This document shows, in pieces, positions 1 through 64,000 of a stretch of 64,000 nucleotides of DNA. The stretch comes from Microbacterium sorbitolivorans. Lineage in GTDB: Bacteria > Actinomycetota > Actinomycetes > Actinomycetales > Microbacteriaceae. The notes beneath the pieces are model-generated. The model searched no databases and was not told the origin of the DNA. It saw only the letters and a list, made by a program, of their open reading frames with translations. The position numbers and the translations under genes are program-made. Location of the stretch: positions 1 to 64,000 of the forward strand of contig NZ_KZ848473.1 of assembly GCF_003327285.1 (NCBI RefSeq), read 5' to 3'. The stretch's first letter is position 1. Each line of letters opens with the position of its first letter.

Positions 1-121
1 GTTGTTTCGGTGGTTTTAGCGAGAGGGAAACGCCCGGTCACATTCCGAACCCGGAAGCTAAGCCTCTCAGCGCCGATGGTACTGCAAGGGGGACCTTGTG
101 GGAGAGTAGGACACCGCCGGA
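1..121 (+). rRNA. rrf: 5S ribosomal RNA
   Basis: The sequence has the typical actinobacterial 5S pattern. The internal block around 40-60 reads CATTCCGAACCCGGAAGCTAA, and the 3' strand around 105-121 ends in GGACACCGCCGGACT, which closes helix I with the 5' end. The 5' boundary is uncertain by a few bases because the window starts there. The 16S and 23S genes would lie to the left, outside the window. A strong hairpin follows at 133-168. Confidence 0.93.
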
Positions 122-132
122 CTTAACGTAAG

Positions 133-168
133 ACAAAAGGGTCGCCCAACGCTGGGCGGCCCTTTTGT
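133..168 (+). terminator. rRNA operon terminator
   Basis: A 16-bp stem (133-148 pairing with 153-168, one G-T pair) closes a 4-nt loop. It lies about 12 bp after the 5S end. The base of the 3' arm is T-rich (TTTTGT). This is the expected end of an rRNA operon. Confidence 0.85.
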
Positions 169-253
169 GCGTTTGCGGTTTGGTTTAGGCTCGTAGGACG
201 AGCGAAAAAATAACATGTGCGGGCGCTGCCCCGTCTGACATAGGGGAGTGGGC

Positions 254-2671
254 ATGGCCACCGACGAGAACAACGACAAGAACGATCGCCGAGACGACGG
301 CGACCGTCGTCCTCGGCGTGAGGCCGGCTCCGACGGTAACGGGGCTCCCCGTTCGGGCGGTCGCGACGGCGGCTATCGCGGCAACCGCGACGGCGGCTCG
401 CGCGGCGGCTACCAGGGCGGCGACCGCCGCGAGGGCGGCTACCGCGGCAACCGTGGCAGCGATTCCCGCGGCGGCCGCTCGTATGAGCGTCGCGAGGGCG
501 GCTATCAGGGGAACCGCGATGGCGGCGCCCGTGGTCCGCGCCGTGACGACGACCGTCGTGGCGGCTACCAGGGCGGCGACCGCCGTGAGGGGGGCTACCG
601 CGGCAACCGCGACGGTGACTCCCGCGGTGGACGCCCCTACGAGCGCCGCGAAGGTGGCTACCAGGGCAATCGGGACGGTGCCCAGGGCGGCTACCGCGGC
701 AACCGCGATGGCGGAAGCCAGGGTGCCCGCGGTCCGCGTCGCGATGACGACCGTCGTGGCGGCTACCAGGGCGGCGACCGCCGCGAGGGCGGCTACCGCG
801 GCAACCGTGACGGTGACTCGCGCGGCGGACGCCCCTACGAGCGCCGCGAGGGCGGCTACCAGGGTGGCCGCGACGGTGCCCAGGGCGGCTACCGCGGCAA
901 CCGCGATGGCGGCCAAGGTGGATACCAGGGTGCCCGCGGCCCCCGCCGTGACGACGACCGTCGTGGCGGCTACCAGGGCGGCGACCGCCGCGAGGGCGGC
1001 TACCGCGGCAACCGCGACGGTGACTCGCGCGGCGGACGTCCCTACGAGCGCCGCGAGGGGGGCTACCAGGGGAACCGCGACGGCGGGTACCAGGGCAACC
1101 GTGGCCCGCGTCGCGATGACGACCGTCGTGGCGGCTACCAGGGCGGCGAGCGTCGTGAAGGCAGCTACCGCGGAAACCGCGATGGCGACTCCCGCGGGGG
1201 CCGCTCGTTCGACCGCCGTGACGGCGACCGCGATGGCGGCTTCCGCGGCCAGGGCCGCGACGACCGTCGTGGTGGATACCAGGGCGGCGACCGCCGCGAC
1301 GGTGGCTACCGCGGCGACCGCGATGGATCCCGTGGGTACGACCGTCGCGACGACCGCGGTTACGGCCGCGACGACCGTTTCGACCGTCGCGACGAGCGCG
1401 AAGAGAACCCGCTGGCGCCGCACCGCGAGCGCATCGCGGATCCGATGCTGCCCGAGGACATCACGCCGAAGGACCTCGCGCCCGCGGCTCGCAACGAGCT
1501 GAAGACGCTGAGCATGGAGAACGCCGAGCGCGTCGCCCGCCACATGGCGATGGCCGCTCAGGCGATCGACGACGACCCGACGCTCGCTCACGAGCACGCC
1601 CAGGCTGCCATGCGTCACGCCGGCCGCGTCGCCGTCGTGCGCGAGACGCTCGCGATCACGGCCTACGCGACCGGTGACTTCGCGCTCGCGCTGCGCGAGC
1701 TCCGCACGGTGCGCCGCATCACGGGCCGCAACGACCACGCGGCGATGATCGTCGACAGCGAGCGCGGCGTCGGCCGCCCCGAGAAGGCCCTCGAGGAGGG
1801 TCGCTCGGTCGACCGCGAGGCGCTCCCCGTGGCGCAGCGCGTCGAGCTCGCGATCGCGATGTCGGGCGCACGCCTTGACCTCGGCCAGACCGAGCTCGCG
1901 CTGCACGAACTCGACATTCCCGAGGACGACCCCAACAAGGCGTACGAGTGGAGCGCCGGGCTGTTCGCGGCCCGCGCCGCTGTGCTCGAAGACCTCGGCC
2001 GTTCGGACGAGGCCGCTGAGTGGGCGCATCGCGCCGAGGTGGCGGCCGACGCCGTCGAGACGCGCCTCGCCGAGGACGACACCGTGACGGTGCACGAGAT
2101 GCACGCCCGCGACCTCGGCCTCGACTGGGAGGACGAAGACGAGTACTTCGGCGACGACGAGGACGACCGCGACGAGCGCGACGCCGATGAGGCTGACGGT
2201 GACGTGACGGAAGCTGACGAGGCCGACGCGGACGAGGACGACGCTGATGAGGCTGGTGCCGACGGGGCTGACGACAACACCGACGAGACCGTCAACGACG
2301 CCTCGGACGCCGACGCCACTGACGTGACGGCGGCTGACGCCGCCGCATCGGAGGCCGCCGAGGCTGACGCGGACGCCGCGGAGTCCGAGGAAGCGGACGT
2401 CGAGGTTGCCGAGACCGAGGCCGAGGCGGAAGCCGACGCCACGGAAACCGAGCCCGAGGACGCCCCCGCGAAGTCGTCGAAGGACGACGAGAAGGCGGCC
2501 AAGAAGGCGAAGAAGGCCGCGAAGAAGGCGAAGAAGCTCGCCGACGCCGCGAGTATCGCCGACGACGCGTCGTTCGACCCCGCCGAGGGCGAGCCGACGA
2601 TCGAGGACGAGGTGAGCGAGATCCTCGCCGAGGCAGGCATCACCGACGACGAGAACGGATCCGAGAAGTAA
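254..2671 (+). CDS. RGG/GYRGNRDG-repeat protein with acidic C-terminal tail
   Basis: This is an 805-residue protein. The ATG at 254 is chosen because AGGGGA lies 6 bp upstream; an in-frame GTG at 248 is the alternative. Residues 1-380 are low-complexity, rich in Arg, Gly, Asp and Tyr, with RGG-like units such as GGYRGNRDG and GPRRDDDRRGGYQ. About four long imperfect repeats of roughly 200 bp start near 540, 736, 944 and 1110. Residues 384-612 look globular and helical, resembling TPR repeats. A long Asp/Glu/Ala tail follows, broken by a Lys-rich patch (nt 2480-2540). The stop overlaps the next ATG (TAATG), so it is coupled to the HAD phosphatase gene. Homologues at this locus are common in the family, often with misleading names. 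The function is unknown; the repeats suggest RNA binding or condensate formation, which is inference. Confidence 0.85.
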   Translation: MATDENNDKNDRRDDGDRRPRREAGSDGNGAPRSGGRDGGYRGNRDGGSRGGYQGGDRREGGYRGNRGSDSRGGRSYERREGGYQGNRDGGARGPRRDDDRRGGYQGGDRREGGYRGNRDGDSRGGRPYERREGGYQGNRDGAQGGYRGNRDGGSQGARGPRRDDDRRGGYQGGDRREGGYRGNRDGDSRGGRPYERREGGYQGGRDGAQGGYRGNRDGGQGGYQGARGPRRDDDRRGGYQGGDRREGGYRGNRDGDSRGGRPYERREGGYQGNRDGGYQGNRGPRRDDDRRGGYQGGERREGSYRGNRDGDSRGGRSFDRRDGDRDGGFRGQGRDDRRGGYQGGDRRDGGYRGDRDGSRGYDRRDDRGYGRDDRFDRRDEREENPLAPHRERIADPMLPEDITPKDLAPAARNELKTLSMENAERVARHMAMAAQAIDDDPTLAHEHAQAAMRHAGRVAVVRETLAITAYATGDFALALRELRTVRRITGRNDHAAMIVDSERGVGRPEKALEEGRSVDREALPVAQRVELAIAMSGARLDLGQTELALHELDIPEDDPNKAYEWSAGLFAARAAVLEDLGRSDEAAEWAHRAEVAADAVETRLAEDDTVTVHEMHARDLGLDWEDEDEYFGDDEDDRDERDADEADGDVTEADEADADEDDADEAGADGADDNTDETVNDASDADATDVTAADAAASEAAEADADAAESEEADVEVAETEAEAEADATETEPEDAPAKSSKDDEKAAKKAKKAAKKAKKLADAASIADDASFDPAEGEPTIEDEVSEILAEAGITDDENGSEK

Positions 2672-3708
2672 TGGCATTGTTCGGCAAGAAGCTGCCCACC
2701 CCGCTCGACGGCGTCGACGTCGTGCTGGCCGACCTCGACGGCGTCGTGTACGCCGGCCCGGGGGCGATCCCGCACGCCGTCGAGAGCCTGAACCGCGCGG
2801 AGAGCGAGGGGCGCAAGATCGGGTTCATCACGAACAACGCTTCGCGCACCGACGCGTCGGTGGCGCAGCATCTTGCCGAACTCGGCCTGCACACGGTCGC
2901 GGACGACATCGTGACGAGCCCGCAGGCGGCCGTCACGCTGCTCGCGCAGAAGGTGCCGACCGGATCCACGATTCTGGTGGTCGGTGGCGAGGGTCTCGTC
3001 ACCGAGCTCGAGAAGGCGGGCTACGTCGTCACGCGCAGCGCGGAGGATTCGCCCGCGGCGGTGCTTCAGGGCTTCAACCCCGACGTCGCGTGGACCGACC
3101 TCGCCGAGGCCGCCTACGCGCTGAAGACGCCCGAGGAAGAGGGCGGGATCCCGTGGATCGCGACCAACACCGACTGGACGATCCCGCGCGAGCGCGGCAT
3201 CGCGCCGGGTAACGGCACGCTCGTCTCGGCGGTTCACACCGCGGTGGGTCGCCTCGCGACCGTCGCGGGTAAGCCCGAGGCGCCCATCTTCCACGCGGCG
3301 ACGAAGCGATTCGGCGCCCAGAAGCCGCTGTTCATCGGCGACCGCCTCGACACCGACATTCAGGGCGCGCAGGCCGCGGGCATGGAATCGGTGCTCGTGC
3401 TCACGGGCATCGACCGCCCGAAGCAGGTTCTCGCGGCCCCGCCGCACTCGCGCCCGACCTATATCGTCGGCGACCTGCGCGATCTCTTCGAGCCGTACCC
3501 CGAGATCAAGCAGAAGAACCGCGTGACGACGGTCGGATCCGCGAAGATCCGCACGAGCGACGGCCCCGAGATCGAGATCCTCAGCGAGGGTGACAACCAG
3601 CTCGATCTGCTGCGCGCCGCAGCGCACGCGATCTGGTCGACCGACCGCGCGATCTTCGGCTTCCACGTTCCCGAGATCCTCTACCGCGACACGTTCCACC
3701 GGCAGTGA
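2671..3708 (+). CDS. HAD-IIA family phosphatase (NagD/PGP-like)
   Basis: The protein has 345 residues. HAD motif I is D21-L-D23-G, with Asp nucleophile and acid. Motif II is FITNNAS near residue 53. The C-terminal motif is FIGDRLDTDIQGA, the metal-binding Asp pair. This fits the HAD subfamily IIA, which dephosphorylates small sugar, nucleotide or glycerol phosphates; the substrate cannot be read from sequence. About 70 residues after the HAD core are an extension, also seen in actinobacterial homologues. Its ATG overlaps the stop of the upstream gene by one base. A 36-codon gene and tlyA follow with overlaps, which makes one operon. Confidence 0.88.
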   Translation: MALFGKKLPTPLDGVDVVLADLDGVVYAGPGAIPHAVESLNRAESEGRKIGFITNNASRTDASVAQHLAELGLHTVADDIVTSPQAAVTLLAQKVPTGSTILVVGGEGLVTELEKAGYVVTRSAEDSPAAVLQGFNPDVAWTDLAEAAYALKTPEEEGGIPWIATNTDWTIPRERGIAPGNGTLVSAVHTAVGRLATVAGKPEAPIFHAATKRFGAQKPLFIGDRLDTDIQGAQAAGMESVLVLTGIDRPKQVLAAPPHSRPTYIVGDLRDLFEPYPEIKQKNRVTTVGSAKIRTSDGPEIEILSEGDNQLDLLRAAAHAIWSTDRAIFGFHVPEILYRDTFHRQ

Positions 3709-3818
3709 TGATGGATCCGGAATCGATCGAGGAGCTACCGCTCGCCGAGCGCGCGGAGGCGTACCAGCGCGCGCACGACGAGCTCGCGAGCGAGCTCGAG
3801 CGGGATCCCGAGGAGTGA
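3708..3818 (+). CDS. 36-residue conserved linker protein between HAD gene and tlyA
   Basis: This short ORF begins MMDPESIEEL and ends in an acidic helix. Its first ATG (3708) overlaps the TGA of the HAD gene, and its TGA overlaps the GTG of tlyA. A second ATG at 3711 is equally possible. The composition (Glu, Ala, Leu, Arg) predicts one amphipathic helix. A tiny acidic ORF at this place is usual in actinobacterial tlyA loci. It may act mainly in translational coupling; I do not know a function. Confidence 0.6.
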   Translation: MMDPESIEELPLAERAEAYQRAHDELASELERDPEE

Positions 3819-4600
3819 GCGCGCGCCTTGACGCCGAGCTCGCCGACCGCGGGCTCGCGCGCTCGCGCTCGAACGCGGCGCGCCTGATCGCCGACGGGCG
3901 CGTGCGCGTCGACGGCCGCGTCGCCGAGAAGCCCTCGCTGAGGGTTACGGCCGAACAGGTCATCGAGGTCGACGCCGACCACTACGTCAGCCGTGCGGCG
4001 CACAAGCTCATCGCGGGCCTCGACGGTTTCGGCATCGACGTTGCCGGCCGCACGGCGCTCGACATGGGCGCATCGACGGGCGGGTTCACGCAGGTGCTGC
4101 TCGAACGCGGGGCGGTGCGCGTCGCCGCCGTCGACGTGGGCCACGACCAGCTCGCCGACGAGATCCGAGACGACGCGCGCGTGAGCACCGTCGAGGGCTA
4201 CAACGTGCGCTACATGACGCGGGCGTCGCTCGCGGAGGAGAGCGGGATCGACGCCGCCCCGTCCATCGTGACGGGCGACCTCTCGTTCATCTCGCTCTCG
4301 CACGTGCTTCCGGCGGTGAAGGCCGTCATGGCGGCCGACGCCGACGTCGTGCTGCTCGTGAAGCCGCAATTCGAGGTCGGCCGCACCGGGATCCGCGGGG
4401 GCATCGTCGTCGACGACGCGCGCCGCGAGGCCGCCGTCGCGGGCGTGCTGGCGGAGGCCGAGTCGCTCGGCTTCGTCGTGCACGGCCTGCTGCCGTCGCC
4501 GGTCGAGGGCACCCACGGCAACCGCGAGGCGCTCCTTCACCTGCGCGCCGACGGCGAGGCGCGCGACTGGGCCGACGAGATCCGCGGTGCGGTGCGATGA
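3815..4600 (+). CDS. tlyA: TlyA family rRNA (cytidine-2'-O)-methyltransferase
   Basis: The protein has 261 residues from a GTG that overlaps the upstream stop (GTGA). An N-terminal S4 RNA-binding domain covers about residues 1-60 (RLDAELADRGLARSRSNA then LIADGRVRVDG). It is followed by the RrmJ/FtsJ-type SAM fold, with motif I DMGASTGGFTQVLL and a conserved KPQFEVG segment. TlyA methylates C1409 in 16S rRNA and C1920 in 23S rRNA and makes ribosomes sensitive to capreomycin. The length matches the family (about 268). It closes the operon that starts at 254. Confidence 0.92.
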   Translation: MSARLDAELADRGLARSRSNAARLIADGRVRVDGRVAEKPSLRVTAEQVIEVDADHYVSRAAHKLIAGLDGFGIDVAGRTALDMGASTGGFTQVLLERGAVRVAAVDVGHDQLADEIRDDARVSTVEGYNVRYMTRASLAEESGIDAAPSIVTGDLSFISLSHVLPAVKAVMAADADVVLLVKPQFEVGRTGIRGGIVVDDARREAAVAGVLAEAESLGFVVHGLLPSPVEGTHGNREALLHLRADGEARDWADEIRGAVR

Positions 4601-4632
4601 CCGGATATCTCCGCGGCGAAGCTGAACGTTCT

Positions 4633-4648
4633 TCGAACATTTAGACGA
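4633..4648. promoter_or_regulatory. Candidate LexA/SOS box upstream of nadK-recN
   Basis: TCGAACATTTAGACGA keeps the left half and outer right half of the actinobacterial SOS box TCGAACANNTGTTCGA (11 of 14 fixed positions). It sits about 80 bp before nadK-recN, and recN is a typical SOS gene. The right half-site is degenerate, so this is only a candidate. Confidence 0.35.
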
Positions 4649-4728
4649 ATCGCCGACGCGAGCGCCGCATCAGCCCCGGGATCCGACACAATGGGAACCA
4701 CCTGGCCTCAATGCAGATGGGATGGCTG

Positions 4729-5682
4729 ATGACGAAGCGCAAGATCCTGGTGGTCGCACACGCTCACCGTGACGACACGGTCGAGGCGGCGGTTCGCGTG
4801 GTCGACACCCTCGTGCGCTCCGGTGCCGTTCCGGTGATGGACGCCGAAGACCGCGCCGACCTCTCGGTTCTTGCGCCTGTGCTGTCCGACGTCGCCGTTC
4901 TCGGCGACGACGTGCCGCTCGACGAGGTCGATCTCGCGGTCGTCCTGGGCGGCGACGGCACGATCCTCCGCGCGGCCGAGCTGGTGCGCGAGGGAACGGC
5001 GCCGGTGCTCGGCATCAACATGGGCCACGTCGGCTTCCTCGCCGAGATCGACCGCGACGACATGGACGCGGCGGTCGCCCGCGCGATCGCCGGCGACTAC
5101 GAGGTCGAGGAACGCCTCGCCCTCGCGGTTAAGGTGCGCGATGGTCACGGCGATGTCGTCTTCGAGAGCTTTGCCCTCAACGAGGTGACGGTCGAGAAAG
5201 ACAGCCCCGGCCGCATGATCGAGGTCGTGCTCGAGATCGACCGCCGACCGCTATCGAGCTTCGGCGCCGACGGCGTCGTGATCGCGACGCCGACCGGATC
5301 CACCGCCTACGCCTTCTCGGCGGGCGGCCCCGTGGTGTGGCCGACGGTGCAGGCCATCACGGTCGTGCCGATCTCAGCCCACGCCCTCTTCGCACGTCCC
5401 CTCGTCGTTGGCCCCGAGCACGCCGTGGCGCTCGAGCTGCAGCGCTCGCCCGGAGTGGGGGGCGTCGTCTGGTGCGACGGCCGGCGCAGCTTCGCGCTGC
5501 CAGCCGGTGCCCGCGTCTCGGTGCGCCGCTCGCCCGTTCCGGTGCGGGTCGCGCGCCTGCACCCCGCGGCCTTCACCGACCGCCTCGTGCGCAAGTTCCA
5601 GCTGCCGGTGCAGGGGTGGCGCGGGCCGAACGGGTCGATGCAAACGACCTCGATCAATATCGTGAAGCCGAAGGCGGAGTGA
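4729..5682 (+). CDS. nadK: NAD kinase
   Basis: NAD kinase phosphorylates NAD to NADP in the cytoplasm. The protein has 317 residues from the ATG at 4729, which gives the usual start MTKRKILVVAH. ATGs at 4711 and 4717 are in frame but add only a short unconserved leader. Diagnostic motifs are LGGDGTIL (nucleotide-binding GGDGT), NMGHVGFLAE and the C-terminal TPTGSTAYAFSAGGP block. It sits between tlyA and recN, the order usual in Actinobacteria. Only 4 bp separate it from recN, so they are probably co-transcribed. Confidence 0.94.
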   Translation: MTKRKILVVAHAHRDDTVEAAVRVVDTLVRSGAVPVMDAEDRADLSVLAPVLSDVAVLGDDVPLDEVDLAVVLGGDGTILRAAELVREGTAPVLGINMGHVGFLAEIDRDDMDAAVARAIAGDYEVEERLALAVKVRDGHGDVVFESFALNEVTVEKDSPGRMIEVVLEIDRRPLSSFGADGVVIATPTGSTAYAFSAGGPVVWPTVQAITVVPISAHALFARPLVVGPEHAVALELQRSPGVGGVVWCDGRRSFALPAGARVSVRRSPVPVRVARLHPAAFTDRLVRKFQLPVQGWRGPNGSMQTTSINIVKPKAE

Positions 5683-5686
5683 CGTC

Positions 5687-7372
5687 GTGATCGAACAGAT
5701 GCACCTGACGGGGCTCGGCGTCATCGCCGACGCCGTGCTGCCGATGGGCCCGGGCTTCACCGCCATCACGGGCGAGACCGGCGCCGGAAAGACCATGGTC
5801 GTGACGGGGCTCGGGCTGCTGATGGGGCAGCGCTCCGATAGCGGCACCGTGCGCTCGGGCGATAGCCAGGCCGTCGTCGAGGGCATCTGGAACGTGCCCG
5901 CCGAGGGGCGCATCGCCGACCGCGTGCGCGAGGCGGGTGGCGAGCTCGAACCGGCCGGCAAGGGCCGCGGCGAGCTGTACCTCTCGCGTACGATCGCGGC
6001 CTCGGGCCGCAGCCGCGCATCGGTCGGCGGGCGCAGCGCCCCCGCGAGCGTCCTCGCCGACCTCGCCGAGATGCTCGTGGCCGTTCACGGCCAGACCGAC
6101 CAGCTGCGCCTCAAGTCAACGGCCGAGCAGCGCATCACCCTCGACCGCTTCGGCGGCGACCTCGTGCGCGACGCCCGCTCGGCGTTCCGCACGGCATACG
6201 ACACGTTCACGCGCATCGACCGCGAGCTCACCGAGCTCATCACCGAGCGCGACGCACGTGCCGCCGAGGCCGAGCGCCTGCGCGTGGCGCTCACCGAGAT
6301 CGAGCAGACGGCGCCGGTCGCGGGGGAGGACACCGACCTCGCCGCCCGCGCCGAGCGCCTCGCGAACGCCGAGCAGCTCCGCGAGGCCGCGATGCTGGCC
6401 CGCGAGGCGCTGTCGAGCGAGGAGGGCGAGGGCGACGTGTCGACCCTGCTGAGCGAGGCGCGCCGCGGGCTCGACCGCGCGACGGATCCGGCCCTCGGCC
6501 CGATCGCGCAGGCGATCGACGAGATCAGCTACCGCATCGGCGACCTCGCAGTCGAGCTGTCGAGCTACCTCGCCGACCTCGACGAGCAGGGCCCGACCGA
6601 GCTCGCCGCCGTCGAGGAGCGCCGGGCGGTGCTCGCCGACCTCTCGCGCAAGCACGGATCCCTCGACGACGCGATCGCGCTGCTCGAGAGCGGATCCGCT
6701 CGGCTCGCGGAGCTCGACGACGACGGCGACCGCATCGAGCGGCTCGCCGCCGAGCGCGACACCGCGCGGGCCGACCTCGACCAGGCCGCCGGCCGGCTGA
6801 GCGCCGAGCGGCGCACGGCCGCGGCTCGCCTCGGCGAGCTCGCGACGGAGGAGCTGCACGCGCTCGCGATGCCCAACGCCACGCTCGTCGTCGACGTGGC
6901 CGATGGCCCCGAGACCTCGCACGGGCGCGACATCGTGTCGTTCCTGCTCGCCCCGCACCCCGGCGCCGAGCCGCGCATCGTCTCGAAGGGCGCGTCCGGC
7001 GGCGAGCTCAGCCGCGTCATGCTCGCGATCGAGGTCGTGGTCGCGGCGACGGATCCGGTGCCGACGTTCATCTTCGACGAGGTCGACGCCGGCATTGGCG
7101 GCGCGGCCGCGATCGAGGTCGGCCGCCGCCTCGCGAAGCTCGCCGAGAAGTCGCAGGTCATCGCCGTGACGCACCTCGCCCAGGTGGCCGCCTTCGCGGG
7201 CAACCACCTGAGCGTCGTGAAGTCGCACGACGGATCCATTACCTCGTCGAGCGTGACGCGCCTCGAGGGCGCCGAGCGCGAGGCCGAGATGGCGCGCCTG
7301 TTGAGCGGCATGGCCGACAGCGAGGCGGCGCTCACGCACGCCCGCGAGCTGCTGGGCGTCGCGGCGGGATGA
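5687..7372 (+). CDS. recN: DNA repair protein RecN
   Basis: This is a 561-residue SMC-like ATPase for double-strand break repair. The GTG at 5687 has GGAG 7 bp upstream and gives the standard N-terminus (MIEQMHLTGLGVIADA). Walker A is GETGAGKT, near residue 28. A long Ala/Glu/Arg-rich coiled-coil middle runs to about residue 400. The C-terminal ATPase half has the signature SGGELSRVML and Walker B FIFDEVDAGIGG. Length and layout are normal. It is likely in an operon with nadK and perhaps SOS-controlled. Confidence 0.95.
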   Translation: MIEQMHLTGLGVIADAVLPMGPGFTAITGETGAGKTMVVTGLGLLMGQRSDSGTVRSGDSQAVVEGIWNVPAEGRIADRVREAGGELEPAGKGRGELYLSRTIAASGRSRASVGGRSAPASVLADLAEMLVAVHGQTDQLRLKSTAEQRITLDRFGGDLVRDARSAFRTAYDTFTRIDRELTELITERDARAAEAERLRVALTEIEQTAPVAGEDTDLAARAERLANAEQLREAAMLAREALSSEEGEGDVSTLLSEARRGLDRATDPALGPIAQAIDEISYRIGDLAVELSSYLADLDEQGPTELAAVEERRAVLADLSRKHGSLDDAIALLESGSARLAELDDDGDRIERLAAERDTARADLDQAAGRLSAERRTAAARLGELATEELHALAMPNATLVVDVADGPETSHGRDIVSFLLAPHPGAEPRIVSKGASGGELSRVMLAIEVVVAATDPVPTFIFDEVDAGIGGAAAIEVGRRLAKLAEKSQVIAVTHLAQVAAFAGNHLSVVKSHDGSITSSSVTRLEGAEREAEMARLLSGMADSEAALTHARELLGVAAG

Positions 7373-7503
7373 CGGATCCGAGGCGGGCGGGTTCTCCCGT
7401 CGGAAGCGACGGGTGAGTATGCTCGTGCTCAGTGCTTTCTCAGCGTGCGACCCAGCCGCACACATCTGGAGCCCGGACTCGGGGGATAGGATTGAAGCCC
7501 GTG

Positions 7504-9188
<1,685 letters not shown>

Positions 9189-9192
<4 letters not shown>

Positions 9193-9752
9193 CGAACCTC
9201 CGCGACGAGCCCTTCGAGGTCGACGTCACCCGCAGTGACGTCGTCTACAACGGCTACGTGTGGGATGTCCGCGAAGACACGTTTCGCTACGGCAACGCGT
9301 CGCTCGTGCGGCACTACCTCGATCACCCCGGCGCGGTCGCCGTCGTCGCGATTGACGACGACGACCGGGTCCTGCTGATCCAGCAGTACCGTCACCCGAT
9401 CCGCACGCGCGATTGGGAGATCCCCGCGGGGCTGCTCGATGTTAAGGGCGAGGATCCCCGCGACGCCGCGGCGCGCGAGCTCGCGGAGGAGGCCGACGTC
9501 GAGGCCGACCACTGGGAGGAGCTCGGCAACTATGCCGTCTCGCCCGGCGGATCCGAGGAGTTCGTGCGCATCTTCCTCGCGACGGGCGTGCGCTCGACGG
9601 GCGAAACCTTCGACCGTGACGACGAGGAGGCCGACATCCGCAAGGCGTGGGTTCCCCTCACCGAGGTGCTCGACGGCATCGCCGAGGGGCGCCTGCACAA
9701 CGGCATCATGACGATCGGCGTGCTCACCGCCGCGCGCCGCCGCGGCATCTAG
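9189..9752 (+). CDS. NUDIX hydrolase, ADP-ribose pyrophosphatase type
   Basis: The protein has 187 residues from a GTG overlapping the pyrG stop. The NUDIX box reads [12 protein letters not shown] then [10 protein letters not shown], and the preceding IPAG is typical of ADP-ribose pyrophosphatases. The member between pyrG and xerD in Actinobacteria (the Rv1700 type) hydrolyses ADP-ribose to AMP and ribose 5-phosphate. Activity here is inferred from the motif and gene order. Confidence 0.88.
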
Positions 9753-9761
9753 CCACCCGTC

Positions 9762-10664
9762 ATGCGGCTCGATCGGGCGATCGACAGCTATCTGCGCCAC
9801 ATCTCGATCGAGCGTGGGTTGAGCGACAACACGGTGGCGGCGTACCGGCGAGATCTCGCCGGCTACGCCGCCTGGCTCGCCGGGCGCGACATCGCCGACG
9901 CCGATGACGTCTCGCCCGAGACGGTGCGCGAGTTCGCCGAGCACGCCGCGACGGCGGATCCGCCTCCCGCGGCGAGCTCGCTCGCGCGGCTCCAGTCGTC
10001 CGTTCGCGGGCTGCACCGTTTCCTCGCCCGCGAGGGCGAGGCGGTCGCGGATCCGACGACGAAGCTCGTGCCGCCGAAGCAGCCCCAGAAGCTACCGAAG
10101 GCGCTCACGATCGAGCAGGTCGAGGCGCTCCTCGACGCGCCGAGCGCGGAGGATCCGATCGGGATCCGTGATCGCGCCCTGCTCGAGCTGCTCTACGCGA
10201 CCGGCGCGCGCGTGAGCGAGGCCATCAGCCTCGACGTCGACGACATGCGCCACGGCGACATCCTGCGCCTTCGCGGCAAGGGCAATAAGGAGCGCATCGT
10301 GCCGCTCGGATCCTTCGCCCGCGCGGCCATCGACGCGTACCTCACGCGGGTGCGCCCGGAGCTCGCGGCGAGGGGATCCGCGACGCCGAAGCTCTTCCTC
10401 GGCGCACGGGGCCGGCCGCTGTCGCGGCAGAGCACGTGGCTCGTCATCCAGGCGGCCGCCGAGAAGGCGCAACTGACGGCGCACGTCTCACCGCACACCC
10501 TGCGGCACTCGTTCGCGACGCACCTGCTTCAGGGCGGAGCCGACGTGCGCGTCGTGCAGGAGCTGCTCGGTCACGCCTCGGTCGCGACGACCCAGATTTA
10601 CACGCACGTGTCGGCCGATACGCTGCGGGATATGTATCAGAGCGCGCACCCTCGGGCGGTGTAA
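9762..10664 (+). CDS. xerD: Site-specific tyrosine recombinase XerD
   Basis: XerD resolves chromosome dimers at dif with XerC. The protein has 300 residues, the normal length. The catalytic set is visible: R150 (TGARVSEAI), H245 and R248 (HTLRHSFATHL), H271 (LLGHASV) and Y280 (TQIYTHV). The N-terminal SAM-like core-binding domain starts at residue 1. It is followed by 146 bp without a gene (10665-10810), where I see no convincing terminator. Confidence 0.94.
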   Translation: MRLDRAIDSYLRHISIERGLSDNTVAAYRRDLAGYAAWLAGRDIADADDVSPETVREFAEHAATADPPPAASSLARLQSSVRGLHRFLAREGEAVADPTTKLVPPKQPQKLPKALTIEQVEALLDAPSAEDPIGIRDRALLELLYATGARVSEAISLDVDDMRHGDILRLRGKGNKERIVPLGSFARAAIDAYLTRVRPELAARGSATPKLFLGARGRPLSRQSTWLVIQAAAEKAQLTAHVSPHTLRHSFATHLLQGGADVRVVQELLGHASVATTQIYTHVSADTLRDMYQSAHPRAV

Positions 10665-10810
10665 TTCGGCGCCGCGAGATCGTCGTATCGGCGGATTATT
10701 ACGGTAAGGACATCATCCTTCCGGGGGATGTGGCGTTATGAATATCCTGTCAATGTAGGTATGAGATAGGCCCATACTTCCCGGCGCCCCGTGCGTCAGA
10801 CAGGACATTC

Positions 10811-11872
10811 ATGCGCAAGCTTCGCCCGATCACGATCCTCGCCACGACCGCCGTCGTGGGCCTCGCCCTCACGGGGTGTAGCGCCGTCACGGGCCTTTTC
10901 GGGGGCGGGGAGGACAAGCTCAGCGAGAACGACTCGCCGCTTGCCGAGTACCTGTCGGTGCTTTATGACGGCGACGTGTCGCCGGAAGACATGCAGAGCG
11001 AGGCCGACGCCCAGCAGGTGCAGATGGAGGAGGCGATCGCGGCGTGCATGCAGGCCGAGGGCTTCGAGTACATCCCCGACATCGGCACGGGCTCGGGCGT
11101 GGTGTTTGGCACCGACGAGGAGTGGGACCCCGATAAGCGAGAGTGGGTCGAGAAGTACGGCTACGGCATCTTCACTTGGCCCGGCATGGACGACGAGCCC
11201 TCTGAGGAAGATTTCGAGGAGTACGTCAACCCGAACCAGGAATACATCGACTCGCTCAGCGAGTCGGAGCGCACCGCGTACGAGGAGGCGCTCTCGGGCG
11301 AGATGCCCACGGCCGAGCAGATGGAAGACCCCGAGTTCGACTGGAGCAACCTCGAGGGCGGCTGCCAGACCGACGCCATGGACGAGGTCTACAACAACGA
11401 CGCCATGAACGACCTCTACGAGCAGTACGAGCCGCTGCTGAACTCGATGAGCGAGCTGTACTCGGATGCCCTCGAACTCGACGCCGTCGTCGAGCTCGAC
11501 GCGAAGTGGGCATCGTGCATGGCCGACGCCGGGTTCACCGACTTTACGACGCAGGCGGAGCCGCAGGAGAAGCTCTCCGAGAAGCAGTCCGAGATCTACG
11601 AGAGCGCCTATGGCGACGAGCCCGATTGGGAGAACGCGACCGAGGAAGAGATCAACGCCTACTACGAGTCGGCGGATCCGATGAAGTCGGAGGAGTGGGC
11701 CGAGGCCGCGGACGAGGAGATCAAGACGGCGCTCGCCGATCTTGAGTGCCGCGACAAGACCGACTACTCGAACAAGGTTCTCGAGGCACGCTTCGAGCTC
11801 GAGAAGCAGTTCATCGAAGACAACAAGACTGAGCTCGAGGCGTTCCGCGCCGCGGCCGAGCAGGCCCTGTAA
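10811..11872 (+). CDS. Acidic lipoprotein of an ABC-export locus
   Basis: The protein has 353 residues. A lipoprotein signal peptide is clear: MRKLRP, a hydrophobic core, then lipobox LTGC with Cys near residue 22. The mature part is very rich in Glu, Asp and Tyr and helical, with a few Cys (ACMQAEGF, SCMADAGF, LECRDK) that may pair. The stop overlaps the ATG of the adaptor gene, so it belongs to a four-gene operon with adaptor, ATPase and permease. I do not recognise a family with a known function. It may be a surface partner or substrate-capture protein of the exporter. Confidence 0.75.
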   Translation: MRKLRPITILATTAVVGLALTGCSAVTGLFGGGEDKLSENDSPLAEYLSVLYDGDVSPEDMQSEADAQQVQMEEAIAACMQAEGFEYIPDIGTGSGVVFGTDEEWDPDKREWVEKYGYGIFTWPGMDDEPSEEDFEEYVNPNQEYIDSLSESERTAYEEALSGEMPTAEQMEDPEFDWSNLEGGCQTDAMDEVYNNDAMNDLYEQYEPLLNSMSELYSDALELDAVVELDAKWASCMADAGFTDFTTQAEPQEKLSEKQSEIYESAYGDEPDWENATEEEINAYYESADPMKSEEWAEAADEEIKTALADLECRDKTDYSNKVLEARFELEKQFIEDNKTELEAFRAAAEQAL

Positions 11873-13473
11873 TGGCTCTGCGTCGCAAAAAGAACGACAA
11901 CGCCGACGCAGCCGAGACCGAGGGTACCGAGGCCGAGAGCGCCTTCGACGCGATCGTCGGCGACGATTCGGATGCGGCGCCCGAGAAGGGCGCGTCGAAG
12001 GGATCCGGCGGCTGGGGCCGCGTGGTGCGCGGCAACCGCGGGCTCTGGATCACGGCGCTCGTCGCGGTCGTCGCCCTCGGCGGCGGCATCGCGCTCGGCC
12101 ACTACGTCGTGTCGCCCTTCGATAAGGCCGCCGGCGAGGAAGCCCCCGAGCCCGGCCTCGTGACCGTGCCGGTCGAGTTCGGCGCGCTCAGCAACGACGT
12201 CACGATCCGCGGCGACGTCGGCTATGACGACGCCGTCGAGCTCAAGATCGACACCTCGTCGTTCGAGGGCGCGGCGATCGTGACGGGCCAGGTGCCCGAA
12301 CGCGGCGCCGAGCTCGGCCCGCTCTCGGTCGCGCTCGAGGTCACGGGCCGCCCCGTCATCGTGCTGCCCGGCGAGCTGCCCGCGTATCGCACGCTGCGCA
12401 TCGGGGCGTCGGGCCCCGACGTCACGCAGCTGAAGGAGTCGCTCGCCGCCGTCGGTATCGACCCGGGCGATGTCGGATCCGACGTCTTCGATCAGGCGAC
12501 CGCCAACGCGGTCGGCGCTCTGTATAGCCAGGCCGGCTACACCTCGCCCGCGGCGGAGGACGGCTCGGCCGAGGCCGTCGTCTCGGCCGAGGCCGGTGTG
12601 CGCGACGCGCAGCAGCAGATCGCCGACGCGCAGAAGGCCCTGGCCGAGGCCCAGAAGGGCCCGACCGAGATCGAGATCCGCGAGGCCGACGGCGCCGTCG
12701 ATTCGCTCTGGCGCCAGGTGAAGGACGCCGAGCGCGCGGGGGAGGACGCCTCCGACCTCCGCAACCAGATGGAGATCGCGAAGCTCCAGCGCGCCGCGCT
12801 CGACGTCGGAGCCGACACGAGCGCCGAGCAGAGCATGGTCGCGGCGGCGAACGAGGGCCTGACAGCGGCGCAGGAACAGCTCGCGAAGGCGCAGGAGGCC
12901 GTGCAGCCGTACCTGCCGTCGAGCGAGGTGCTCTTCATGAACGAGCTCCCGCGCCGCGTCGACGAGGTCGCCGTCTCGCGCGGCGACACCGTCGAGGGCG
13001 CCGCCATGACGGTGTCGGGCGCGACGGTGCAGCTGACCGCGAGCGCCGGCGCGACCGAGGCCGAGCTGCTCGAGGAGGGCATGGCGGCGACGTTCGCGAT
13101 GCCGAGCGGCGGCGACCACGGCGCGACGATCACGTCGATCGGCAAGAACGATGGCGGCCGCGTCTCGGTCGTGCTGGAACCCGATGAGCTAACCGCCGAA
13201 CAGCTCGACGAGCTGCGCGGCGAGAACGTGCGCGTGAACATCGCGGTCGGCGCGACCGACGGCGACGTTCTCTCGGTGCCGTACGCGGCGCTGACGGCGG
13301 GCCCCGGCGGCGAGTCGCGCGTCGAGGTCGTCGAGGGCGACCCCCGCGACGGCGACGCGGCGAAGACCCGCATCGTGACGGTCGAGACGGGCCTCGCCTC
13401 GGGCGGCTACGTCGAGGTGACCCCGACAGAAGGTGAGCTCGCGGAGGGCGACCTCGTGGTGGTGGGGTCGTGA
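11872..13473 (+). CDS. Membrane-fusion-type adaptor with peptidoglycan-binding domain
   Basis: The protein has 533 residues. It has a cytoplasmic N-terminus of about 50 residues, one transmembrane (TM) segment (ITALVAVVALGGGIALG), then an extracellular part. A PG_binding_1-like motif follows (LRIGASGPDVTQLKESL, about residues 182-220), then a helical hairpin rich in Ala, Gln and Glu (about 235-340). The C-terminal beta-rich part resembles periplasmic adaptor proteins of the MacA/RND type. It overlaps the next gene by 4 bp. It probably links the ATPase/permease pair to the cell wall. Confidence 0.78.
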   Translation: MALRRKKNDNADAAETEGTEAESAFDAIVGDDSDAAPEKGASKGSGGWGRVVRGNRGLWITALVAVVALGGGIALGHYVVSPFDKAAGEEAPEPGLVTVPVEFGALSNDVTIRGDVGYDDAVELKIDTSSFEGAAIVTGQVPERGAELGPLSVALEVTGRPVIVLPGELPAYRTLRIGASGPDVTQLKESLAAVGIDPGDVGSDVFDQATANAVGALYSQAGYTSPAAEDGSAEAVVSAEAGVRDAQQQIADAQKALAEAQKGPTEIEIREADGAVDSLWRQVKDAERAGEDASDLRNQMEIAKLQRAALDVGADTSAEQSMVAAANEGLTAAQEQLAKAQEAVQPYLPSSEVLFMNELPRRVDEVAVSRGDTVEGAAMTVSGATVQLTASAGATEAELLEEGMAATFAMPSGGDHGATITSIGKNDGGRVSVVLEPDELTAEQLDELRGENVRVNIAVGATDGDVLSVPYAALTAGPGGESRVEVVEGDPRDGDAAKTRIVTVETGLASGGYVEVTPTEGELAEGDLVVVGS

Positions 13474-14144
13474 CGGCCCTCATCGAGCTGAGCGATGTGA
13501 CGAGATCCTTCCCCGGCCCGCCGGAGGTGCAGGCGCTCAAGGGCGCGAACCTCTCGATCGAGCCGGGGGAGTACGTCTCGATCGTCGGCCCCTCCGGATC
13601 CGGTAAGTCGACGATGCTCAACATCCTCGGCCTGCTTGACCGGCCGACGGTCGGCGAGTACCGCTTGGGCGGCGCGCCGACGAGCAAGTTGACGGAAGAC
13701 CAGCGCGCCGCCGTGCGCGCGCAGACGATCGGCTTCGTGTTCCAGTCGTTCCACCTCATGTCGCGCCGCAGCGTTTTTGACAACGTGCTGATGCCGATGA
13801 CCTATAGCGGCGTGCCGCGGGGCGAGCGCGCCGAGCGCGCCGCCTACGCGCTCGAGCGCGTCGGGCTCGCGCACCGCCGCGACTTCTTCCCCGGCACCCT
13901 GTCGGGCGGCGAGAAGCAGCGCGTCGCGATCGCGCGCGCGGTGGTGTCGGATCCGAAGCTACTGCTCGCCGATGAACCGACCGGAAGCCTCGACCAGCGC
14001 ACGTCGGGCGAGGTCATGGAGCTCTTCGAAGACCTGAACTCCGACGGCCTGACGCTCGTTATCATCACGCACGACCAGGCCGTCGCCGAGCGCGCGGCCC
14101 GCAGCGTGCGCATCTCGGACGGACGATTGAGCGAGGTGGCGTGA
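13470..14144 (+). CDS. ABC transporter ATPase, MacB/LolD type
   Basis: The protein has 224 residues. Walker A is GPSGSGKST, the Q-loop is FVFQSFHLM, the signature is LSGGEKQR and Walker B is LLLADEPTGSLD. This is the class paired with FtsX-like permeases. The GTG overlaps the adaptor stop, and its own TGA overlaps the permease ATG. Confidence 0.92.
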   Translation: MTALIELSDVTRSFPGPPEVQALKGANLSIEPGEYVSIVGPSGSGKSTMLNILGLLDRPTVGEYRLGGAPTSKLTEDQRAAVRAQTIGFVFQSFHLMSRRSVFDNVLMPMTYSGVPRGERAERAAYALERVGLAHRRDFFPGTLSGGEKQRVAIARAVVSDPKLLLADEPTGSLDQRTSGEVMELFEDLNSDGLTLVIITHDQAVAERAARSVRISDGRLSEVA

Positions 14145-15430
14145 TGCGGTGGCGGAAGAAGAAGCGCGCCACGGCCATCGAGATCGATAACCTCGTGCGC
14201 CCGGTCGCGCGCGGCGATCGCTTCTCGGCGAGCGACCTCGTGTCGGAGGCGACGAGTGACATCGGATCGCGGCCGGGGCGACTCGTCATGACGATTCTCG
14301 GCACGGTGCTGGGTATCGGCTCGCTCGTCGCGACGTGGGGCTTCGCCCAGACGGCGGCCGGCCAGATCTCGAGTCAGTTCAACCAGGCGGCCTCGACGCA
14401 GGTCTCGATCGAGCCCGAGACGGCGTCGTTCGGCGAGAGCAGCGGCGCGCTCGGGCGGATCCCGTGGGACGCGCCCGAGCGCCTCGGCCGCCTCGCGGGC
14501 GTCGAGGGCGCGGCGCTTCTGAGCGACGTGCAGCTCGGCGACGGCGTGACGATCACGTCGGTGCCGCTGAACGACCCCTCCGCGCCGGCGACGGCCGTGC
14601 CGCCCGTCCAGGCCACGTCCGCCGACCTGCTCGAGGTCGTCGGCGGCGAGATGAAGACCGGCCGCATGTTCGACGCCGGCCACGACGAGCGCGGCGACCG
14701 CGTGGCCGTGCTCGGAACGCGCGTCGCCGACAAGCTCAACATCGCGCGCGTCGACAGCCAGCCGTCGATCTTCATTGGCGGCACGGCCTATGCCGTGATC
14801 GGCATCCTGGGTGACGTGCAGACGAACGGCGACCTGCGCGACGCCGTCATCATCCCCACGGGCACGGCGCGGCACGACTTCGGTCTCGTGGCGCCGGATC
14901 AGGTGATCGCGCACATCGCCGTTGGTGCGGGCCCGCAGATCGCGGATCAGGCGCCGCTCGCGCTCGCGAGCGATAAGCCCGACTCGCTCAAGGTGCGCGC
15001 GCCGAAGGCGGGATCCACACTCGGCGCCGCGGTGCAGGGCGACGTCAACGTCGTGTTCCTGATCGTCGGCGCGGTCTCGCTCCTCGCGGGCGGCCTCGGC
15101 ATCGCGAACGTGACGCTGCTGTCGGTGACCGAGCGCACGGGCGAGATCGGCCTGCGCCGCGCCCTCGGCGCGACGAGGCGGCAGATCGCCGCGCAGTTCA
15201 CGGTCGAATCGATCGTGATCGGCGTGCTGGGCGGGCTCATCGGCGCCGCTCTCGGCGTGCTCGCGGTCGTCGGGGTCGCCGCGATTCAGCAGTGGACGGC
15301 GGTCGTCGATCCGGTCGTCGCGATCGCTGGCGTCGTCGTCGGCGCGCTCGTCGGGTGGATCTCCGGCTGGTACCCGGCGCGCCGCGCCTCGCTCATCGAG
15401 CCGATCACCGCGCTGCGGGCAGGCGGGTGA
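14144..15430 (+). CDS. FtsX/MacB-family ABC permease
   Basis: The protein has 428 residues from ATG 14144; GTG 14141 is an alternative. It starts with a basic cytoplasmic tail. TM1 lies near residues 47-70, followed by a large extracellular MacB_PCD-like domain. Three C-terminal TM segments flank the FtsX motif (ERTGEIGLRRALGATRRQI). It likely forms a mechanotransmission exporter with the ATPase and adaptor; the substrate is unknown. Confidence 0.88.
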   Translation: MRWRKKKRATAIEIDNLVRPVARGDRFSASDLVSEATSDIGSRPGRLVMTILGTVLGIGSLVATWGFAQTAAGQISSQFNQAASTQVSIEPETASFGESSGALGRIPWDAPERLGRLAGVEGAALLSDVQLGDGVTITSVPLNDPSAPATAVPPVQATSADLLEVVGGEMKTGRMFDAGHDERGDRVAVLGTRVADKLNIARVDSQPSIFIGGTAYAVIGILGDVQTNGDLRDAVIIPTGTARHDFGLVAPDQVIAHIAVGAGPQIADQAPLALASDKPDSLKVRAPKAGSTLGAAVQGDVNVVFLIVGAVSLLAGGLGIANVTLLSVTERTGEIGLRRALGATRRQIAAQFTVESIVIGVLGGLIGAALGVLAVVGVAAIQQWTAVVDPVVAIAGVVVGALVGWISGWYPARRASLIEPITALRAGG

Positions 15431-15434
15431 GTGC

Positions 15435-15469
15435 GCGGATCCGGGCGCACCCGACGCGCCCGGATCCGC
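15435..15469 (+). terminator. Strong hairpin after the ABC-export operon
   Basis: A perfect 14-bp stem (15435-15448 with 15456-15469) closes a 7-nt loop, 5 bp after the permease stop. There is no T-tract, as is common in Actinobacteria. Both arms contain GGATCC. Confidence 0.65.
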
Positions 15470-15544
15470 GAACCGCGGGAGAAACTGCGCGCTCGAATGT
15501 AACGGTGCGGATACACTCGTTGAAGCGTGTCAGGAGGAACATCG

Positions 15545-16405
15545 GTGGCGAAAAAGAACGACGACGTCGTTATCGGCCCTACGGGTCGCCCATACAACGG
15601 GTTTGCGACACCCGCGAAACTCGAGCGCCACGGCCCCGCCCGCATCATCGCCCTCTGTAACCAGAAGGGTGGCGTCGGCAAGACGACCACGAGCATCAAC
15701 CTCGCGGCCTCGCTCGCCGAGTACGGGCGCAAGGTGCTCGCCGTCGACTTCGACCCCCAGGGTGCGCTGTCGGCCGGCCTCGGCATCAACACGCACGACA
15801 TGACGACGATCTACGACCTCATGCTCGACACGAAGCGCGACGCCCACGACGCGATCGTGCACACGCACGTCGAGGGTCTCGACGTGATGCCGGCGAACAT
15901 CGACCTGTCGGCCGCCGAGGTGCACCTCGTGAACGAGGTCGCCCGCGAGATGATCCTCGCCCGCGTGCTGAGCAAGGTCGTCAAGGAATACGACGTCATC
16001 CTCATCGACTGCCAGCCGTCGCTCGGCCTCCTCACGGTTAACGCGCTGACGGCGGCGCACGGCGTGCTCATCCCGCTCGAGTGCGAGTTCTTCGCACTGC
16101 GCGGTGTTGCGCTGCTGATCGAGACGATCGAGAAGGTGCAGGACCGCCTGAACCCCACACTCGAGCTCGACGGCCTGCTCGCGACCATGTACGACCCGCG
16201 CACGCTGCACTCGCGCGAGGTGCTCGAGCGCATCGTCGACACGTTCGGCGAGAAGGTGTTCGAGACCGTCATCGGCCGCACCGTGAAGTTCCCCGACGCG
16301 AGCGTCTCTGGCGTTCCGATCATCGAGTACGCCCCGCAGCACCCCGCCGCCCAGGCGTATCTGCGGCTCGCGCGCGAACTCGTGGACCGCGGCGCGGTCG
16401 CATGA
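15545..16405 (+). CDS. ParA/Soj-family ATPase next to scpAB
   Basis: The protein has 286 residues. GTG 15545 is chosen because AGGAGG lies 7 bp upstream; the longer ORF would begin inside that SD. The deviant Walker A motif is QKGGVGKTTT, followed by VDFDPQG and IDCQPSLGLL. This ParA-like protein precedes scpA in many Actinobacteria. It lacks a parB neighbour here, so it is not the origin-proximal ParAB. A role in nucleoid organisation with condensin is likely but inferred. Confidence 0.88.
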   Translation: MAKKNDDVVIGPTGRPYNGFATPAKLERHGPARIIALCNQKGGVGKTTTSINLAASLAEYGRKVLAVDFDPQGALSAGLGINTHDMTTIYDLMLDTKRDAHDAIVHTHVEGLDVMPANIDLSAAEVHLVNEVAREMILARVLSKVVKEYDVILIDCQPSLGLLTVNALTAAHGVLIPLECEFFALRGVALLIETIEKVQDRLNPTLELDGLLATMYDPRTLHSREVLERIVDTFGEKVFETVIGRTVKFPDASVSGVPIIEYAPQHPAAQAYLRLARELVDRGAVA

Positions 16406-16437
16406 TCGCCCGGCCGGGCGCGGTCGCGGGGTAAGCC

Positions 16438-17232
16438 GTGACCACGGATCCGGTGGTCGACGCCGGCTTCCGCGTCTCGCTGTCGAACTTCGACGGGCCG
16501 TTCGACCTGCTGCTGAGCCTCATCGGCAAGCGTGAGCTCGACATCACCGAGGTCGCGCTCTCGGCGGTGACCGAGGAGTTCATCTCGTACCTCGCCGACG
16601 CCGAATCCGACCTCGACGAGGCGAGCGAGTTTCTCGTCGTCGCCGCGACCCTGCTCGACATGAAGGTCGCGGGCCTCCTGCCGCAGGGCGAGCTGGTCGA
16701 CGCCGAGTCGGTCGCGCTGCTCGAGGCGCGCGACCTGCTCTTCGCGCGCCTGCTGCAGTACCGCGCGTTCAAGGAGGTCTCCGCGTGGTTCGCCGAGCGG
16801 ATCCGCGTCGAGGACACCCGGCACGCCCGCGCCGTGCCGCTCGAACAGAAGTACCGCGCGACAACCCCCGAGCTGTCGTGGAAACTCTCGGCCGACGACT
16901 TCGCGGCGCTCGCGACCCTCGCGATGACGCCGCGGGAGATCCCCACCGTCGGGCTCTCACACCTGCACGCGCCTCGGGTGTCGATCCGCGAGCAGGCCGC
17001 GATCGTGGTGTCGAGCCTCCGCACCCGCGGATCCCTCACCTTCCGCGAGCTCGTCGCCGGATCCGCGGAGAAGGGGGTCGTCGTCGCCCGCTTCATCGCG
17101 ATCCTCGAGCTCTACCGGCACGCGGCTGTCGCCTTCGAACAGCTCGAGCCGCTCGGCGAGCTCACCGTCAGGTGGGTCGCGGAAGAATGGAACGACGACA
17201 TGCTCGCCAGCCTGGGATCCGATTATGAGTGA
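16438..17232 (+). CDS. scpA: Segregation and condensation protein A
   Basis: ScpA is the kleisin that bridges SMC heads. The protein has 264 residues from a GTG. The N-terminal motif NFDGPFDLLLSLI is diagnostic, and the C-terminal winged-helix region contains RFIAILELYRH. It overlaps scpB by 8 bp. Confidence 0.93.
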   Translation: MTTDPVVDAGFRVSLSNFDGPFDLLLSLIGKRELDITEVALSAVTEEFISYLADAESDLDEASEFLVVAATLLDMKVAGLLPQGELVDAESVALLEARDLLFARLLQYRAFKEVSAWFAERIRVEDTRHARAVPLEQKYRATTPELSWKLSADDFAALATLAMTPREIPTVGLSHLHAPRVSIREQAAIVVSSLRTRGSLTFRELVAGSAEKGVVVARFIAILELYRHAAVAFEQLEPLGELTVRWVAEEWNDDMLASLGSDYE

Positions 17233-17785
17233 CGACCTGAACCGCCGCCTCGAGGCGATGCTCATCGTCGCCGACGAACCGCTGAGCGCGACGGCGCTCG
17301 CCGCGGCCGTCGGCTCCCCGCTCCGCGAGGTGCGGAGGGCACTCGCGTACCTCCGCGACGATTACGACGGCAACGGATCCGGCCCGCAGCGCGGCTTCGA
17401 GCTGCGCGAGGTCGCGAGCGGGTGGCGCGTGTACGTGCGCGGCGATCTTGACCAGGTCGTGACCGATTTCGTCGGCAGTCAGGCGCCCGCGCGGCTGTCG
17501 CAGGCGGCGCTCGAGACGCTCGCCGTCATCGCCTATAAGCAGCCCGTCTCGCGATCGCAGGTCGCGCAGATCCGCGCCGTGAACGTCGACGGCGTGGTGC
17601 GCACCCTGCTGGGGCGCGGCCTGATCACCGAGGTGCGCACGGATTCGGAGACGGGTGCCATGCTCTACGGCACCACCGACTTGCTGCTCGAGAAGCTTGG
17701 AATCTCGTCGCTCGACGAGCTGCCGCACATTTCGCCGCTGCTCGACGACGGATCGAACGGATTCGACGATCTCGACGGCATTTAA
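17225..17785 (+). CDS. scpB: Segregation and condensation protein B
   Basis: The protein has 186 residues with two winged-helix domains. Typical motifs are LEAMLIVADEPLSA and LETLAVIAYKQPVSRSQVAQIR followed by VDGVVRTLLGRGLI. It partners ScpA and SMC in condensin. A 30-bp gap with a short leader hairpin separates it from rluB. Confidence 0.93.
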   Translation: MSDDLNRRLEAMLIVADEPLSATALAAAVGSPLREVRRALAYLRDDYDGNGSGPQRGFELREVASGWRVYVRGDLDQVVTDFVGSQAPARLSQAALETLAVIAYKQPVSRSQVAQIRAVNVDGVVRTLLGRGLITEVRTDSETGAMLYGTTDLLLEKLGISSLDELPHISPLLDDGSNGFDDLDGI

Positions 17786-17813
17786 CCAGGCGGATCCGCC
17801 AAGATAGAAAGAC

Positions 17814-17870
17814 CCATGTCCCAATTTCGGTGGATATGGCACGGCTATTCCAGCAGGAAGTGGGACATGG
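17814..17870 (+). promoter_or_regulatory. Structured leader covering the rluB start
   Basis: A perfect 10-bp inverted repeat (17814-17823 with 17861-17870) encloses 37 nt. Inside lies a second hairpin (TGGA-T-ATGGC, loop ACG, GCTAT-TCCA; one bulge, one G-T). The right outer arm contains the chosen ATG (17867) and abuts the SD AGGAAG (17855-17860). Folding would occlude the start codon. Confidence 0.5.
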
Positions 17871-18631
17871 TGAGCCAGAGCGAAGGATCCGCGGAGGGCG
17901 TGCGCTTGCAGAAGGTGCTGGCGAACGCCGGCGTCGCGTCGCGTCGCGTCTCCGAGAACCTCATCGCCGAGGGGCGCGTGCGCGTGAACGGCACGGTCGT
18001 CACCGAGCTCGGATCCCGCATCGATCCCGAGGTCGACCTCGTCGACGTCGATGGCCAGGCCGTGCAGCTCGACGTGTCGAAGCGATACGTCATGCTCAAT
18101 AAGCCCCGCGGCGTCATGAGCACCATGAAGGACGAGCAGGGGCGCCCCGATCTGCGCGAGTTCACGCGCGAGTTCGACGAGCGCATCTACAACGTCGGCC
18201 GCCTCGACGGCGACACCTCCGGCCTGCTCGTGCTCACGAACGACGGCGAGCTCGCCAACGTGCTCGCCCACCCGCGCTTCGGTGTGACGAAGGTCTACAT
18301 CGCGAAGGTCAAGGGCGAGGTTCGCGGATCCACGGTGCAGGAGCTCGTCAGGGGCATCGAGCTCGAAGACGGCCCGATCGCGGCCGATAAGGCCCGGATC
18401 CTCGACGTCTCGCGCGGCACCAGCCTCGTCGAGCTGACCCTGCACTCGGGCCGCAATCGCATCGTGCGCCGCATGATGGCGAAGGTCGGCCACCCCGTCG
18501 TTGAGCTCGTGCGCCGCCAGTTTGGCCCGCTGCACCTCGGCCCGCTCCGCACGGGCGAGATGCGCGAGCTGTCGAAGGACGAGCGCGGCGCGCTGCTGAC
18601 GCTCGCGCGCGAGGCGGAGGCCGAGAAGTGA
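17867..18631 (+). CDS. rluB: 23S rRNA pseudouridine synthase (RluB/RsuA family)
   Basis: The protein has 254 residues from ATG 17867, which has AGGAAG 6 bp upstream. An in-frame ATG at 17816 would add 17 unusual residues encoded by the leader hairpin. An S4 domain (RLQKVLANAGVASRRVSENLI) is followed by the RsuA catalytic motif GRLDGDTSGLLVLTNDG, with the catalytic Asp in RLD. It sits between scpB and tyrA, the standard order. Confidence 0.92.
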   Translation: MVSQSEGSAEGVRLQKVLANAGVASRRVSENLIAEGRVRVNGTVVTELGSRIDPEVDLVDVDGQAVQLDVSKRYVMLNKPRGVMSTMKDEQGRPDLREFTREFDERIYNVGRLDGDTSGLLVLTNDGELANVLAHPRFGVTKVYIAKVKGEVRGSTVQELVRGIELEDGPIAADKARILDVSRGTSLVELTLHSGRNRIVRRMMAKVGHPVVELVRRQFGPLHLGPLRTGEMRELSKDERGALLTLAREAEAEK

Positions 18632-19737
18632 CCGATCTCGTGCCGGGCAAGCTGGCGCGCGTTTCCGGATCCGTCCGCATCGTCGGCGCGGGTCTGCTTG
18701 GCGCAAGCATCGGACTCGCGCTGATGAAGAACGGCGTCGACGTGATCCTCGCCGACACCTCGCCGGCGCAGCTGCGCCTCGCGGTCGACTACGGCGCCGG
18801 CCGCGCCGGGGCCGAGGGCGACGCCCCCGACCTCGTCATCGTCTGCACGCCGCCCGACGTCGTCGCCGACACCGTCGCCGCAGAGCTTTCGCACTACCCG
18901 AACGCCGTCGTCACCGACGTCGCCTCGGTCAAGCTCGAGCCGCTGCGCGAGCTGCGCCGCCGCGGCGTGAACCTCGTCAACTACATCGGCTCGCACCCCA
19001 TGGCGGGCCGCGAGCGCGGGGGCGCGATCTCGGCGCGCGCCGACATCTTCCTCGGCCGCCCCTGGGTCATCTGCCGCGACGGCGAGACGCCCACCGAGGC
19101 GCTCGCCCTCATCGAAGACCTCGCCCTCGACCTCGGCGCCGTGCCGATTGAGATGACGCCGGAGGAGCACGACCGCTCCGTCGCGCTCGTCTCGCACGTG
19201 CCGCAGGTCGTCGCGTCGCTCCTCGCGGCGCGCTTCGCCGAGGCACCCGAGACGTCGCTGGCACTCGCCGGCCAGGGCGTGCGCGACACGACGCGCATCG
19301 CCGCGAGCGCACCCGAGCTGTGGGTGCAGATCCTTGCCGCCAACGCGGCCCCCGTCGTCGAGCAGCTCGACCTCCTCGCGGGAGACCTCGCCCGCGTGGC
19401 CGACGCGCTGCGGGATCCGGATGCGCCGGGCGCTCGCCGCACGGCCGCCGACGCGATCCGCGACGGTAACGTCGGCGTCGCGCGCCTGCCCGGCAAGCAC
19501 GGCCAGCGGCGCATGTTCGAGACCTTCGTCGTGATGGTCGACGACGCCTCCGGTCAGCTCGGCCGCCTCTTCGGCGACCTCGGCGAGCTCGAGGTCAACG
19601 TGGAAGACTTCCGGCTCGAGCACTCGCCGGGTGCCCAGCTGGGCCTCGCCGAGATCTCGGTCGATCCGGCGACACTACAGAGGGCGGTCGACGGCCTGTC
19701 GGCCCGCGGATGGAGGATTGCGGGTGCGCATGCCTGA
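18628..19737 (+). CDS. tyrA: Prephenate dehydrogenase with C-terminal ACT-like domain
   Basis: This enzyme carries out oxidative decarboxylation of prephenate in tyrosine synthesis. The protein has 369 residues from a GTG overlapping the rluB stop. The Rossmann motif is VGAGLLGASIGLAL. Conserved segments are VTDVASVK, GSHPMAGRERGG and SHVPQVVASLL. The last roughly 75 residues resemble an ACT regulatory domain. It overlaps cmk by 8 bp. Confidence 0.92.
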   Translation: MTDLVPGKLARVSGSVRIVGAGLLGASIGLALMKNGVDVILADTSPAQLRLAVDYGAGRAGAEGDAPDLVIVCTPPDVVADTVAAELSHYPNAVVTDVASVKLEPLRELRRRGVNLVNYIGSHPMAGRERGGAISARADIFLGRPWVICRDGETPTEALALIEDLALDLGAVPIEMTPEEHDRSVALVSHVPQVVASLLAARFAEAPETSLALAGQGVRDTTRIAASAPELWVQILAANAAPVVEQLDLLAGDLARVADALRDPDAPGARRTAADAIRDGNVGVARLPGKHGQRRMFETFVVMVDDASGQLGRLFGDLGELEVNVEDFRLEHSPGAQLGLAEISVDPATLQRAVDGLSARGWRIAGAHA

Positions 19738-20416
19738 GACGTTTTTTGTGGGAATCGACGGACCCGCCGGATCTGGGAAGTCGAGCGTCTCGAAGGAGGC
19801 CGCTCGCCGGCTCGGTTTCGGGTACCTCGATACCGGATCCGTGTACCGCGCCCTCGCCTGGCACGTCCTGAACCAGGGCGGGCAGACGACGGATCCCGCC
19901 GCCGTCGAGGCCGGCTTCGCGACCTTCGAGCCGCGGATCTCGCTGGATCCGGACGTGCGCACGATCGCGGTGGGCGAGACCGACGTCACGAAGGCGATCC
20001 GCACGCCCGAGACGACCGCCGCGGTCGCGGGCGTCGCGAAGACGCTCAGTGTGCGCGCGAAGATCAACGACCTGTTCCGGCAGATCGTGGCCGACGCCGA
20101 CCTCCCGGGCGTCATCGTCGAGGGCCGCGACATCACGACCGTGGTGGCGCCGGACGCGCCCGTGCGGATCCTGCTCACCGCCCACCCCGAGGTGCGCGCC
20201 GCGCGCCGCAGCAAGGAGATGGGCGCGGAAGACGTGGCGAAGGTCGCCGAGGCCATGCGCCAGCGCGACGCGTCCGACTCCACCGTTGTCGACTTCTTGA
20301 ACGCCGCTGAGGGCGTGACGGCCGTCGATACGACACACTTGAACTTCGACCAGTCCGTTGATGCCGTACTCTCGGTGATCGACGAACGACGAGAGGAAGG
20401 CCGCGATGGCCGCTGA
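19730..20416 (+). CDS. cmk: Cytidylate kinase
   Basis: The enzyme phosphorylates CMP and dCMP. The protein has 228 residues from ATG 19730. The P-loop is [13 protein letters not shown], and further conserved motifs are [13 protein letters not shown] and [14 protein letters not shown]. The start overlaps the tyrA end and its end overlaps der by 11 bp, so all three form one operon. Confidence 0.94.
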
Positions 20417-21935
20417 ATACGACGACGACTACGAGGCGAATGACGACCTCGCCGAGCGCCTGGATGCGCTTGACGAGGATCTGATCGAGGCGCGCGCCGA
20501 GGCGCTGCGCCAGAGCCTGGCAGACTACGAGCTCGACGACGACGACGCCGAGCTCCTCGCCGGTATCCAGGTCGACGAGCACGGCAACGAGTACCTGCCC
20601 GCGCTGCCCGTCGTCGCGATCGTCGGCCGCCCGAACGTCGGCAAGTCGCAGCTCGTGAACCGCATCCTCGGCCGCCGCGAGGCCGTCGTCGAGGACGTGC
20701 CGGGCGTGACGCGCGACCGCGTGACGTACAAGGCCGAGTGGATGGACCGCCGCTTCTCGCTCGTCGACACCGGCGGATGGGAGCCCGACGCCAAGGGTAT
20801 CGACCGCTCCGTCGCGCAGCAGAGCGAGATCGCGATCGACCTGGCCGACGTGATCCTGTTCGTCGTCGACGCGAAGGTCGGTGCCACGTCGACCGACGAG
20901 CACGTCGTGAAGCTCCTGCGCAAGACGAAGAAGCCCGTATTCCTCGTCGCGAACAAGATCGACGACGCCTCTCACGAGGTCGAGGCCGCACCGCTCTGGA
21001 ACCTGGGCCTCGGCGAGCCGCACCCCATCTCGGCCATCCACGGCCGCGGTGTCGCCGACCTGCTCGACGCCGTCATGGCGAAGACGCCCGAGATCTCGGC
21101 CGTCGCGAAGCACGAGATCGGCGGACCCCGCCGCGTCGCGATCATCGGCCGCCCGAACGTGGGCAAGTCGTCGCTGCTGAACAAGTCGGCGGGCGAGGAG
21201 CGCGTGGTCGTCAACGACCTCGCCGGCACCACCCGCGACCCGGTCGACGAGATCGTCGAGGTCGGCGGAAAGCTCTGGACCTTCGTCGACACCGCCGGTA
21301 TTCGCCGCCGCGTGCACATGCACCAGGGTGCCGACTTCTACGCGAGCCTGCGCACCTCGACGGCCCTCGAAAAGGCCGAGGTCGCCGTGGTCGTGCTCGA
21401 CGTGACCGAGCCGATCAGCGAGCAGGACGTGCGCATCATCGACCTCGTGCTCGAGTCGGGTCGTGCGCTCGTGCTGGCGTTCAACAAGTGGGACCTGCTG
21501 AACACGCCGGAGCTCGAAGACAAGGAGCGCCGCTACTTCCTCGAGAAGGAGATCGAGAAGGATCTCGCGCATGTCTCGTGGGCGCCGCGCGTCAACATCT
21601 CGGCGAAGACGGGCCGTCACCTCGACAAGCTCGTTCCCGCGCTCGAGGAGGCCCTCGAGAACTGGGATCGCCGCATCCCCACCGGAAAGCTCAACGCCTT
21701 CCTCACCGAGCTGGTTGCCGAGCACCCGCACCCGCTGCGCGGCGGCAAGCAGCCCCGCATCCTGTTCGGCACGCAGGCGGGCACGCGCCCGCCGACCTTC
21801 GTGCTGTTCACGACGGGCTTCCTGGATCCGGGTTACCGCCGGTTCATCCAGCGTCGCCTGCGCGAGGTGTATCCCTTCGAGGGCACGCCCGTCATCGTGA
21901 ACATGCGCGTGCGCGAGCGTCGGAAGAAGCACTAA
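20406..21935 (+). CDS. der: GTPase Der (EngA), ribosome biogenesis
   Basis: The protein has 509 residues with an acidic N-terminal extension of about 70 residues, typical of Actinobacteria. Two G domains are present, each with a GRPNVGKS G1 motif (nt 20626 and 21148 regions). The G4 motifs are NKID and NKWD. A C-terminal KH-like domain follows. Der acts in 50S maturation. It ends the operon at a good terminator. Confidence 0.95.
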
Positions 21936-21947
21936 CTTCTTTCGCGG

Positions 21948-21970
21948 GGCGGCCTTCGGGCCGCCCTTTC
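21948..21970 (+). terminator. Intrinsic terminator after der
   Basis: An 8-bp GC stem (21948-21955 with 21960-21967) closes a stable TTCG tetraloop and is followed by TTT. It lies 12 bp after the der stop. Confidence 0.8.
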
Positions 21971-22030
21971 GCGTTCTCGTATGTCACCGAGTTACGCGGA
22001 TCCGCCCGCGGGGCGCGCCACGCTCGTACC

Positions 22031-22528
22031 ATGGAGGGCATGACTTCGACGATGCCGTTCCGGCCCCACCACCCGGGGGACGGCTGGGTCGAGGGAGCCG
22101 ACGGATCCCGTTACTGGGGCCTCTTCGGCGCCGCGGGGCTTCTCGCCTTTGACCGAGAGCGCGGCGTGCTGATGCAGCACCGCGTCGGCTGGAGTCACTT
22201 CGGCGGCACATGGGGGTTGCCCGGTGGGGCGCTGCAGGACGCGAGCGAGTCGCCCGTCACGGGCGCGATCCGCGAGGCGCAGGAAGAAGCCGGCGTCCCC
22301 GACGGATCCGTCGTGCCGCGCGCCGAGCACGTCTTCGACGTGGGCGTCTGGCGCTACACGACCGTCATCGCGGTCGTCGTCGAATCGTTCGAGCCCGTCA
22401 TCAGCGACCCCGAGTCGCTCGAGCTGAAGTGGGTTCCGGTCGACCAGATCGAGAACTACCCGCTGCACCCCGGCTTCGCGTCGACGTGGCCCGACGTGCG
22501 GGCGGCGCTCGCCCGCCTCACGGCCTAG
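22031..22528 (+). CDS. NUDIX hydrolase (MutT-like)
   Basis: The protein has 165 residues from ATG 22031; ATG 22040 is also possible. The NUDIX box is GGALQDASESPVTGAIREAQ then EEAGV, a full match to GX5EX7REUXEEXGU. The preceding WGLPGG is typical of MutT-like members. The substrate is unknown. No clear SD lies before 22031, so the mRNA may be leaderless. Confidence 0.85.
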   Translation: MEGMTSTMPFRPHHPGDGWVEGADGSRYWGLFGAAGLLAFDRERGVLMQHRVGWSHFGGTWGLPGGALQDASESPVTGAIREAQEEAGVPDGSVVPRAEHVFDVGVWRYTTVIAVVVESFEPVISDPESLELKWVPVDQIENYPLHPGFASTWPDVRAALARLTA

Positions 22529-22637
22529 CGCCGTCTTGAGGCTCGCCCCTCATTCCGGGGTTGCCGTTCTTTGGGTCGCGCCCTCTACAGTGTCGCTCCT
22601 CTTGAGGGTTGCCCCCTCGCTTGGGCCGCCCTCTTGA
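22529..22637. repeat. Short degenerate intergenic repeats
   Basis: The units CTTGAGGCTCGCCCCTC (about 22534), CTTGAGGGTTGCCCCCTC (about 22601) and CTTGAGGGTCGCC (about 22632) recur. No ORF fits here. Their purpose is unknown. Confidence 0.45.
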
Positions 22638-22693
22638 GGGTCGCCATAAATCGTCGCCTGAACGCCCGTCTAGGCGACGATTTTTGGCGACCC
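22638..22693. terminator. Bidirectional terminator palindrome
   Basis: A 9-bp outer stem (22638-22646 with 22685-22693) and a 12-bp inner stem (22648-22659 with 22672-22683) are separated by one T-T mismatch. The inner stem has A-rich and T-rich ends, so it can terminate both strands. It lies between the convergent NUDIX and S4 genes and ends at the S4 stop codon. Confidence 0.8.
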
Positions 22694-23083
22694 TTAGTCG
22701 TTGTCGCGGCTGTCGCGGCCGGTGAGGCGGTCGATTTCGCGGCGCTCGCGCTTCGTGGGACGCCCGGATCCGCGATCGCGGTGCACGATCGGGGCATAGA
22801 ACTCGCGCGGCGGCGGGGGAGGCGTGAGGTCGGCGTACGCCGTCGCCGCGATCGGCGCGCCGACGCGCTTCAGCAGGAGCTTCTCGACCTTGAGGATCTT
22901 GTCGAACCCGTTGATGCGCGCCCGCACCTCGTCGCCCACCTTCACGGCGTGCGCGGCCTTCACCGGATCCCCGTTCACTCGCACGTGCCCGCCGCGGATC
23001 GCGGTCGTCGCTGCCGAGCGGGTCTTGTACACGCGCACGGCCCACAGCCACACGTCGCAGCGCACGGAGCTCGGATCGGTCAT
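22694..23083 (-). CDS. S4-domain RNA-binding protein (Hsp15-like)
   Basis: The protein has 129 residues, starting MTDPSSVRCDVWLWAVR with AGAGGG just upstream. An S4 fold covers about residues 8-70 (YKTRSAATTAIRGGHVRVNG). The C-terminus is basic (GRPTKRERREIDRLTGR). Relatives (Hsp15, HslR) bind the 50S subunit with stranded peptidyl-tRNA. It is convergent with the NUDIX gene. Confidence 0.85.
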   Translation of the reverse strand: MTDPSSVRCDVWLWAVRVYKTRSAATTAIRGGHVRVNGDPVKAAHAVKVGDEVRARINGFDKILKVEKLLLKRVGAPIAATAYADLTPPPPPREFYAPIVHRDRGSGRPTKRERREIDRLTGRDSRDND

Positions 23084-23123
23084 CCCTCTATTGTCGCGCA
23101 CGCGGTGCTGGCAGGATGAGAGC

Positions 23124-23534
23124 ATGGGCTGGAATCAGGACATCATCGACGAGTTCCGCGAGAACGGCGGCACCGTGAAGACGGGCGGTTTCGGCCGCGG
23201 GCTCATCCTGCTGCACCACACGGGCGCGAAGACGGGCATCATGCGCGTCACCCCGGTGATGGCGCTGCGCCCCACGGCGGGCGAGTGGCTGATCGCGGCG
23301 TCGAAGGCCGGCGCCGACACGAACCCCGCCTGGTTCCATAACCTCGTCGCAAACCCCGAGACGACCATCGAGGATCCGGACGCCGGCGCCGTGCGCGTCG
23401 AGGCCGAGGTTCTCGAGGGGGAGGACCGCGACCGCGTGTGGCGGCTTTTCGAAGCAGCGAGCGCCGGCTTCGCGGCGTACCAGCGGAAAACCGCGCGCAC
23501 GATCCCGGTGATCATCCTGCGCCGGATCCGCTGA
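23124..23534 (+). CDS. Deazaflavin (F420)-dependent nitroreductase family protein
   Basis: The protein has 136 residues, starting MGWNQDIIDEFRENGG. The motif GRGLILLHHTGAKTG, then PAWFHNLVANPE, is typical of the Ddn-like split beta-barrel family that uses F420 in Actinobacteria. The physiological substrate is unknown. It is the last chromosomal gene before the tRNA-Pro integration site. Confidence 0.85.
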   Translation: MGWNQDIIDEFRENGGTVKTGGFGRGLILLHHTGAKTGIMRVTPVMALRPTAGEWLIAASKAGADTNPAWFHNLVANPETTIEDPDAGAVRVEAEVLEGEDRDRVWRLFEAASAGFAAYQRKTARTIPVIILRRIR

Positions 23535-23623
23535 CGCGCCCGGGATCCGCCCCCGATTCGCGCGGATCGGGTGGGGCAGGTAGACTTATGGAGTTGTCCC
23601 CGTACGGGGTGCAAATGAAATTT

Positions 23624-23694
<71 letters not shown>

Positions 23695-23714
23695 ACAACT
23701 GAAAATCCATGCCA

Positions 23715-23788
23715 CGGGCTGTGGCGCAGCTTGGTAGCGCACCTGACTGGGGGTCAGGGGGTCGCAGGTTCAAATCCTGTCAGCCCGA
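23715..23788 (+). tRNA. tRNA-Pro (anticodon GGG)
   Basis: A complete cloverleaf is present. The acceptor is CGGGCTG with CAGCCCG. The D arm is GCGC-AGCTTGGTA-GCGC. The anticodon stem is CCTGA/TCAGG around CTGGGGG, giving anticodon GGG at 23749-23751. The T arm is GCAGG-TTCAAAT-CCTGT, with discriminator A. CCA is not encoded. The 3' part from the anticodon loop onward is the attachment repeat of the ICE. Confidence 0.95.
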
Positions 23789-23808
23789 CGTAAAAGCCCA
23801 GGTGAGAG
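23747..23808 (+). repeat. attL: 62-bp core repeat at tRNA-Pro
   Basis: It is identical to 60020-60081. It starts at the first base of the anticodon loop, covers the tRNA 3' half and runs 20 bp beyond. Similarity continues past it for over 100 bp because the next element's int end is homologous. Confidence 0.92.
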
Positions 23809-23828
23809 CAGGTTTCTCACCTGGGCTT
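23794..23828 (+). terminator. Hairpin after tRNA-Pro
   Basis: A 14-bp perfect stem (23794-23807 with 23815-23828) lies 5 bp after the tRNA. The copy at 60067-60101 differs but keeps the stem (one A-T becomes G-T). It probably terminates the tRNA transcript and the oppositely read int. Confidence 0.7.
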
Positions 23829-23850
23829 CATCATGTCCAGGGATCGGTTT

Positions 23851-23960
23851 CCGTGGTCCCCCTCTGGTCCCCCTGGAGTGGTGCCGGACGGTCGCCTGTG
23901 GACAGCCGGACCGCCTCGGCCCGCTCCCCTGTGGATAAGGGGACCAAAAGGGGACCAGAA
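23851..23960. promoter_or_regulatory. Putative integrase arm-type sites (11-bp units), left end
   Basis: Two tandem 11-bp units GGGGACCANNN occur on the minus strand (23851-23872) and two on the plus strand (23939-23960, GGGGACCAAAA and GGGGACCAGAA). Two more lie at the right end of the element. Tandem helical-turn spacing suggests binding by the integrase N-terminal domain or by Xis. A perfect DnaA-box sequence TGTGGATAA lies at 23930-23938. Confidence 0.55.
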
Positions 23961-23994
23961 CGCCTGCGCGGCCACTCGCACCGGCGCGGGCGCA

Positions 23995-25224
23995 TTACAG
24001 GCGCCTGGCTGAGGGGCCGCTGCGCCGAGCTTGCTTGCGCTGTCCGGCGGCGGAAAGGAAGGCGTTGGCCTGCTCGGCTGCCGAGGCGAGGTGCCGGTCG
24101 TCGGGGTGGAGGTAGCCGCGGGTGGTTTCCATCGAGGCGTGCCCGAGGATGTCTTGGAGGACGTGTAGCGGGATGCCGGCGTCGGCCATCCAGGTCGCCC
24201 CGGTGTGGCGCAGGCCATGCCGGGTGAGGTCGGGTAGTCCGAGCTTCGCGACGATGCTGTCCCAGTCGGTGGCGTCGCGGACGGTCGCGGTGGTGAGGTA
24301 GCCGCCCTTCGGGCCGACCAGCAACGAGTCTTCGGACCGCTTGCCTTCGGTGAGGCGTTCCAGCACCGGCCGGAGCGGTTCGAGGATCGGCACCCGGCGC
24401 TCTTTGCGGCTCTTGGTCGGCTTGGTCACCAGGCCGCCCTTGCCGGGGAACACCTGCCGGCGGATCACCACGAGGTTCTTGTCGAAGTCGACATCCCCGA
24501 CCTGCAACCCAGACACCTCTGAGGACCGGGCCGCGAGCAGCGCGGCGAGCATCACGAAGTCGCTGTAGGACTGATGCACCTTCCCGCATGCGCGCGCGAG
24601 GCGGTTGAGGGTCTTCATGTCCGGGATCGCGTGCGCCCGCGGGGAGGCGTGTTCGGCGGACTGGCCGCGGAAGGCGTTGCGGTTCAGGCTCCGCTTGGCA
24701 CGGTTCTTCGCGGGGTTGATCTGGATCAGCCCGTCCCGGACCGCTTCATCGAGCACGCGGACCAGCGGCGCGATGGAGTTCTTGATGGTCGACGCTCCGT
24801 GGCGTTGCTCCCACTCATCAATGGTGCGGTCGATGATCCCCGCGGTGATCTGGGTGACCGGCAGATGCCCGAGCGCGGGCAGCACCCGCAGCTTCAGCCC
24901 GTACCCGTAGGTCTCACCGGTGGAGGTCGGGTCCAGGCCACGCGCCCACCGGTCGCCGATGGAGGTGACGAACTCCAGCAGCGTCATGAACACGTCCATG
25001 CCCTTGGTCGAGGAGCTGCGGAGCTGGTCGAAGAACGCGTGCGCGGCCGCCTCATCCCGCACGATCTCCGATCGGATCACCCGGCGCTTGGTGGTCGGGT
25101 CCGTCCACCGGGCGCGGGCGCGGATGCCGTAGGAGCGGCGCTCCATGTCCGTGGAGACCTTCACACCGATCGGCGGGACCGGCTTGGGCTCGGCGGTCGG
25201 CTGCGGCTCAGCTCTCCGCGGCAT
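23995..25224 (-). CDS. Tyrosine-recombinase integrase
   Basis: The protein has 409 residues. Catalytic residues are visible: R233 (AARSSEVSGL), H336 and R339 (RHGLRHTGA), H362 (ILGHASM) and Y371 (RGYLHPD). A core-binding SAM-like domain lies around 75-170. The N-terminal 70 residues include an AP2-like arm-binding region. The gene lies beside the tRNA and points towards it, the normal int layout. It overlaps xis by 17 bp. A near-identical but broken copy lies at 60283-61308. Confidence 0.95.
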   Translation of the reverse strand: MPRRAEPQPTAEPKPVPPIGVKVSTDMERRSYGIRARARWTDPTTKRRVIRSEIVRDEAAAHAFFDQLRSSSTKGMDVFMTLLEFVTSIGDRWARGLDPTSTGETYGYGLKLRVLPALGHLPVTQITAGIIDRTIDEWEQRHGASTIKNSIAPLVRVLDEAVRDGLIQINPAKNRAKRSLNRNAFRGQSAEHASPRAHAIPDMKTLNRLARACGKVHQSYSDFVMLAALLAARSSEVSGLQVGDVDFDKNLVVIRRQVFPGKGGLVTKPTKSRKERRVPILEPLRPVLERLTEGKRSEDSLLVGPKGGYLTTATVRDATDWDSIVAKLGLPDLTRHGLRHTGATWMADAGIPLHVLQDILGHASMETTRGYLHPDDRHLASAAEQANAFLSAAGQRKQARRSGPSARRL

Positions 25225-25420
25225 GGTCGTGTTCGAGCTCGCTCAGCCAGCGGTCCACGGCGTCGAGCCGGTACCGGGCGATCCCGCCGAGGCGCAGGAA
25301 CGGCGGCCCCGTGCCCGCCGACCGCCACCGCGACAGGGTGGACTCCGAGACCTTCAAGTACGCCGCGACCTCGCGGCTGTGCATCAGGGGTGACACCACG
25401 AGTGGTCCGTCGTCGCTCAT
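25208..25420 (-). CDS. Excisionase-type helix-turn-helix protein
   Basis: The protein has 70 residues. A MerR/AlpA-like winged HTH reads SREVAAYLKVSESTLSRWR, followed by a wing with GGIARYRLDAVDRWL. Its position between int and the DUF4913 gene, with an ATGA overlap upstream and a 17-bp overlap into int, fits a recombination directionality factor. Confidence 0.88.
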   Translation of the reverse strand: MSDDGPLVVSPLMHSREVAAYLKVSESTLSRWRSAGTGPPFLRLGGIARYRLDAVDRWLSELEHDHAAES

Positions 25421-26004
25421 GACAGTTCTCCGGTGTCGGGGTCGAGGGTGCGGTAGAACGCTTCCTCGGCGTCGCGGCGAGCCTGGACGTCGGCCATGAC
25501 GAACTCCACAAACTCGGCGTCGCGGTCGATGATCGGCAGGTCCTCGATCGGGTCGGCGGGTTCCTCACCGGGCCAGACGGTCTGCCGGGTGGGCCGGTCG
25601 TGGTCGAGCTTCGTGCCGGACGCAGCGACCCATTCGCGCAGCCGCTGGCGGGCGTCGGCGAAGTCGCGGTGCCATCCCAGCGGTGCGCTGCCGTTCTGCT
25701 CGGGGTCGTAGGCGCACAGCCAGTGCAGGTGCAGCGCGGACAGCTCCCATAGTAGCTCCGGGTGGGCGTACCAGGCGGGCGGGATCACCGCGGCGGGCAG
25801 ACCGTAGGTGTGCCGCAGCCAGTCCACCCACCGGTTCAGCTCCAGCCACTCGACCTCGGCGTCGTCGGCGTTGAGCAGGTTCCAGTTGATCGGGTGCGGG
25901 GGCTCAGCGATCAGTGGGTCCTCGAAGCCCTCGTCGCCGCCGTCCAGCTCCGGGCCGGGCAGGTCGCCCGTGGTGGCGTCATCGTCGCGGGGATCGTCGG
26001 CCAT
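25417..26004 (-). CDS. DUF4913-like ICE protein
   Basis: The protein has 195 residues from ATG 26004 (MADDPRDDD); an upstream ATG at 26040 is possible. The acidic N-terminus is followed by a Trp-rich core (NWNLLNADDAEVEWLELNRW, LHLHWLCAYDP, WHRDFADARQRLREW) that resembles DUF4913. Such genes sit beside int and xis in many actinobacterial elements. The function is unknown. Confidence 0.75.
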   Translation of the reverse strand: MADDPRDDDATTGDLPGPELDGGDEGFEDPLIAEPPHPINWNLLNADDAEVEWLELNRWVDWLRHTYGLPAAVIPPAWYAHPELLWELSALHLHWLCAYDPEQNGSAPLGWHRDFADARQRLREWVAASGTKLDHDRPTRQTVWPGEEPADPIEDLPIIDRDAEFVEFVMADVQARRDAEEAFYRTLDPDTGELS

Positions 26005-26093
26005 GGTGTGCTCCTGTCTGCTCTCGCGGTCCCCGGTCATGCCGGGGCCTTGCTGTGGCAGGCAGGTGGGCGCGGAGACGCCTGGGCGTGTGC

Positions 26094-27872
26094 TCAGGTG
26101 TCAGAGCGGCGCAGCAGGGCCTCTGTCTGCGCACGGTCCGCGGTGAGCTGGGTGGCGTCGGGGCGCTGGGGCCACGGGTGCAGGTCGGTGACGATCGGGG
26201 GCGCGGAGCGCAGCAGCACGATCCCGGTGCCGAACGGGAGCCGGCGGATGCGGTCGGGCGGGAAGATTGGCACCCGCCGGACGGAGCGCTGGTTGGAGCG
26301 GGTGCCGTGGTCACCCAGCGTCACGGAGTCGGTGTACTCGTCGCGTTCCCCGACCAGCGCGCTCAGGTCTTGCAGATCGCGGCTGTTGGACGCGCCGCCG
26401 AGGATGACCTTCACGATCGACGCGTCCCAGATCGCGCCGGCCTGATGCTCGTTCCACTTGTCCCTGGCCTGCGCGAGGGACTGGAGCACTGGCATAGTGG
26501 TGATGCCCGAGCCGCCGCCTTCGGCCATGAGCGTCGGCAGCGACGGCAGGGGTGAGAGGTTGGCTATCTCGTCCAGCGCGAGCAGCATCGGCGGATCGAG
26601 CCGCGCGCCGGCCGATCGTGCGGCGAGGCGGCGGGCGGTCTCGATGAGGTCTTCCACGAGCGCCGCGACGAGCGCGGCGCTGGCCCCCGCGCCGGACCCG
26701 GTGGCCAGGAGGAACAGGGTGCCCTTGTGCTGGATGAAGTGCTCGGGGTCGAATCCTTCACCTGGGCCGGGTGAGACGGCATCGAGCACTCGGGGGTCGG
26801 CGAGCGATCCGAGGGCGAGGGACACGCCTTGCCAGATGGAGTCGCGGGTGCGGGGGTCGGAGTCGATCATCGCTTCCAGAGACTCGGCCCATCCGGTCGC
26901 CGCCTGGCTCGAGCCGGTCAGGATCGCCACCGCGTCGGCAGCGGCGGTCGGGTCGAGGGTCCAGCGGAACAGCTCGGCCGGTGGGCGGTGGTCGATCGCG
27001 GCGGCGTGCAGGAGCGCTTGCAGCGCGGCGCGGGTCTTGCCTTCCCAGAACCCGCCGCCGTCGACGCCGCCGGATGAGAGGCCGGTTCCGGCGGCGAGCC
27101 CGGTGGCGCGGATCATCGCGGTCTGCGGGGACTCACAGCCACGGATCGGTGACCACCGCATCCCCGCGGGCAAGCCTTCGGCGAGGTGCTGGGGGTCGAA
27201 GATCGCGACCGGCCCGACCCGGCTGCGGGCGCGCAGGGTCGCGGTCAGGTTGTCCGGGCGGGTCGAGGTCACCACGACGGCACCGGGGGCGTCGAGGATC
27301 GCGGGGATCACCAGGTGCAGGCCCTTGCCGGAGCGGGGCGGCCCGATGACCATGATCGAGTCCTCCACCGACGCCCACACGCCGGTGCCCTTGGAGGCGC
27401 CGAGCCGGTAGCCGACATCTTGCGGGCGTGGATCATCCAAGCCCGGGCGGAGGTTCCCGGCGCGGCGCAGCAGCGCCTTCTCGGACGCGGCGGCAGCGAC
27501 CTCATGCCGGGTGGCGATGCCCGCCATCCGGCGCGGGTCTTGCTCGACTCGGTGCGTGTGACGGCGCAGCCGCGACCAGACCCACACGCCGCCGGTGATG
27601 AGCACGGCGAGCAGGAGGCCCGTGACGAGCCAGTAGACGACCGGGCTCATGCCGGGCGCGTCCAGGGCGCCAGCGGGATCGCTCGGATCGAACAGCACAC
27701 CGATCCCGGACGCGGGACCACCGGCGGGCTGGCTCGTGCCGGTGAAGAATGCCGCGACGGAGCCGGCGCCGCGGAGCACCAAGGCGACGCCGAACAGGCC
27801 GACCAGCCCGATCATCGCCGCGTTGGTCAGCTCATCACCGAACGAGCCGGTCTGCCGGCCCTGACTGTTCAT
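26094..27872 (-). CDS. Type IV coupling protein (VirD4/TraG-like)
   Basis: The protein has 592 residues. Two N-terminal TM segments lie near 20-40 and 80-105. Walker A is IGPPRSGKGLHLVIP and Walker B is MLLALDEIANL, in the TraM-recognition domain. It would dock the relaxase-DNA complex onto the secretion channel. It overlaps the upstream gene by 4 bp. Confidence 0.9.
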   Translation of the reverse strand: MNSQGRQTGSFGDELTNAAMIGLVGLFGVALVLRGAGSVAAFFTGTSQPAGGPASGIGVLFDPSDPAGALDAPGMSPVVYWLVTGLLLAVLITGGVWVWSRLRRHTHRVEQDPRRMAGIATRHEVAAAASEKALLRRAGNLRPGLDDPRPQDVGYRLGASKGTGVWASVEDSIMVIGPPRSGKGLHLVIPAILDAPGAVVVTSTRPDNLTATLRARSRVGPVAIFDPQHLAEGLPAGMRWSPIRGCESPQTAMIRATGLAAGTGLSSGGVDGGGFWEGKTRAALQALLHAAAIDHRPPAELFRWTLDPTAAADAVAILTGSSQAATGWAESLEAMIDSDPRTRDSIWQGVSLALGSLADPRVLDAVSPGPGEGFDPEHFIQHKGTLFLLATGSGAGASAALVAALVEDLIETARRLAARSAGARLDPPMLLALDEIANLSPLPSLPTLMAEGGGSGITTMPVLQSLAQARDKWNEHQAGAIWDASIVKVILGGASNSRDLQDLSALVGERDEYTDSVTLGDHGTRSNQRSVRRVPIFPPDRIRRLPFGTGIVLLRSAPPIVTDLHPWPQRPDATQLTADRAQTEALLRRSDT

Positions 27873-28381
27873 GGCAGCCGCCGGATGATCGTGGTGCCGG
27901 AGATGCGGCCGAACAGCAGCACCTCCACGACGCCGCCCGCAGCGTCCGGCCCGAGCCGGTCCGGGTCGACCAGGGCGCGGGCCGTGCCGGTGCCGGACAC
28001 GTCGGTGTGCCCGGTGACGACGGCGACCGCCACGTCCTCTCCGGGAACGAACCCGTCACCTTCGACGGCGTGGAACGCAGGCCGCGGTGTCGGTTCCTCA
28101 GGCTCAGGCGTCGGGTGGGGTGCTCGGCGACGTCGGGTCGCGATGATGTCGGTGAAAGTCGTCCCGTCTGCCTCGCGGACCTCGACCCGCGCCGGAGTCG
28201 TCCGGTCATCCGTGGCGCGGTCGATGATCTGCCCGAACGAGGCTCGCCGCCACGGCGGCGCGAACGGGTCGGGGTCCAGCCGTATCCCGTCGACGGTGAC
28301 GGCCACGGTGCCGTCCTTGCGCACGTCGAGCACGACGAGCGGAATGGACACGGGGACGGATTCGGGCTCGGCTCTCCTCAT
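27869..28381 (-). CDS. Hypothetical ICE protein in the transfer block
   Basis: The protein has 170 residues and is rich in beta-forming stretches (VPVSIPLVVLDVRKDGTVAVTVDGIRL), with a Pro/Glu linker in the middle. It has no TM segment and I recognise no motif. It lies between the VirB4-like and coupling-protein genes and is translationally coupled to the latter, so a role in transfer is likely. Confidence 0.65.
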   Translation of the reverse strand: MRRAEPESVPVSIPLVVLDVRKDGTVAVTVDGIRLDPDPFAPPWRRASFGQIIDRATDDRTTPARVEVREADGTTFTDIIATRRRRAPHPTPEPEEPTPRPAFHAVEGDGFVPGEDVAVAVVTGHTDVSGTGTARALVDPDRLGPDAAGGVVEVLLFGRISGTTIIRRLP

Positions 28382-28420
28382 AACGGCGAGGTGGGCCAGC
28401 AGCGGACTGCCGCCGCTTGT

Positions 28421-29923
28421 TCAGGATTCGTGACCCTGCGCAGAGCCGGTCATGCGGGCGGTGGTGTCGAACGCGGCCAGTTCGGCGGGATGAAGCTGGT
28501 GCTGGACGACGAAGCTGCGGTCCTTGATCCGCCAGAGCCCTTGCCCGGTGCCCAGTCCCGGCAGGAGGCGTTGCTCGGTGCCGGTGAGCCCGAGCGTGGT
28601 GGCGGTGGGGCCGAGCTGGTCGGTCTCTTGCCGGTAGACGATCCGGGTCTCCGCGTTCGCCAGCAGCGAGTTCGCCAGAGCACGGTTCGCTGAGCCGAGG
28701 TCACCGACGTTCTCCAGGTCGGTGAGCTTGTGGAACACGAGCAGGTTCGCCAGGCCGTAGTGGCGGGCGAGCCGCCAGTGCGCGTCCATCCGGCGCAGCA
28801 GCGCCGGGTGCGACATCAGCCGCCATGCCTCGTCGTAGATGACCCAGCGTCGGCCGCCGTTCGGATCGAGGAGGGCGGCTTCCATCCACGCCGACGAACA
28901 GGTCATCAGCACCGAGATCAAGGTGGAGTTCTCGGTGACGCGGGACAGGTCCAGGCTGACCATCGGCAGCGTCGGGTCGAACCTCACCGTCGACGGGCCG
29001 TCGAACAGCCCGGCCAGGTCACCGGCGACGAGCCGCCGCAGCGCGTGCCCGACTTGACGGCCATCCTCAGCAAGTCGGCCGTCTGGATCGTCGGCCGGGT
29101 CTGGGCGCAGCAGTCGGTCGACCACCATCGGCAGGATCGGCACGTCAGCGTCGCGCACCGCGCCGGCCAGGGCGGTGTCGATCGCGGTGTGTTCCAGCGG
29201 AGCGAGCGGCCTAGCCAGGACGGTCTCGGTGAGCGCGCCGAGCAGGTCGCGGCGCCGCGCAGCCAGCGTGGTCGCCCACTCCTGATCGGAGAGGCCACCG
29301 GGACGGTAGCCCTCATCGAGCGGGTTGAGCCTGTTGCCCATCCCGTGTCCCAGGATGATCGCTTTCCCGCCGACCGCTTCGGCGACGCCGGTGTGTTCTC
29401 CTTTGGGGTCGCCGGGAACGTAGACGCGGTAGCCGAACGGCAGGCTGCGGGTGTAGAGGCTCTTGGCGAGCGAGGACTTTCCGGAGCCGACGATCCCGGC
29501 GAGGACCAGGTTCGGGGCGGTGATGATGCCCCGCCGGTACAGCACCCACGGGTCGTAGACGAACGAGGACCCGGAGTAGAGGTCCTGGCCAATGAACATG
29601 CCCTGCGGCCCGAGACCTGCTTCGGCCAGGAACGGGTAGTGGCCGGCGAGGACGGCGCTGGTGTCCTGGTGCCGAGGCAGCCGGAACCTCCCCGGCGTGC
29701 GGAGCGCGGCTGGTCCGGGTTCGCCGGCCGAGGGCAGGTAGACCGTGGCACGCCGTTCGGCGCGCTTCGCCTCCAGCTTCGCGCGGGCGGTGGCCTTCTC
29801 CGCCTGCCGTTGCTCGGCGACGAGCCGGGCGGCTGCTTGTCGCCGCTGCTTTCGCAGCCGCCGTCGTTCGGAGGCCGGTGCGACGAGGACGGCGGTGTGC
29901 AGCTTCTCGTCCCGGTTCACCAC
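28421..29923 (-). CDS. VirB4-like conjugation ATPase
   Basis: The protein has 500 residues from GTG 29923 (GTG 29920 possible). The N-terminus has a basic coiled-coil of about 65 residues. Walker A is LAGIVGSGKSSLAKSL, Walker B is WVIYDEAWRLM and a sensor-like segment is LVFHKLTDLENVG. This is the ATPase half of VirB4/TraC. The typical N-terminal VirB4 domain is missing; SCO6880-type proteins may supply it. The start overlaps the upstream gene. Confidence 0.88.
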   Translation of the reverse strand: MVNRDEKLHTAVLVAPASERRRLRKQRRQAAARLVAEQRQAEKATARAKLEAKRAERRATVYLPSAGEPGPAALRTPGRFRLPRHQDTSAVLAGHYPFLAEAGLGPQGMFIGQDLYSGSSFVYDPWVLYRRGIITAPNLVLAGIVGSGKSSLAKSLYTRSLPFGYRVYVPGDPKGEHTGVAEAVGGKAIILGHGMGNRLNPLDEGYRPGGLSDQEWATTLAARRRDLLGALTETVLARPLAPLEHTAIDTALAGAVRDADVPILPMVVDRLLRPDPADDPDGRLAEDGRQVGHALRRLVAGDLAGLFDGPSTVRFDPTLPMVSLDLSRVTENSTLISVLMTCSSAWMEAALLDPNGGRRWVIYDEAWRLMSHPALLRRMDAHWRLARHYGLANLLVFHKLTDLENVGDLGSANRALANSLLANAETRIVYRQETDQLGPTATTLGLTGTEQRLLPGLGTGQGLWRIKDRSFVVQHQLHPAELAAFDTTARMTGSAQGHES

Positions 29924-30708
29924 GAGAGCCCTCGGGTCTGCTTGACGGCGGCGACGCCGGGATGCTCGAACCAGCTGCCGTCCCGGACTCCGCTGTGCCG
30001 TCTTGCGGTGTCGCGTCCGGCTGGGCGGTCCGGAGGTGGGACGGGGGTGTCGTCGGTTGGGTCGATCGCATGGTCGGCGGGGATCAGGTGCCGCCGGTAG
30101 AGGGCGACGTGCCCGGCCTGCGGGTTGTAGGACATCGCGTAGTCGCCGGTCTCGGCCTGCCGGTCCCCGGCATAGACAGGGGCGTGGTCGTGAACATCGC
30201 CGTTCTCCAAGGCGGCGTCGGTGGTCTCGTCGCCGTAGTCCCAGCCGGACAGATGCTCGATCCCCGCCTCGACGCCGTCACGGTCGATGAGGTCGAGAAC
30301 CCGGTCGGCGTCCTCGCCTTGCAGGAACACGACCCCCACCCAACGATCAACGAGTTGCGTCGGTGGGTTCCAGACGATCCGGCCGGAATGACTCATCGCG
30401 GCGTTGAGCCGGTCGTGGGCCTGGTCGATGAGCGTGCCGGCCTGGTGCAGCTCGTCGGCCGCCGACACCGCCTCGACCGCACCGCCGGCCGGGTCGCGTG
30501 CTTCGTCGGTCACCTGATGCTGCTGGTTCAGGTGGGCGGTGGCGAGCTGGTCCAGGACTTGCCGGAGCGAGCGCGCCCCTGCCAGCAGGCCACCGATCAC
30601 CGCGTACGTGTCGGCCGGGTGGTCGAAGCTGCGGGTGGCGTGCGCGAGCCCACGCAACGCCTCGGACGCCTCGGCGGCATCGCGAGCGGGATCGGTGAAC
30701 GTGGGCAT
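29917..30708 (-). CDS. Hypothetical ICE protein
   Basis: The protein has 263 residues from ATG 30708, which has GGAG about 6 bp upstream. Residues 1-110 are helical (PTFTDPARDAAEASEALRGL). The middle has RWVGVVFLQGEDADRVLDLI, and the end is Pro- and Arg-rich. I recognise no family. It leads the VirB4 and coupling-protein sub-operon. Confidence 0.65.
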   Translation of the reverse strand: MPTFTDPARDAAEASEALRGLAHATRSFDHPADTYAVIGGLLAGARSLRQVLDQLATAHLNQQHQVTDEARDPAGGAVEAVSAADELHQAGTLIDQAHDRLNAAMSHSGRIVWNPPTQLVDRWVGVVFLQGEDADRVLDLIDRDGVEAGIEHLSGWDYGDETTDAALENGDVHDHAPVYAGDRQAETGDYAMSYNPQAGHVALYRRHLIPADHAIDPTDDTPVPPPDRPAGRDTARRHSGVRDGSWFEHPGVAAVKQTRGLSW

Positions 30709-30773
30709 CGCGGTCTCCATCACTTGGTTGCCCGCCAGGTGCGCTTCGCCGGACCGCTGTCCGTCCCTCTCCG

Positions 30774-30779
30774 TAGGCT
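30774..30779 (+). promoter_or_regulatory. Possible -10 element of the lone plus-strand gene
   Basis: TAGGCT lies 7 bp before the ATG at 30787, a spacing that would give a leaderless mRNA. No good -35 is visible, so this is weak. Confidence 0.3.
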
Positions 30780-30786
30780 TGTAGCC

Positions 30787-31647
30787 ATGCCCTATGTCGC
30801 CACTGTGTTGCGCGTGATGATCGCCTCGCCCTCTGATGTGCCGGAGGCTCGCGATGCTGTAGAGAAGGCGGTACACGGCTGGAACGACGCGAACGCGAGG
30901 AACAAGGGCGTGATCCTCCAACCGTGGCGTTGGGAAACCTCAGCGGTGCCGGTCATGGGCGCTCACCCGCAGAAGCTGATCAATGCACAAGGCGTCGATG
31001 ATTCGGACATCGTGTTCGCGCTGTTCGGCGGACGACTCGGCTCACCGACACCTGACGCGATCTCGGGAACCGCCGAGGAAGTAGACCGAGCGCTGGAGCT
31101 AGGCAAACCTGTTCATCTCTACTTCTCGACCGCTGCTCTCCCGAACGACATCGATACCGCGCAGCTCGATGCCTTGCGGGCCTTCAAGAAGGACATGCAG
31201 GACCGCGGACTCCTCGGCGAGTTCAACAATCCCGAACAGCTCAATCACGAGGTCTGGAAAGCGATCGAGCACGACATCGTGGCCCTGAAACTCGACGCGA
31301 CACCCGCCGTGCAGTCACAGCCAAGCGGAGTGGACTTCCTGGTTCAGCCCCATCAAGAGCGCGAAGTCTCGGGAGTGAACTCGAAGGGTGCACCGCGCTA
31401 CACGACGAAGCACTGGCTCGACATCACAAACACTGGCGATCGCGACGCGGAAGGCGTTCTGTTCGAGAGCGTTGGCGAGGACAGTGCCATGTTCATCGCT
31501 GGCCCGGAAGGATCCACCACGATCCACCGTGGCCAGACCCGGCGCCTGCCGGTGATGTTCACCTTCGGAGGGTCGGGTGACCCGGTTCTTCGCATCCAAT
31601 GGGTCGAAGATGATGACGCCAAGCACCGAGACTTCCACGTTGGGTAG
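30787..31647 (+). CDS. DUF4062-like protein, probable defence or stress cargo
   Basis: The protein has 286 residues. The N-terminus is VLRVMIASPSDVPEARDAV, typical of the DUF4062-type domain. Further segments are VDDSDIVFALFGGRLGSPT and SGTAEEVDRALELGKPVHLYFS, a Rossmann-like, TIR-like fold. The last roughly 90 residues are beta-rich. It is the only plus-strand gene between 24 and 45 kb and splits the transfer block. Its base composition looks less GC-rich than its neighbours. Related proteins are often found in defence islands; the function here is inferred. Confidence 0.72.
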   Translation: MPYVATVLRVMIASPSDVPEARDAVEKAVHGWNDANARNKGVILQPWRWETSAVPVMGAHPQKLINAQGVDDSDIVFALFGGRLGSPTPDAISGTAEEVDRALELGKPVHLYFSTAALPNDIDTAQLDALRAFKKDMQDRGLLGEFNNPEQLNHEVWKAIEHDIVALKLDATPAVQSQPSGVDFLVQPHQEREVSGVNSKGAPRYTTKHWLDITNTGDRDAEGVLFESVGEDSAMFIAGPEGSTTIHRGQTRRLPVMFTFGGSGDPVLRIQWVEDDDAKHRDFHVG

Positions 31648-31657
31648 TCACCTGTAG

Positions 31658-33127
31658 CTACACCGTGCGGCACAGCGGGAGCGCCGCCGCGGTGAACGCT
31701 GCGGCTTGCTGGCCGATGAGCCGGCGGGTCTCGCAGGAGGCTTGGATCGCGGACTGCTCGATCGCGGCGACTGCGGCTTCCAGGTCATCGAGGGTGGGCG
31801 CGGTGATGCTGATGAGGCCGGAGACGCGGAGCACGCCGTGTCCGGCGGTGAGGTCGGCTTCCTGTTGGAGCACGTCGTGGTACTCGGCGGTTTGGGCGGC
31901 GTTCTCGATCTGTCCCATCCGTGCGCGCTGGGCGGCATCAGAGAGGTGTTCGACCTTCTTCTTGCGGATGTCGCGGGCGGCCTGGTCCGATCGCATCGGG
32001 GTGTAGAGCAGTGAGACGGAGCGTTGGATGCCGGTGGACAGCAGTACGGGGGCGAGGAAGCCCGGGTAGACCATGCTCCGGGGCCATTCGGCGACCCACA
32101 GGACGGTGTGCCAGGCCGAGTCGGTGCGCAGGCTGCCCCAGGTCTCGGTGACCGCGACCGGGCCGGCGGTGGCGAGGTCTTGCCCGAGCTTCCCGTGCCG
32201 CTCCAGCGTGGCGGCGACGGCCGGGTCGTAGGCCGAGCGCAGGATCACCGCGACCTGGCCGGGGCCGAGCCACCCGACCGGGGTCAGGTCGGCCGACCGC
32301 AGCGCGGCGGTCAGGGTCGCCATCTCTTGGCGCAGGACCGCGGCGGCGCCGCGGATGCCGCCGCCGGCGGTCCTGATCTGCCGGGCTGCGGTCTTCATGT
32401 CCAGTGAGAGGCTGATCGTGGTGGCGTGCCGTTCCCCGGCGGGACCGGCTCGTTCGATCAGCTCGGTGTAGGTGGTCGCGGCCCAGGAGTCGTCGGCGGT
32501 GCCGTGCTCGGCCCACCATTCGGCCAGTCCGGTCCCGGAGTCCGGCAGCGTCCGCTCCAAGACTTGCAGGGTCGCGATCCGCCCGGATCGGCAGACTGTG
32601 GCGAGCACCCGCCCCCAGGAGGTGACCCGGCGTTCCTGCTCGCCGGGGTCGAGCAGCACGAACGCGGGATGGGTGACTTCGCAGACCACGGTGAGGGTGG
32701 ACTGGCGGGGGTCGTGGATCATGCATGCCCCGGTCTCGGGGTCCAGATGCTCGCGCAGCCGGGCCATGTCGCCGGGCATGGCGAGGTTCCCGACCGGGCG
32801 CGGGGTGACGATCCGCCGGCGGTACAGCAGTTGCCCGCCGGTGGAGCGCCACAGCCACCAGCAGGCGACGGGCAGCCATTCGACCATCGGCCGCCCGGCG
32901 ACGGGCACCCAGGTCAGCACCGCGGCGAGCAGCCAGATCGGGGCGGTGTAGGCCAGCAGCATCCCGGCTCCGCCGTAGAACGCCGTCAGTACGGCCAGCC
33001 CGCCGATGCCGAGGGTGATGAGCTGTGAGACTGAGAGCCCCAGCAGCACGCCCCGGCGGGTGAGGCGGGAGAACTTCACCGGCGTCAGTTCACTGCCCGG
33101 AACCTTCTGATCTGTCGTGGTGGGCAT
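31658..33127 (-). CDS. SCO6880/PrgI-family conjugation protein
   Basis: The protein has 489 residues. Two TM segments lie near 28-70 (PrgI-like). A long cytoplasmic part follows with no Walker motif, including HLDPETGACMIHDPRQST and STGIQRSVSLLYTPM. This matches SCO6880-type proteins, which pair with VirB4 ATPases in actinobacterial T4SS. It is convergent with the DUF4062-like gene. Confidence 0.83.
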   Translation of the reverse strand: MPTTTDQKVPGSELTPVKFSRLTRRGVLLGLSVSQLITLGIGGLAVLTAFYGGAGMLLAYTAPIWLLAAVLTWVPVAGRPMVEWLPVACWWLWRSTGGQLLYRRRIVTPRPVGNLAMPGDMARLREHLDPETGACMIHDPRQSTLTVVCEVTHPAFVLLDPGEQERRVTSWGRVLATVCRSGRIATLQVLERTLPDSGTGLAEWWAEHGTADDSWAATTYTELIERAGPAGERHATTISLSLDMKTAARQIRTAGGGIRGAAAVLRQEMATLTAALRSADLTPVGWLGPGQVAVILRSAYDPAVAATLERHGKLGQDLATAGPVAVTETWGSLRTDSAWHTVLWVAEWPRSMVYPGFLAPVLLSTGIQRSVSLLYTPMRSDQAARDIRKKKVEHLSDAAQRARMGQIENAAQTAEYHDVLQQEADLTAGHGVLRVSGLISITAPTLDDLEAAVAAIEQSAIQASCETRRLIGQQAAAFTAAALPLCRTV

Positions 33128-33133
33128 GGCCGA

Positions 33134-34513
33134 TCACTCCTTTCCGGTCTGCGGCGGCTGGGACGGTGCCGGGGTTCGCGGCTGGGGCGCAGACGGCGGG
33201 GGCGGTGTCTTCGACGGCGCGGTCTGGCCGCTACCCGCTTGGCCGTCGGCGCCGCTGGCGGCGGTCTCGGCCTGTCCGGCGACTGCTTTGCCGGCCTTCG
33301 GGCCGGCTTCGGCCGCGCCCTTGACGACCTGCGCTCCGACGACCACTGCCGCTGCCGGACCCGCCGCCGCAGCACTGGCCCCCGCTCCTGCCGCCGCACC
33401 GGACCCTGCGCTGGCTCCGGCGCCTGCGGTGCCAGCGCTGCCGGTGCCGCTGGCTGCGGCCGGTGCCGGGGTGCGCGGCGGCGGGGTGCCGCCTGGTCCG
33501 CCGCCAGCCCCCTTCCCGCCTCCCGGGTCGCCGCCCTGGGGGTCATCGAGAACCTTCTTCGGCTCGCCGCCGCCGGGGGTCTTGGAGGGCAGCGGGAGGG
33601 GACGGTTCAGGGCGTTCTTGGCTTCCTGCTCGGTGCCCATCTGCTGGTAGAGGTCGAAGCCGATGAACGACACGAACCGGTAGACCATGTACGGGGCGAA
33701 GGCCGCGATTCCCATCAGCACGATCCCGGTGATCGGCTCGGTGACCGCGGTGATGTCCGCCTCGATGGGGGTGGCGATCTGGGTGATCGCCAGCAGGAAG
33801 ATCACCACGAGCACGAGCTTGGACACGATCAGCGCGATCACGAACGCGGCCCACTTGCCGATCCACCCCTTGGTGGCATCCCACGAGGCGCCGGCGAACG
33901 CGATCGGCGCGAGCACGACCCCGACCAGCAGCAGCGCCTTGCGGATCAGCAGTGAGAACCAGACGATGAAGACCGCGGCGATCATCAGCCCGGCCAGGAA
34001 GATCGTGACGATCGCGCCGACGCCGGGAGCGGCGATGTTGATGCCGGTCAGGCCGGCGGCGAGCAGGATGATCTTGTCGCCCATCGTCTCGGTGGTCTCC
34101 CCGGACGCCTGGATGATGCCGATGCAGAGCTGGTCCACGATCTCCAGCGCGAGCGCGGTCAGCGTGACCACAACGAACGCGCCGAGCACCGATTTCGCCG
34201 CGCCGAGCGCGGCCCGGGACAGGGCGGTCGGATCACGCTTGATGAGCCCGGTGATGAGTTGCAGGCAGAAGAAGATCAGCACCAGGAACACGCCGATGCC
34301 GAAGATCAGGTTGTAGACGCTGGTGAACCCATCGGTCTGGACATCGACCAGGGTGGTCGTGTCGAACACCGCCCACATCGCCTCGATCAGCCAGCCGGCC
34401 GCGCCGCCCATCGCCTGGGCGAGCCAGTCGAACGGGGCCGCCACGACCGTCGCAGCAGCTTCCCCGGCCACATCGCACACCGACGAGATGACCGGCACAT
34501 CGCAGACACCCAT
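33134..34513 (-). CDS. VirB6/TrbL-like polytopic membrane protein
   Basis: The protein has 459 residues. About six TM segments lie between residues 60 and 290. A long Gly/Pro/Ala-rich C-terminal tail follows (nt 33150-33600). This layout fits the inner-membrane channel of the mating apparatus. It ends 6 bp before the SCO6880-like gene. Confidence 0.83.
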   Translation of the reverse strand: MGVCDVPVISSVCDVAGEAAATVVAAPFDWLAQAMGGAAGWLIEAMWAVFDTTTLVDVQTDGFTSVYNLIFGIGVFLVLIFFCLQLITGLIKRDPTALSRAALGAAKSVLGAFVVVTLTALALEIVDQLCIGIIQASGETTETMGDKIILLAAGLTGINIAAPGVGAIVTIFLAGLMIAAVFIVWFSLLIRKALLLVGVVLAPIAFAGASWDATKGWIGKWAAFVIALIVSKLVLVVIFLLAITQIATPIEADITAVTEPITGIVLMGIAAFAPYMVYRFVSFIGFDLYQQMGTEQEAKNALNRPLPLPSKTPGGGEPKKVLDDPQGGDPGGGKGAGGGPGGTPPPRTPAPAAASGTGSAGTAGAGASAGSGAAAGAGASAAAAGPAAAVVVGAQVVKGAAEAGPKAGKAVAGQAETAASGADGQAGSGQTAPSKTPPPPSAPQPRTPAPSQPPQTGKE

Positions 34514-34543
34514 CGTGAACCTCCTGTCGTGTCCGGGCCGGCC

Positions 34544-34813
34544 TCAGACGGCCTGACCGACGTCCCAGAAGAAGTTCACGAGCGTCACCGCCGCACCGCA
34601 GATCACCGCGGCACCGCAGGAGATCAGCACGCCGAGCTTCCCCCGCCCGGACAGGTGCGGATTGGAGCTGTTGGCGCCGTAGGCCCACACGATCGCGGAC
34701 ACGATCAGCGCCAAGACGGACAGGATGAGGCCGACCGTCATCACCGCGCCGACGATGGCGCGGAGCTGTTCGATGCCGGGCAGGCCGGAGCTGTTGGGGT
34801 CGATGTCGATCAC
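34544..34813 (-). CDS. Small two-TM conjugation protein, copy A
   Basis: The protein has 89 residues from a GTG. Two TM segments flank a small polar loop (ANSSNPHLSGRGKLG). It is paralogous to the gene at 34902 (shared LGxL..G.A and V.W pattern). Small double-TM proteins at this place in actinobacterial T4SS (DUF6112 type) may be pilin-like. Confidence 0.75.
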   Translation of the reverse strand: MIDIDPNSSGLPGIEQLRAIVGAVMTVGLILSVLALIVSAIVWAYGANSSNPHLSGRGKLGVLISCGAAVICGAAVTLVNFFWDVGQAV

Positions 34814-34901
34814 GGCGGTTACTCCCTCGCTGAGCGGATGGCTGGTTCAGCGGCGAGGTGAGCCAGTCACACCCTGAGCGCGTGCTGCCGTCGCGCGGGG
34901 G

Positions 34902-35168
34902 TCAGAGCTGGCGGCCGAGGACGATCAGCCAGTTCACCCACGCCACCCCGGCACCGGCGAGCACGGCGGCACCGACCCCGACAAGCACCCCGACCCGGCC
35001 TTTGGAGGCCAGCGAGTGGTTGCCGTGCGAAGCGCCCAGCGCCCAGCAGATCGCCGAGACGACGATCATCAGCACCGCGACGACGAGCACGATCGTGAGC
35101 AGCGCACCGATCACCTGTTCCAGGTCACCGATCCCGGCCAGGCCGTCGAAGTCGGGGAACACGTCCAT
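34902..35168 (-). CDS. Small two-TM conjugation protein, copy B
   Basis: The protein has 88 residues from ATG 35168; a GTG at 35171 is possible. Two TM segments surround the loop ASHGNHSLASKGRVG. It is a diverged tandem duplicate of the preceding small gene. It overlaps the M23 peptidase stop. Confidence 0.75.
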   Translation of the reverse strand: MDVFPDFDGLAGIGDLEQVIGALLTIVLVVAVLMIVVSAICWALGASHGNHSLASKGRVGVLVGVGAAVLAGAGVAWVNWLIVLGRQL

Positions 35169-36823
35169 CACGCACCGGCCTTGACGGTGACGTGGAGGTG
35201 GTCGAAGTGTCCGCCGGTCACGTCACCGGGGTCGTGGCTTCCGCCGCCGTCGTAGTCGCGCCAGCCTTCGCCATCGCGGGCGATCGACCAGATGCGGCCC
35301 TGCCAGATTAGGTACTCCACGCCCAGGGTCTCGGCGTGGTCCTTCATCCAGTTCGTCACCCGCCAGCCGTCCTCGAGTTGCGTGGGGGTGGGATAGGTCC
35401 CGATCCGGTTGCCGAAGGTGATGTCGCAGGCGCGTCCCAGCGGGTGCTCGGAGGTGGTGCCGGGCCGGGGCGAGTAGCAGGCCCAGCCGGTGTCGGGGAA
35501 CCCGGCGCGGGCTTGGGCCACGAGGTGTGCCACCCGGGCGGTGATCTGCCCGTCGCTGGTGGGGTCGTCCACGAGCCGGTCGGGGTCGCCGTCGACCGGG
35601 GCGGGTTCGCCCGCGGTGCCGCCGGGGGTGTCACAGCTGGTCGGGGCGCCGACTGCGGCTTCGGGCAGGTCGGCGGCGTTGTGCGCGTTGAGCCAGGCGG
35701 CGGCGTCGACGGCCTCGCCGTGGGTGCCGCCGGGGCGGACCTCGAAGTGTAGATGCGGTCCGGTGGAGTTGCCGTAGCTGCCGACATCGCCGATGTGCTG
35801 CCCGGCGACGACCCGGTCACCGGCTGAGGCGTGGAGGCCGGATTCCCACATGTGGGCGTAGGCGGTCGCCACCGTCTGGCCGTCGATCTGATGCTCGATG
35901 ACGATCAGCCCGCCGTAGCCGCCGGAGAACTCCGCGACGGTCACGGTGCCGTCCGCGGCGGCGAGGATCGGGGTGCCGTCGGGGGCGGCGAGGTCGGTGC
36001 CGGTGTGGAACGACGACTCTCCGGTGATCGGGTGGACTCGTGGCCCGAACTCGCTGGTGAGCACCCAGGTTCCCTCCGGCAGCGGGAACACTACCCGCGC
36101 GGACTGTGCCACCGGAGCCGCCGCGACCACGGACCCCGCCGGACCGGCCGAGCCGGATGCGCCGGTTCCGTCGCTGGCGGCGCCAGTGAGGGCATCGAGG
36201 ATCGCGTCGGCGACTGGCTGGTAGTTGCGGTAGCGGTCCGGGTAGGCGCTGACTTCGACGGCTTGGGCGGCTTCGCCGGGGTCCATGTGCTGCCAGCCCG
36301 GGATGTCCAGCAGCCCCCGCGGGCTCGGGTAGTTCGGGCCGTCCGGGCCGCCGAAGAACGCCCGCGCCTGGTAGGTCGGGTCCATCAGCTCCGCGACGGT
36401 GCCCCACCCGGATTGCGGTCGCATCTGGAACAGACCGAGCGAGTCGTGATCCGAGCCGTTGCCGTCGTTGGGGTAGTTCCCGCTGTCGGGGTAGGCGCCG
36501 GTGTTCGCCAACTGCCGCAGCGTGCTCTCGGTCAGCGCGGCCATCAGCGCGATCGTGATGCCGGGTCGGCCGACGCCCTCGATCCCGCCGCCGATCGTGA
36601 TGATCGTGGCCGCGTGCGTGAGTTGCTGCCGGTTCAGCGTGAACGTCTCACCGTTGGCGGTCGTGACCGTCAGCGACTCCGGGACGGCCCCGACGGTGAC
36701 GGACCCGCCGGGGGTCGCGCAGTTCGCGGCGGCGGGATTCATCAGCACGCCGATGCCGACCAGCCCCAGCATGGGGCCGAGCAGCAGCAGCGCGAGGACG
36801 GCGGCGGTGAGCTTCGTCAACAC
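35168..36823 (-). CDS. Cell-wall hydrolase with lytic-transglycosylase-like and M23 domains
   Basis: The protein has 551 residues. The N-terminal TM anchor is LTKLTAAVLALLLLGPML. A lysozyme-like segment lies around 90-190 (MAALTESTLRQLANTG, SLGLFQMRP). The M23 domain has HTGTDLAAPDGTP and HLHFEVRPGG, the zinc ligands. A C-terminal domain of about 150 residues contains HPLGRACDITFG, a peptidase-like motif. It would open the wall for the mating channel. Confidence 0.88.
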   Translation of the reverse strand: MLTKLTAAVLALLLLGPMLGLVGIGVLMNPAAANCATPGGSVTVGAVPESLTVTTANGETFTLNRQQLTHAATIITIGGGIEGVGRPGITIALMAALTESTLRQLANTGAYPDSGNYPNDGNGSDHDSLGLFQMRPQSGWGTVAELMDPTYQARAFFGGPDGPNYPSPRGLLDIPGWQHMDPGEAAQAVEVSAYPDRYRNYQPVADAILDALTGAASDGTGASGSAGPAGSVVAAAPVAQSARVVFPLPEGTWVLTSEFGPRVHPITGESSFHTGTDLAAPDGTPILAAADGTVTVAEFSGGYGGLIVIEHQIDGQTVATAYAHMWESGLHASAGDRVVAGQHIGDVGSYGNSTGPHLHFEVRPGGTHGEAVDAAAWLNAHNAADLPEAAVGAPTSCDTPGGTAGEPAPVDGDPDRLVDDPTSDGQITARVAHLVAQARAGFPDTGWACYSPRPGTTSEHPLGRACDITFGNRIGTYPTPTQLEDGWRVTNWMKDHAETLGVEYLIWQGRIWSIARDGEGWRDYDGGGSHDPGDVTGGHFDHLHVTVKAGA

Positions 36824-36838
36824 GGTAGGACCCGGCGG

Positions 36839-37528
36839 CTATCGGAGTGGGTTGTCGAGCTGGGACAGGCGCAGTACATGACACAGGCCGGTGCGCAACT
36901 GCGGTGTCGGCGGCGGGCAGGCCAGGAACACCGTGAACGACACCGACTGCTCAGCCGTGACCGGTTCGCCGTTCCAGACGCCCGCGCGGTGGCGGGTGCC
37001 CTCGATCGTGACCGCGGTGGCACCAGGAGGGAGCTGCCCGGGCTGGGCTTGCTCGACCGCCTGATCCCATGCCTCCGGTACGAACGAGCGGTCGATGACC
37101 AGGCGCTGGGTGGTGGCGTACTGGCGCAGCTCGATCCACGCCTCCCGGGAGGGCAGGTAGGCGGCGATGTCCGAGGCGAGTCCGGCCTGCTCGGCGCCGG
37201 AGGGGTCGCCGACCTCCAAGATTCCCGCGGAGTAGTCCAGCGGCATCAGCCCCGAGCCGGTGTCCCACCCGAACAGCGCCTCCGCGACGTTGCGGGCGAA
37301 CTGATCCGGGTCGTGAGAGGGCAACACTAGCGGCGGCCCTGGCGCCTCCGGGCCGGTCTCGCCGGGCACGGTGACGGTCGGTGCCGGTGCGGGTGCGTCG
37401 TCACGGGGTGGTCGTGGGCCGGTGATGAGCCCGTAGACGCCGATACCGACCAGGAGCAGCAGCACGATCCCGGCGGCGATCACGGCGATCAGCCGGCCAC
37501 GGGACCAGGACGCGAGATTCGTCTTCAT
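36839..37528 (-). CDS. Membrane-anchored T4SS protein (VirB8/TcpC-like?)
   Basis: The protein has 229 residues. One N-terminal TM segment is LIAVIAAGIVLLLLVGIGVYG. A Pro-rich linker is followed by an NTF2-like alpha/beta domain. The topology fits TcpC/VirB8 scaffold proteins; similarity at sequence level is not clear to me. Confidence 0.65.
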   Translation of the reverse strand: MKTNLASWSRGRLIAVIAAGIVLLLLVGIGVYGLITGPRPPRDDAPAPAPTVTVPGETGPEAPGPPLVLPSHDPDQFARNVAEALFGWDTGSGLMPLDYSAGILEVGDPSGAEQAGLASDIAAYLPSREAWIELRQYATTQRLVIDRSFVPEAWDQAVEQAQPGQLPPGATAVTIEGTRHRAGVWNGEPVTAEQSVSFTVFLACPPPTPQLRTGLCHVLRLSQLDNPLR

Positions 37529-37574
37529 ACCCGCCAGGTGCGCCCACCCACGACACGCCGGGACCCGGGGTAGT

Positions 37575-38585
37575 TCAGAGGGCGCGTAGCAGCGGCTGGT
37601 CGGGCTGGGTCGCGGTGCGGGCGGTGCGGAGCCGGTCAGCGAAGGCCATCGTGCCTTCGACGGCGGCGAAGAACGCCTCGATCTGCTCGTCGGTCAGGTC
37701 GGTCGCCAGCTCGTCCACGTCGTAGTGCGTCCACCACGCGTCCAGCTCGCCCCAGGTCAGCACGAACGCGCGTACCGAGAACCGCGTCGGCCCCTCGTCC
37801 CCGTCAGCGGGTCGCGCCCCGGATGCGGCCCGTTTCGGAGCCTTTCCGCGCCGGGTGGTGTGGACGCGGGCGAGCGCTTCGTCGGCCAGCTCGTGCAGCC
37901 GCCGGTCCCGCTCGGCACCGGTGTCGGCGTGTGCGTCCCGGAGACGCTGGAAGATCGGATTGACCGGCGCGCCGGCCTCGATCCGCGCCAGCCCGTCACG
38001 GGCCTGGCCGCGCAGCTCCTCAGAGACGGCGGGGTCGCCGGTCAGGCGTTGCAGGAACCCGATCTGCTCCAGCCGCGTGTAGGACGACGAGCCGGTCACC
38101 ATCCGTGCTGCCTGCGCGCGGGCATCACCGAGCGGGCCGGGTGCTGGTGGTCCCGCCGAATCGGCGGGACCATGCTTCCCGGGCTCGTGGCCGTCCTGGA
38201 ACTGGGTGGCCGCCTTCCTGCGGGCGGCGTCCTCGGCGATGAGTTCCTTGATCTCCCGGTACAGCCCGGCGGCCTCGATCGGGGTGAGGGACTTGTGGAG
38301 CTGGTTGTCGTCCTGTTCAGCGAGCAGATGCCCGAGCCGGTCCGAGATGCCCGAACGCACCCACACGCTGACGCGGCGGTGCCCGAGCTGCTTGATCGCC
38401 GCGAGCCGCCGCGCCCCGCACACCAGCGTCCCGTCCGGGGTGATCGTCGGCGGCTGCAACAGGCCGTCCCGCTCGATCGACGCCGCCAGAGCGTCGAGGT
38501 CGCCCAGGTCGGTGCGGTGCCGGCGCCCGACGGTGATGGAGTCCACCGTCCGCTCCAGCTCGATCCGCCCGTCCGGGGTGTTCAT
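37575..38585 (-). CDS. ParB-like nuclease-domain protein of the ICE
   Basis: The protein has 336 residues. The ParB-N domain contains LAASIERDGLLQPPTITPDG then GARRLAAIKQLG. A helical middle (EQDDNQLHKSLTPIEAAGLYREIKEL) follows. The C-terminus is unlike chromosomal ParB, and there is no ParA next to it. It may act in element maintenance or regulation. Its ATG overlaps the upstream stop. Confidence 0.83.
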   Translation of the reverse strand: MNTPDGRIELERTVDSITVGRRHRTDLGDLDALAASIERDGLLQPPTITPDGTLVCGARRLAAIKQLGHRRVSVWVRSGISDRLGHLLAEQDDNQLHKSLTPIEAAGLYREIKELIAEDAARRKAATQFQDGHEPGKHGPADSAGPPAPGPLGDARAQAARMVTGSSSYTRLEQIGFLQRLTGDPAVSEELRGQARDGLARIEAGAPVNPIFQRLRDAHADTGAERDRRLHELADEALARVHTTRRGKAPKRAASGARPADGDEGPTRFSVRAFVLTWGELDAWWTHYDVDELATDLTDEQIEAFFAAVEGTMAFADRLRTARTATQPDQPLLRAL

Positions 38586-39505
38586 CGGGCGCCTCGCGAC
38601 GTGTCGGTGCCGCGCGTGTTCGTGCCGGGTGCCGCCAGCGACAGGGTGAGCACGAGGTCGTCGTCGCGCAGCAGCACCGGCAGCGTCTCACCGATCAGCA
38701 GCCGCAGCAGGATGCCCCGTCCGGCGCCGGTCGCCGCGAGCTCCGCCGCGGGGCTGCCCAGCAGCGCACGCAGCAGCACCGCCCAGGTCCGGCCCGGCAT
38801 GTCGAGCAACGCGCGGGCGTGCTTGTCGCGCCGCAGCGTCTCGTAGGCGGTGTGCCGGTTCCCGACCCGGGTCAGCGCCCCGCAGACATGCTCCACCGCC
38901 GCCCGCGCGGTCCCCGCCGGCCAGCCCAGCAGCACCAGCAGGGTGATCGCATCCGCGACCGCCGCGGTCGCCGAGGTCGGTTCCGACCCGTCCCGCCCCG
39001 CGTCGTCATCGTGTTCCTCGCCGTGCCCGGTGGTGTCATGCGGATCGGTGATCTGGAAGGCGGGGTGGTAGTCGTCCAGTGGGTTCTCCCGGTCGGAGAG
39101 CCGTTCGGGGTCGTGGAACACCGAGTAGCGGGGCCGACGCGCCTGGTGGGTCGAGCACAGCAGCCCTTGGCCGCGTTCCTCGGCGATGCAGGTGATCCGC
39201 ACCGCGTGGGTGACCACCGCCCACGGGTCATCCGCGGTGCGGGCGGCCTTGCTGCGCATCACGTCGAACGCCGCCGACGCGGCCTCCCACGGGTCGAGCC
39301 GGTGCTTGTGCGCCAGGGCCGCGTACTTCTCGGCCGCGAACGCCATCAGCTCGCCCGCCACCGGGTCCTGCTCCCACGCTCCACGCCCCGCGGCGTGGAG
39401 CCGGTGCAGCAGTGCGCGCAGCCCTTCGCTGCTGCGGTAGTCCTCCGCCCGCTCGCCGCTGCTCGTCGCGTTGGTCGTGCCGGTGGTTGTGGTGTCGTCA
39501 GTCAT
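38582..39505 (-). CDS. Hypothetical ICE protein
   Basis: The protein has 307 residues from ATG 39505 (MTDDTTTTG), with GGAGG upstream. The ORF extends further upstream, but that part is not coding-like. The central region is helical with SAAFDVMRSKAARTADDPWAVVT, then a Cys-containing stretch. An Asp/Glu-rich linker and a Leu-rich end follow. I recognise no family. It is coupled to the ParB-like gene. Confidence 0.65.
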   Translation of the reverse strand: MTDDTTTTGTTNATSSGERAEDYRSSEGLRALLHRLHAAGRGAWEQDPVAGELMAFAAEKYAALAHKHRLDPWEAASAAFDVMRSKAARTADDPWAVVTHAVRITCIAEERGQGLLCSTHQARRPRYSVFHDPERLSDRENPLDDYHPAFQITDPHDTTGHGEEHDDDAGRDGSEPTSATAAVADAITLLVLLGWPAGTARAAVEHVCGALTRVGNRHTAYETLRRDKHARALLDMPGRTWAVLLRALLGSPAAELAATGAGRGILLRLLIGETLPVLLRDDDLVLTLSLAAPGTNTRGTDTSRGAR

Positions 39506-39535
39506 GGTCGGGGCACCTCCTGGCGGGCAGGTGCG

Positions 39536-39553
39536 CCCGCAGGTCCCTGCGGG
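39536..39553 (-). promoter_or_regulatory. Small hairpin in a 94-bp intergenic gap
   Basis: A stem CCCGCAG/CTGCGGG with loop GTCC lies between two minus-strand genes. It could be an attenuator or mRNA processing site. Confidence 0.3.
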
Positions 39554-39599
39554 TCTGACCTCCGCCAGCCAGGCGTCCACCACTGACCACCGCTCCCGG

Positions 39600-40010
39600 C
39601 TACCGCATCCCGACCCCGGACCGCGCCTGGGCATGGTCCGTGCCGCCGCGACGCCCGAACGCCGACAACGGCGGCAGATGCCGGGCCCGTTCGCCCGCCC
39701 ACTGCGCGCCCTTCTCGATCGGAGCGCGCAGCCGGCGGCTCCCCGCGGCGGCGAGGTCGATGCCGCCGCGCGACAGCGCCCCGCCGGCACGGGCGAACAG
39801 ATCGGTCGGGCGCACCCAGTCCACGCCCCGGCCCCGTACCTGCGCCAGCTTCTCCTTCGCGGCCCGGCGGGACGCGGCGTCCCTGATCGCGTCCGGCGTT
39901 CCCGTCGCCTCCGCATCCTCGGCCGGCGCGGTCTGTGTCTGCGGGGCGTCGTCCGGCACGCGATGCCGGCGGTACTGCTCGACCGGGTTCGTCTGGTCCT
40001 GGTCGTTCAT
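39600..40010 (-). CDS. Hypothetical ICE protein, Arg/Ala-rich
   Basis: The protein has 136 residues. A polar N-terminus is followed by helices (PDAIRDAASRRAAKEKLAQVR) and a basic C-terminus. No TM segment or known motif is visible. The ATGA overlap with the DUF2637-like gene shows coupling. Confidence 0.6.
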   Translation of the reverse strand: MNDQDQTNPVEQYRRHRVPDDAPQTQTAPAEDAEATGTPDAIRDAASRRAAKEKLAQVRGRGVDWVRPTDLFARAGGALSRGGIDLAAAGSRRLRAPIEKGAQWAGERARHLPPLSAFGRRGGTDHAQARSGVGMR

Positions 40011-40735
40011 GACGTGACTCCTTCCCTTACGGGCTCGGACCCGGGCGGGCCGGCCTCATCGCTGTGGTGCGCGTCGGGACGCTCGGGGCGGGGCAGCCAC
40101 CGGCCGACCGTCGAGGGATGCACTCCCAGGTGCCGGGCGATGGCCTTGTTCGACCACTCCCGCTCCCGTAGCTGCGCCGCCTGCGCCCGACGATCCGAAC
40201 CCGCGTCTTCACCCGCCTCGACGGGGCCGGGCGTGGCAGGCGGGGGTGCGGCCGGTGCGGGCTCGATGCCTGGCACGGTGGCCGTGGCGGGCGGCACCTC
40301 GCCCGCTGTCTCTGGCGGGTCGGCGGGACGGGCGCCGGCTCGGGTCAGGACGACGGTCAGATGGGTGATCGCCAGCAGCACCACGGGCGGCACCGCGGCG
40401 ACGGCGGCCGCGAGCGGGCCGGGCACGTCGGCGTCCGCGGCGACGACCGCGTGCAGGGAGTTCGCCGTCACCGAGACCGCCGCGCCGCCGATCAGCAGCG
40501 TCCACGGATACCAGGCCGCCTTCTCACCGGCGAGCGCCACCACGGCGACTGTGGACACCACGATCACGCCATCGACGATCAGTGGCCACGCCCACGCCTG
40601 CCCCGCACCGATCCCGGAGCGGCGGGCCAAGTCCGCCAACGCGGTGAACGACAGCCAGAACGCCCCGGCCGCGATGAACACCGTCCCGGCAACGGATGTG
40701 ACCACCGCCCAGCGCTGCCCCCGCACCCTGTTCAC
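40007..40735 (-). CDS. DUF2637-like membrane protein with C-terminal HTH
   Basis: The protein has 242 residues from a GTG. Four TM segments lie in the first 125 residues (LSFTALADLARRSGIGAGQAW is typical of DUF2637, the Streptomyces plasmid Spd-type family). A Pro/Ala linker follows. A C-terminal HTH reads EWSNKAIARHLGVHPSTVGRWL. This suggests a membrane-tethered DNA-binding protein acting in intramycelial or plasmid transfer. Confidence 0.75.
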   Translation of the reverse strand: MNRVRGQRWAVVTSVAGTVFIAAGAFWLSFTALADLARRSGIGAGQAWAWPLIVDGVIVVSTVAVVALAGEKAAWYPWTLLIGGAAVSVTANSLHAVVAADADVPGPLAAAVAAVPPVVLLAITHLTVVLTRAGARPADPPETAGEVPPATATVPGIEPAPAAPPPATPGPVEAGEDAGSDRRAQAAQLREREWSNKAIARHLGVHPSTVGRWLPRPERPDAHHSDEAGPPGSEPVREGVTS

Positions 40736-41664
40736 CCCAGGCCCCTCACCGCGCTCGCCCGTGACCCGGGATCACGTCGAGCGAGCCCGCCCGCTGGCGG
40801 GCTCGCCGAGGCGGAGCGTTCTCGGCGGGCGGCTCCCGCGTTGACGCTGCGGTAGGCGCTGTAGACGGTGCGGGTGATCTCCCGCTCGGCGAAGTCGGGC
40901 TGCTCGGCACGCACCAGCGCATCTAGAGCCTCGGAGACCGGCACGTTCCCCTCAGCCAGGCGGCACGCGGCCCAGAACAGCTTGTAGTTCCGATCGCCCT
41001 TGACCTGCCGGGACAGCCACGCCGCCAGCCGGTCCGCGTCTTCCCGTCCCGACGCCTGCCCACCTTGCCGCAATGGGCGGCGTGGCGGTGGCGGATCGAG
41101 GAAGTCGCGTAGCCGCACCGCATCCACCGGGGCGACCACACCGGTGGCCACTTGCTCGACCCGGTACGAGACCGAAGTACCGTCCAGTCGCAGCGTCGAG
41201 GGCGGGGCGATGACGTAGCCGCCGTCCCCGCGGCAATCCACGCCGGCCTTGCCGACCACCCACGACCGCTGCACCCGCCCCGAGACAGCCGGGAAGTAGG
41301 CATGCTGACCCCCGGTGGGCGTGGTCACCGTCGCCAATGGCGCCGGGATCAGACCCGCCCGAGCCGCCCGCGCATACGCCGCGTACCCATCGACACCGTG
41401 CACGTCCACATCGATCACAACCAGACCTGAGACGGCGCCGGTCGGGATGCCGATGTTCGCCTCCGGCTGCCACCGCCACCACCCCTGCACGCGCCGCGCG
41501 TCGGTCGTCGCGCGCCGGAAACCGGACGAGACGAGGGGCGTCTTCTCACCCGGCACGCACGGGAACACCGGCACCCCGGCCCGTGCCAACTCGCGCGCCG
41601 CGACCGACAACGGCAGACCGTCGAGCCGGTCGAACACGGCGGCGAGGGTTCCGGGGGCGACCAT
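40732..41664 (-). CDS. Prim-pol domain replication protein
   Basis: The protein has 310 residues from ATG 41664, which overlaps the upstream TGA; GTG 41667 is possible. The bifunctional primase/polymerase fold is marked by FPCVPGEKTP, NIGIPTG and VIDVDVHGVDG (catalytic acidic residues), then GGQHAYF. There is no helicase domain. It probably primes element replication after transfer. Confidence 0.85.
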   Translation of the reverse strand: MVAPGTLAAVFDRLDGLPLSVAARELARAGVPVFPCVPGEKTPLVSSGFRRATTDARRVQGWWRWQPEANIGIPTGAVSGLVVIDVDVHGVDGYAAYARAARAGLIPAPLATVTTPTGGQHAYFPAVSGRVQRSWVVGKAGVDCRGDGGYVIAPPSTLRLDGTSVSYRVEQVATGVVAPVDAVRLRDFLDPPPPRRPLRQGGQASGREDADRLAAWLSRQVKGDRNYKLFWAACRLAEGNVPVSEALDALVRAEQPDFAEREITRTVYSAYRSVNAGAARRERSASASPPAGGLARRDPGSRASAVRGLG

Positions 41665-42758
41665 CACAGCACCGGCCCCGGCGCCGCCTGCACCCTCCGC
41701 GGCTCACGCTCGGGCAGCGGCTCCACCCGCGGCGCCCGCTCCGGTGCCCGTTCTGGTCCAGAGTGTGCGGGTCCGGAGCGTTCGGGGGTGTCGATGCGCA
41801 GCGAGGTCGGGTTGCCGTTGCCGAGCTGGATCGTATCGAGCTGGCCCAGAACCTCGGTCGCGGTGCGCCGGACCTTCTCGCCGGTGTCGCGGATGACCTG
41901 AACCGGGTCCTTGCCGTCCACGTTCGCCGCCCACCCCGCCACATAGGGGACCGTGTAGTCGCTGGTGTCCATGCCATGCGCGGCAGCGATCATCAACGCC
42001 ACCGACTCGGCCTCGACCTCACCGGTCCCGCGATGCCGGCGGGCCTCCTGCTGGTTCGGCCCGTGCATCCGGACGTGACCCAGCTCGTGCGCGAGGGTCT
42101 TCACCTGCGCGGCCGGGTCCATGTCCGTGCGCACGAGCACTTGCCGGGTGTCGTAGTCGGTCATGCCGTTCGCGCCGCGGATCGCGTCGGCGTCTGGCAT
42201 CCGCAGCACTTCATACCCCAGCGACTCGACCTGCGCGGCCAGCCCCTCCCACAGACCGGCGGGTGCCTCGCCTTCCAGCAGCTTCGGGCTTGGCAGCTCC
42301 GGCAGTTCGGCACCGTGAGTCCGGGACACATCCCACACATGAGCGGGAACGACGCTGACGATCCGGCGCTGCACCACCTCGCCCGGGCGCGGTTTCTCGC
42401 CTTTGGTCAGGCGTCGCCACGAGGCGGGGTCCTTCGGCATCGCTGTCGCGAACCTCACCCGGACCGGCGCGCGAATCTCATAGCCGCCGCCGGCCTCGGC
42501 CCAGCGGCCCATCTTCTTCCAGTCCTGGAACCCGGCCACCCACGTCGGCGTCGGGGCCGACACCCGGCCCTGCTCGTAGGCGTCCAGGTGCTGCGCCCAG
42601 ATCAGCAGCGTGTTGTTGAACGACCTCGACCGGAACCGTGCGGCGAACTCCATCGCCCGACGCCAGTCCTCACCCGACACCAGTTCCTCGACCGAGCGCA
42701 CGATGCGTTCTTCGAGCGCGTCGAGCTTCGCTTCCCGTGTCTCGTTCCTCATCGCCAT
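41664..42758 (-). CDS. ArdC-like anti-restriction protein with zinc protease motif
   Basis: The protein has 364 residues from ATG 42758, with GGAGG upstream. The N-terminal ArdC-type ssDNA-binding region contains FAARFRSRSFNNTLLIWAQ. The central metallopeptidase motif is TLAHELGHVRMHG. The C-terminal tail is Pro/Glu/Arg-rich. ArdC-family proteins protect entering single-stranded DNA during conjugation. The gap 42759-42900 holds only SD-like repeats and no gene. Confidence 0.82.
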   Translation of the reverse strand: MAMRNETREAKLDALEERIVRSVEELVSGEDWRRAMEFAARFRSRSFNNTLLIWAQHLDAYEQGRVSAPTPTWVAGFQDWKKMGRWAEAGGGYEIRAPVRVRFATAMPKDPASWRRLTKGEKPRPGEVVQRRIVSVVPAHVWDVSRTHGAELPELPSPKLLEGEAPAGLWEGLAAQVESLGYEVLRMPDADAIRGANGMTDYDTRQVLVRTDMDPAAQVKTLAHELGHVRMHGPNQQEARRHRGTGEVEAESVALMIAAAHGMDTSDYTVPYVAGWAANVDGKDPVQVIRDTGEKVRRTATEVLGQLDTIQLGNGNPTSLRIDTPERSGPAHSGPERAPERAPRVEPLPEREPRRVQAAPGPVL

Positions 42759-42900
42759 CGCGGGACCTCCCTCCGCCAGGGCCGCCCCGGGAGGGAGCAG
42801 CCGTGCGACCACGAGGTACGCCGGGCGGATCAGGAAGACGAGACGGACGACGGAAACGAGACTGGCGACCGTCAGGCTCCGCGACGAACCCGACTGGTCT

Positions 42901-43932
42901 CTACCGGACTACCGGAGCGAGGGTGTCCTCGGTTGTCGCACGAGCTGATCCTGCGGATATCGTCGGGGCAGATGCGCGCTTCCGCCGGTTGAGTACGGAA
43001 CCTTCTCCGTAGCTCAAAGCCCGATAACCGGCGGGAGTCAGCCCGACGCTACGGCGGAACTGGCGCGTAGCGAAATCTGAATCGCTCCAACCCACCTCGC
43101 GAGCAATCAGAGCGATCGGCGCATCGGATTCGCGCAGGAGCGCGGCCATCCGCTCGGTGCGAAGCATCGTGAGATAGGCGATAGGAGACTTCCCGAACGC
43201 CTCCACGAACAAGCGGCCGAGCTGCGACTTTGAGAGATGTACCTCGTCAGCGAGCTCAGTCGTAGACCATCGTCGCTGGGGTTCAGCACGCAGGAGATCA
43301 GCTGCCCTGCGAACTTCCGCTCGCAATGGTGCGAATCGGCGATGTCGTGGCGCGGACGGCCACGTTGTAGTGCGCTGCGTCGGCGACACTCGCACCTGCG
43401 AAGTCTTGACGAAGGGCGCGATCACATCGACCAGGCTGAACCAAAGAGCCTGCATCCGGTAGAAGTTCTTCGCGGGTCGTCCTTCGATGCTTAATGCCGC
43501 CAACTCATCGAGCCAGGGCATCAGCCCCTGGGTGCGATCCTCGCCGAGGCGGAGTACCTGCGCAGGTTCGGTGTACATCGTTGCTGCGAAGTCCTGGGCG
43601 TCGAGACGGTGGCACAAGCTGCCGACGTGCTGCCAGAACACCTGGTCGATCACATAGTCCGTGTCTGCGTAGATCGTCGTTACGGTGATGTGCCCCTCGG
43701 GCTCGCTGCCACATAGAGTGTTCGCGCCGAGCAAGATTACGTCGCCGGGCCCGACGGGCTGTTCACCAAACTCACTGAAGAGGATTGCCGAGCCATCGCG
43801 AACGACGATCACCTTCACGCAGTCGTACGCGACCGGCAGGCGAGCACGGGAGATGGTTGCGGTACGAACTATGAGTGGTTCGTACCGCAACCCTCGCCTG
43901 CTTCGATCAAACGAGCTGTTCGAGGGCGCCAT
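42901..43932 (-). CDS. AraC-family regulator 1
   Basis: The protein has 343 residues from ATG 43932, with GAGG 6 bp upstream. An N-terminal cupin-type sensor reads YDCVKVIVVRDGSAILFSEFG and PGDVILLGANTLCG. Two C-terminal HTH motifs follow (WSTTELADEVHLSKSQLGRLF and IALIAREVGWSDSDFATRQFRR). It lies 40 bp downstream of MFS1, co-oriented, so it probably belongs to one operon and controls it. It is paralogous to the regulators at 49374 and 61309. Codons 14-29 overlap a perfect inverted repeat. Confidence 0.9.
   Translation of the reverse strand: MAPSNSSFDRSRRGLRYEPLIVRTATISRARLPVAYDCVKVIVVRDGSAILFSEFGEQPVGPGDVILLGANTLCGSEPEGHITVTTIYADTDYVIDQVFWQHVGSLCHRLDAQDFAATMYTEPAQVLRLGEDRTQGLMPWLDELAALSIEGRPAKNFYRMQALWFSLVDVIAPFVKTSQVRVSPTQRTTTWPSAPRHRRFAPLRAEVRRAADLLRAEPQRRWSTTELADEVHLSKSQLGRLFVEAFGKSPIAYLTMLRTERMAALLRESDAPIALIAREVGWSDSDFATRQFRRSVGLTPAGYRALSYGEGSVLNRRKRASAPTISAGSARATTEDTLAPVVR
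43855..43892. repeat. Inverted repeat inside the 5' end of AraC1
   Basis: A perfect 15-bp inverted repeat (43855-43869 with 43878-43892) has an 8-bp spacer. It encodes part of GLRYEPLIVRTAT. The same position in the two paralogues also carries an inverted repeat of different sequence. It is a candidate operator or mRNA attenuator. Confidence 0.8.
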
Positions 43933-43971
43933 AGAGCACCTCGTCCATCACATTTACGTGCTCGCGGATGC

Positions 43972-45399
43972 CTACGAACTGCCCATCGAGTCAGTGTTCG
44001 TGACTTCGACGTTGGGGAGGGCAATTCGCGCGGCAATGCCGCCTGCAATACAGAGACCAACAATTGCGAGTCCGCTGCTGAGTACGTAGGGCGATAGCCC
44101 GTGGGCGATCGACGTAAAACCCAAGCCGACGTAGACGGTGACCCCCGCGGACCCGCCGAGCTGGTCCGAGGCCCGCTGGACCCCGGACGCGACTCCCGCA
44201 TCCTCTTCTGTGACCTCGGTCACCGCCGCATACTGCAGTCCAACGAGCCCGAATCCCATGCCTGCGGCGATAAACAGCATCGCGGGGGTCAGCAGCCATG
44301 CGGGGGCTTCCAACTGCGCAGCTACAGCGATCACGATCATGCCTACTCCTGCGGAACTTAGCCCGACAACGATGCAAGAACGCGCTCCCCAGCGCCCCAA
44401 GAGGCGGGGCACGATGGTCACGGCGGCGATGAGTGCCACGGCAAGGGGCAGGAGTAGCAGACCGGCTTCCAGTGGGGAAAGACCGACTTCATCCTGTAGG
44501 TAGAACGTGAACAGCAGGAATGATGTCGAAAGCGCCGCGCTCAGTAGTGCAGTCGCAAGATTTGCTCGCACCCGTGTTCGGTTATGGAAGAAGGTCAGAG
44601 GAACCAGAGGATTCGCGGCTCGGCGTTCCACTGTGACGAACAGGCCTGCGGCGACACTCGCTCCTACCAGGGCGGCGATTGCTAGCCATGGCAGATTCCC
44701 GGTGTTCTCTCCGGCTTCGACCACCCCGAATGCGAACAGCAGGGGTGCGCTCGTCAGCAGGATCGATCCAAGGAAATCCAACGGGGCGCGCTCTTGTTTC
44801 TGGTCGCGTGGCAGGAGGACGACCGTGGCGAGCAGTACGAACAGAATGAATGGAACCGCGATGAGGAAGATCCATCGCCACCCCAGGTGTTCGGTGATGA
44901 TTCCCGAGAGCACGAATCCCAGTACGAGACCGCAGCTCGCCACTGCCGCCCAGACGCTCAGCGCACGGCTGCGAGCCTTCCCTTCGGGGAACAAGAGCAC
45001 GATCGTTGCCATCGCAGCAGGCAGGGCGAGTGCTTCACCTGCTCCCTGGAGCAACCTGGCGATCACGAGTAGCGCGAAGGAATCTGCGAGCCCTGCCATC
45101 AGAGAGGCTGCTCCGAAGATCGCGGTACCGGTGAGAAGGAGGCGGCGGCGGCCAAAGACGTCCCCCAGGCGGCCACCGAGCATGAGCAAGCCACCGCCTG
45201 CGATGGTGTAGCCGACGACCACCCATGTCAGGCCGCGCGGGTCAACGCCCAGATCGTTGCCAATGGATGGCAGCGCTACGTTGACCACGGTGACATCTAC
45301 GGCGATGAGGAATTGCAGGACAGACAGGCACACGAGGACTGCCCAGGAATGTGCGGCCGAAACTTGCGCTGGCCGCGACGATGAGGTGCTGAAAGACAT
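43972..45399 (-). CDS. 14-TM MFS drug exporter (DHA2/EmrB-QacA type), MFS1
   Basis: The protein has 475 residues. About 14 TM segments are present. Motif A is GGRLGDVFGRRRLL, motif C is a Gly-rich stretch in TM5, and the DHA2 feature WVVVGYTI is present. Export of a lipophilic antibiotic by proton antiport is likely, but the drug is unknown. The composition looks less GC-rich than the transfer genes. The start is MSFSTSSSRP with SD AGCGGAG. A leader peptide and SD-complementary segment precede it, suggesting induction by ribosome stalling. Confidence 0.85.
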   Translation of the reverse strand: MSFSTSSSRPAQVSAAHSWAVLVCLSVLQFLIAVDVTVVNVALPSIGNDLGVDPRGLTWVVVGYTIAGGGLLMLGGRLGDVFGRRRLLLTGTAIFGAASLMAGLADSFALLVIARLLQGAGEALALPAAMATIVLLFPEGKARSRALSVWAAVASCGLVLGFVLSGIITEHLGWRWIFLIAVPFILFVLLATVVLLPRDQKQERAPLDFLGSILLTSAPLLFAFGVVEAGENTGNLPWLAIAALVGASVAAGLFVTVERRAANPLVPLTFFHNRTRVRANLATALLSAALSTSFLLFTFYLQDEVGLSPLEAGLLLLPLAVALIAAVTIVPRLLGRWGARSCIVVGLSSAGVGMIVIAVAAQLEAPAWLLTPAMLFIAAGMGFGLVGLQYAAVTEVTEEDAGVASGVQRASDQLGGSAGVTVYVGLGFTSIAHGLSPYVLSSGLAIVGLCIAGGIAARIALPNVEVTNTDSMGSS

Positions 45400-45494
45400 T
45401 GAAACTCCGCTGCTCGAATGAAGAATCGGGCGACAACGTGTGTCGCTCCGAACCGACGATCAAGCGACGGAACGTGGAAACTGAAAAGTGAGAA

Positions 45495-45519
45495 GACGTT
45501 CCGCCGCTAGCGGAGCGTC
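45495..45519 (-). promoter_or_regulatory. Hairpin and anti-SD segment of the MFS1 leader
   Basis: GACG-C-TCCGC, loop TAGCG, GCGGA-A-CGTC forms a hairpin. The left arm's CTCCGCT (plus-strand positions 45509-45515) is also the exact complement of the MFS1 SD AGCGGAG (45405-45411). The two pairings exclude each other. Confidence 0.55.
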
Positions 45520-45560
45520 TCCGTCACAGCGGCAGCGGCCGCAGCAGAAGCACCTGACAT
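45507..45560 (-). CDS. Leader peptide upstream of MFS1
   Basis: This 17-residue ORF (MSGASAAAAAAVTETLR) is preceded by AGGATGGGAGG and ends at TAG, 107 nt before the MFS1 start. Its last codons are the segment that can pair with the MFS1 SD. A run of six Ala codons may be the stalling region. The layout matches translational attenuators of antibiotic-resistance genes. Confidence 0.5.
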   Translation of the reverse strand: MSGASAAAAAAVTETLR

Positions 45561-45715
45561 GCCTCCCATCCTAACCGACAGCAACTACGGATGCTTCGGC
45601 CCTGCTGTCCTACGTCCCGCGTTGAGACGCCCCGTCGACGTGGCGCCGGGCTGCGCCAGCCCGCCGCCACCCTCTCGCAGGTCACCAGAGCCACCACACG
45701 TCTTTCAGACGAGGC

Positions 45716-45755
45716 GCGAGCCGTCCCGAGTCGCATTGGATGCGATCGGGCTCGC
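45716..45755 (+). promoter_or_regulatory. Candidate oriT hairpin before the relaxase
   Basis: An imperfect long hairpin forms here: GCGAGC/GCTCGC (45716-45721 with 45750-45755), CCGA/TCGG and TCGCAT/ATGCGA around loop TGG. It has a 4-nt and a 1-nt bulge. It ends 44 bp before the relaxase start. oriT near a MobF relaxase gene often carries such a stem; the nic site is not identified. Confidence 0.4.
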
Positions 45756-45798
45756 GGGCTCACCTGCCCTCCGAACGCCGGCGGAAGGAGCAGCCCAG

Positions 45799-48700
45799 GT
45801 GACGGTTTCGATGCGCGTGATGAGCGCGGGCGATGGGTACAAGTACCTGTTGAAGTCCATCGCCGCGGGCGACGGCGACCGGAGCCTGAGCACGCCACTG
45901 ACCCGCTACTACGCGGAGGCGGGGACGCCGCCGGGCTTCTGGGTGGGCTCGGGGCTGGGCCAGCTCGGGCACGGCGAGCTGGTCGAGCGAGCGCAGGTCT
46001 CAGAAGCTCAGCTCGCGCTGTTGATCGGGATGGGCCATGACCCGATCACGGGCGAGCCGCTGGGCCGCTCCTACCAGCAGTTCGCGTCAATCGGAGAACG
46101 GATCAAGCAGCGCGTCGACGCCCTCGACCCCGAGTTGGGGCCGGCGACTCGAGCGCAGGAAGTAGCTGCGATCGAGGCGGAGGAAGCCGAGCGCGGCACC
46201 CGCCGCGCGGTAGCCGGTTACGACTTCACGTTCAGCGTGCCGAAGTCGGTCTCCACGATCTGGGCGGTTGCCGACGCCGGCACCCAAGCCCTGATCGCGG
46301 ACGCCCATCATGCGGCGGTTGCAGAGCTGGTTGCGTTCCTCGAACGCGAGGTTGCCGCAACCCGCGTCGGTGCAACCGGCCCGGACGGCGCGGTTGCGCA
46401 CGTCGATGTCGCCGGAGTCGTGGCCGCGGCGTTCGATCACTACGACAGCCGCGCCGGCGACCCGCAGTTGCACACCCACGTCGTCATCAGCAACAAGGTC
46501 CTGACCGTGCAGGACGGGCGTTGGCGGACCCTCGCGGGCCGCCCGATGCACGCGGTGGTCGTCGCGGTCTCCGAGCTCTACAACGCCGCTCTGGCCGATC
46601 AGCTCACCCGTGTCCTCGGCGTCGAGTGGGAGGCCCGCGAACGTGGCAGGGACCGGAACCCGGCATGGGAAATCGAGGGTGTGCCCGACGAACTCGTGGC
46701 CGAGTTCTCCACCCGGTCACGGCACATCGAGGCCGAGAAAGACCGCCTCATCGCGGAGTACGTCGCCAAGCACGGCAGGCAGCCCTCATCCCGAACGGTG
46801 CTGAAACTGCGGGCACAGGCGACACTCGCCACGAGGCCGGAGAAGGAGGTCCGCTCGCTGGCCGATCTCACCGCCGAGTGGCGACAGCGCGCCGGCCGGG
46901 TGCTGCGCCGGGAAGCGAACGGCTGGGCGCGCACCCTCACGACGGCGAACGCACAGGCACCACGGCGAGTGCTGCGCGCCGACGACGTGCCACTGGATGT
47001 AGTGCGCGAGGTCGGGCAGACCGTGATGGAGACGGTCGGTGAGAAGCGCTCGACCTGGACCCGCTGGAACCTGCACGCCGAAGCATCCCGGCAGTTGATG
47101 GGGTGGCGGTTCGCCAGCATCCAGGACCGGGAGGCGATCACCGGGCTCGTGGTCGATGCCGCCGAGCACGCTTCGCTGCGGCTGACGCCGCCGGAGCTGG
47201 CGTCGAGCCCGTTGCAGTTCCGCCGCATGGACGGCACCTCCCGGTTCCGCCCGCACGCCTCGACCCTGTTCTCCTCCGAAGCCCTGCTGGCCGCCGAAGA
47301 CCGACTCCTGACACGCGCCGCTGACACCTCCGGGCAGGTGGTGCCGTTGGAGACGGTCGAGAGGATCGCCCGCAGGCCCGACGCGCGCGGCCGGGTGCTC
47401 GGCGAGGATCAGGCCGCGGCCCTTGCCGCGATCGCGGTCTCCGGTCGTGTCGTGGACGTGCTGGTCGGTCCGGCTGGGGCCGGGAAGACGACAGCGATGA
47501 ACGGGCTCCGGCGGGCGTGGGAGAAGGAGCACGGCGCCGGCTCGGTGATCGGGCTCGCCCCCTCGGCGGTCGCCGCGCAGGTCCTTGCCGATGACCTCGG
47601 CATCGCTACCGAGAACACGGCGAAGTGGTGGCAGAACCACATCATGTACGGGACTACGTTCACGGCCGGGCAGCTCGTCATCATCGACGAGGCGAGCCTG
47701 GCCGGAACGATGTCGCTGGATCGGCTCACCCGTGAAGCCGAGAAGGCCGGCGCGAAAGTCCTCCTGGTCGGCGACTGGGGCCAGCTCCAATCACCCGGCG
47801 CCGGCGGCAGCTTCGCGATGCTCGTGCACGATCGCGACGACGCCCCCGAGCTGACCGATCTGCACCGCTTCACCAACGAGTGGGAGAAGACCACTTCGCT
47901 CCAGCTCCGCCACGGACGCGCCGAGGCGATCGACACCCTGATCGAGCACGGCCGGATCACCGGGGGCGATGAGGAAGCGATGATCGACGCCGCCTACACC
48001 GCATGGCGACGTGATCTTGCCGCCGGGCGCGCGTCGATCCTGGTCACCGAGACCCACGCGACCGTCACCGAGCTGAACGCCAGGGCGCGGGCGGATCGGA
48101 TCATCGACGGCACCGTGAATCCCACCCGCGAACTGCCGCTGCGCGACGGCACCGCGGTCTCGGAGGGCGATCTGGTCATCACCCGCGAGAACGACCGGCG
48201 GCTCCGTAACGGCCGAACGTGGGTCCGCAACGGCGCCCGCTGGATCGTCACCGGGGTTCGGGAGGACGGGTCGGTCAGCATCCGCCCGGCCGGACGCAGG
48301 TTCGGCGGCGGGATCGTCCTGCCGGCCGACTACGTGGCCGAGCACCTGGACCTCGGCTACGCGATCACTGCGCACCGCGCCCAGGGCGTGACCACCGACA
48401 CCGCGCACGCGGTTGTCACCGCCACCACCACGCGGGAGAACTTCTACGTCTCCATGACCCGCGGCGCCCACAGCAACCACGCCTACGTCGCCGTCGGCCG
48501 AGAAGACGTCGAACACGCGGTGCCGCATCCCGGCGACAACCCGAACATCACCGCCCGCTCGATCCTCTACGGCGTGTTGCAGCACATCGGTGCCGAGCTG
48601 TCCGCGCACGAGACGATCGCCGCCGAGCAAGACCGCTGGGGCTCGATCGCCCAACTCGCGGCCGAGTACGACACCATCGCGCAAGCCGCTCAGCACGATC

Positions 48701-49365
48701 GCTGGGCGACCTTGCTCGCCGCGTCCGGGCTCACGGTCGAGCAGATCGAAGACGTGCTCGGCTCCGACGCCTACGGCGCGCTGTCGGCCGAGCTGCGCTA
48801 CGCCGAGGCCAACCATCACGACCTCGACGCGCTGCTCCCGCGTTTGGTCGCCGCGCGGAGCCTGGACGATGCCGACGATATCGCCTCCGTCCTGCACGCC
48901 CGCGTCGCGCGCGCCACCGTCCGGCCCGCTGGCTCAGGCCGCACTCGCAAGTCCCCGAGGCTGATCGTCGGATTGATCCCGCACGCTGGCGGGCAGATGA
49001 CCGAGGACATGCGGCAAGCCCTGGACGAGCGCCACGAGCTGATCGAAGCCCGCGCCGACGGCGTGCTCCGCGGTGCCCTCAGCGATAAGGAGCCGTGGGT
49101 AGCGAAGCTCGGCACGGTGCCGAAGGACAAGAAGCAACAGGCGGCATGGTGGCGCGCTGCTCGCACAGTCGCGGCCTACCGCGACCGCTATCAGATCACC
49201 GACACCAGCACCCCGCTCGGCACCGAACCAGAAAACACCAGTCAGAAGATCGACTCCATCCGCGCCCGCGCCGCCCTCAACCGCGCCCAAGCCATCGCTG
49301 CCGACAACGCACCGGCGGAGCAACACCGGACGAACGTCGTGGTGCGGCAGGGGCCGAGCCTTTAA
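45799..49365 (+). CDS. MobF-family relaxase-helicase (TrwC/TraA-like)
   Basis: The protein has 1188 residues from GTG 45799, with AAGGAG 8 bp upstream. The longer ORF back to 45559 overlaps the MFS1 leader region and is not conserved-looking. The TrwC relaxase domain (1-300) has Tyr residues in DGYKYLL, FTFSVPKSVSTIWA and the His motif H225-T-H227. The RecD-like helicase has Walker A GPAGAGKTT (about 557-565), IIDEASLAG and the C-terminal YAITAHRAQGVTTD. The C-terminus of about 250 residues is helical. It nicks oriT and unwinds the transferred strand. Confidence 0.93.
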   Translation: MTVSMRVMSAGDGYKYLLKSIAAGDGDRSLSTPLTRYYAEAGTPPGFWVGSGLGQLGHGELVERAQVSEAQLALLIGMGHDPITGEPLGRSYQQFASIGERIKQRVDALDPELGPATRAQEVAAIEAEEAERGTRRAVAGYDFTFSVPKSVSTIWAVADAGTQALIADAHHAAVAELVAFLEREVAATRVGATGPDGAVAHVDVAGVVAAAFDHYDSRAGDPQLHTHVVISNKVLTVQDGRWRTLAGRPMHAVVVAVSELYNAALADQLTRVLGVEWEARERGRDRNPAWEIEGVPDELVAEFSTRSRHIEAEKDRLIAEYVAKHGRQPSSRTVLKLRAQATLATRPEKEVRSLADLTAEWRQRAGRVLRREANGWARTLTTANAQAPRRVLRADDVPLDVVREVGQTVMETVGEKRSTWTRWNLHAEASRQLMGWRFASIQDREAITGLVVDAAEHASLRLTPPELASSPLQFRRMDGTSRFRPHASTLFSSEALLAAEDRLLTRAADTSGQVVPLETVERIARRPDARGRVLGEDQAAALAAIAVSGRVVDVLVGPAGAGKTTAMNGLRRAWEKEHGAGSVIGLAPSAVAAQVLADDLGIATENTAKWWQNHIMYGTTFTAGQLVIIDEASLAGTMSLDRLTREAEKAGAKVLLVGDWGQLQSPGAGGSFAMLVHDRDDAPELTDLHRFTNEWEKTTSLQLRHGRAEAIDTLIEHGRITGGDEEAMIDAAYTAWRRDLAAGRASILVTETHATVTELNARARADRIIDGTVNPTRELPLRDGTAVSEGDLVITRENDRRLRNGRTWVRNGARWIVTGVREDGSVSIRPAGRRFGGGIVLPADYVAEHLDLGYAITAHRAQGVTTDTAHAVVTATTTRENFYVSMTRGAHSNHAYVAVGREDVEHAVPHPGDNPNITARSILYGVLQHIGAELSAHETIAAEQDRWGSIAQLAAEYDTIAQAAQHDRWATLLAASGLTVEQIEDVLGSDAYGALSAELRYAEANHHDLDALLPRLVAARSLDDADDIASVLHARVARATVRPAGSGRTRKSPRLIVGLIPHAGGQMTEDMRQALDERHELIEARADGVLRGALSDKEPWVAKLGTVPKDKKQQAAWWRAARTVAAYRDRYQITDTSTPLGTEPENTSQKIDSIRARAALNRAQAIAADNAPAEQHRTNVVVRQGPSL

Positions 49366-49373
49366 GACCGCCG

Positions 49374-50306
49374 TCAGCCAACCATCTGCGCTGCACGGTC
49401 GTGAATCATCGAGCGGTACTTGCGGGGCGTCACGCCGATGCTGCGGCGGAACTGACGTGCCGCGAAGTCAGGATCGCCCCAGCCGACCTTGCGGGCGATC
49501 ATCGAAATCGGATCGTCTGTCGTGCGGATGAGGCGCGCCATCCGTTCCGTCCGTAGCATCGTCAGATAGGCGATCGGTGACTTGCCGTAGGCATCCACGA
49601 ACAGTCGGCCAACCTGCGACTTCGACAGATGCAGTTCGGCGGCGAGGTCGCCCACCGACCAATGCCGAACTGGATCGCTCCGCAGCAGTTCAGCGCCTCT
49701 TCGTGCCTCTCGCCGTAGTGGGGAGAACCGGCGAACGCGCGGAACCGCCGGCCACGTCGTCGCTCGTTGCGTCGATGACAGGCGCGTATCCGACGTTCTG
49801 ATGAACGGCGCGATCACGTGTGCGATGGAGAACCACAACGCCTGCACCCGGTAGAAGTTCTCGACCGGCCGGTGCTCAGTGCTGAGTGCCACCAGCTCAT
49901 CCAGCCAGGGCTCGAGCGCACCGGCCCGACCTTCACCGAGGCGAAGTATCTGCGCGGGCTCGGTATAGATGGTGGCGGCGAAGTCTTGCGCGTCCAGTCG
50001 ATCCTGCAATAGGCCGACATGCTGCCAGAACACCTGGTCGATCACATAGTCGGTGTCCGCGCAGATCGTCGTGACGGTCACCTGCTCTTCCGATTCCCCG
50101 CCACAAAGCGTGTTCGCGGCCAGCAGGATCACGTCGCCTACGTTGATCGGTTTCTGTCCGAACTCGCTGAGCAAGATCGCGCTGCCGTCGCGAACGACCG
50201 TCACGGTCACGCAGTTGAATGCCAGAGGCGCGACGGCTGCGCGGATCACTCTGGTTCGAGCTACGACTGGCTCGAACCAGAGTGATCCGCCGTGAAGAGG
50301 TGACAT
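49374..50306 (-). CDS. AraC-family regulator 2
   Basis: The protein has 310 residues. It is a paralogue of AraC1 along its whole length (FNCVTVTVVRDGSAILLSEFG, PAQILRLGEGRAG, HLSKSQVGRLFVDAYGKSPIAYLTMLRTER). It lies 48 bp downstream of MFS2, co-oriented. Codons 6-22 overlap a perfect 20-bp inverted repeat. No SD is obvious before ATG 50306. It is convergent with the relaxase gene (8-bp gap). Confidence 0.9.
   Translation of the reverse strand: MSPLHGGSLWFEPVVARTRVIRAAVAPLAFNCVTVTVVRDGSAILLSEFGQKPINVGDVILLAANTLCGGESEEQVTVTTICADTDYVIDQVFWQHVGLLQDRLDAQDFAATIYTEPAQILRLGEGRAGALEPWLDELVALSTEHRPVENFYRVQALWFSIAHVIAPFIRTSDTRLSSTQRATTWPAVPRVRRFSPLRREARRGAELLRSDPVRHWSVGDLAAELHLSKSQVGRLFVDAYGKSPIAYLTMLRTERMARLIRTTDDPISMIARKVGWGDPDFAARQFRRSIGVTPRKYRSMIHDRAAQMVG
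50241..50290. repeat. Inverted repeat inside the 5' end of AraC2
   Basis: A perfect 20-bp inverted repeat (50241-50260 with 50271-50290) has a 10-bp spacer. It encodes GSLWFEPVVARTRVIR. The position in the protein matches the repeat in AraC1, but the sequence differs. Confidence 0.85.
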
Positions 50307-50354
50307 CGTGCTGTCGAACCCCGTCGGTGCCGGGTCTTCGTTCCGTGGTCGGTC

Positions 50355-51518
50355 CTACATGCCGGTTCCTTGGCGCTGGTTTGCGCTGCGCAACCACAGG
50401 AGCAGCGCGAGGCCGACGAGTGCTGCGCTGGTCAGGGCGATGCCGTGGGTTCCGACGAGGTGGAGGGCAAGGCCGCCCGCGATGGGGCCGATGATCGCTC
50501 CGATGTTGAGTGCTGCGGTGGAGTATGCCCCGGACATGGTTGGAGCCGATTCCGCTTCGGCCATGATCCGCGCGATCAAGGTGCTGCCGACGGCGAAGGA
50601 CAAAGCGCCTTGCGTGAATGCGAGCGTCCACAGCAGGGCGGGACTGACGGGCGCGAGGCCGAGCGTGACCCAGCCGACGAGCAGGATGGGACTCGCGAGC
50701 CCGAGCAACGGACGCCAGTGACGGTCCCCGAGCCGGCCGGCCACGGTGACGCCGAGAAAGGCACCGATCCCGAACAGTGCCAGGAGCCCGGGAATCGCAG
50801 CCTCGCTTGCGCCCGCCGGTTGGGTAGCGATCACCGCCAGGTAGGTGAATGTGCAGAATGTCGCTGCGTTGACCAGGACCGCCAAGGTGACAGCGAGCTG
50901 CAGCGGTCTCCGGCGCAGTACCGACAGTTCGGCGCCAAGTGTCGCCGGGGTGGTGGCTGTGGCACCGGGCTCGGTCCGGGTCGGCGTCGCCACAAGCACG
51001 GCCGCCAGCGCGGGCAGACAGATGACGGCGATCGCCCACAGCGTCATACGCCACCCCAGCATCTCGCCGACGAGAGCGCCGAGGGGGACGCCGGCGATGA
51101 GTGCGAGGGTGGTGCCGCCGAGGATCACGGCCAGAGCGCGGGCGCGCTGGCCGGCGGCCACGATCCGACCGACCGTCGACAAGGCCACGGCGAGGAACCC
51201 GGCGTTCGCGAGGGCGGCGACGAACCGGGTCAGCAGGAGGACTGTGAAGGAGTCGGTGAGCGCCCCGATGATGTGGGCGATCACGAAGATGGCGAGGAAC
51301 CCGGTCATCGTCCACCGCGGCGACAGTCTCCGGCCACCGGCGGCCATCGCGGGTGCGCCAATGACCATGCCGACCGCGAACGCGGAGGTCAGCAGACCGG
51401 CTTGGCTCAGCGACACGCCGAGCTCAGCGGCGATCGCCGGCAGCAGGCCGGCCAGGACGAACTCGGAGGTTCCCTGGGCGAAGACAGCCAGGGCGAGCAG
51501 ATACAACAAGAAGGGCAT
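50355..51518 (-). CDS. 12-TM MFS exporter, Cmx/CmlR chloramphenicol type, MFS2
   Basis: The protein has 387 residues from ATG 51518 (MPFLLYLLALAVFAQGTSEF), with GGAAG 7 bp upstream. The N-terminus and LLTSAFAVGMVIGAP, then IGALTDSFTVLLLTRFVAALANAGFLAVAL, are characteristic of the Cmx/CmlR family of chloramphenicol exporters. The drug is inferred from the family. The ORF open to 51566 includes the leader region. An SD-sequestering stem and a leader ORF precede it. Confidence 0.85.
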   Translation of the reverse strand: MPFLLYLLALAVFAQGTSEFVLAGLLPAIAAELGVSLSQAGLLTSAFAVGMVIGAPAMAAGGRRLSPRWTMTGFLAIFVIAHIIGALTDSFTVLLLTRFVAALANAGFLAVALSTVGRIVAAGQRARALAVILGGTTLALIAGVPLGALVGEMLGWRMTLWAIAVICLPALAAVLVATPTRTEPGATATTPATLGAELSVLRRRPLQLAVTLAVLVNAATFCTFTYLAVIATQPAGASEAAIPGLLALFGIGAFLGVTVAGRLGDRHWRPLLGLASPILLVGWVTLGLAPVSPALLWTLAFTQGALSFAVGSTLIARIMAEAESAPTMSGAYSTAALNIGAIIGPIAGGLALHLVGTHGIALTSAALVGLALLLWLRSANQRQGTGM

Positions 51519-51527
51519 AAGTGTGCT

Positions 51528-51581
51528 TCCGAAACATGAGAGAGCGGGTACGGGTGCGTATGGCACGACCGGTGTTTCGGA
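51528..51581 (-). promoter_or_regulatory. SD-sequestering stem of MFS2
   Basis: An 8-bp perfect inverted repeat, TCCGAAAC (51581-51574) and GTTTCGGA (51535-51528), covers GGA of the MFS2 SD (51530-51526). A ribosome halted at the end of the leader ORF (stop 51591-51593) would reach the upstream arm and free the SD. Confidence 0.55.
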
Positions 51582-51590
51582 TGCGCAAGC

Positions 51591-51650
51591 TCACACAGAC
51601 GCGACGCCAAGGAGCGCACGCGAGAAGAGGATGAGGGAAAACGCCAGCAT
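51591..51650 (-). CDS. Candidate leader peptide of MFS2
   Basis: The 19-residue ORF MLAFSLILFSRALLGVASV ends 10 nt before the SD-sequestering stem. No SD is visible because a strong hairpin (51654-51677) lies directly upstream. A second short ORF (MGSPESDRAGLPVHR, 51657-51704) ends inside that hairpin and is an alternative leader. Confidence 0.4.
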   Translation of the reverse strand: MLAFSLILFSRALLGVASV

Positions 51651-51653
51651 CAC

Positions 51654-51677
51654 GGGCTACCGGTGTACCGGTAGCCC
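51654..51677. terminator. Hairpin between dprA and the MFS2 leader
   Basis: A 10-bp perfect stem (51654-51663 with 51668-51677) closes a TGTA loop. It could end the dprA transcript or act as an attenuator for MFS2. Confidence 0.5.
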
Positions 51678-51781
51678 CGCTCTGTCTGATTCAGGCGATC
51701 CCATGCCGTCAAGACTACCGGAGAAGCATCGCCGACACCTCGGTGCCCAAACTACAACACCTTGATGCGGGGTGACGGAAG

Positions 51782-52783
51782 TCAGAGCGAGGGTCCCGGT
51801 GCGCCCGAAGACGGCCACCGGTAGCCGAGGTCCCGTCCAAGCTCCGATCGCGCAACAACGCGGTTTGGGGCGTTGGAATCGAGCAGAGCGATCACGTCGC
51901 TCGGCTGAGTGACGAGCACGGCGAAGCCTTGCTTGATGAGTTCGTTCGGTCCGGCACTGGCGACGCTGGTCACCGGGCCGGGCACCGCGCCCACGCCCCG
52001 GCCGAGTTCGCGTGCGGCGATGACAGTGGTCATCGACCCGGACCGAGGGCTGGCCTCGGGGATCACGGTTAGACCCGAGAGCGCCGCCAGCAGGCGGTTG
52101 CGAGCAAGGAACCTATACCTGGTCGGTGCGGCTCCCGGCGGCAGCTCGCTCACCAACAGCCCGACATCCCCAATGCGACTCAGCAGCTCACTGTGCCCGG
52201 CCGGGTAGGGGCGATCCAGCCCGCCGGTCAGGACCGCGATCGTCTGACCGCTCGCGGCGAGCACGCTCTTGTGCGCGGCGCCTTCGATCCCGTAGGCACC
52301 ACCGGAGACGACGACCCGTTCTTCATCAGCCAGGCCCATCGCCAGCTCGCCGGCGACGTGCTCGCCGTAGGGGGTCGCAGCGCGAGCGCCCGTGATCGTG
52401 GCCCGATCGCTCAGCGGCGTCGTCAAGAACGAGGCCGCGCCGCGCGTCCACAGCAGGTACGGCGCACGCTCGCCCAGGTTGTTCAGGCCGGCGGGCCATT
52501 CCTTGTCCGCCGGGATGAGCGTGCCGAACCCGTGGCGCTCCGCCTGAGCCATCTGATCCAGCAGACCGGGCGTGACCCGCGCCGTCAGTCGTTCGCGCCA
52601 CATCAGTGCGTCGGCGCGGGCCAGGCCGGGCACCTCGTCGTCGGACTCGATCAGCCGCAGCGTCTCGACCCCGCCGTGACGGGTGAGGACGTGGCCGGTG
52701 GCCGGGTCGTTAGGTTCGGCGATCATCGACAAGGCGATCCGCGCCATCCGCTCACCCTGCACCTGCTCCGCCAACGTCGCCAT
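51782..52783 (-). CDS. dprA: DprA-like DNA-processing protein
   Basis: The protein has 333 residues from ATG 52783 (MATLAEQVQGERM), with AAGGGA about 9 bp upstream. The Rossmann-like DprA core has LWTRG, ARAATPYGEH, VVVSGGAYGIEGAAH and VLTGGLDRPYPAGH, then SELPPGAAPTRYRFLARNRLLAALS. This family loads RecA onto incoming ssDNA. On an ICE it may process transferred DNA or act in defence. It is not in a dprA-comM chromosomal context. Confidence 0.9.
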   Translation of the reverse strand: MATLAEQVQGERMARIALSMIAEPNDPATGHVLTRHGGVETLRLIESDDEVPGLARADALMWRERLTARVTPGLLDQMAQAERHGFGTLIPADKEWPAGLNNLGERAPYLLWTRGAASFLTTPLSDRATITGARAATPYGEHVAGELAMGLADEERVVVSGGAYGIEGAAHKSVLAASGQTIAVLTGGLDRPYPAGHSELLSRIGDVGLLVSELPPGAAPTRYRFLARNRLLAALSGLTVIPEASPRSGSMTTVIAARELGRGVGAVPGPVTSVASAGPNELIKQGFAVLVTQPSDVIALLDSNAPNRVVARSELGRDLGYRWPSSGAPGPSL

Positions 52784-52855
52784 GATCGGTGTCCCTTCCG
52801 CTCCAAGGTCACCGACGAGGTACACGCCCGGCTGCCGCCGGGGTTCCCTCTGTCG

Positions 52856-52874
52856 CGAGTCAGTCGTAGACTCG
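52856..52874. promoter_or_regulatory. Short inverted repeat in the dprA divergent region
   Basis: CGAGTC and GACTCG are separated by 7 bp. They lie in the 211-bp gap between dprA (minus) and a membrane gene (plus). It could be an operator; the evidence is weak. Confidence 0.25.
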
Positions 52875-52994
52875 GTAGCGAGGCAGATTCAGTAAACTAC
52901 GCGGGTCCTTCGGGACGGCCCCTCGCGGGCACTCGGTTCATAGCCGCCTCCACGACGGAACACCGTCGCGCTATGACGAGGAATGAGGCCCGCA

Positions 52995-53324
52995 ATGCTC
53001 CGGACGTGCGTGGCGCTCAGCGCACGAGGCTATGGCGTACTCCGCTACGCACCCACGAATCTGCTGCTCAACGCGATCCGCACACGGCGCGGCCTGAAGT
53101 GGGGCGTCCCCGCGATGCTGCTCGCCGGGGTCTACTTCTACGCCGCGGCGATCTGCACCACGATCATCAACGACGGCGGCCCCGGCTGGCTCTACCTGCT
53201 GGTCCTGCTGTTGGTCTGGAACGCCTTCAGGTTCCTCTGGATCGGCCCCGTCAGTCTGATCCAGCTCATAAGTGTCCGTGCGGGGGAGCGTCGCGAACGG
53301 CAACCGGTGCCGTCCTCGCGGTGA
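52995..53324 (+). CDS. Small membrane protein of unknown function
   Basis: The protein has 109 residues from ATG 52995, with GAGG 6 bp upstream (ATG 52983 possible). Two hydrophobic segments ([40 protein letters not shown]) are TM. The N-terminus is basic. I recognise no family. It lies between dprA and the defence cluster. Confidence 0.65.
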
Positions 53325-53448
53325 CGCGCAGGCGAGCCCACCGCGCCGTAAGGCACTGACCACGACACAGTCGCATTCGGTTGGCGCGTCCCTTCGCGGT
53401 GTACCGCATCGATTCGGCGTGTCGATGGCTCTGTGATGTCGTTACGAG

Positions 53449-53454
53449 TAGTAT
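53449..53454 (+). promoter_or_regulatory. Possible -10 of the defence-cluster operon
   Basis: TAGTAT lies 7 bp before ATG 53462, a spacing that would give a leaderless mRNA. The -35 region is poor. Confidence 0.35.
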
Positions 53455-53461
53455 CCGTTAC

Positions 53462-53656
53462 ATGCAGGACCTCACGAGCCTCAGCGACGCGGGCCTCACT
53501 GACGTTGATCGAGCGCTGCGTCATGAGCGGCTACGTCGCCGTAAGGCGTGGCGTAACTGCGAGCGCTGCGATCAGGCGTTCCTCGGTCGAGGTGATGCGC
53601 GCTTCTGCTCGGCTCGCTGCCGAGTCGCCGCGCATCGAGCAGGGAAGGAGTCCTGA
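53462..53656 (+). CDS. Small zinc-ribbon protein coupled to the methylase
   Basis: The protein has 64 residues. It has an N-terminal helix and then C-ERC-DQAFLGRGDARF-C-SARC, a four-Cys zinc motif of the kind in small DNA- or RNA-binding proteins. Its TGA overlaps the ATG of the methylase, so the two are made together. Confidence 0.7.
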   Translation: MQDLTSLSDAGLTDVDRALRHERLRRRKAWRNCERCDQAFLGRGDARFCSARCRVAAHRAGKES

Positions 53657-54564
53657 TGAGTGACACGCTGCGGGTTGTCGCGTCACGTCGGTACGGAACG
53701 CTCTCGCCGCTCCGCTATCCGGGAGGAAAGGCGGCGCTCGCTGGCTTCTTTGGCGACATCATCGATGCCCTCAGGGTCGAGCGCGCACGCTATATCGAGC
53801 CATATGCCGGTGGCGTGGGAGCTGGGATTGCGTTGCTCCGCGAGGGCATTGTCGAAGAACTGGTTGTCAACGACATTGACCCTGCGGTGTACGCCTTCTG
53901 GAAATCTGCGGTCGGAGACAATGCCAACTTCGTTGAAATGGTTGCGTCCGTCCCACTCACGATCGCTGAATGGCAGAAGCAGCGAGAGATATACAGATCG
54001 CGCGATGAGCGAGATTCACTCCGCCTCGGGTTCGCCTTCTTCTTTCTGAACAGGACCAATCGTTCAGGGATTCTGAATGCCGGAGTTATCGGCGGTCAGC
54101 GGCAGGAAGGGAGATACAAGATTGACGCCCGCTTCAATCGTGAAACGCTCATCGAACGATTGACTGCGATCGGAGGCCTGGCCGATCAGATCACGGTCTC
54201 AGACCTTGACGGCAGGACAGTGATCCAGCGTTACGCTCAGGACGATCGAGCATTTATGTACATCGATCCGCCCTATGTTCAGGCAGGGTCTCAGCTCTAC
54301 CTCAACGCGTTCGACGGGCGCGATCACACAGCCCTCGCGGCGATCGTCAATACGGTTGAGAAGGCGCACTGGCTCATGACGTATGACACGGCTCCACTGA
54401 TTGAGAAGCTGTATCGCGAGCACTTCCAATGCCGCTTGGAGCTGACCTACTCCGCGCGGTATCCGGGGCAGGCCGAAGAACTGCTCGTTGCATCGCCCGC
54501 GGTCGCCGGTGTGGTCAAGGCGTTGCAGGGGCAGACTGTAATGGCGGACGCAACAAGCGCCTGA
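53656..54564 (+). CDS. D12-class adenine-N6 DNA methyltransferase (Dam-like)
   Basis: The protein has 302 residues. Motif X is LRYPGGKAAL, motif I (SAM) is EPYAGGVGAGIALL and catalytic motif IV is DPPY (204-207) in YIDPPYVQ. The Dam class (GATC-type target) is likely, but the target site cannot be read. No cognate restriction endonuclease is adjacent. Its 3' end overlaps the opposing ParB-domain gene by 50 bp. The base composition looks less GC-rich than the ICE backbone. Confidence 0.9.
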   Translation: MSDTLRVVASRRYGTLSPLRYPGGKAALAGFFGDIIDALRVERARYIEPYAGGVGAGIALLREGIVEELVVNDIDPAVYAFWKSAVGDNANFVEMVASVPLTIAEWQKQREIYRSRDERDSLRLGFAFFFLNRTNRSGILNAGVIGGQRQEGRYKIDARFNRETLIERLTAIGGLADQITVSDLDGRTVIQRYAQDDRAFMYIDPPYVQAGSQLYLNAFDGRDHTALAAIVNTVEKAHWLMTYDTAPLIEKLYREHFQCRLELTYSARYPGQAEELLVASPAVAGVVKALQGQTVMADATSA

Positions 54565-56032
54565 GCAGCGGATTGACCACCTTCCACGCCTGCCGAACGT
54601 CCTCTGCGGTCACTGACGCATCTGCGCTGTGCGCGATGAGATTGAACCACTGGATAGAGCCATGTTTGTGGGCGTTTCCCGACTGTATGGCGCCGATGGT
54701 CGATTTGAGAGTCTTCTCCGAGCCATAGGTTTGCGCGACCACTTTGAAAACCGCACTCAACTCGCCTGTCGCGGGCGTTGCGGAGCCCTCAAAATGGACT
54801 TTGATGGTGGCTTCGAGAACAGAGCGCAATAGGATCGCGGACGCGATAGGCAAGTTTCCCAGGTTGATCCGTCGTAGCTCGAAGTAGCGCAGTTTGAGGT
54901 TCAGTGGTGCGTTCTCGTAGTCGAGGCCAGACAGATCGAGCGTGTCCTTTGTGTCTGGATGGTTCGGTCCACGGCTTCCTGCTCCGCTCGGAGGCTCCGG
55001 CTGGGGTGGCGTTGCCCCGCCGGTCGCGCTGCCGGGACCGCTTGGAGGCATTCCGTGGCTGCCACCTTGCGACGGTCCAGGCGGAGTCGGTGGTGCGGGC
55101 GCGGCGGGTGATGGTGTCGGCGTTGCTGTAGTGGGTACACCGTTGAGACGGTCCACGAACGGCTGGTAGGCGTCATCACGCTTCTTGAGCTCCGGAGAGC
55201 GGGTGTTGAGCCTTCCAGCGCGAAACTCCCCGACTAGATACTCCAATGCACCGAGCTTCTTCTTTGGAAGTTCCGACGCGATCTTTTCGGGAGTTGAGGA
55301 CCGAGGAAGCAACATGCCGTCTCTATCGAACTCCACCCCGATCGCAGCCGCGATGTCCTTACTTCGGTACGCGTACTCAAAGGCCGACATCGCCAAGTCG
55401 TCGCTGGCGGCGTACTGCCGGAGGGTGTGATCGGAGAATGGCGCAGCGGCAAGGAAGCGTCGCATCACAGCCATCTTCATGAACCTTGCGACCTCGACAT
55501 CGGGGTACTGCGCCTTGACGTCCTCCACAGTCGTCTGGTCGTCCACGAGTGAGTAGTAGAAGGTTGCTTGTTGGTCGCGGCTCCACCGCTTCTTGGAGAT
55601 GCCAGTGTGCAGTCGGGCAACGTGCGGGGCGGCGGTCGCGCGATCAGTCGCCACGATCACGCGGATTCGCTCGGGGAGGTTCTCTGCCTCGACTGCGTAC
55701 CGCTTGAGCAGTGAGCGAACCTCGGCTTCGTGACCAGGCACGATCGTCGGGTCGTAGAGAGCCTTGAGTGCGCTGACGCGCCGGTTGCCTTCCAGGACGA
55801 TGTACGAAGGCGGCTCGTCCCGTGACTCCGCCGCGATCACGATCGGCACCTCGTTGTCGAAGTAGCCGTCGCGGAGGATCAGCCGCGCCGCGCCGAGGAC
55901 GTCCTCGGAAGCGAACAGATACTTCAAGGCTCCGGCTTCATCGTCGCGACGCGTCGGGATGCGGTAGTTCTCCAGGTCGAGCAGGAGCCGGCTCAGTTCG
56001 ACCTCCACGATGGGTAGCTGCTCGTAAGCCAT
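54515..56032 (-). CDS. ParB/Srx-domain protein with Pro-rich linker, defence cluster
   Basis: The protein has 505 residues. The N-terminal ParB-like domain has NYRIPTRRDDE, YIVLEGNRRVSALKAL (the GNRR motif of the ParB/sulfiredoxin fold) and LHTGISKKRWSRDQQATF. A Pro/Gly/Ser linker lies around 305-360. The C-terminal helical domain of about 140 residues has YFELRRINLGNLPIASAILLRSVLEA. I recognise no named system. It is convergent with the methylase (50-bp overlap) and divergent from the OLD nuclease gene. Confidence 0.78.
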   Translation of the reverse strand: MAYEQLPIVEVELSRLLLDLENYRIPTRRDDEAGALKYLFASEDVLGAARLILRDGYFDNEVPIVIAAESRDEPPSYIVLEGNRRVSALKALYDPTIVPGHEAEVRSLLKRYAVEAENLPERIRVIVATDRATAAPHVARLHTGISKKRWSRDQQATFYYSLVDDQTTVEDVKAQYPDVEVARFMKMAVMRRFLAAAPFSDHTLRQYAASDDLAMSAFEYAYRSKDIAAAIGVEFDRDGMLLPRSSTPEKIASELPKKKLGALEYLVGEFRAGRLNTRSPELKKRDDAYQPFVDRLNGVPTTATPTPSPAAPAPPTPPGPSQGGSHGMPPSGPGSATGGATPPQPEPPSGAGSRGPNHPDTKDTLDLSGLDYENAPLNLKLRYFELRRINLGNLPIASAILLRSVLEATIKVHFEGSATPATGELSAVFKVVAQTYGSEKTLKSTIGAIQSGNAHKHGSIQWFNLIAHSADASVTAEDVRQAWKVVNPLLRRLLRPPLQSAPATP

Positions 56033-56553
56033 GTCCAGCCTCGTCTCGATGATTCGTCCGGCGATCTACGCCCTCGGTGCCGAACGGACGAGAGCTGTCG
56101 TTCAGTCCTAACCGTAGCCGCGCGGTTTCGCGATCGGGCTGAGACACGTCGAGGCGCATCAACCGGAGCTCCGCTGATGCGCGAACGCACGAACTGGTTG
56201 CCATAGGCGCCCGTGACGCCGTGACAGTTCTCGACGCGGGCAGGCGCCCAGGCACGGGACCACGGTCATGCAAATCATTCAGCATGCCGGCGACGCCGCG
56301 TGGGTCGCCTGAACTGCGGAACCAGACGGAACGAGGCCGAGCTGCCGCTTCGGACGCTTGTACGGAACCTGTCGTCGCGTGTCTCACGGGACGGCCATGG
56401 TGCGTCGCCGCCTGGTACTGACCACAGTCCGTGGGACGATAGGCATGGGAGCCGCCGGTTCCGAGCGGGAGAAGGTCCGTTGATTCACGCTCATCGTCCC
56501 GTTGCGAGCCGAGCGCTCAGCTTGCATCGGGGGGGGTATGCAAGGAGTAGCCA
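56033..56553. other. 521-bp divergent intergenic region
   Basis: No ORF here has convincing coding character. The region must hold promoters for the ParB-domain gene (minus) and the OLD/UvrD pair (plus). The only clear site is the SD-overlapping hairpin at 56521-56544. Confidence 0.5.
56521..56544 (+). promoter_or_regulatory. Hairpin with G8 loop over the OLD-nuclease SD
   Basis: CTTGCAT (56521-56527) and ATGCAAG (56538-56544) form a perfect 7-bp inverted repeat. The loop contains eight consecutive G (56529-56536). The right arm overlaps the SD AAGGAG (56542-56547) of the gene at 56554. Confidence 0.5.
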
Positions 56554-58275
56554 ATGAGGGTCGCGCGCATCCGTATCGGACGCTTCCGGGGTTATCGCCA
56601 TGCAGCGCTCGTGGTGCCAGAGAACATGGTGCTTGCAGGTGAGCCGCAGGCGGGCCGCACTGACATCGTCGAGGCCCTGCGCCGGGTTCTCGACGCCCGC
56701 AGTACTCGGTCCCGCGTGAATCCTCTCGACGTCTACCGACCTGCTGACGGCGATGAAGAGTCCTTGACGGAGGTAGAGGTGACTCTCCTCGACCTCGGGG
56801 AGGACGTAGAAACTCTTCTCAGCGAGAATCTGGAAACGTTCGACCGGGCAACCGGGGAGATCGCCACGCCAAGCAACGCGGGCGACGCGGTTCTGGGCGT
56901 ACGTCTGTGCTATCGCGCACGATATGACCTCGATACGGACACCGGTGAGCACTGGGTGGATTACCCGGCGCGAAGTGATCCCGCTGCCGGTGTGTTCAAG
57001 AAGGCGAGCCGGATCGAGCGTGAGTCTCTGCCTGTCCAGTTCGTTGACAGTGCGCCGGCTCTCCAGCTGCGGGCAGAGGGAGTCCTGAGAGCACTCCTTG
57101 CTGATGCCGATCCTGGTGGCCTGGACAGCGCCCTCACCGATCTGGATTCGGCCGTCCATGCTGCAACCGGGTCGTTCTCTGAGACGGAGGTGGTCACTAG
57201 CGTTCTGGATAAGGTAATTGATTCCGGACCGCAGGCTCTCTTCGGTATCGATGACTCCGCCGACATCAGTTTTCTGGCGGATGACGGTTCTATGGCTGCC
57301 CTCCTCAGAGCGCTTCAACCAGCGATCTCGATGGGTGCGGCCGGGGCCCTTCCCGTCCGTTCCCAGGGGTCGACTCTCGAGAGTGTGCTCTCGGCCGCTG
57401 AAGCCATCGCAGCCGCGCGAGATGCACAATCAGGCGTCGTCATCATCGGCGATGACTTTGGAGATCGCCTTGACGCATCTTCATCTGAACACATGGCGCG
57501 GCTCATCCACGTAACGGCAGGGCAAGCGATCCTCACAACGCGCCGTCCTGAGGTAGTACGAGCATTCGATCCCGGTGAGCTGGTTCGGCTCACGGTCAGC
57601 CACGGCGAGAGACGACAGCACCAGCTCTCTGCAGTCACGGACAAGACGGGCCGAGTCAACCGGAGGCTCATCCTGGAGCAGCTTCTCGCAGCGCTGAGCG
57701 CGAGAACCGTTGTCCTCCTGGAGGGGCCGCTCGATGTCGAGGGGTACGGCGCGCTCGCGTCGCGGCTCTTCCGGAAGACGAACGAACCGCACCACAGCCT
57801 CCCCGCTAACGGCATCCGCCTGGTCGCCCCGCCAGGGTCAGACGGAGGAGTTACCCGGCTCCCAGCCATTGCCGAGATCGCCCTTGAACTCGGATTCCAC
57901 GTCCGAGCGATCGTCGACAATGACAAGCCAGGACACGAAGATCCAGCAGTCGGAGTCCTTGCAGGAATGGTCGAACAACTCGTCGTGCTTCCCACTCGCA
58001 CCGCCGTGGAGGCCGCGCTCATCCGCGGCGTACCTGGAGATCAGCTCCGAGAGACGGTCGAGACCCTGGAAGACTTCGGCATGCCTGCCCTGCCACCCGA
58101 TCTCGGCGACGACGACATCGCGGACCACCTCATCGCGACGAAAGTGATCAAGAAGCAGGGGCTAGGGGCAGCCTGGGCTCACGCACTGACACGACAGCCG
58201 CCGATCGCGCGGTCCGCGATCGAAGCAGTCTGCGGCGATACGCTCGGACGCATCGACATCCCTGATCTGCCATGA
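56554..58275 (+). CDS. OLD-family ATPase/TOPRIM nuclease (Gabija GajA-like)
   Basis: The protein has 573 residues from ATG 56554, with AAGGAG 7 bp upstream. The N-terminal ABC-type ATPase starts IRIGRFRGYRHAALV. The Walker A position reads G29-EPQAG-R35-T36, with Arg where Lys is expected. A Walker B-like VVIIGDDFGD lies near residue 300. The C-terminal TOPRIM domain has E390 (VVLLEGPLDVEGY) and D455-N-D457 (AIVDNDKPG). Length and architecture match GajA (about 578). It overlaps the UvrD gene by 4 bp. A GajAB complex is known to block phages by nicking DNA when NTPs fall; the role here is inferred. Confidence 0.85.
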   Translation: MRVARIRIGRFRGYRHAALVVPENMVLAGEPQAGRTDIVEALRRVLDARSTRSRVNPLDVYRPADGDEESLTEVEVTLLDLGEDVETLLSENLETFDRATGEIATPSNAGDAVLGVRLCYRARYDLDTDTGEHWVDYPARSDPAAGVFKKASRIERESLPVQFVDSAPALQLRAEGVLRALLADADPGGLDSALTDLDSAVHAATGSFSETEVVTSVLDKVIDSGPQALFGIDDSADISFLADDGSMAALLRALQPAISMGAAGALPVRSQGSTLESVLSAAEAIAAARDAQSGVVIIGDDFGDRLDASSSEHMARLIHVTAGQAILTTRRPEVVRAFDPGELVRLTVSHGERRQHQLSAVTDKTGRVNRRLILEQLLAALSARTVVLLEGPLDVEGYGALASRLFRKTNEPHHSLPANGIRLVAPPGSDGGVTRLPAIAEIALELGFHVRAIVDNDKPGHEDPAVGVLAGMVEQLVVLPTRTAVEAALIRGVPGDQLRETVETLEDFGMPALPPDLGDDDIADHLIATKVIKKQGLGAAWAHALTRQPPIARSAIEAVCGDTLGRIDIPDLP

Positions 58276-59894
58276 CATTCGCCCCGCAGAACCCGGAGCA
58301 GCAGCGAGTCGTAGCGACGCAGGCCGAACTCACTGTCGTGCTCGGCGGAGCGGGTGTCGGAAAGACGACCAGCGCGCTCGCCGCAGCTCACGCCCATCTT
58401 GAACGAGTAGCAGAAAGCGAACCCCACGATCGGGTCCTGTTCCTCTCGTTCTCTCGTTCCTCGGTGGCGCGCATCGCCTCCCGCGCAAATGAGATTCTCG
58501 GCCGCCGAGGCTCCCAGGTGGACATCATGACGTTCCACTCGCTCGCGTTCTCCGTGGTCCGGAGATTCGGGAATCTGGTCGGACACGGCGACGCCGTCCT
58601 CGTCAGCCCCGCTCGCGAGAAGCTCGGGCTGGCCCAGCACGAGATCGGATACAGCAGGCTCATCCCGCTCACACTTGAAATCGCTCAGGCCGCACCTGCT
58701 GTCGCAGAACACCTTCGCACCCGATGGGGCCTCGTAATCGTCGACGAGTTTCAGGACACCGGCGATGCGCAGCAAGACCTCCTTCAGCTGATTGCCCGCG
58801 ACAGCAGGTTGATACTGCTCGGCGACCCGAACCAGTGCATCTACACGTTCCTCGCCGAAGACGGCGTCAGAGTGGAGCGCATCGATGAAGCCTGCTCGGC
58901 CGCTGGGACAGAGAACACCATCCTGCTGCCAGAAACCTCCTTCCGAGACCCCTCCGGGATCATCCCGGCCGTCGCCAACGCCATCAGGGGACGCCTGTTC
59001 GGCTCAGAGGCCATCGCGGCCGCCATCCAGGACGAAAGACTGGTCATCCAAGACGGAATACCACTCTCCGACGAGACCAGTCAGGTCGCACGGGTCGTTA
59101 GCGAGTTGGCCGCGGAAGATATGGGCGTGGCAGTATTCACGCACCATAACGACATGCTCGCGGCTCTCTCGGATGCACTTGAAGCCGCCGGGATCGAACA
59201 TGAAGTTGCTGGTCTCAGTGACGCGCTCGCCGCCGCTCTCGACGCCCAGACAGCGATGGCGCGATTCCACACCGGCGATGGCACCTGGGGAATTGTTCTC
59301 GAAGCGATAGCCGTGTTCCTGACGAGCGCGCAACGTGGGCAGAAGGCGCCCCCCATCGCGTACCAGGTGATGAACGGTTCAGGCCCCACGACCCTGCAAG
59401 CTCGCCTGAGCGCTCTTCGAGAGCGTCTCTCCGAGGCGGGGTCCATTCGGGAGGTAATCGAGGTAGCGGCGACGGCACACGACGCGCTCGGACTACCGCA
59501 GAAGTCGGGCGCCTGGCAGCAAGCAGCCACCCTGCTCTCGGTGATGTACGCGCGAGCGGCACGCACGAGCAGCGCCCGCGATGACCGTCAGATGGTTGCA
59601 GCGATCTGTGCGGAAGCTCGTGAGGCGAGTTACGCGGCGCTCACGGACTCGGCGCTGAGCCCGCGAGAGGTTCAACTAATGAACCTCTACCAGACGAAGG
59701 GACGCGAGGCCGACGCAACCGTCGTGGTGTTGCGGGAGGGAGACTTCATGGGCTACGAATCGGAACCGTTCCCCACAACAAGTCGGCTCCTCTACGTGGT
59801 CTTTTCCAGAGCCAGACACAAGATCGTCGTGCTGCTCGTGGGCAACAGGTTCCACGCCGCCGTAGCGCCTCTCGCGGCTCTGGCCGCGAACTGA
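58272..59894 (+). CDS. UvrD/Rep-type helicase (Gabija GajB-like)
   Basis: The protein has 540 residues. Walker A is GGAGVGKTT (25-33), motif II is VDEFQDT (157-163) and motif III is LLGDPNQCIYTF. C-terminal MNLYQTKGREADATVVV and LLYVVFSRARHKIVVLL are motifs V and VI. It has no nuclease domain. It lies directly after the OLD nuclease gene with an ATGA overlap, as gajB does in Gabija. It ends 14 bp before the right-end arm sites. Confidence 0.87.
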   Translation: MTFAPQNPEQQRVVATQAELTVVLGGAGVGKTTSALAAAHAHLERVAESEPHDRVLFLSFSRSSVARIASRANEILGRRGSQVDIMTFHSLAFSVVRRFGNLVGHGDAVLVSPAREKLGLAQHEIGYSRLIPLTLEIAQAAPAVAEHLRTRWGLVIVDEFQDTGDAQQDLLQLIARDSRLILLGDPNQCIYTFLAEDGVRVERIDEACSAAGTENTILLPETSFRDPSGIIPAVANAIRGRLFGSEAIAAAIQDERLVIQDGIPLSDETSQVARVVSELAAEDMGVAVFTHHNDMLAALSDALEAAGIEHEVAGLSDALAAALDAQTAMARFHTGDGTWGIVLEAIAVFLTSAQRGQKAPPIAYQVMNGSGPTTLQARLSALRERLSEAGSIREVIEVAATAHDALGLPQKSGAWQQAATLLSVMYARAARTSSARDDRQMVAAICAEAREASYAALTDSALSPREVQLMNLYQTKGREADATVVVLREGDFMGYESEPFPTTSRLLYVVFSRARHKIVVLLVGNRFHAAVAPLAALAAN

Positions 59895-59907
59895 GCTTGC
59901 CTACGAG

Positions 59908-59929
59908 GGGGACCAGAAGGGGACCAGAA
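59908..59929. promoter_or_regulatory. Putative integrase arm-type sites, right end
   Basis: Two tandem copies of GGGGACCAGAA (59908-59918 and 59919-59929) match the 11-bp units at the left end of the element. Confidence 0.55.
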
Positions 59930-60019
59930 TCATGCAATCCATGCATCCCGTGACGTGTTCTGCATGATCTGACGCCCGGAATCACGCGGAATCCGGGCAG
60001 ACCGGAGCCGTCTGGACGC

Positions 60020-60081
60020 CTGGGGGTCAGGGGGTCGCAGGTTCAAATCCTGTCAGCCCGACGTAAAAGCCCAGGTGAGAG
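60020..60081 (+). repeat. attR: second 62-bp core repeat
   Basis: It is identical to 23747-23808. It holds only the tRNA 3' half from the anticodon loop, not a whole tRNA. It marks the right end of the ICE and the left end of the downstream element remnant. Confidence 0.92.
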
Positions 60082-60125
60082 TAGGTTTCTCGCCTGGGCT
60101 TCTTCATGTCCGGGGGTCGTTTTCC

Positions 60126-60246
60126 GTGGTCCCCCTCTGGTCCCCCCCCGGCGCTCTCGTTGGTGGTCGACTGTGGACGAACGGACCGCCCTGGACCTGC
60201 TTCCTGTGGATAAGGGGACCAGAAGGGGACCAAAAGGGGACCAGAA
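60126..60246. promoter_or_regulatory. Arm-type sites of the downstream remnant
   Basis: Two inverted 11-bp units (60126-60145) and three direct ones (60214-60246) repeat the layout at 23851-23960. TGTGGATAA occurs again at 60205-60213. Confidence 0.5.
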
Positions 60247-60282
60247 CGCTTCCGGGAGCACTCCCGCGGGGGTGGGAGCGCA

Positions 60283-61308
60283 TCACAGGCCCCTGGTCGC
60301 GGGGCTGCTGCGCCGGGTGTGCTTGCGTTGTCCGGCGGCGGAGAGGAAGGCGTTGGCCTGCTCAGCGGCGGAGGCGAGGTGGCGGTCGTCGGGGTGCAGG
60401 TAGCCGCGGGTGGTCTCCATCGACGCGTGCCCGAGGATGTCTTGGAGGACGTGCAGCGGGATGCCAGCGTCGGCCATCCAGGTCGCCCCGGTGTGACGTA
60501 GCCCGTGCCGGGTGAGGTCGGGCAGGCCGAGCTTCGCGACGATGCCGTCCCAGTTGGTGGCGTCGCGGACGGTCGCGGTGGTGAGGTAGCCGCCCTTCGG
60601 GCCGACCAGTAGCGAGTCCTCGGGCTCCTTGCCGTCGGTGAGGCGTTCCAGCACGGGCCGGAGAGGTTCGAGGATCGGCACGCGGCGTTCTTTGCGGCTC
60701 TTGGTCGGCTTGGTGACCAGTCCGCCCTTGCCGGGGAACACCTGCCGGCGGATCACCACGAGGTTCTTGTCGAAGTCGACGTCCCCGACCTGCAACCCGG
60801 AGACCTCCGAGGATCGGGCCGCGAGCAGCGCGGCGAGCATCACGAAGTCGCTGTAGGACTGATGGACCTTCCCACACGCCCTGGTGAGCCGGTTGAGGGT
60901 CTTCATGTCGGGGATCGCGTGCGCCCGCGGGGAGGCGTGTTCGGCGGACTGGCCGCGGAAGGCGTTGCGGTTCAGGCTCCGCTTGGCACGGTTCTTCGCG
61001 GGGTTGATCTGGATCAGTCCGTCCCGCACGGCTTCATCGAGCACCCGGACGAGCGGGGCGATAGTGTTCTTGATGGTCGAGGCACCGTGGCGCTGTTCCC
61101 ACTCATCAATGGTGCGGATCGATGATCCCCGCGGTGATCTGGGTGACCGGCAGATGCCCGAGCGCGGGCAGCACCCGCAGCTTCAGCCCGTACCCGTAGG
61201 TCTCACCGGTGGAGGTCGGGTCCAGGCCACGCGCCCACCGGTCGCCGATGGAGGTGACGAACTCCAGCAGCGTCATGGACACTTCCATGCCCTTGGTCGA
61301 GGAGCCGC
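60283..61308 (-). pseudogene. Broken second integrase copy
   Basis: It is highly similar to the integrase at 23995-25224, with catalytic residues still present (RHGLRHTGA, LGHASMETTRGY). One extra base near 61118 (GGTGCGGATCGATG versus GGTGCGGTCGATG in the first copy) shifts the frame. The first 70 or so codons are missing; the sequence departs from the intact copy at about 61308, where an AraC fragment begins. It cannot make a full integrase. Confidence 0.88.
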
Positions 61309-61437
61309 GGACCCAGAGCGGACGATGACAACCTTGATGCAGTCATACGCCACCGGACCGATCGGACGATGCTCGGTCCGGGTCAAGGCCGTGATGGGTG
61401 AGCGCAGGCCTTGTTCGTCTGCCTCGAATCCCAACAT
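61309..61437 (-). pseudogene. 5' fragment of a third AraC-family regulator
   Basis: The first 43 codons (MLGFEADEQGLRSPITALTR, then VAYDCIKVVIVRSGS) align with AraC1 and AraC2. The rest is replaced by integrase sequence. It lies just after MFS3, the position the other two regulators hold relative to MFS1 and MFS2. Confidence 0.8.
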
Positions 61438-61452
61438 GTTCTTGACCCGGAC
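61376..61452. repeat. Nested, mutually exclusive inverted repeats at AraC3
   Basis: A 12-bp perfect pair (61376-61387 with 61441-61452) and a 7-bp pair (61384-61390 with 61407-61413) share bases 61384-61387. The inner pair is at the codons that carry the inverted repeats in AraC1 and AraC2. Confidence 0.7.
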
Positions 61453-61461
61453 AGTCGCGTC

Positions 61462-62730
61462 TCAGCGTTCGTCCAGTGAGCGTTCCATCTCGCTTTCGCG
61501 CATCCGCCCCGCCAGCAGAGCGATCAGCGCAAGGGCGGGTGGCGCGATGCCGGCAATGACGAAGATCACGGGGATGGGCACGAGCAGTGAGAGCGGGCCT
61601 GCGATGGCGATCGAGACCGGCATGAAGGCGATCGAGACGAAGAAGTCGAGGCTCGCGACTCGGCCGATCATGTCGAGCGGCACCAGACGTTGCAGCAGGG
61701 TTCCCCAGATGACGACACCGGCTCCGGTCGCCGCGCCGACGATGAACAGTGCTGAGAGCATCAGAATCAGGTTGTCGGCGACACCGATGACCGCAAGGGG
61801 GAGGGTTCCGCCGCCCCAGCAAGCGATCATGAATGTGAGGTAGCGGCGCGGGAGTTTCAGCGATGACACAACGAGTGAGCCGATCGCCCCGCCGATGCCG
61901 AATGCGGCAAGGAGGAAACCGAACGTCGATTCGGCGTCCTCGAACCTGTCGCGGGTGATGAACGGCAGCAGCACTTCGATCGGTCCCTGGATGATGAGGG
62001 CGAGAGAGGAGCCGAAGATCAGAGTCCAGAGCAACCAGCGAGTGCGAGCCACATAGTTGACGCCTGCTCGAAGGTCGCCCCACACACTCGTGCGCTGCTC
62101 CGGAGAAGTGACCGTGGTCAGTTCGTCGCGTCGACTGAGGAACAGAGTGAGGATGAACGCGATCGCGTACGACGCTGCGACGATCATGGCCCCGATGGCG
62201 GGAAAGAACGTGCCGACGACGATTCCGCCGAGGGCGGGACCGAGGCCTTGCCCCATCGAGGGTCGGAGAGCGCCTTCGAGCCCGTTCGCGGCGAGGAGCT
62301 GCTCAGACTGAAGCACCTGGGGCAGATACGCGCTGTAGGCGGGGTAGAAGAACGCGCTTCCTGCGCCCATCGCGAAGGAAGCGGCGCCGACGTGCCACAG
62401 TTCGATCGTCTCGGTGAGGGACAGGACTGCCACCACGGTCATCACAGCCGCGGTGCATCCCTGCACGGTGATGATGATGCGTCGTTTGGAGAACCGATCG
62501 GCGACAACGCCACCCAGGATCGAGAAGGCGAACAGGCCCAAGCTCATCCCTGTTGCGACCGCTGAGAGCGCGAGCGGGCTGTCATCGAGCGCGAGGACTT
62601 GGAAGACCATCACGATGGTCCACATCCCGGTGCCGAAGACCTCGATGCCGACTGCGGCGAACAGGAGCCGATAATCCCGCGAACCCAGTGGCCGCAGGGC
62701 ACGTATCCGGTTGAGGTTCTTCTCGCTCAT
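61462..62730 (-). CDS. 12-TM MFS exporter (MefA/Tap-like), MFS3
   Basis: The protein has 422 residues from ATG 62730 ([21 protein letters not shown]); the ORF open to 62778 runs into the ABC-F gene. About 12 TM segments are present. Motif A is [15 protein letters not shown]. It resembles MFS_3-type exporters such as MefA or Tap. Its ATG overlaps the ABC-F stop (ATGA). An exporter behind an ABC-F gene recalls the mef-msr macrolide pair; the drug is not known. Confidence 0.82.
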
Positions 62731-64000
62731 ACCAGCGCCTCGCCTTCGACCATCGAAGTCAGTTCGAGGCTCGGCCATTCGTCAACGTCACGGAGCAGCT
62801 GCCGGTCGTGCGTTGACAGGACGACCGCCGCTGCGGTCGCTCCGAGCGCGTCGGTGAGTTCGTCAACGAGCGCGATTGAAAGGTGGTTGGTGGGTTCGTC
62901 CAGGAGCAGCACATGCGGGCGCATCGCGAGCACGAGTGCCAGATCGAGCCGGCGCTGTTGCCCCATCGAGAGCTCGCCCACTCGTTTGCCCGCCTCGCGC
63001 GGGCGCAGGAGACCAAGCTGGGAGAGGCCGATCGCATCCGATTCCTGCAAGGTACCTTCGGACACGAGCGCGCCGACGTGCGTGGCGTACACCTCGCTCG
63101 CTCTCCGATCGGGCGGCAGGGTCGTCTCCTGATGGAGAAAGCCGAGGCGCGTGCTCCGAGGCATCCGAACCGCTCCGGTGTCCGGCGATAGCTCACTACC
63201 GACCACGCTCAGCAGTGTGGACTTGCCAGCACCGTTCGGGCCGGTCACAACGAGACGGCCGCGGTGGGAGAGTGAGAACGACACTGGCTGGCTCAGCCGC
63301 CCGGCGACGCTGACGTGATCGACGCTGAGGAGAACCGCGCCGGTTCTTGTGGGGAGTTCGGGGAACCGGAAGAGCTGAGGCGGTTCCGGCACGGTGACGG
63401 CGTGGGCTTCGAGTGCTTCCTGGCGTCGGTGCACGTTCTGCACAAGCCCGCCGGCCCGGGTGGCGCGCCCATGCTTGTTGGTGCCCTTCTCTGGTCTCCA
63501 CCCCGAGACGAGTCGGTTCTGCGCGGCGCTGAGACTGTCCTGTAGCCGAGCATGCTCGGCCTGCTGGTGGTCATAGTCCTGTTCCCAGCGTTCCCGCTCG
63601 GCCAGACGTCCCTCCCGGTAGCCGGCATAGCCGTTCCCGTACACGCGCGGCCGATCGTCCGGCGTCGGGTCCAGGTCGACGATGGTCTCCGCGATGTCGG
63701 ACAGCAGCGCGCGATCGTGGCTGACGACGACAACACCCCCGCTCCGCGCTCGGAGCTGCGCGGTCAGGAACTCGAGCCCGCTTCGGTCGAGGTGGTTGGT
63801 GGGCTCATCAAGCAGGACGAAGTCGTGATCGGCGCCCAGGAGGCACGCCAGCCGTACCCGATAACGCTGTCCCACCGAGAGGTCTGCGAGAAGCCTGGTC
63901 GAGTCCGTCTCCGCGTCGAGTGCTTCGAGCGCGATCTGCACGCGCCGTTCGGCATCCCACGCATCGAGCGCTTCGGCATGTTCCAACGCGGCCGTGTACT
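62727..64000 (-). CDS. ABC-F ribosome-protection protein, cut by the window edge
   Basis: At least 424 residues are present; the 5' end lies beyond 64000 and the frame is open to the edge. ABC1 shows the signature [12 protein letters not shown] and [10 protein letters not shown]. The inter-domain linker lies around nt 63300-63650. ABC2 has [23 protein letters not shown] and [11 protein letters not shown]. Having no TM segment and two ATPase domains makes it ABC-F; such proteins rescue ribosomes from macrolides, lincosamides, streptogramins or pleuromutilins. Confidence 0.85.

Follow-up and report, generated by a model that had tools for sequence, protein, structure and literature searches.

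Do five adjoining genes at the right end of an integrated element in Microbacterium sorbitolivorans form one composite system, or are they separate systems that sit side by side? The window, which is the whole 64,000-nucleotide stretch of contig NZ_KZ848473.1 analyzed here, had received a preliminary description in which these genes were read either as Gabija with an adjoining module or as an expanded five-gene system. We consider it probable that they constitute two separate modules, one of PD-lambda-5 type plus an extra zinc-ribbon gene and one Gabija, each of which likely defends against phages alone. Both modules are of known kinds and have spread together as near-identical copies, and each has a conserved peculiarity. 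These two features, a GTNAC site that accompanies the zinc-ribbon gene and an arginine at the Walker-A lysine position in this branch of GajA, go beyond known annotation. All five genes are present in the ORF list of the window at the positions first assigned to them. The features are listed here by coordinates and strand; functional steps are worded conditionally throughout.

23995..25224, minus strand: tyrosine integrase of the element, adjoining tRNA-Pro (Pfam Phage_integrase, 2.5e-25)
45559..49365, plus strand: TrwC relaxase-helicase of the element (Pfam TrwC, 2.6e-93)
51782..52825, minus strand: DprA-like protein (Pfam PF02481, 8.5e-56; neighboring genes)
53441..53461, plus strand: predicted operator/promoter, GTTAC-GAGTAGTATCC-GTTAC across a -10-like hexamer TAGTAT at 53449-53454 (sequence; co-occurrence with the zinc-ribbon gene)
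53462..53656, plus strand: zinc-ribbon mini-protein of 64 aa, CxxC-x13-CxxxC (same ATG start in close homologues)
53656..54564, plus strand: D12-class N6-adenine methyltransferase (PD-Lambda-5_B), DPPY at residue 204 (Pfam, PADLOC, motif)
54515..56032, minus strand: PD-Lambda-5_A, with predicted ParB/Srx-like N-terminal and HEPN-like C-terminal folds (PADLOC, model, fold matches)
56554..58275, plus strand: GajA, OLD-family ABC ATPase domain with Arg35 at the Walker-A lysine position, and Toprim domain
58272..59894, plus strand: GajB, UvrD-like SF1 helicase with Walker A GGAGVGKT and DEFQD (PADLOC, Pfam, motifs)
60020..60075, no strand assigned: right attachment repeat, equal to 23747-23802 at the tRNA-Pro 3' end

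Module 1 (zinc ribbon, methylase, and ParB-like gene) extends over 53433-56151 and Module 2 (GajAB) over 56432-59894. The identification of the last two genes as Gabija is borne out: GajA combines ABC ATPase and Toprim domains, and the adjacent gene, which overlaps it by 4 nt, encodes a UvrD-like GajB with helicase motifs (PADLOC, 8.5e-48; Pfam UvrD-helicase, 5.6e-30). The companion statement concerned the lack of a known five-gene system of this make-up; the adjoining module taken by itself is a described one, which PADLOC assigns to PD-Lambda-5 (Vassallo et al., 2022; PMC9519451). The methylase belongs to the PD-Lambda-5_B family (PDLC04018, E of 1.2e-99) and its partner to the PD-Lambda-5_A family (PDLC03998, E of 5.1e-32, best stretch residues 8-159), and the two genes lie side by side. 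The name "Dam-like" for the methylase stands as far as the Pfam D12 class is concerned (PF02086, 4.1e-19) and fails at the NCBIfam Dam model, where the score is 52.9 bits against a cut-off of 114.85. The "ParB-domain" protein gives no Pfam match at E up to 0.01 and no match to solved structures by sequence; fold matches of its predicted model do support a ParB/Srx fold followed by a HEPN fold. The Rx4-6H motif of HEPN RNases is absent from the C-terminal domain.

The earlier placement of the five genes at the low-GC right end of a mobile element is also correct. Fifty-six identical bases occur at 23747-23802, the 3' end of tRNA-Pro, and at 60020-60075, and between them lie the tyrosine integrase with an adjoining helix-turn-helix gene, a T4SS coupling protein, an M23 peptidase, an M78/ArdC-like protein, and the TrwC relaxase. 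GC content is 62.6% in 53433-60019 versus 69.5% in 23747-53432. The block thus closes, on the right, an element that is integrated at tRNA-Pro and carries conjugation genes. The same genome contains a third attachment-like repeat (C1:65096-65263; 92% identical to window positions 59905-60072), and an integrase is split over two frames at 60283-61044 and 61106-61288; the region 60020-61288 together with this repeat suggests that another element, now decayed, stands in tandem at this tRNA-Pro. Pairs of an AraC-like regulator and an MFS transporter are carried as cargo on either side of the relaxase (42901-45399 and 49374-51566), the latter pair being missing at that place in three related loci (L009, L010, and L041). 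The M78 peptidase-like protein at 41664-42812 has a weak ArdC match and is possibly an anti-restriction factor for transfer. Rfam gave no match in 52000-62000, a sigma-70 consensus scan returned no promoter-like sites, and terminator-like sites numbered six versus a mean of 3.2 (sd 2.0) in shuffles.

Whether the modules belong together was addressed by co-occurrence. A scan for the ParB-like protein, restricted to one genome per species, yielded 45 loci. The methylase adjoins the ParB-like gene in 43 of them, both exceptions (L023 and L044) being near contig ends, and the pair is convergent in 38 of the 43 and co-directional in five proteobacterial loci. GajAB is present in six of the 45 (L007-L010, L015, and L041), and, compared in 400-base blocks, these six match the window over 53381-60062 at 97-100% identity. 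Their similarity to the window stops at 60062-60063, or at 60081 in L041, and on the other side identity drops to 85-92% across the DprA gene in five of the six. They come from an uncultured Propionibacterium MAG, Haematomicrobium, a Nanopelagicales MAG, Nocardia, Microlunatus, and a Microbacterium plasmid. Because copies of such identity occur in such varied hosts, the sequences point to recent transfer of one block among distant actinobacteria and not to an independently formed association. GajA is absent from all 33 non-copy ParB-like loci in which 4 kb or more lies upstream of the ParB-like gene (39 non-copy loci in total). In six loci of the scan (L013, L014, L017, L018, L019, and L023), the place that GajAB takes in the window, upstream of the ParB-like gene, is occupied by a conserved ORF family with a median length of 138 aa.

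Genome samples gave a similar picture. Among 396 genomes of the order, the PD-lambda-5 methylase (E up to 1e-50) was found in 18 and GajA of this branch (E below 1e-150) in four, a count that leaves out 24 genomes with weaker GajA matches (E 1e-8 or above). Only two of the 396 have both: the genome of the window, and G354, where the same block is found. At the sixteen other methylase loci, the flanks searched contain no GajA match. Thirteen of these sixteen have a ParB-like match, with the pair co-directional in 10 and convergent in three; the convergent order therefore does not hold for all loci even within actinobacteria. At E up to 1e-60, GajA was found in five of 394 genomes of a class sample, one being the L009 genome, and at E up to 1e-80 in two of 345 genomes of a family sample. 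Five distant GajA loci (L088-L092; 36-39% identity over the longest match) have no PD-lambda-5 in the 12-20 kb stretches searched, and three of them have a GajB match over most of its length. The most telling locus is L133 (genome G852), where a GajAB pair 90% identical in amino acid sequence resides on the same kind of element (relaxase 73% and DprA 66% identical in nucleotides) in another gene order, with no zinc-ribbon, methylase, or ParB-like gene. Among plasmid records, one carries the block, partly in broken frames, and two from Streptomyces encode a GajA relative (39%) and nothing that matches the ParB-like protein. Four phage records give weak, partial matches to the latter, and viral contigs contain no confirmed relatives of either alignment. 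Three PD-lambda-5 loci (L114, L115, and L116) have two ParB-like matches each, one on either side of the methylase.

These counts bear on two alternatives. A single five-gene system, in which methylation would shield self DNA from both the ParB-like protein and GajAB and the modules would cooperate, draws on the fact that all seven near-identical copies, window included, keep the five-gene order, with some frames disrupted in L008 and L041. Against it, none of the 33 non-clonal PD-lambda-5 loci with sufficient flank has GajA, GajA occurs without PD-lambda-5 at L133 and, in the stretches searched, at L088-L092, and module borders are discrete in the alignments: the cassette 53433-56151 is common to L013 and L017, both without GajAB, and the cassette 56432-59894 is common to L133. 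The five-gene system, already highly improbable on these grounds, is rejected on the 0/33 non-copy loci, the 2/396 genomes, and the isolated GajAB of L133. The co-occurrence analysis that had been proposed for the locus thus finds the five families together only in copies of one block, and of the two original readings, Gabija with an adjoining module is the one that survives. The DprA-like gene was likewise weighed as a part of PD-lambda-5, since it adjoins the module in 13 of 45 loci, comprising the copies and a group 78-83% identical. Outside that group, however, a DprA match occurs in one of the 45 loci only (L038, about 3.3 kb beyond the methylase), L133 has DprA without PD-lambda-5, and the gene is not intact everywhere, being interrupted in L008, truncated at the same point in L015, and fragmented in L013 and L014. 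This role is highly improbable and is rejected on the strength of L133, L038, and the neighbor counts; DprA is better taken as an element gene or hitchhiker. The dprA match breaks at the same position in L008 (13629/20827) and L015 (13629), corresponding to window 52402-52403, and the break abuts different DNA with an integrase in the two loci, the other half of dprA being found in L008 only, as though other elements used dprA as a place to insert.

Within the two-module reading, Module 1 resembles the described PD-lambda-5 in both protein families (PADLOC models) and differs from it in two respects. Its genes are convergent, as the preliminary description had recognized, with 3' ends overlapping by 50 nt, whereas PD-lambda-5 genes are co-directional in five proteobacterial loci and in 10 of the 16 extra actinobacterial loci; and it adds the 64-aa zinc-ribbon gene and the conserved upstream site. 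In the portion of their paper available here, Vassallo et al. (2022; PMC9519451) state that PD-lambda-5 "appears" to be a compacted prophage version of a restriction-modification (RM) plus Abi system. PD-lambda-5 has a phenotype, and the accessible parts of the literature contained no worked-out mechanism for it. An excerpt of a HEPN survey (PMC3710099) lists ParB fused with HEPN, ParB and methylase operons, and HEPN families with H and no R, all of which recall the fusion and the incomplete motif seen here; the zinc-ribbon gene and its site were not found in that excerpt. In the likely mechanism, the D12 methylase would mark host DNA, and the ParB-like/HEPN-like protein would sense unmarked DNA and then act via its C-terminal domain, so that Module 1 would work as an RM-plus-abortive-infection device. 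The initial guess that methylation marks self fits the RM+Abi reading of those authors.

The zinc-ribbon protein has no Pfam or NCBIfam match. Its start is most likely the ATG at 53462, as in close homologues, within a longer 91-aa frame that opens at 53381. Of the 43 loci that have both partners, 25 contain the gene, as does one of the 16 extra loci. Just upstream of it lies GTNAC-N10/11-GTNAC, placed across a -10-like hexamer (TAGTAT, TACTAT, TATAAT, and similar); in the window the hexamer TAGTAT ends 7 nt ahead of the ATG, a distance that would correspond to leaderless spacing. The site is exact in 23 of 26 zinc-ribbon loci and one base off in L014, L015, and L032. By comparison, a GTNAC pair occurs in one of 14 convergent loci without the zinc ribbon (L025, 8-base spacing; Fisher 5.8e-7), a count from which L028 was dropped because it ends at the contig edge; elsewhere among loci that lack the gene, a pair was found 248 bases upstream in L126. 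When the nearest copies (L007-L010, L014, L015, L017, L018, L035, L041, and L124) and short methylase matches were dropped, the site was present in 17 of 18 zinc-ribbon rows versus one of 13 convergent rows without the gene (Fisher 1.1e-6), the rows kept still including close ones such as L012, L013, and L016. Of 10,400 random 90-base stretches drawn from zinc-ribbon loci, 58 contained a GTNAC pair, a count that takes in the real sites. On a methylase tree of 47 rows, zinc-ribbon presence changes seven times, gains and losses pooled, and at least four of the seven changes are forced by well-supported branches. L022, L029/L031, and L034 group with zinc-ribbon rows and keep the methylase, and both the gene and the site are missing. 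Both half-sites are centered on A or T in the near group, and on G or C in L026, L027, L030, L033, L036, and L037; the zinc ribbons of the G/C-center loci read CSGRCRT, and those of the near group mostly CSARCRV. An operator on the ParB side was also considered and is rejected, no GTNAC pair being present upstream of any ParB-like gene scanned.

From the occurrence of the site in 17 of 18 rows versus one of 13, the zinc ribbon is likely a controller of its own methylase operon, the simplest reading of the sequence data. By binding both GTNAC half-sites across its own -10 box, the protein would set the methylase level. C proteins set the methylase level in classical RM systems, and C-protein-controlled type II RM offers the nearest parallel, with a small gene before an RM gene and a paired site at its own promoter. 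Here, in contrast, the small protein is a zinc ribbon and not a helix-turn-helix protein, the half-sites are GTNAC, and the partner is ParB-like/HEPN-like and not a classical endonuclease. A literature search found no zinc-ribbon controller of RM.

For GajA, a class 2 OLD nuclease, the predicted model (pLDDT 89) gives alignments of 454-485 residues with Bacillus GajA and Thermus OLD (structure matches 8x5i_D, 8sm3_A, 8u7i_A, and 6p74); sequence searches of solved structures gave best matches with E of 0.2 and above only. Gene pair, fold, Toprim residues, and GajB motifs are shared with Gabija as presented in the accessible portions of PMC10781630 and PMC10568477, and the difference is the arginine at the Walker-A lysine throughout the actinobacterial branch of the window GajA. 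An alignment of 125 GajA proteins (the window, four loci, and 120 database proteins) has Arg at this position in 116, Thr in one, and a gap in eight, or Arg in 116 of 117 ungapped; since the proteins were chosen by similarity to window GajA, the statement covers one branch. The Toprim active site (E, DxD) is complete, with E390 and D394 each kept in 124 of 125 proteins and D455 and D457 each in 122. The canonical ATP-binding site is lacking, a property that is not part of the gene-pair definition; by motif positions assigned in this analysis, the Walker-B region is DDFGD and Arg-Arg stands at the expected H-loop position. According to an OLD review, as excerpted (PMC10568477), BcGajA does not hydrolyze ATP, which acts on it as an inhibitor; the same review describes the Walker-A lysine as required in P2 Old and in Retron-Eco8. 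GajA would nick or cut phage DNA by its Toprim domain in complex with GajB, and because the lysine is replaced throughout the branch, we propose that its ATP-binding domain is gated unlike that of Bacillus GajA.

No description of the zinc ribbon, its site, or the Walker-A Arg branch was found in the available portions of PMC9519451, PMC12839542, PMC10781630, PMC10568477, PMC10799925, PMC12629846, PMC3710099, PMC10853773, and PMC10113651. As a tentative extension, which we hold to be somewhat less than an even prospect, the 64-aa zinc ribbon could be a new class of RM controller that reads GTNAC pairs at its promoter and times the methylase relative to the ParB-HEPN killer whenever the element enters a new host, with the lysine-to-arginine branch of the co-travelling Gabija responding to a different trigger. 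A zinc-ribbon gene co-inherited with a defined site provides a handle on how a naive host might escape killing when the element is transferred, and on the question of self-marking by the methylase. For the nucleotide-sensing model of Gabija, the GajA branch offers a natural experiment: if lysine-replaced GajA still defends, ATP inhibition via that lysine is not required.

Each peculiarity has a competing explanation. The GTNAC pair could be the target of the methylase itself, such that methylation shuts its promoter and the zinc ribbon does something else. GTNAC is a true m6A methylase target, read by M.MaeIII (excerpt of PMC10113651), and within each zinc-ribbon locus both half-sites of an exact pair have the same center class (A/T or G/C). 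Yet L022, L029, L031, and L034 encode a related methylase with neither a zinc ribbon nor a GTNAC pair in the 300 bases searched, and this explanation, although it merits serious weight, is rather unlikely. The zinc ribbon as controller of the methylase operon remains the preferred reading. For GajA, loss of the Walker-A lysine and the Arg-Arg at the expected H-loop position could mean that the branch is a decayed remnant with no working nuclease. This is extremely improbable: the Arg is near-invariant down to 37% identity and the Toprim residues are kept, and decay would not give so uniform a replacement. The near-invariant Arg with kept nuclease residues instead points to altered gating. The window GajB keeps its helicase motifs, and GajA is a single unbroken frame in the six other copies.
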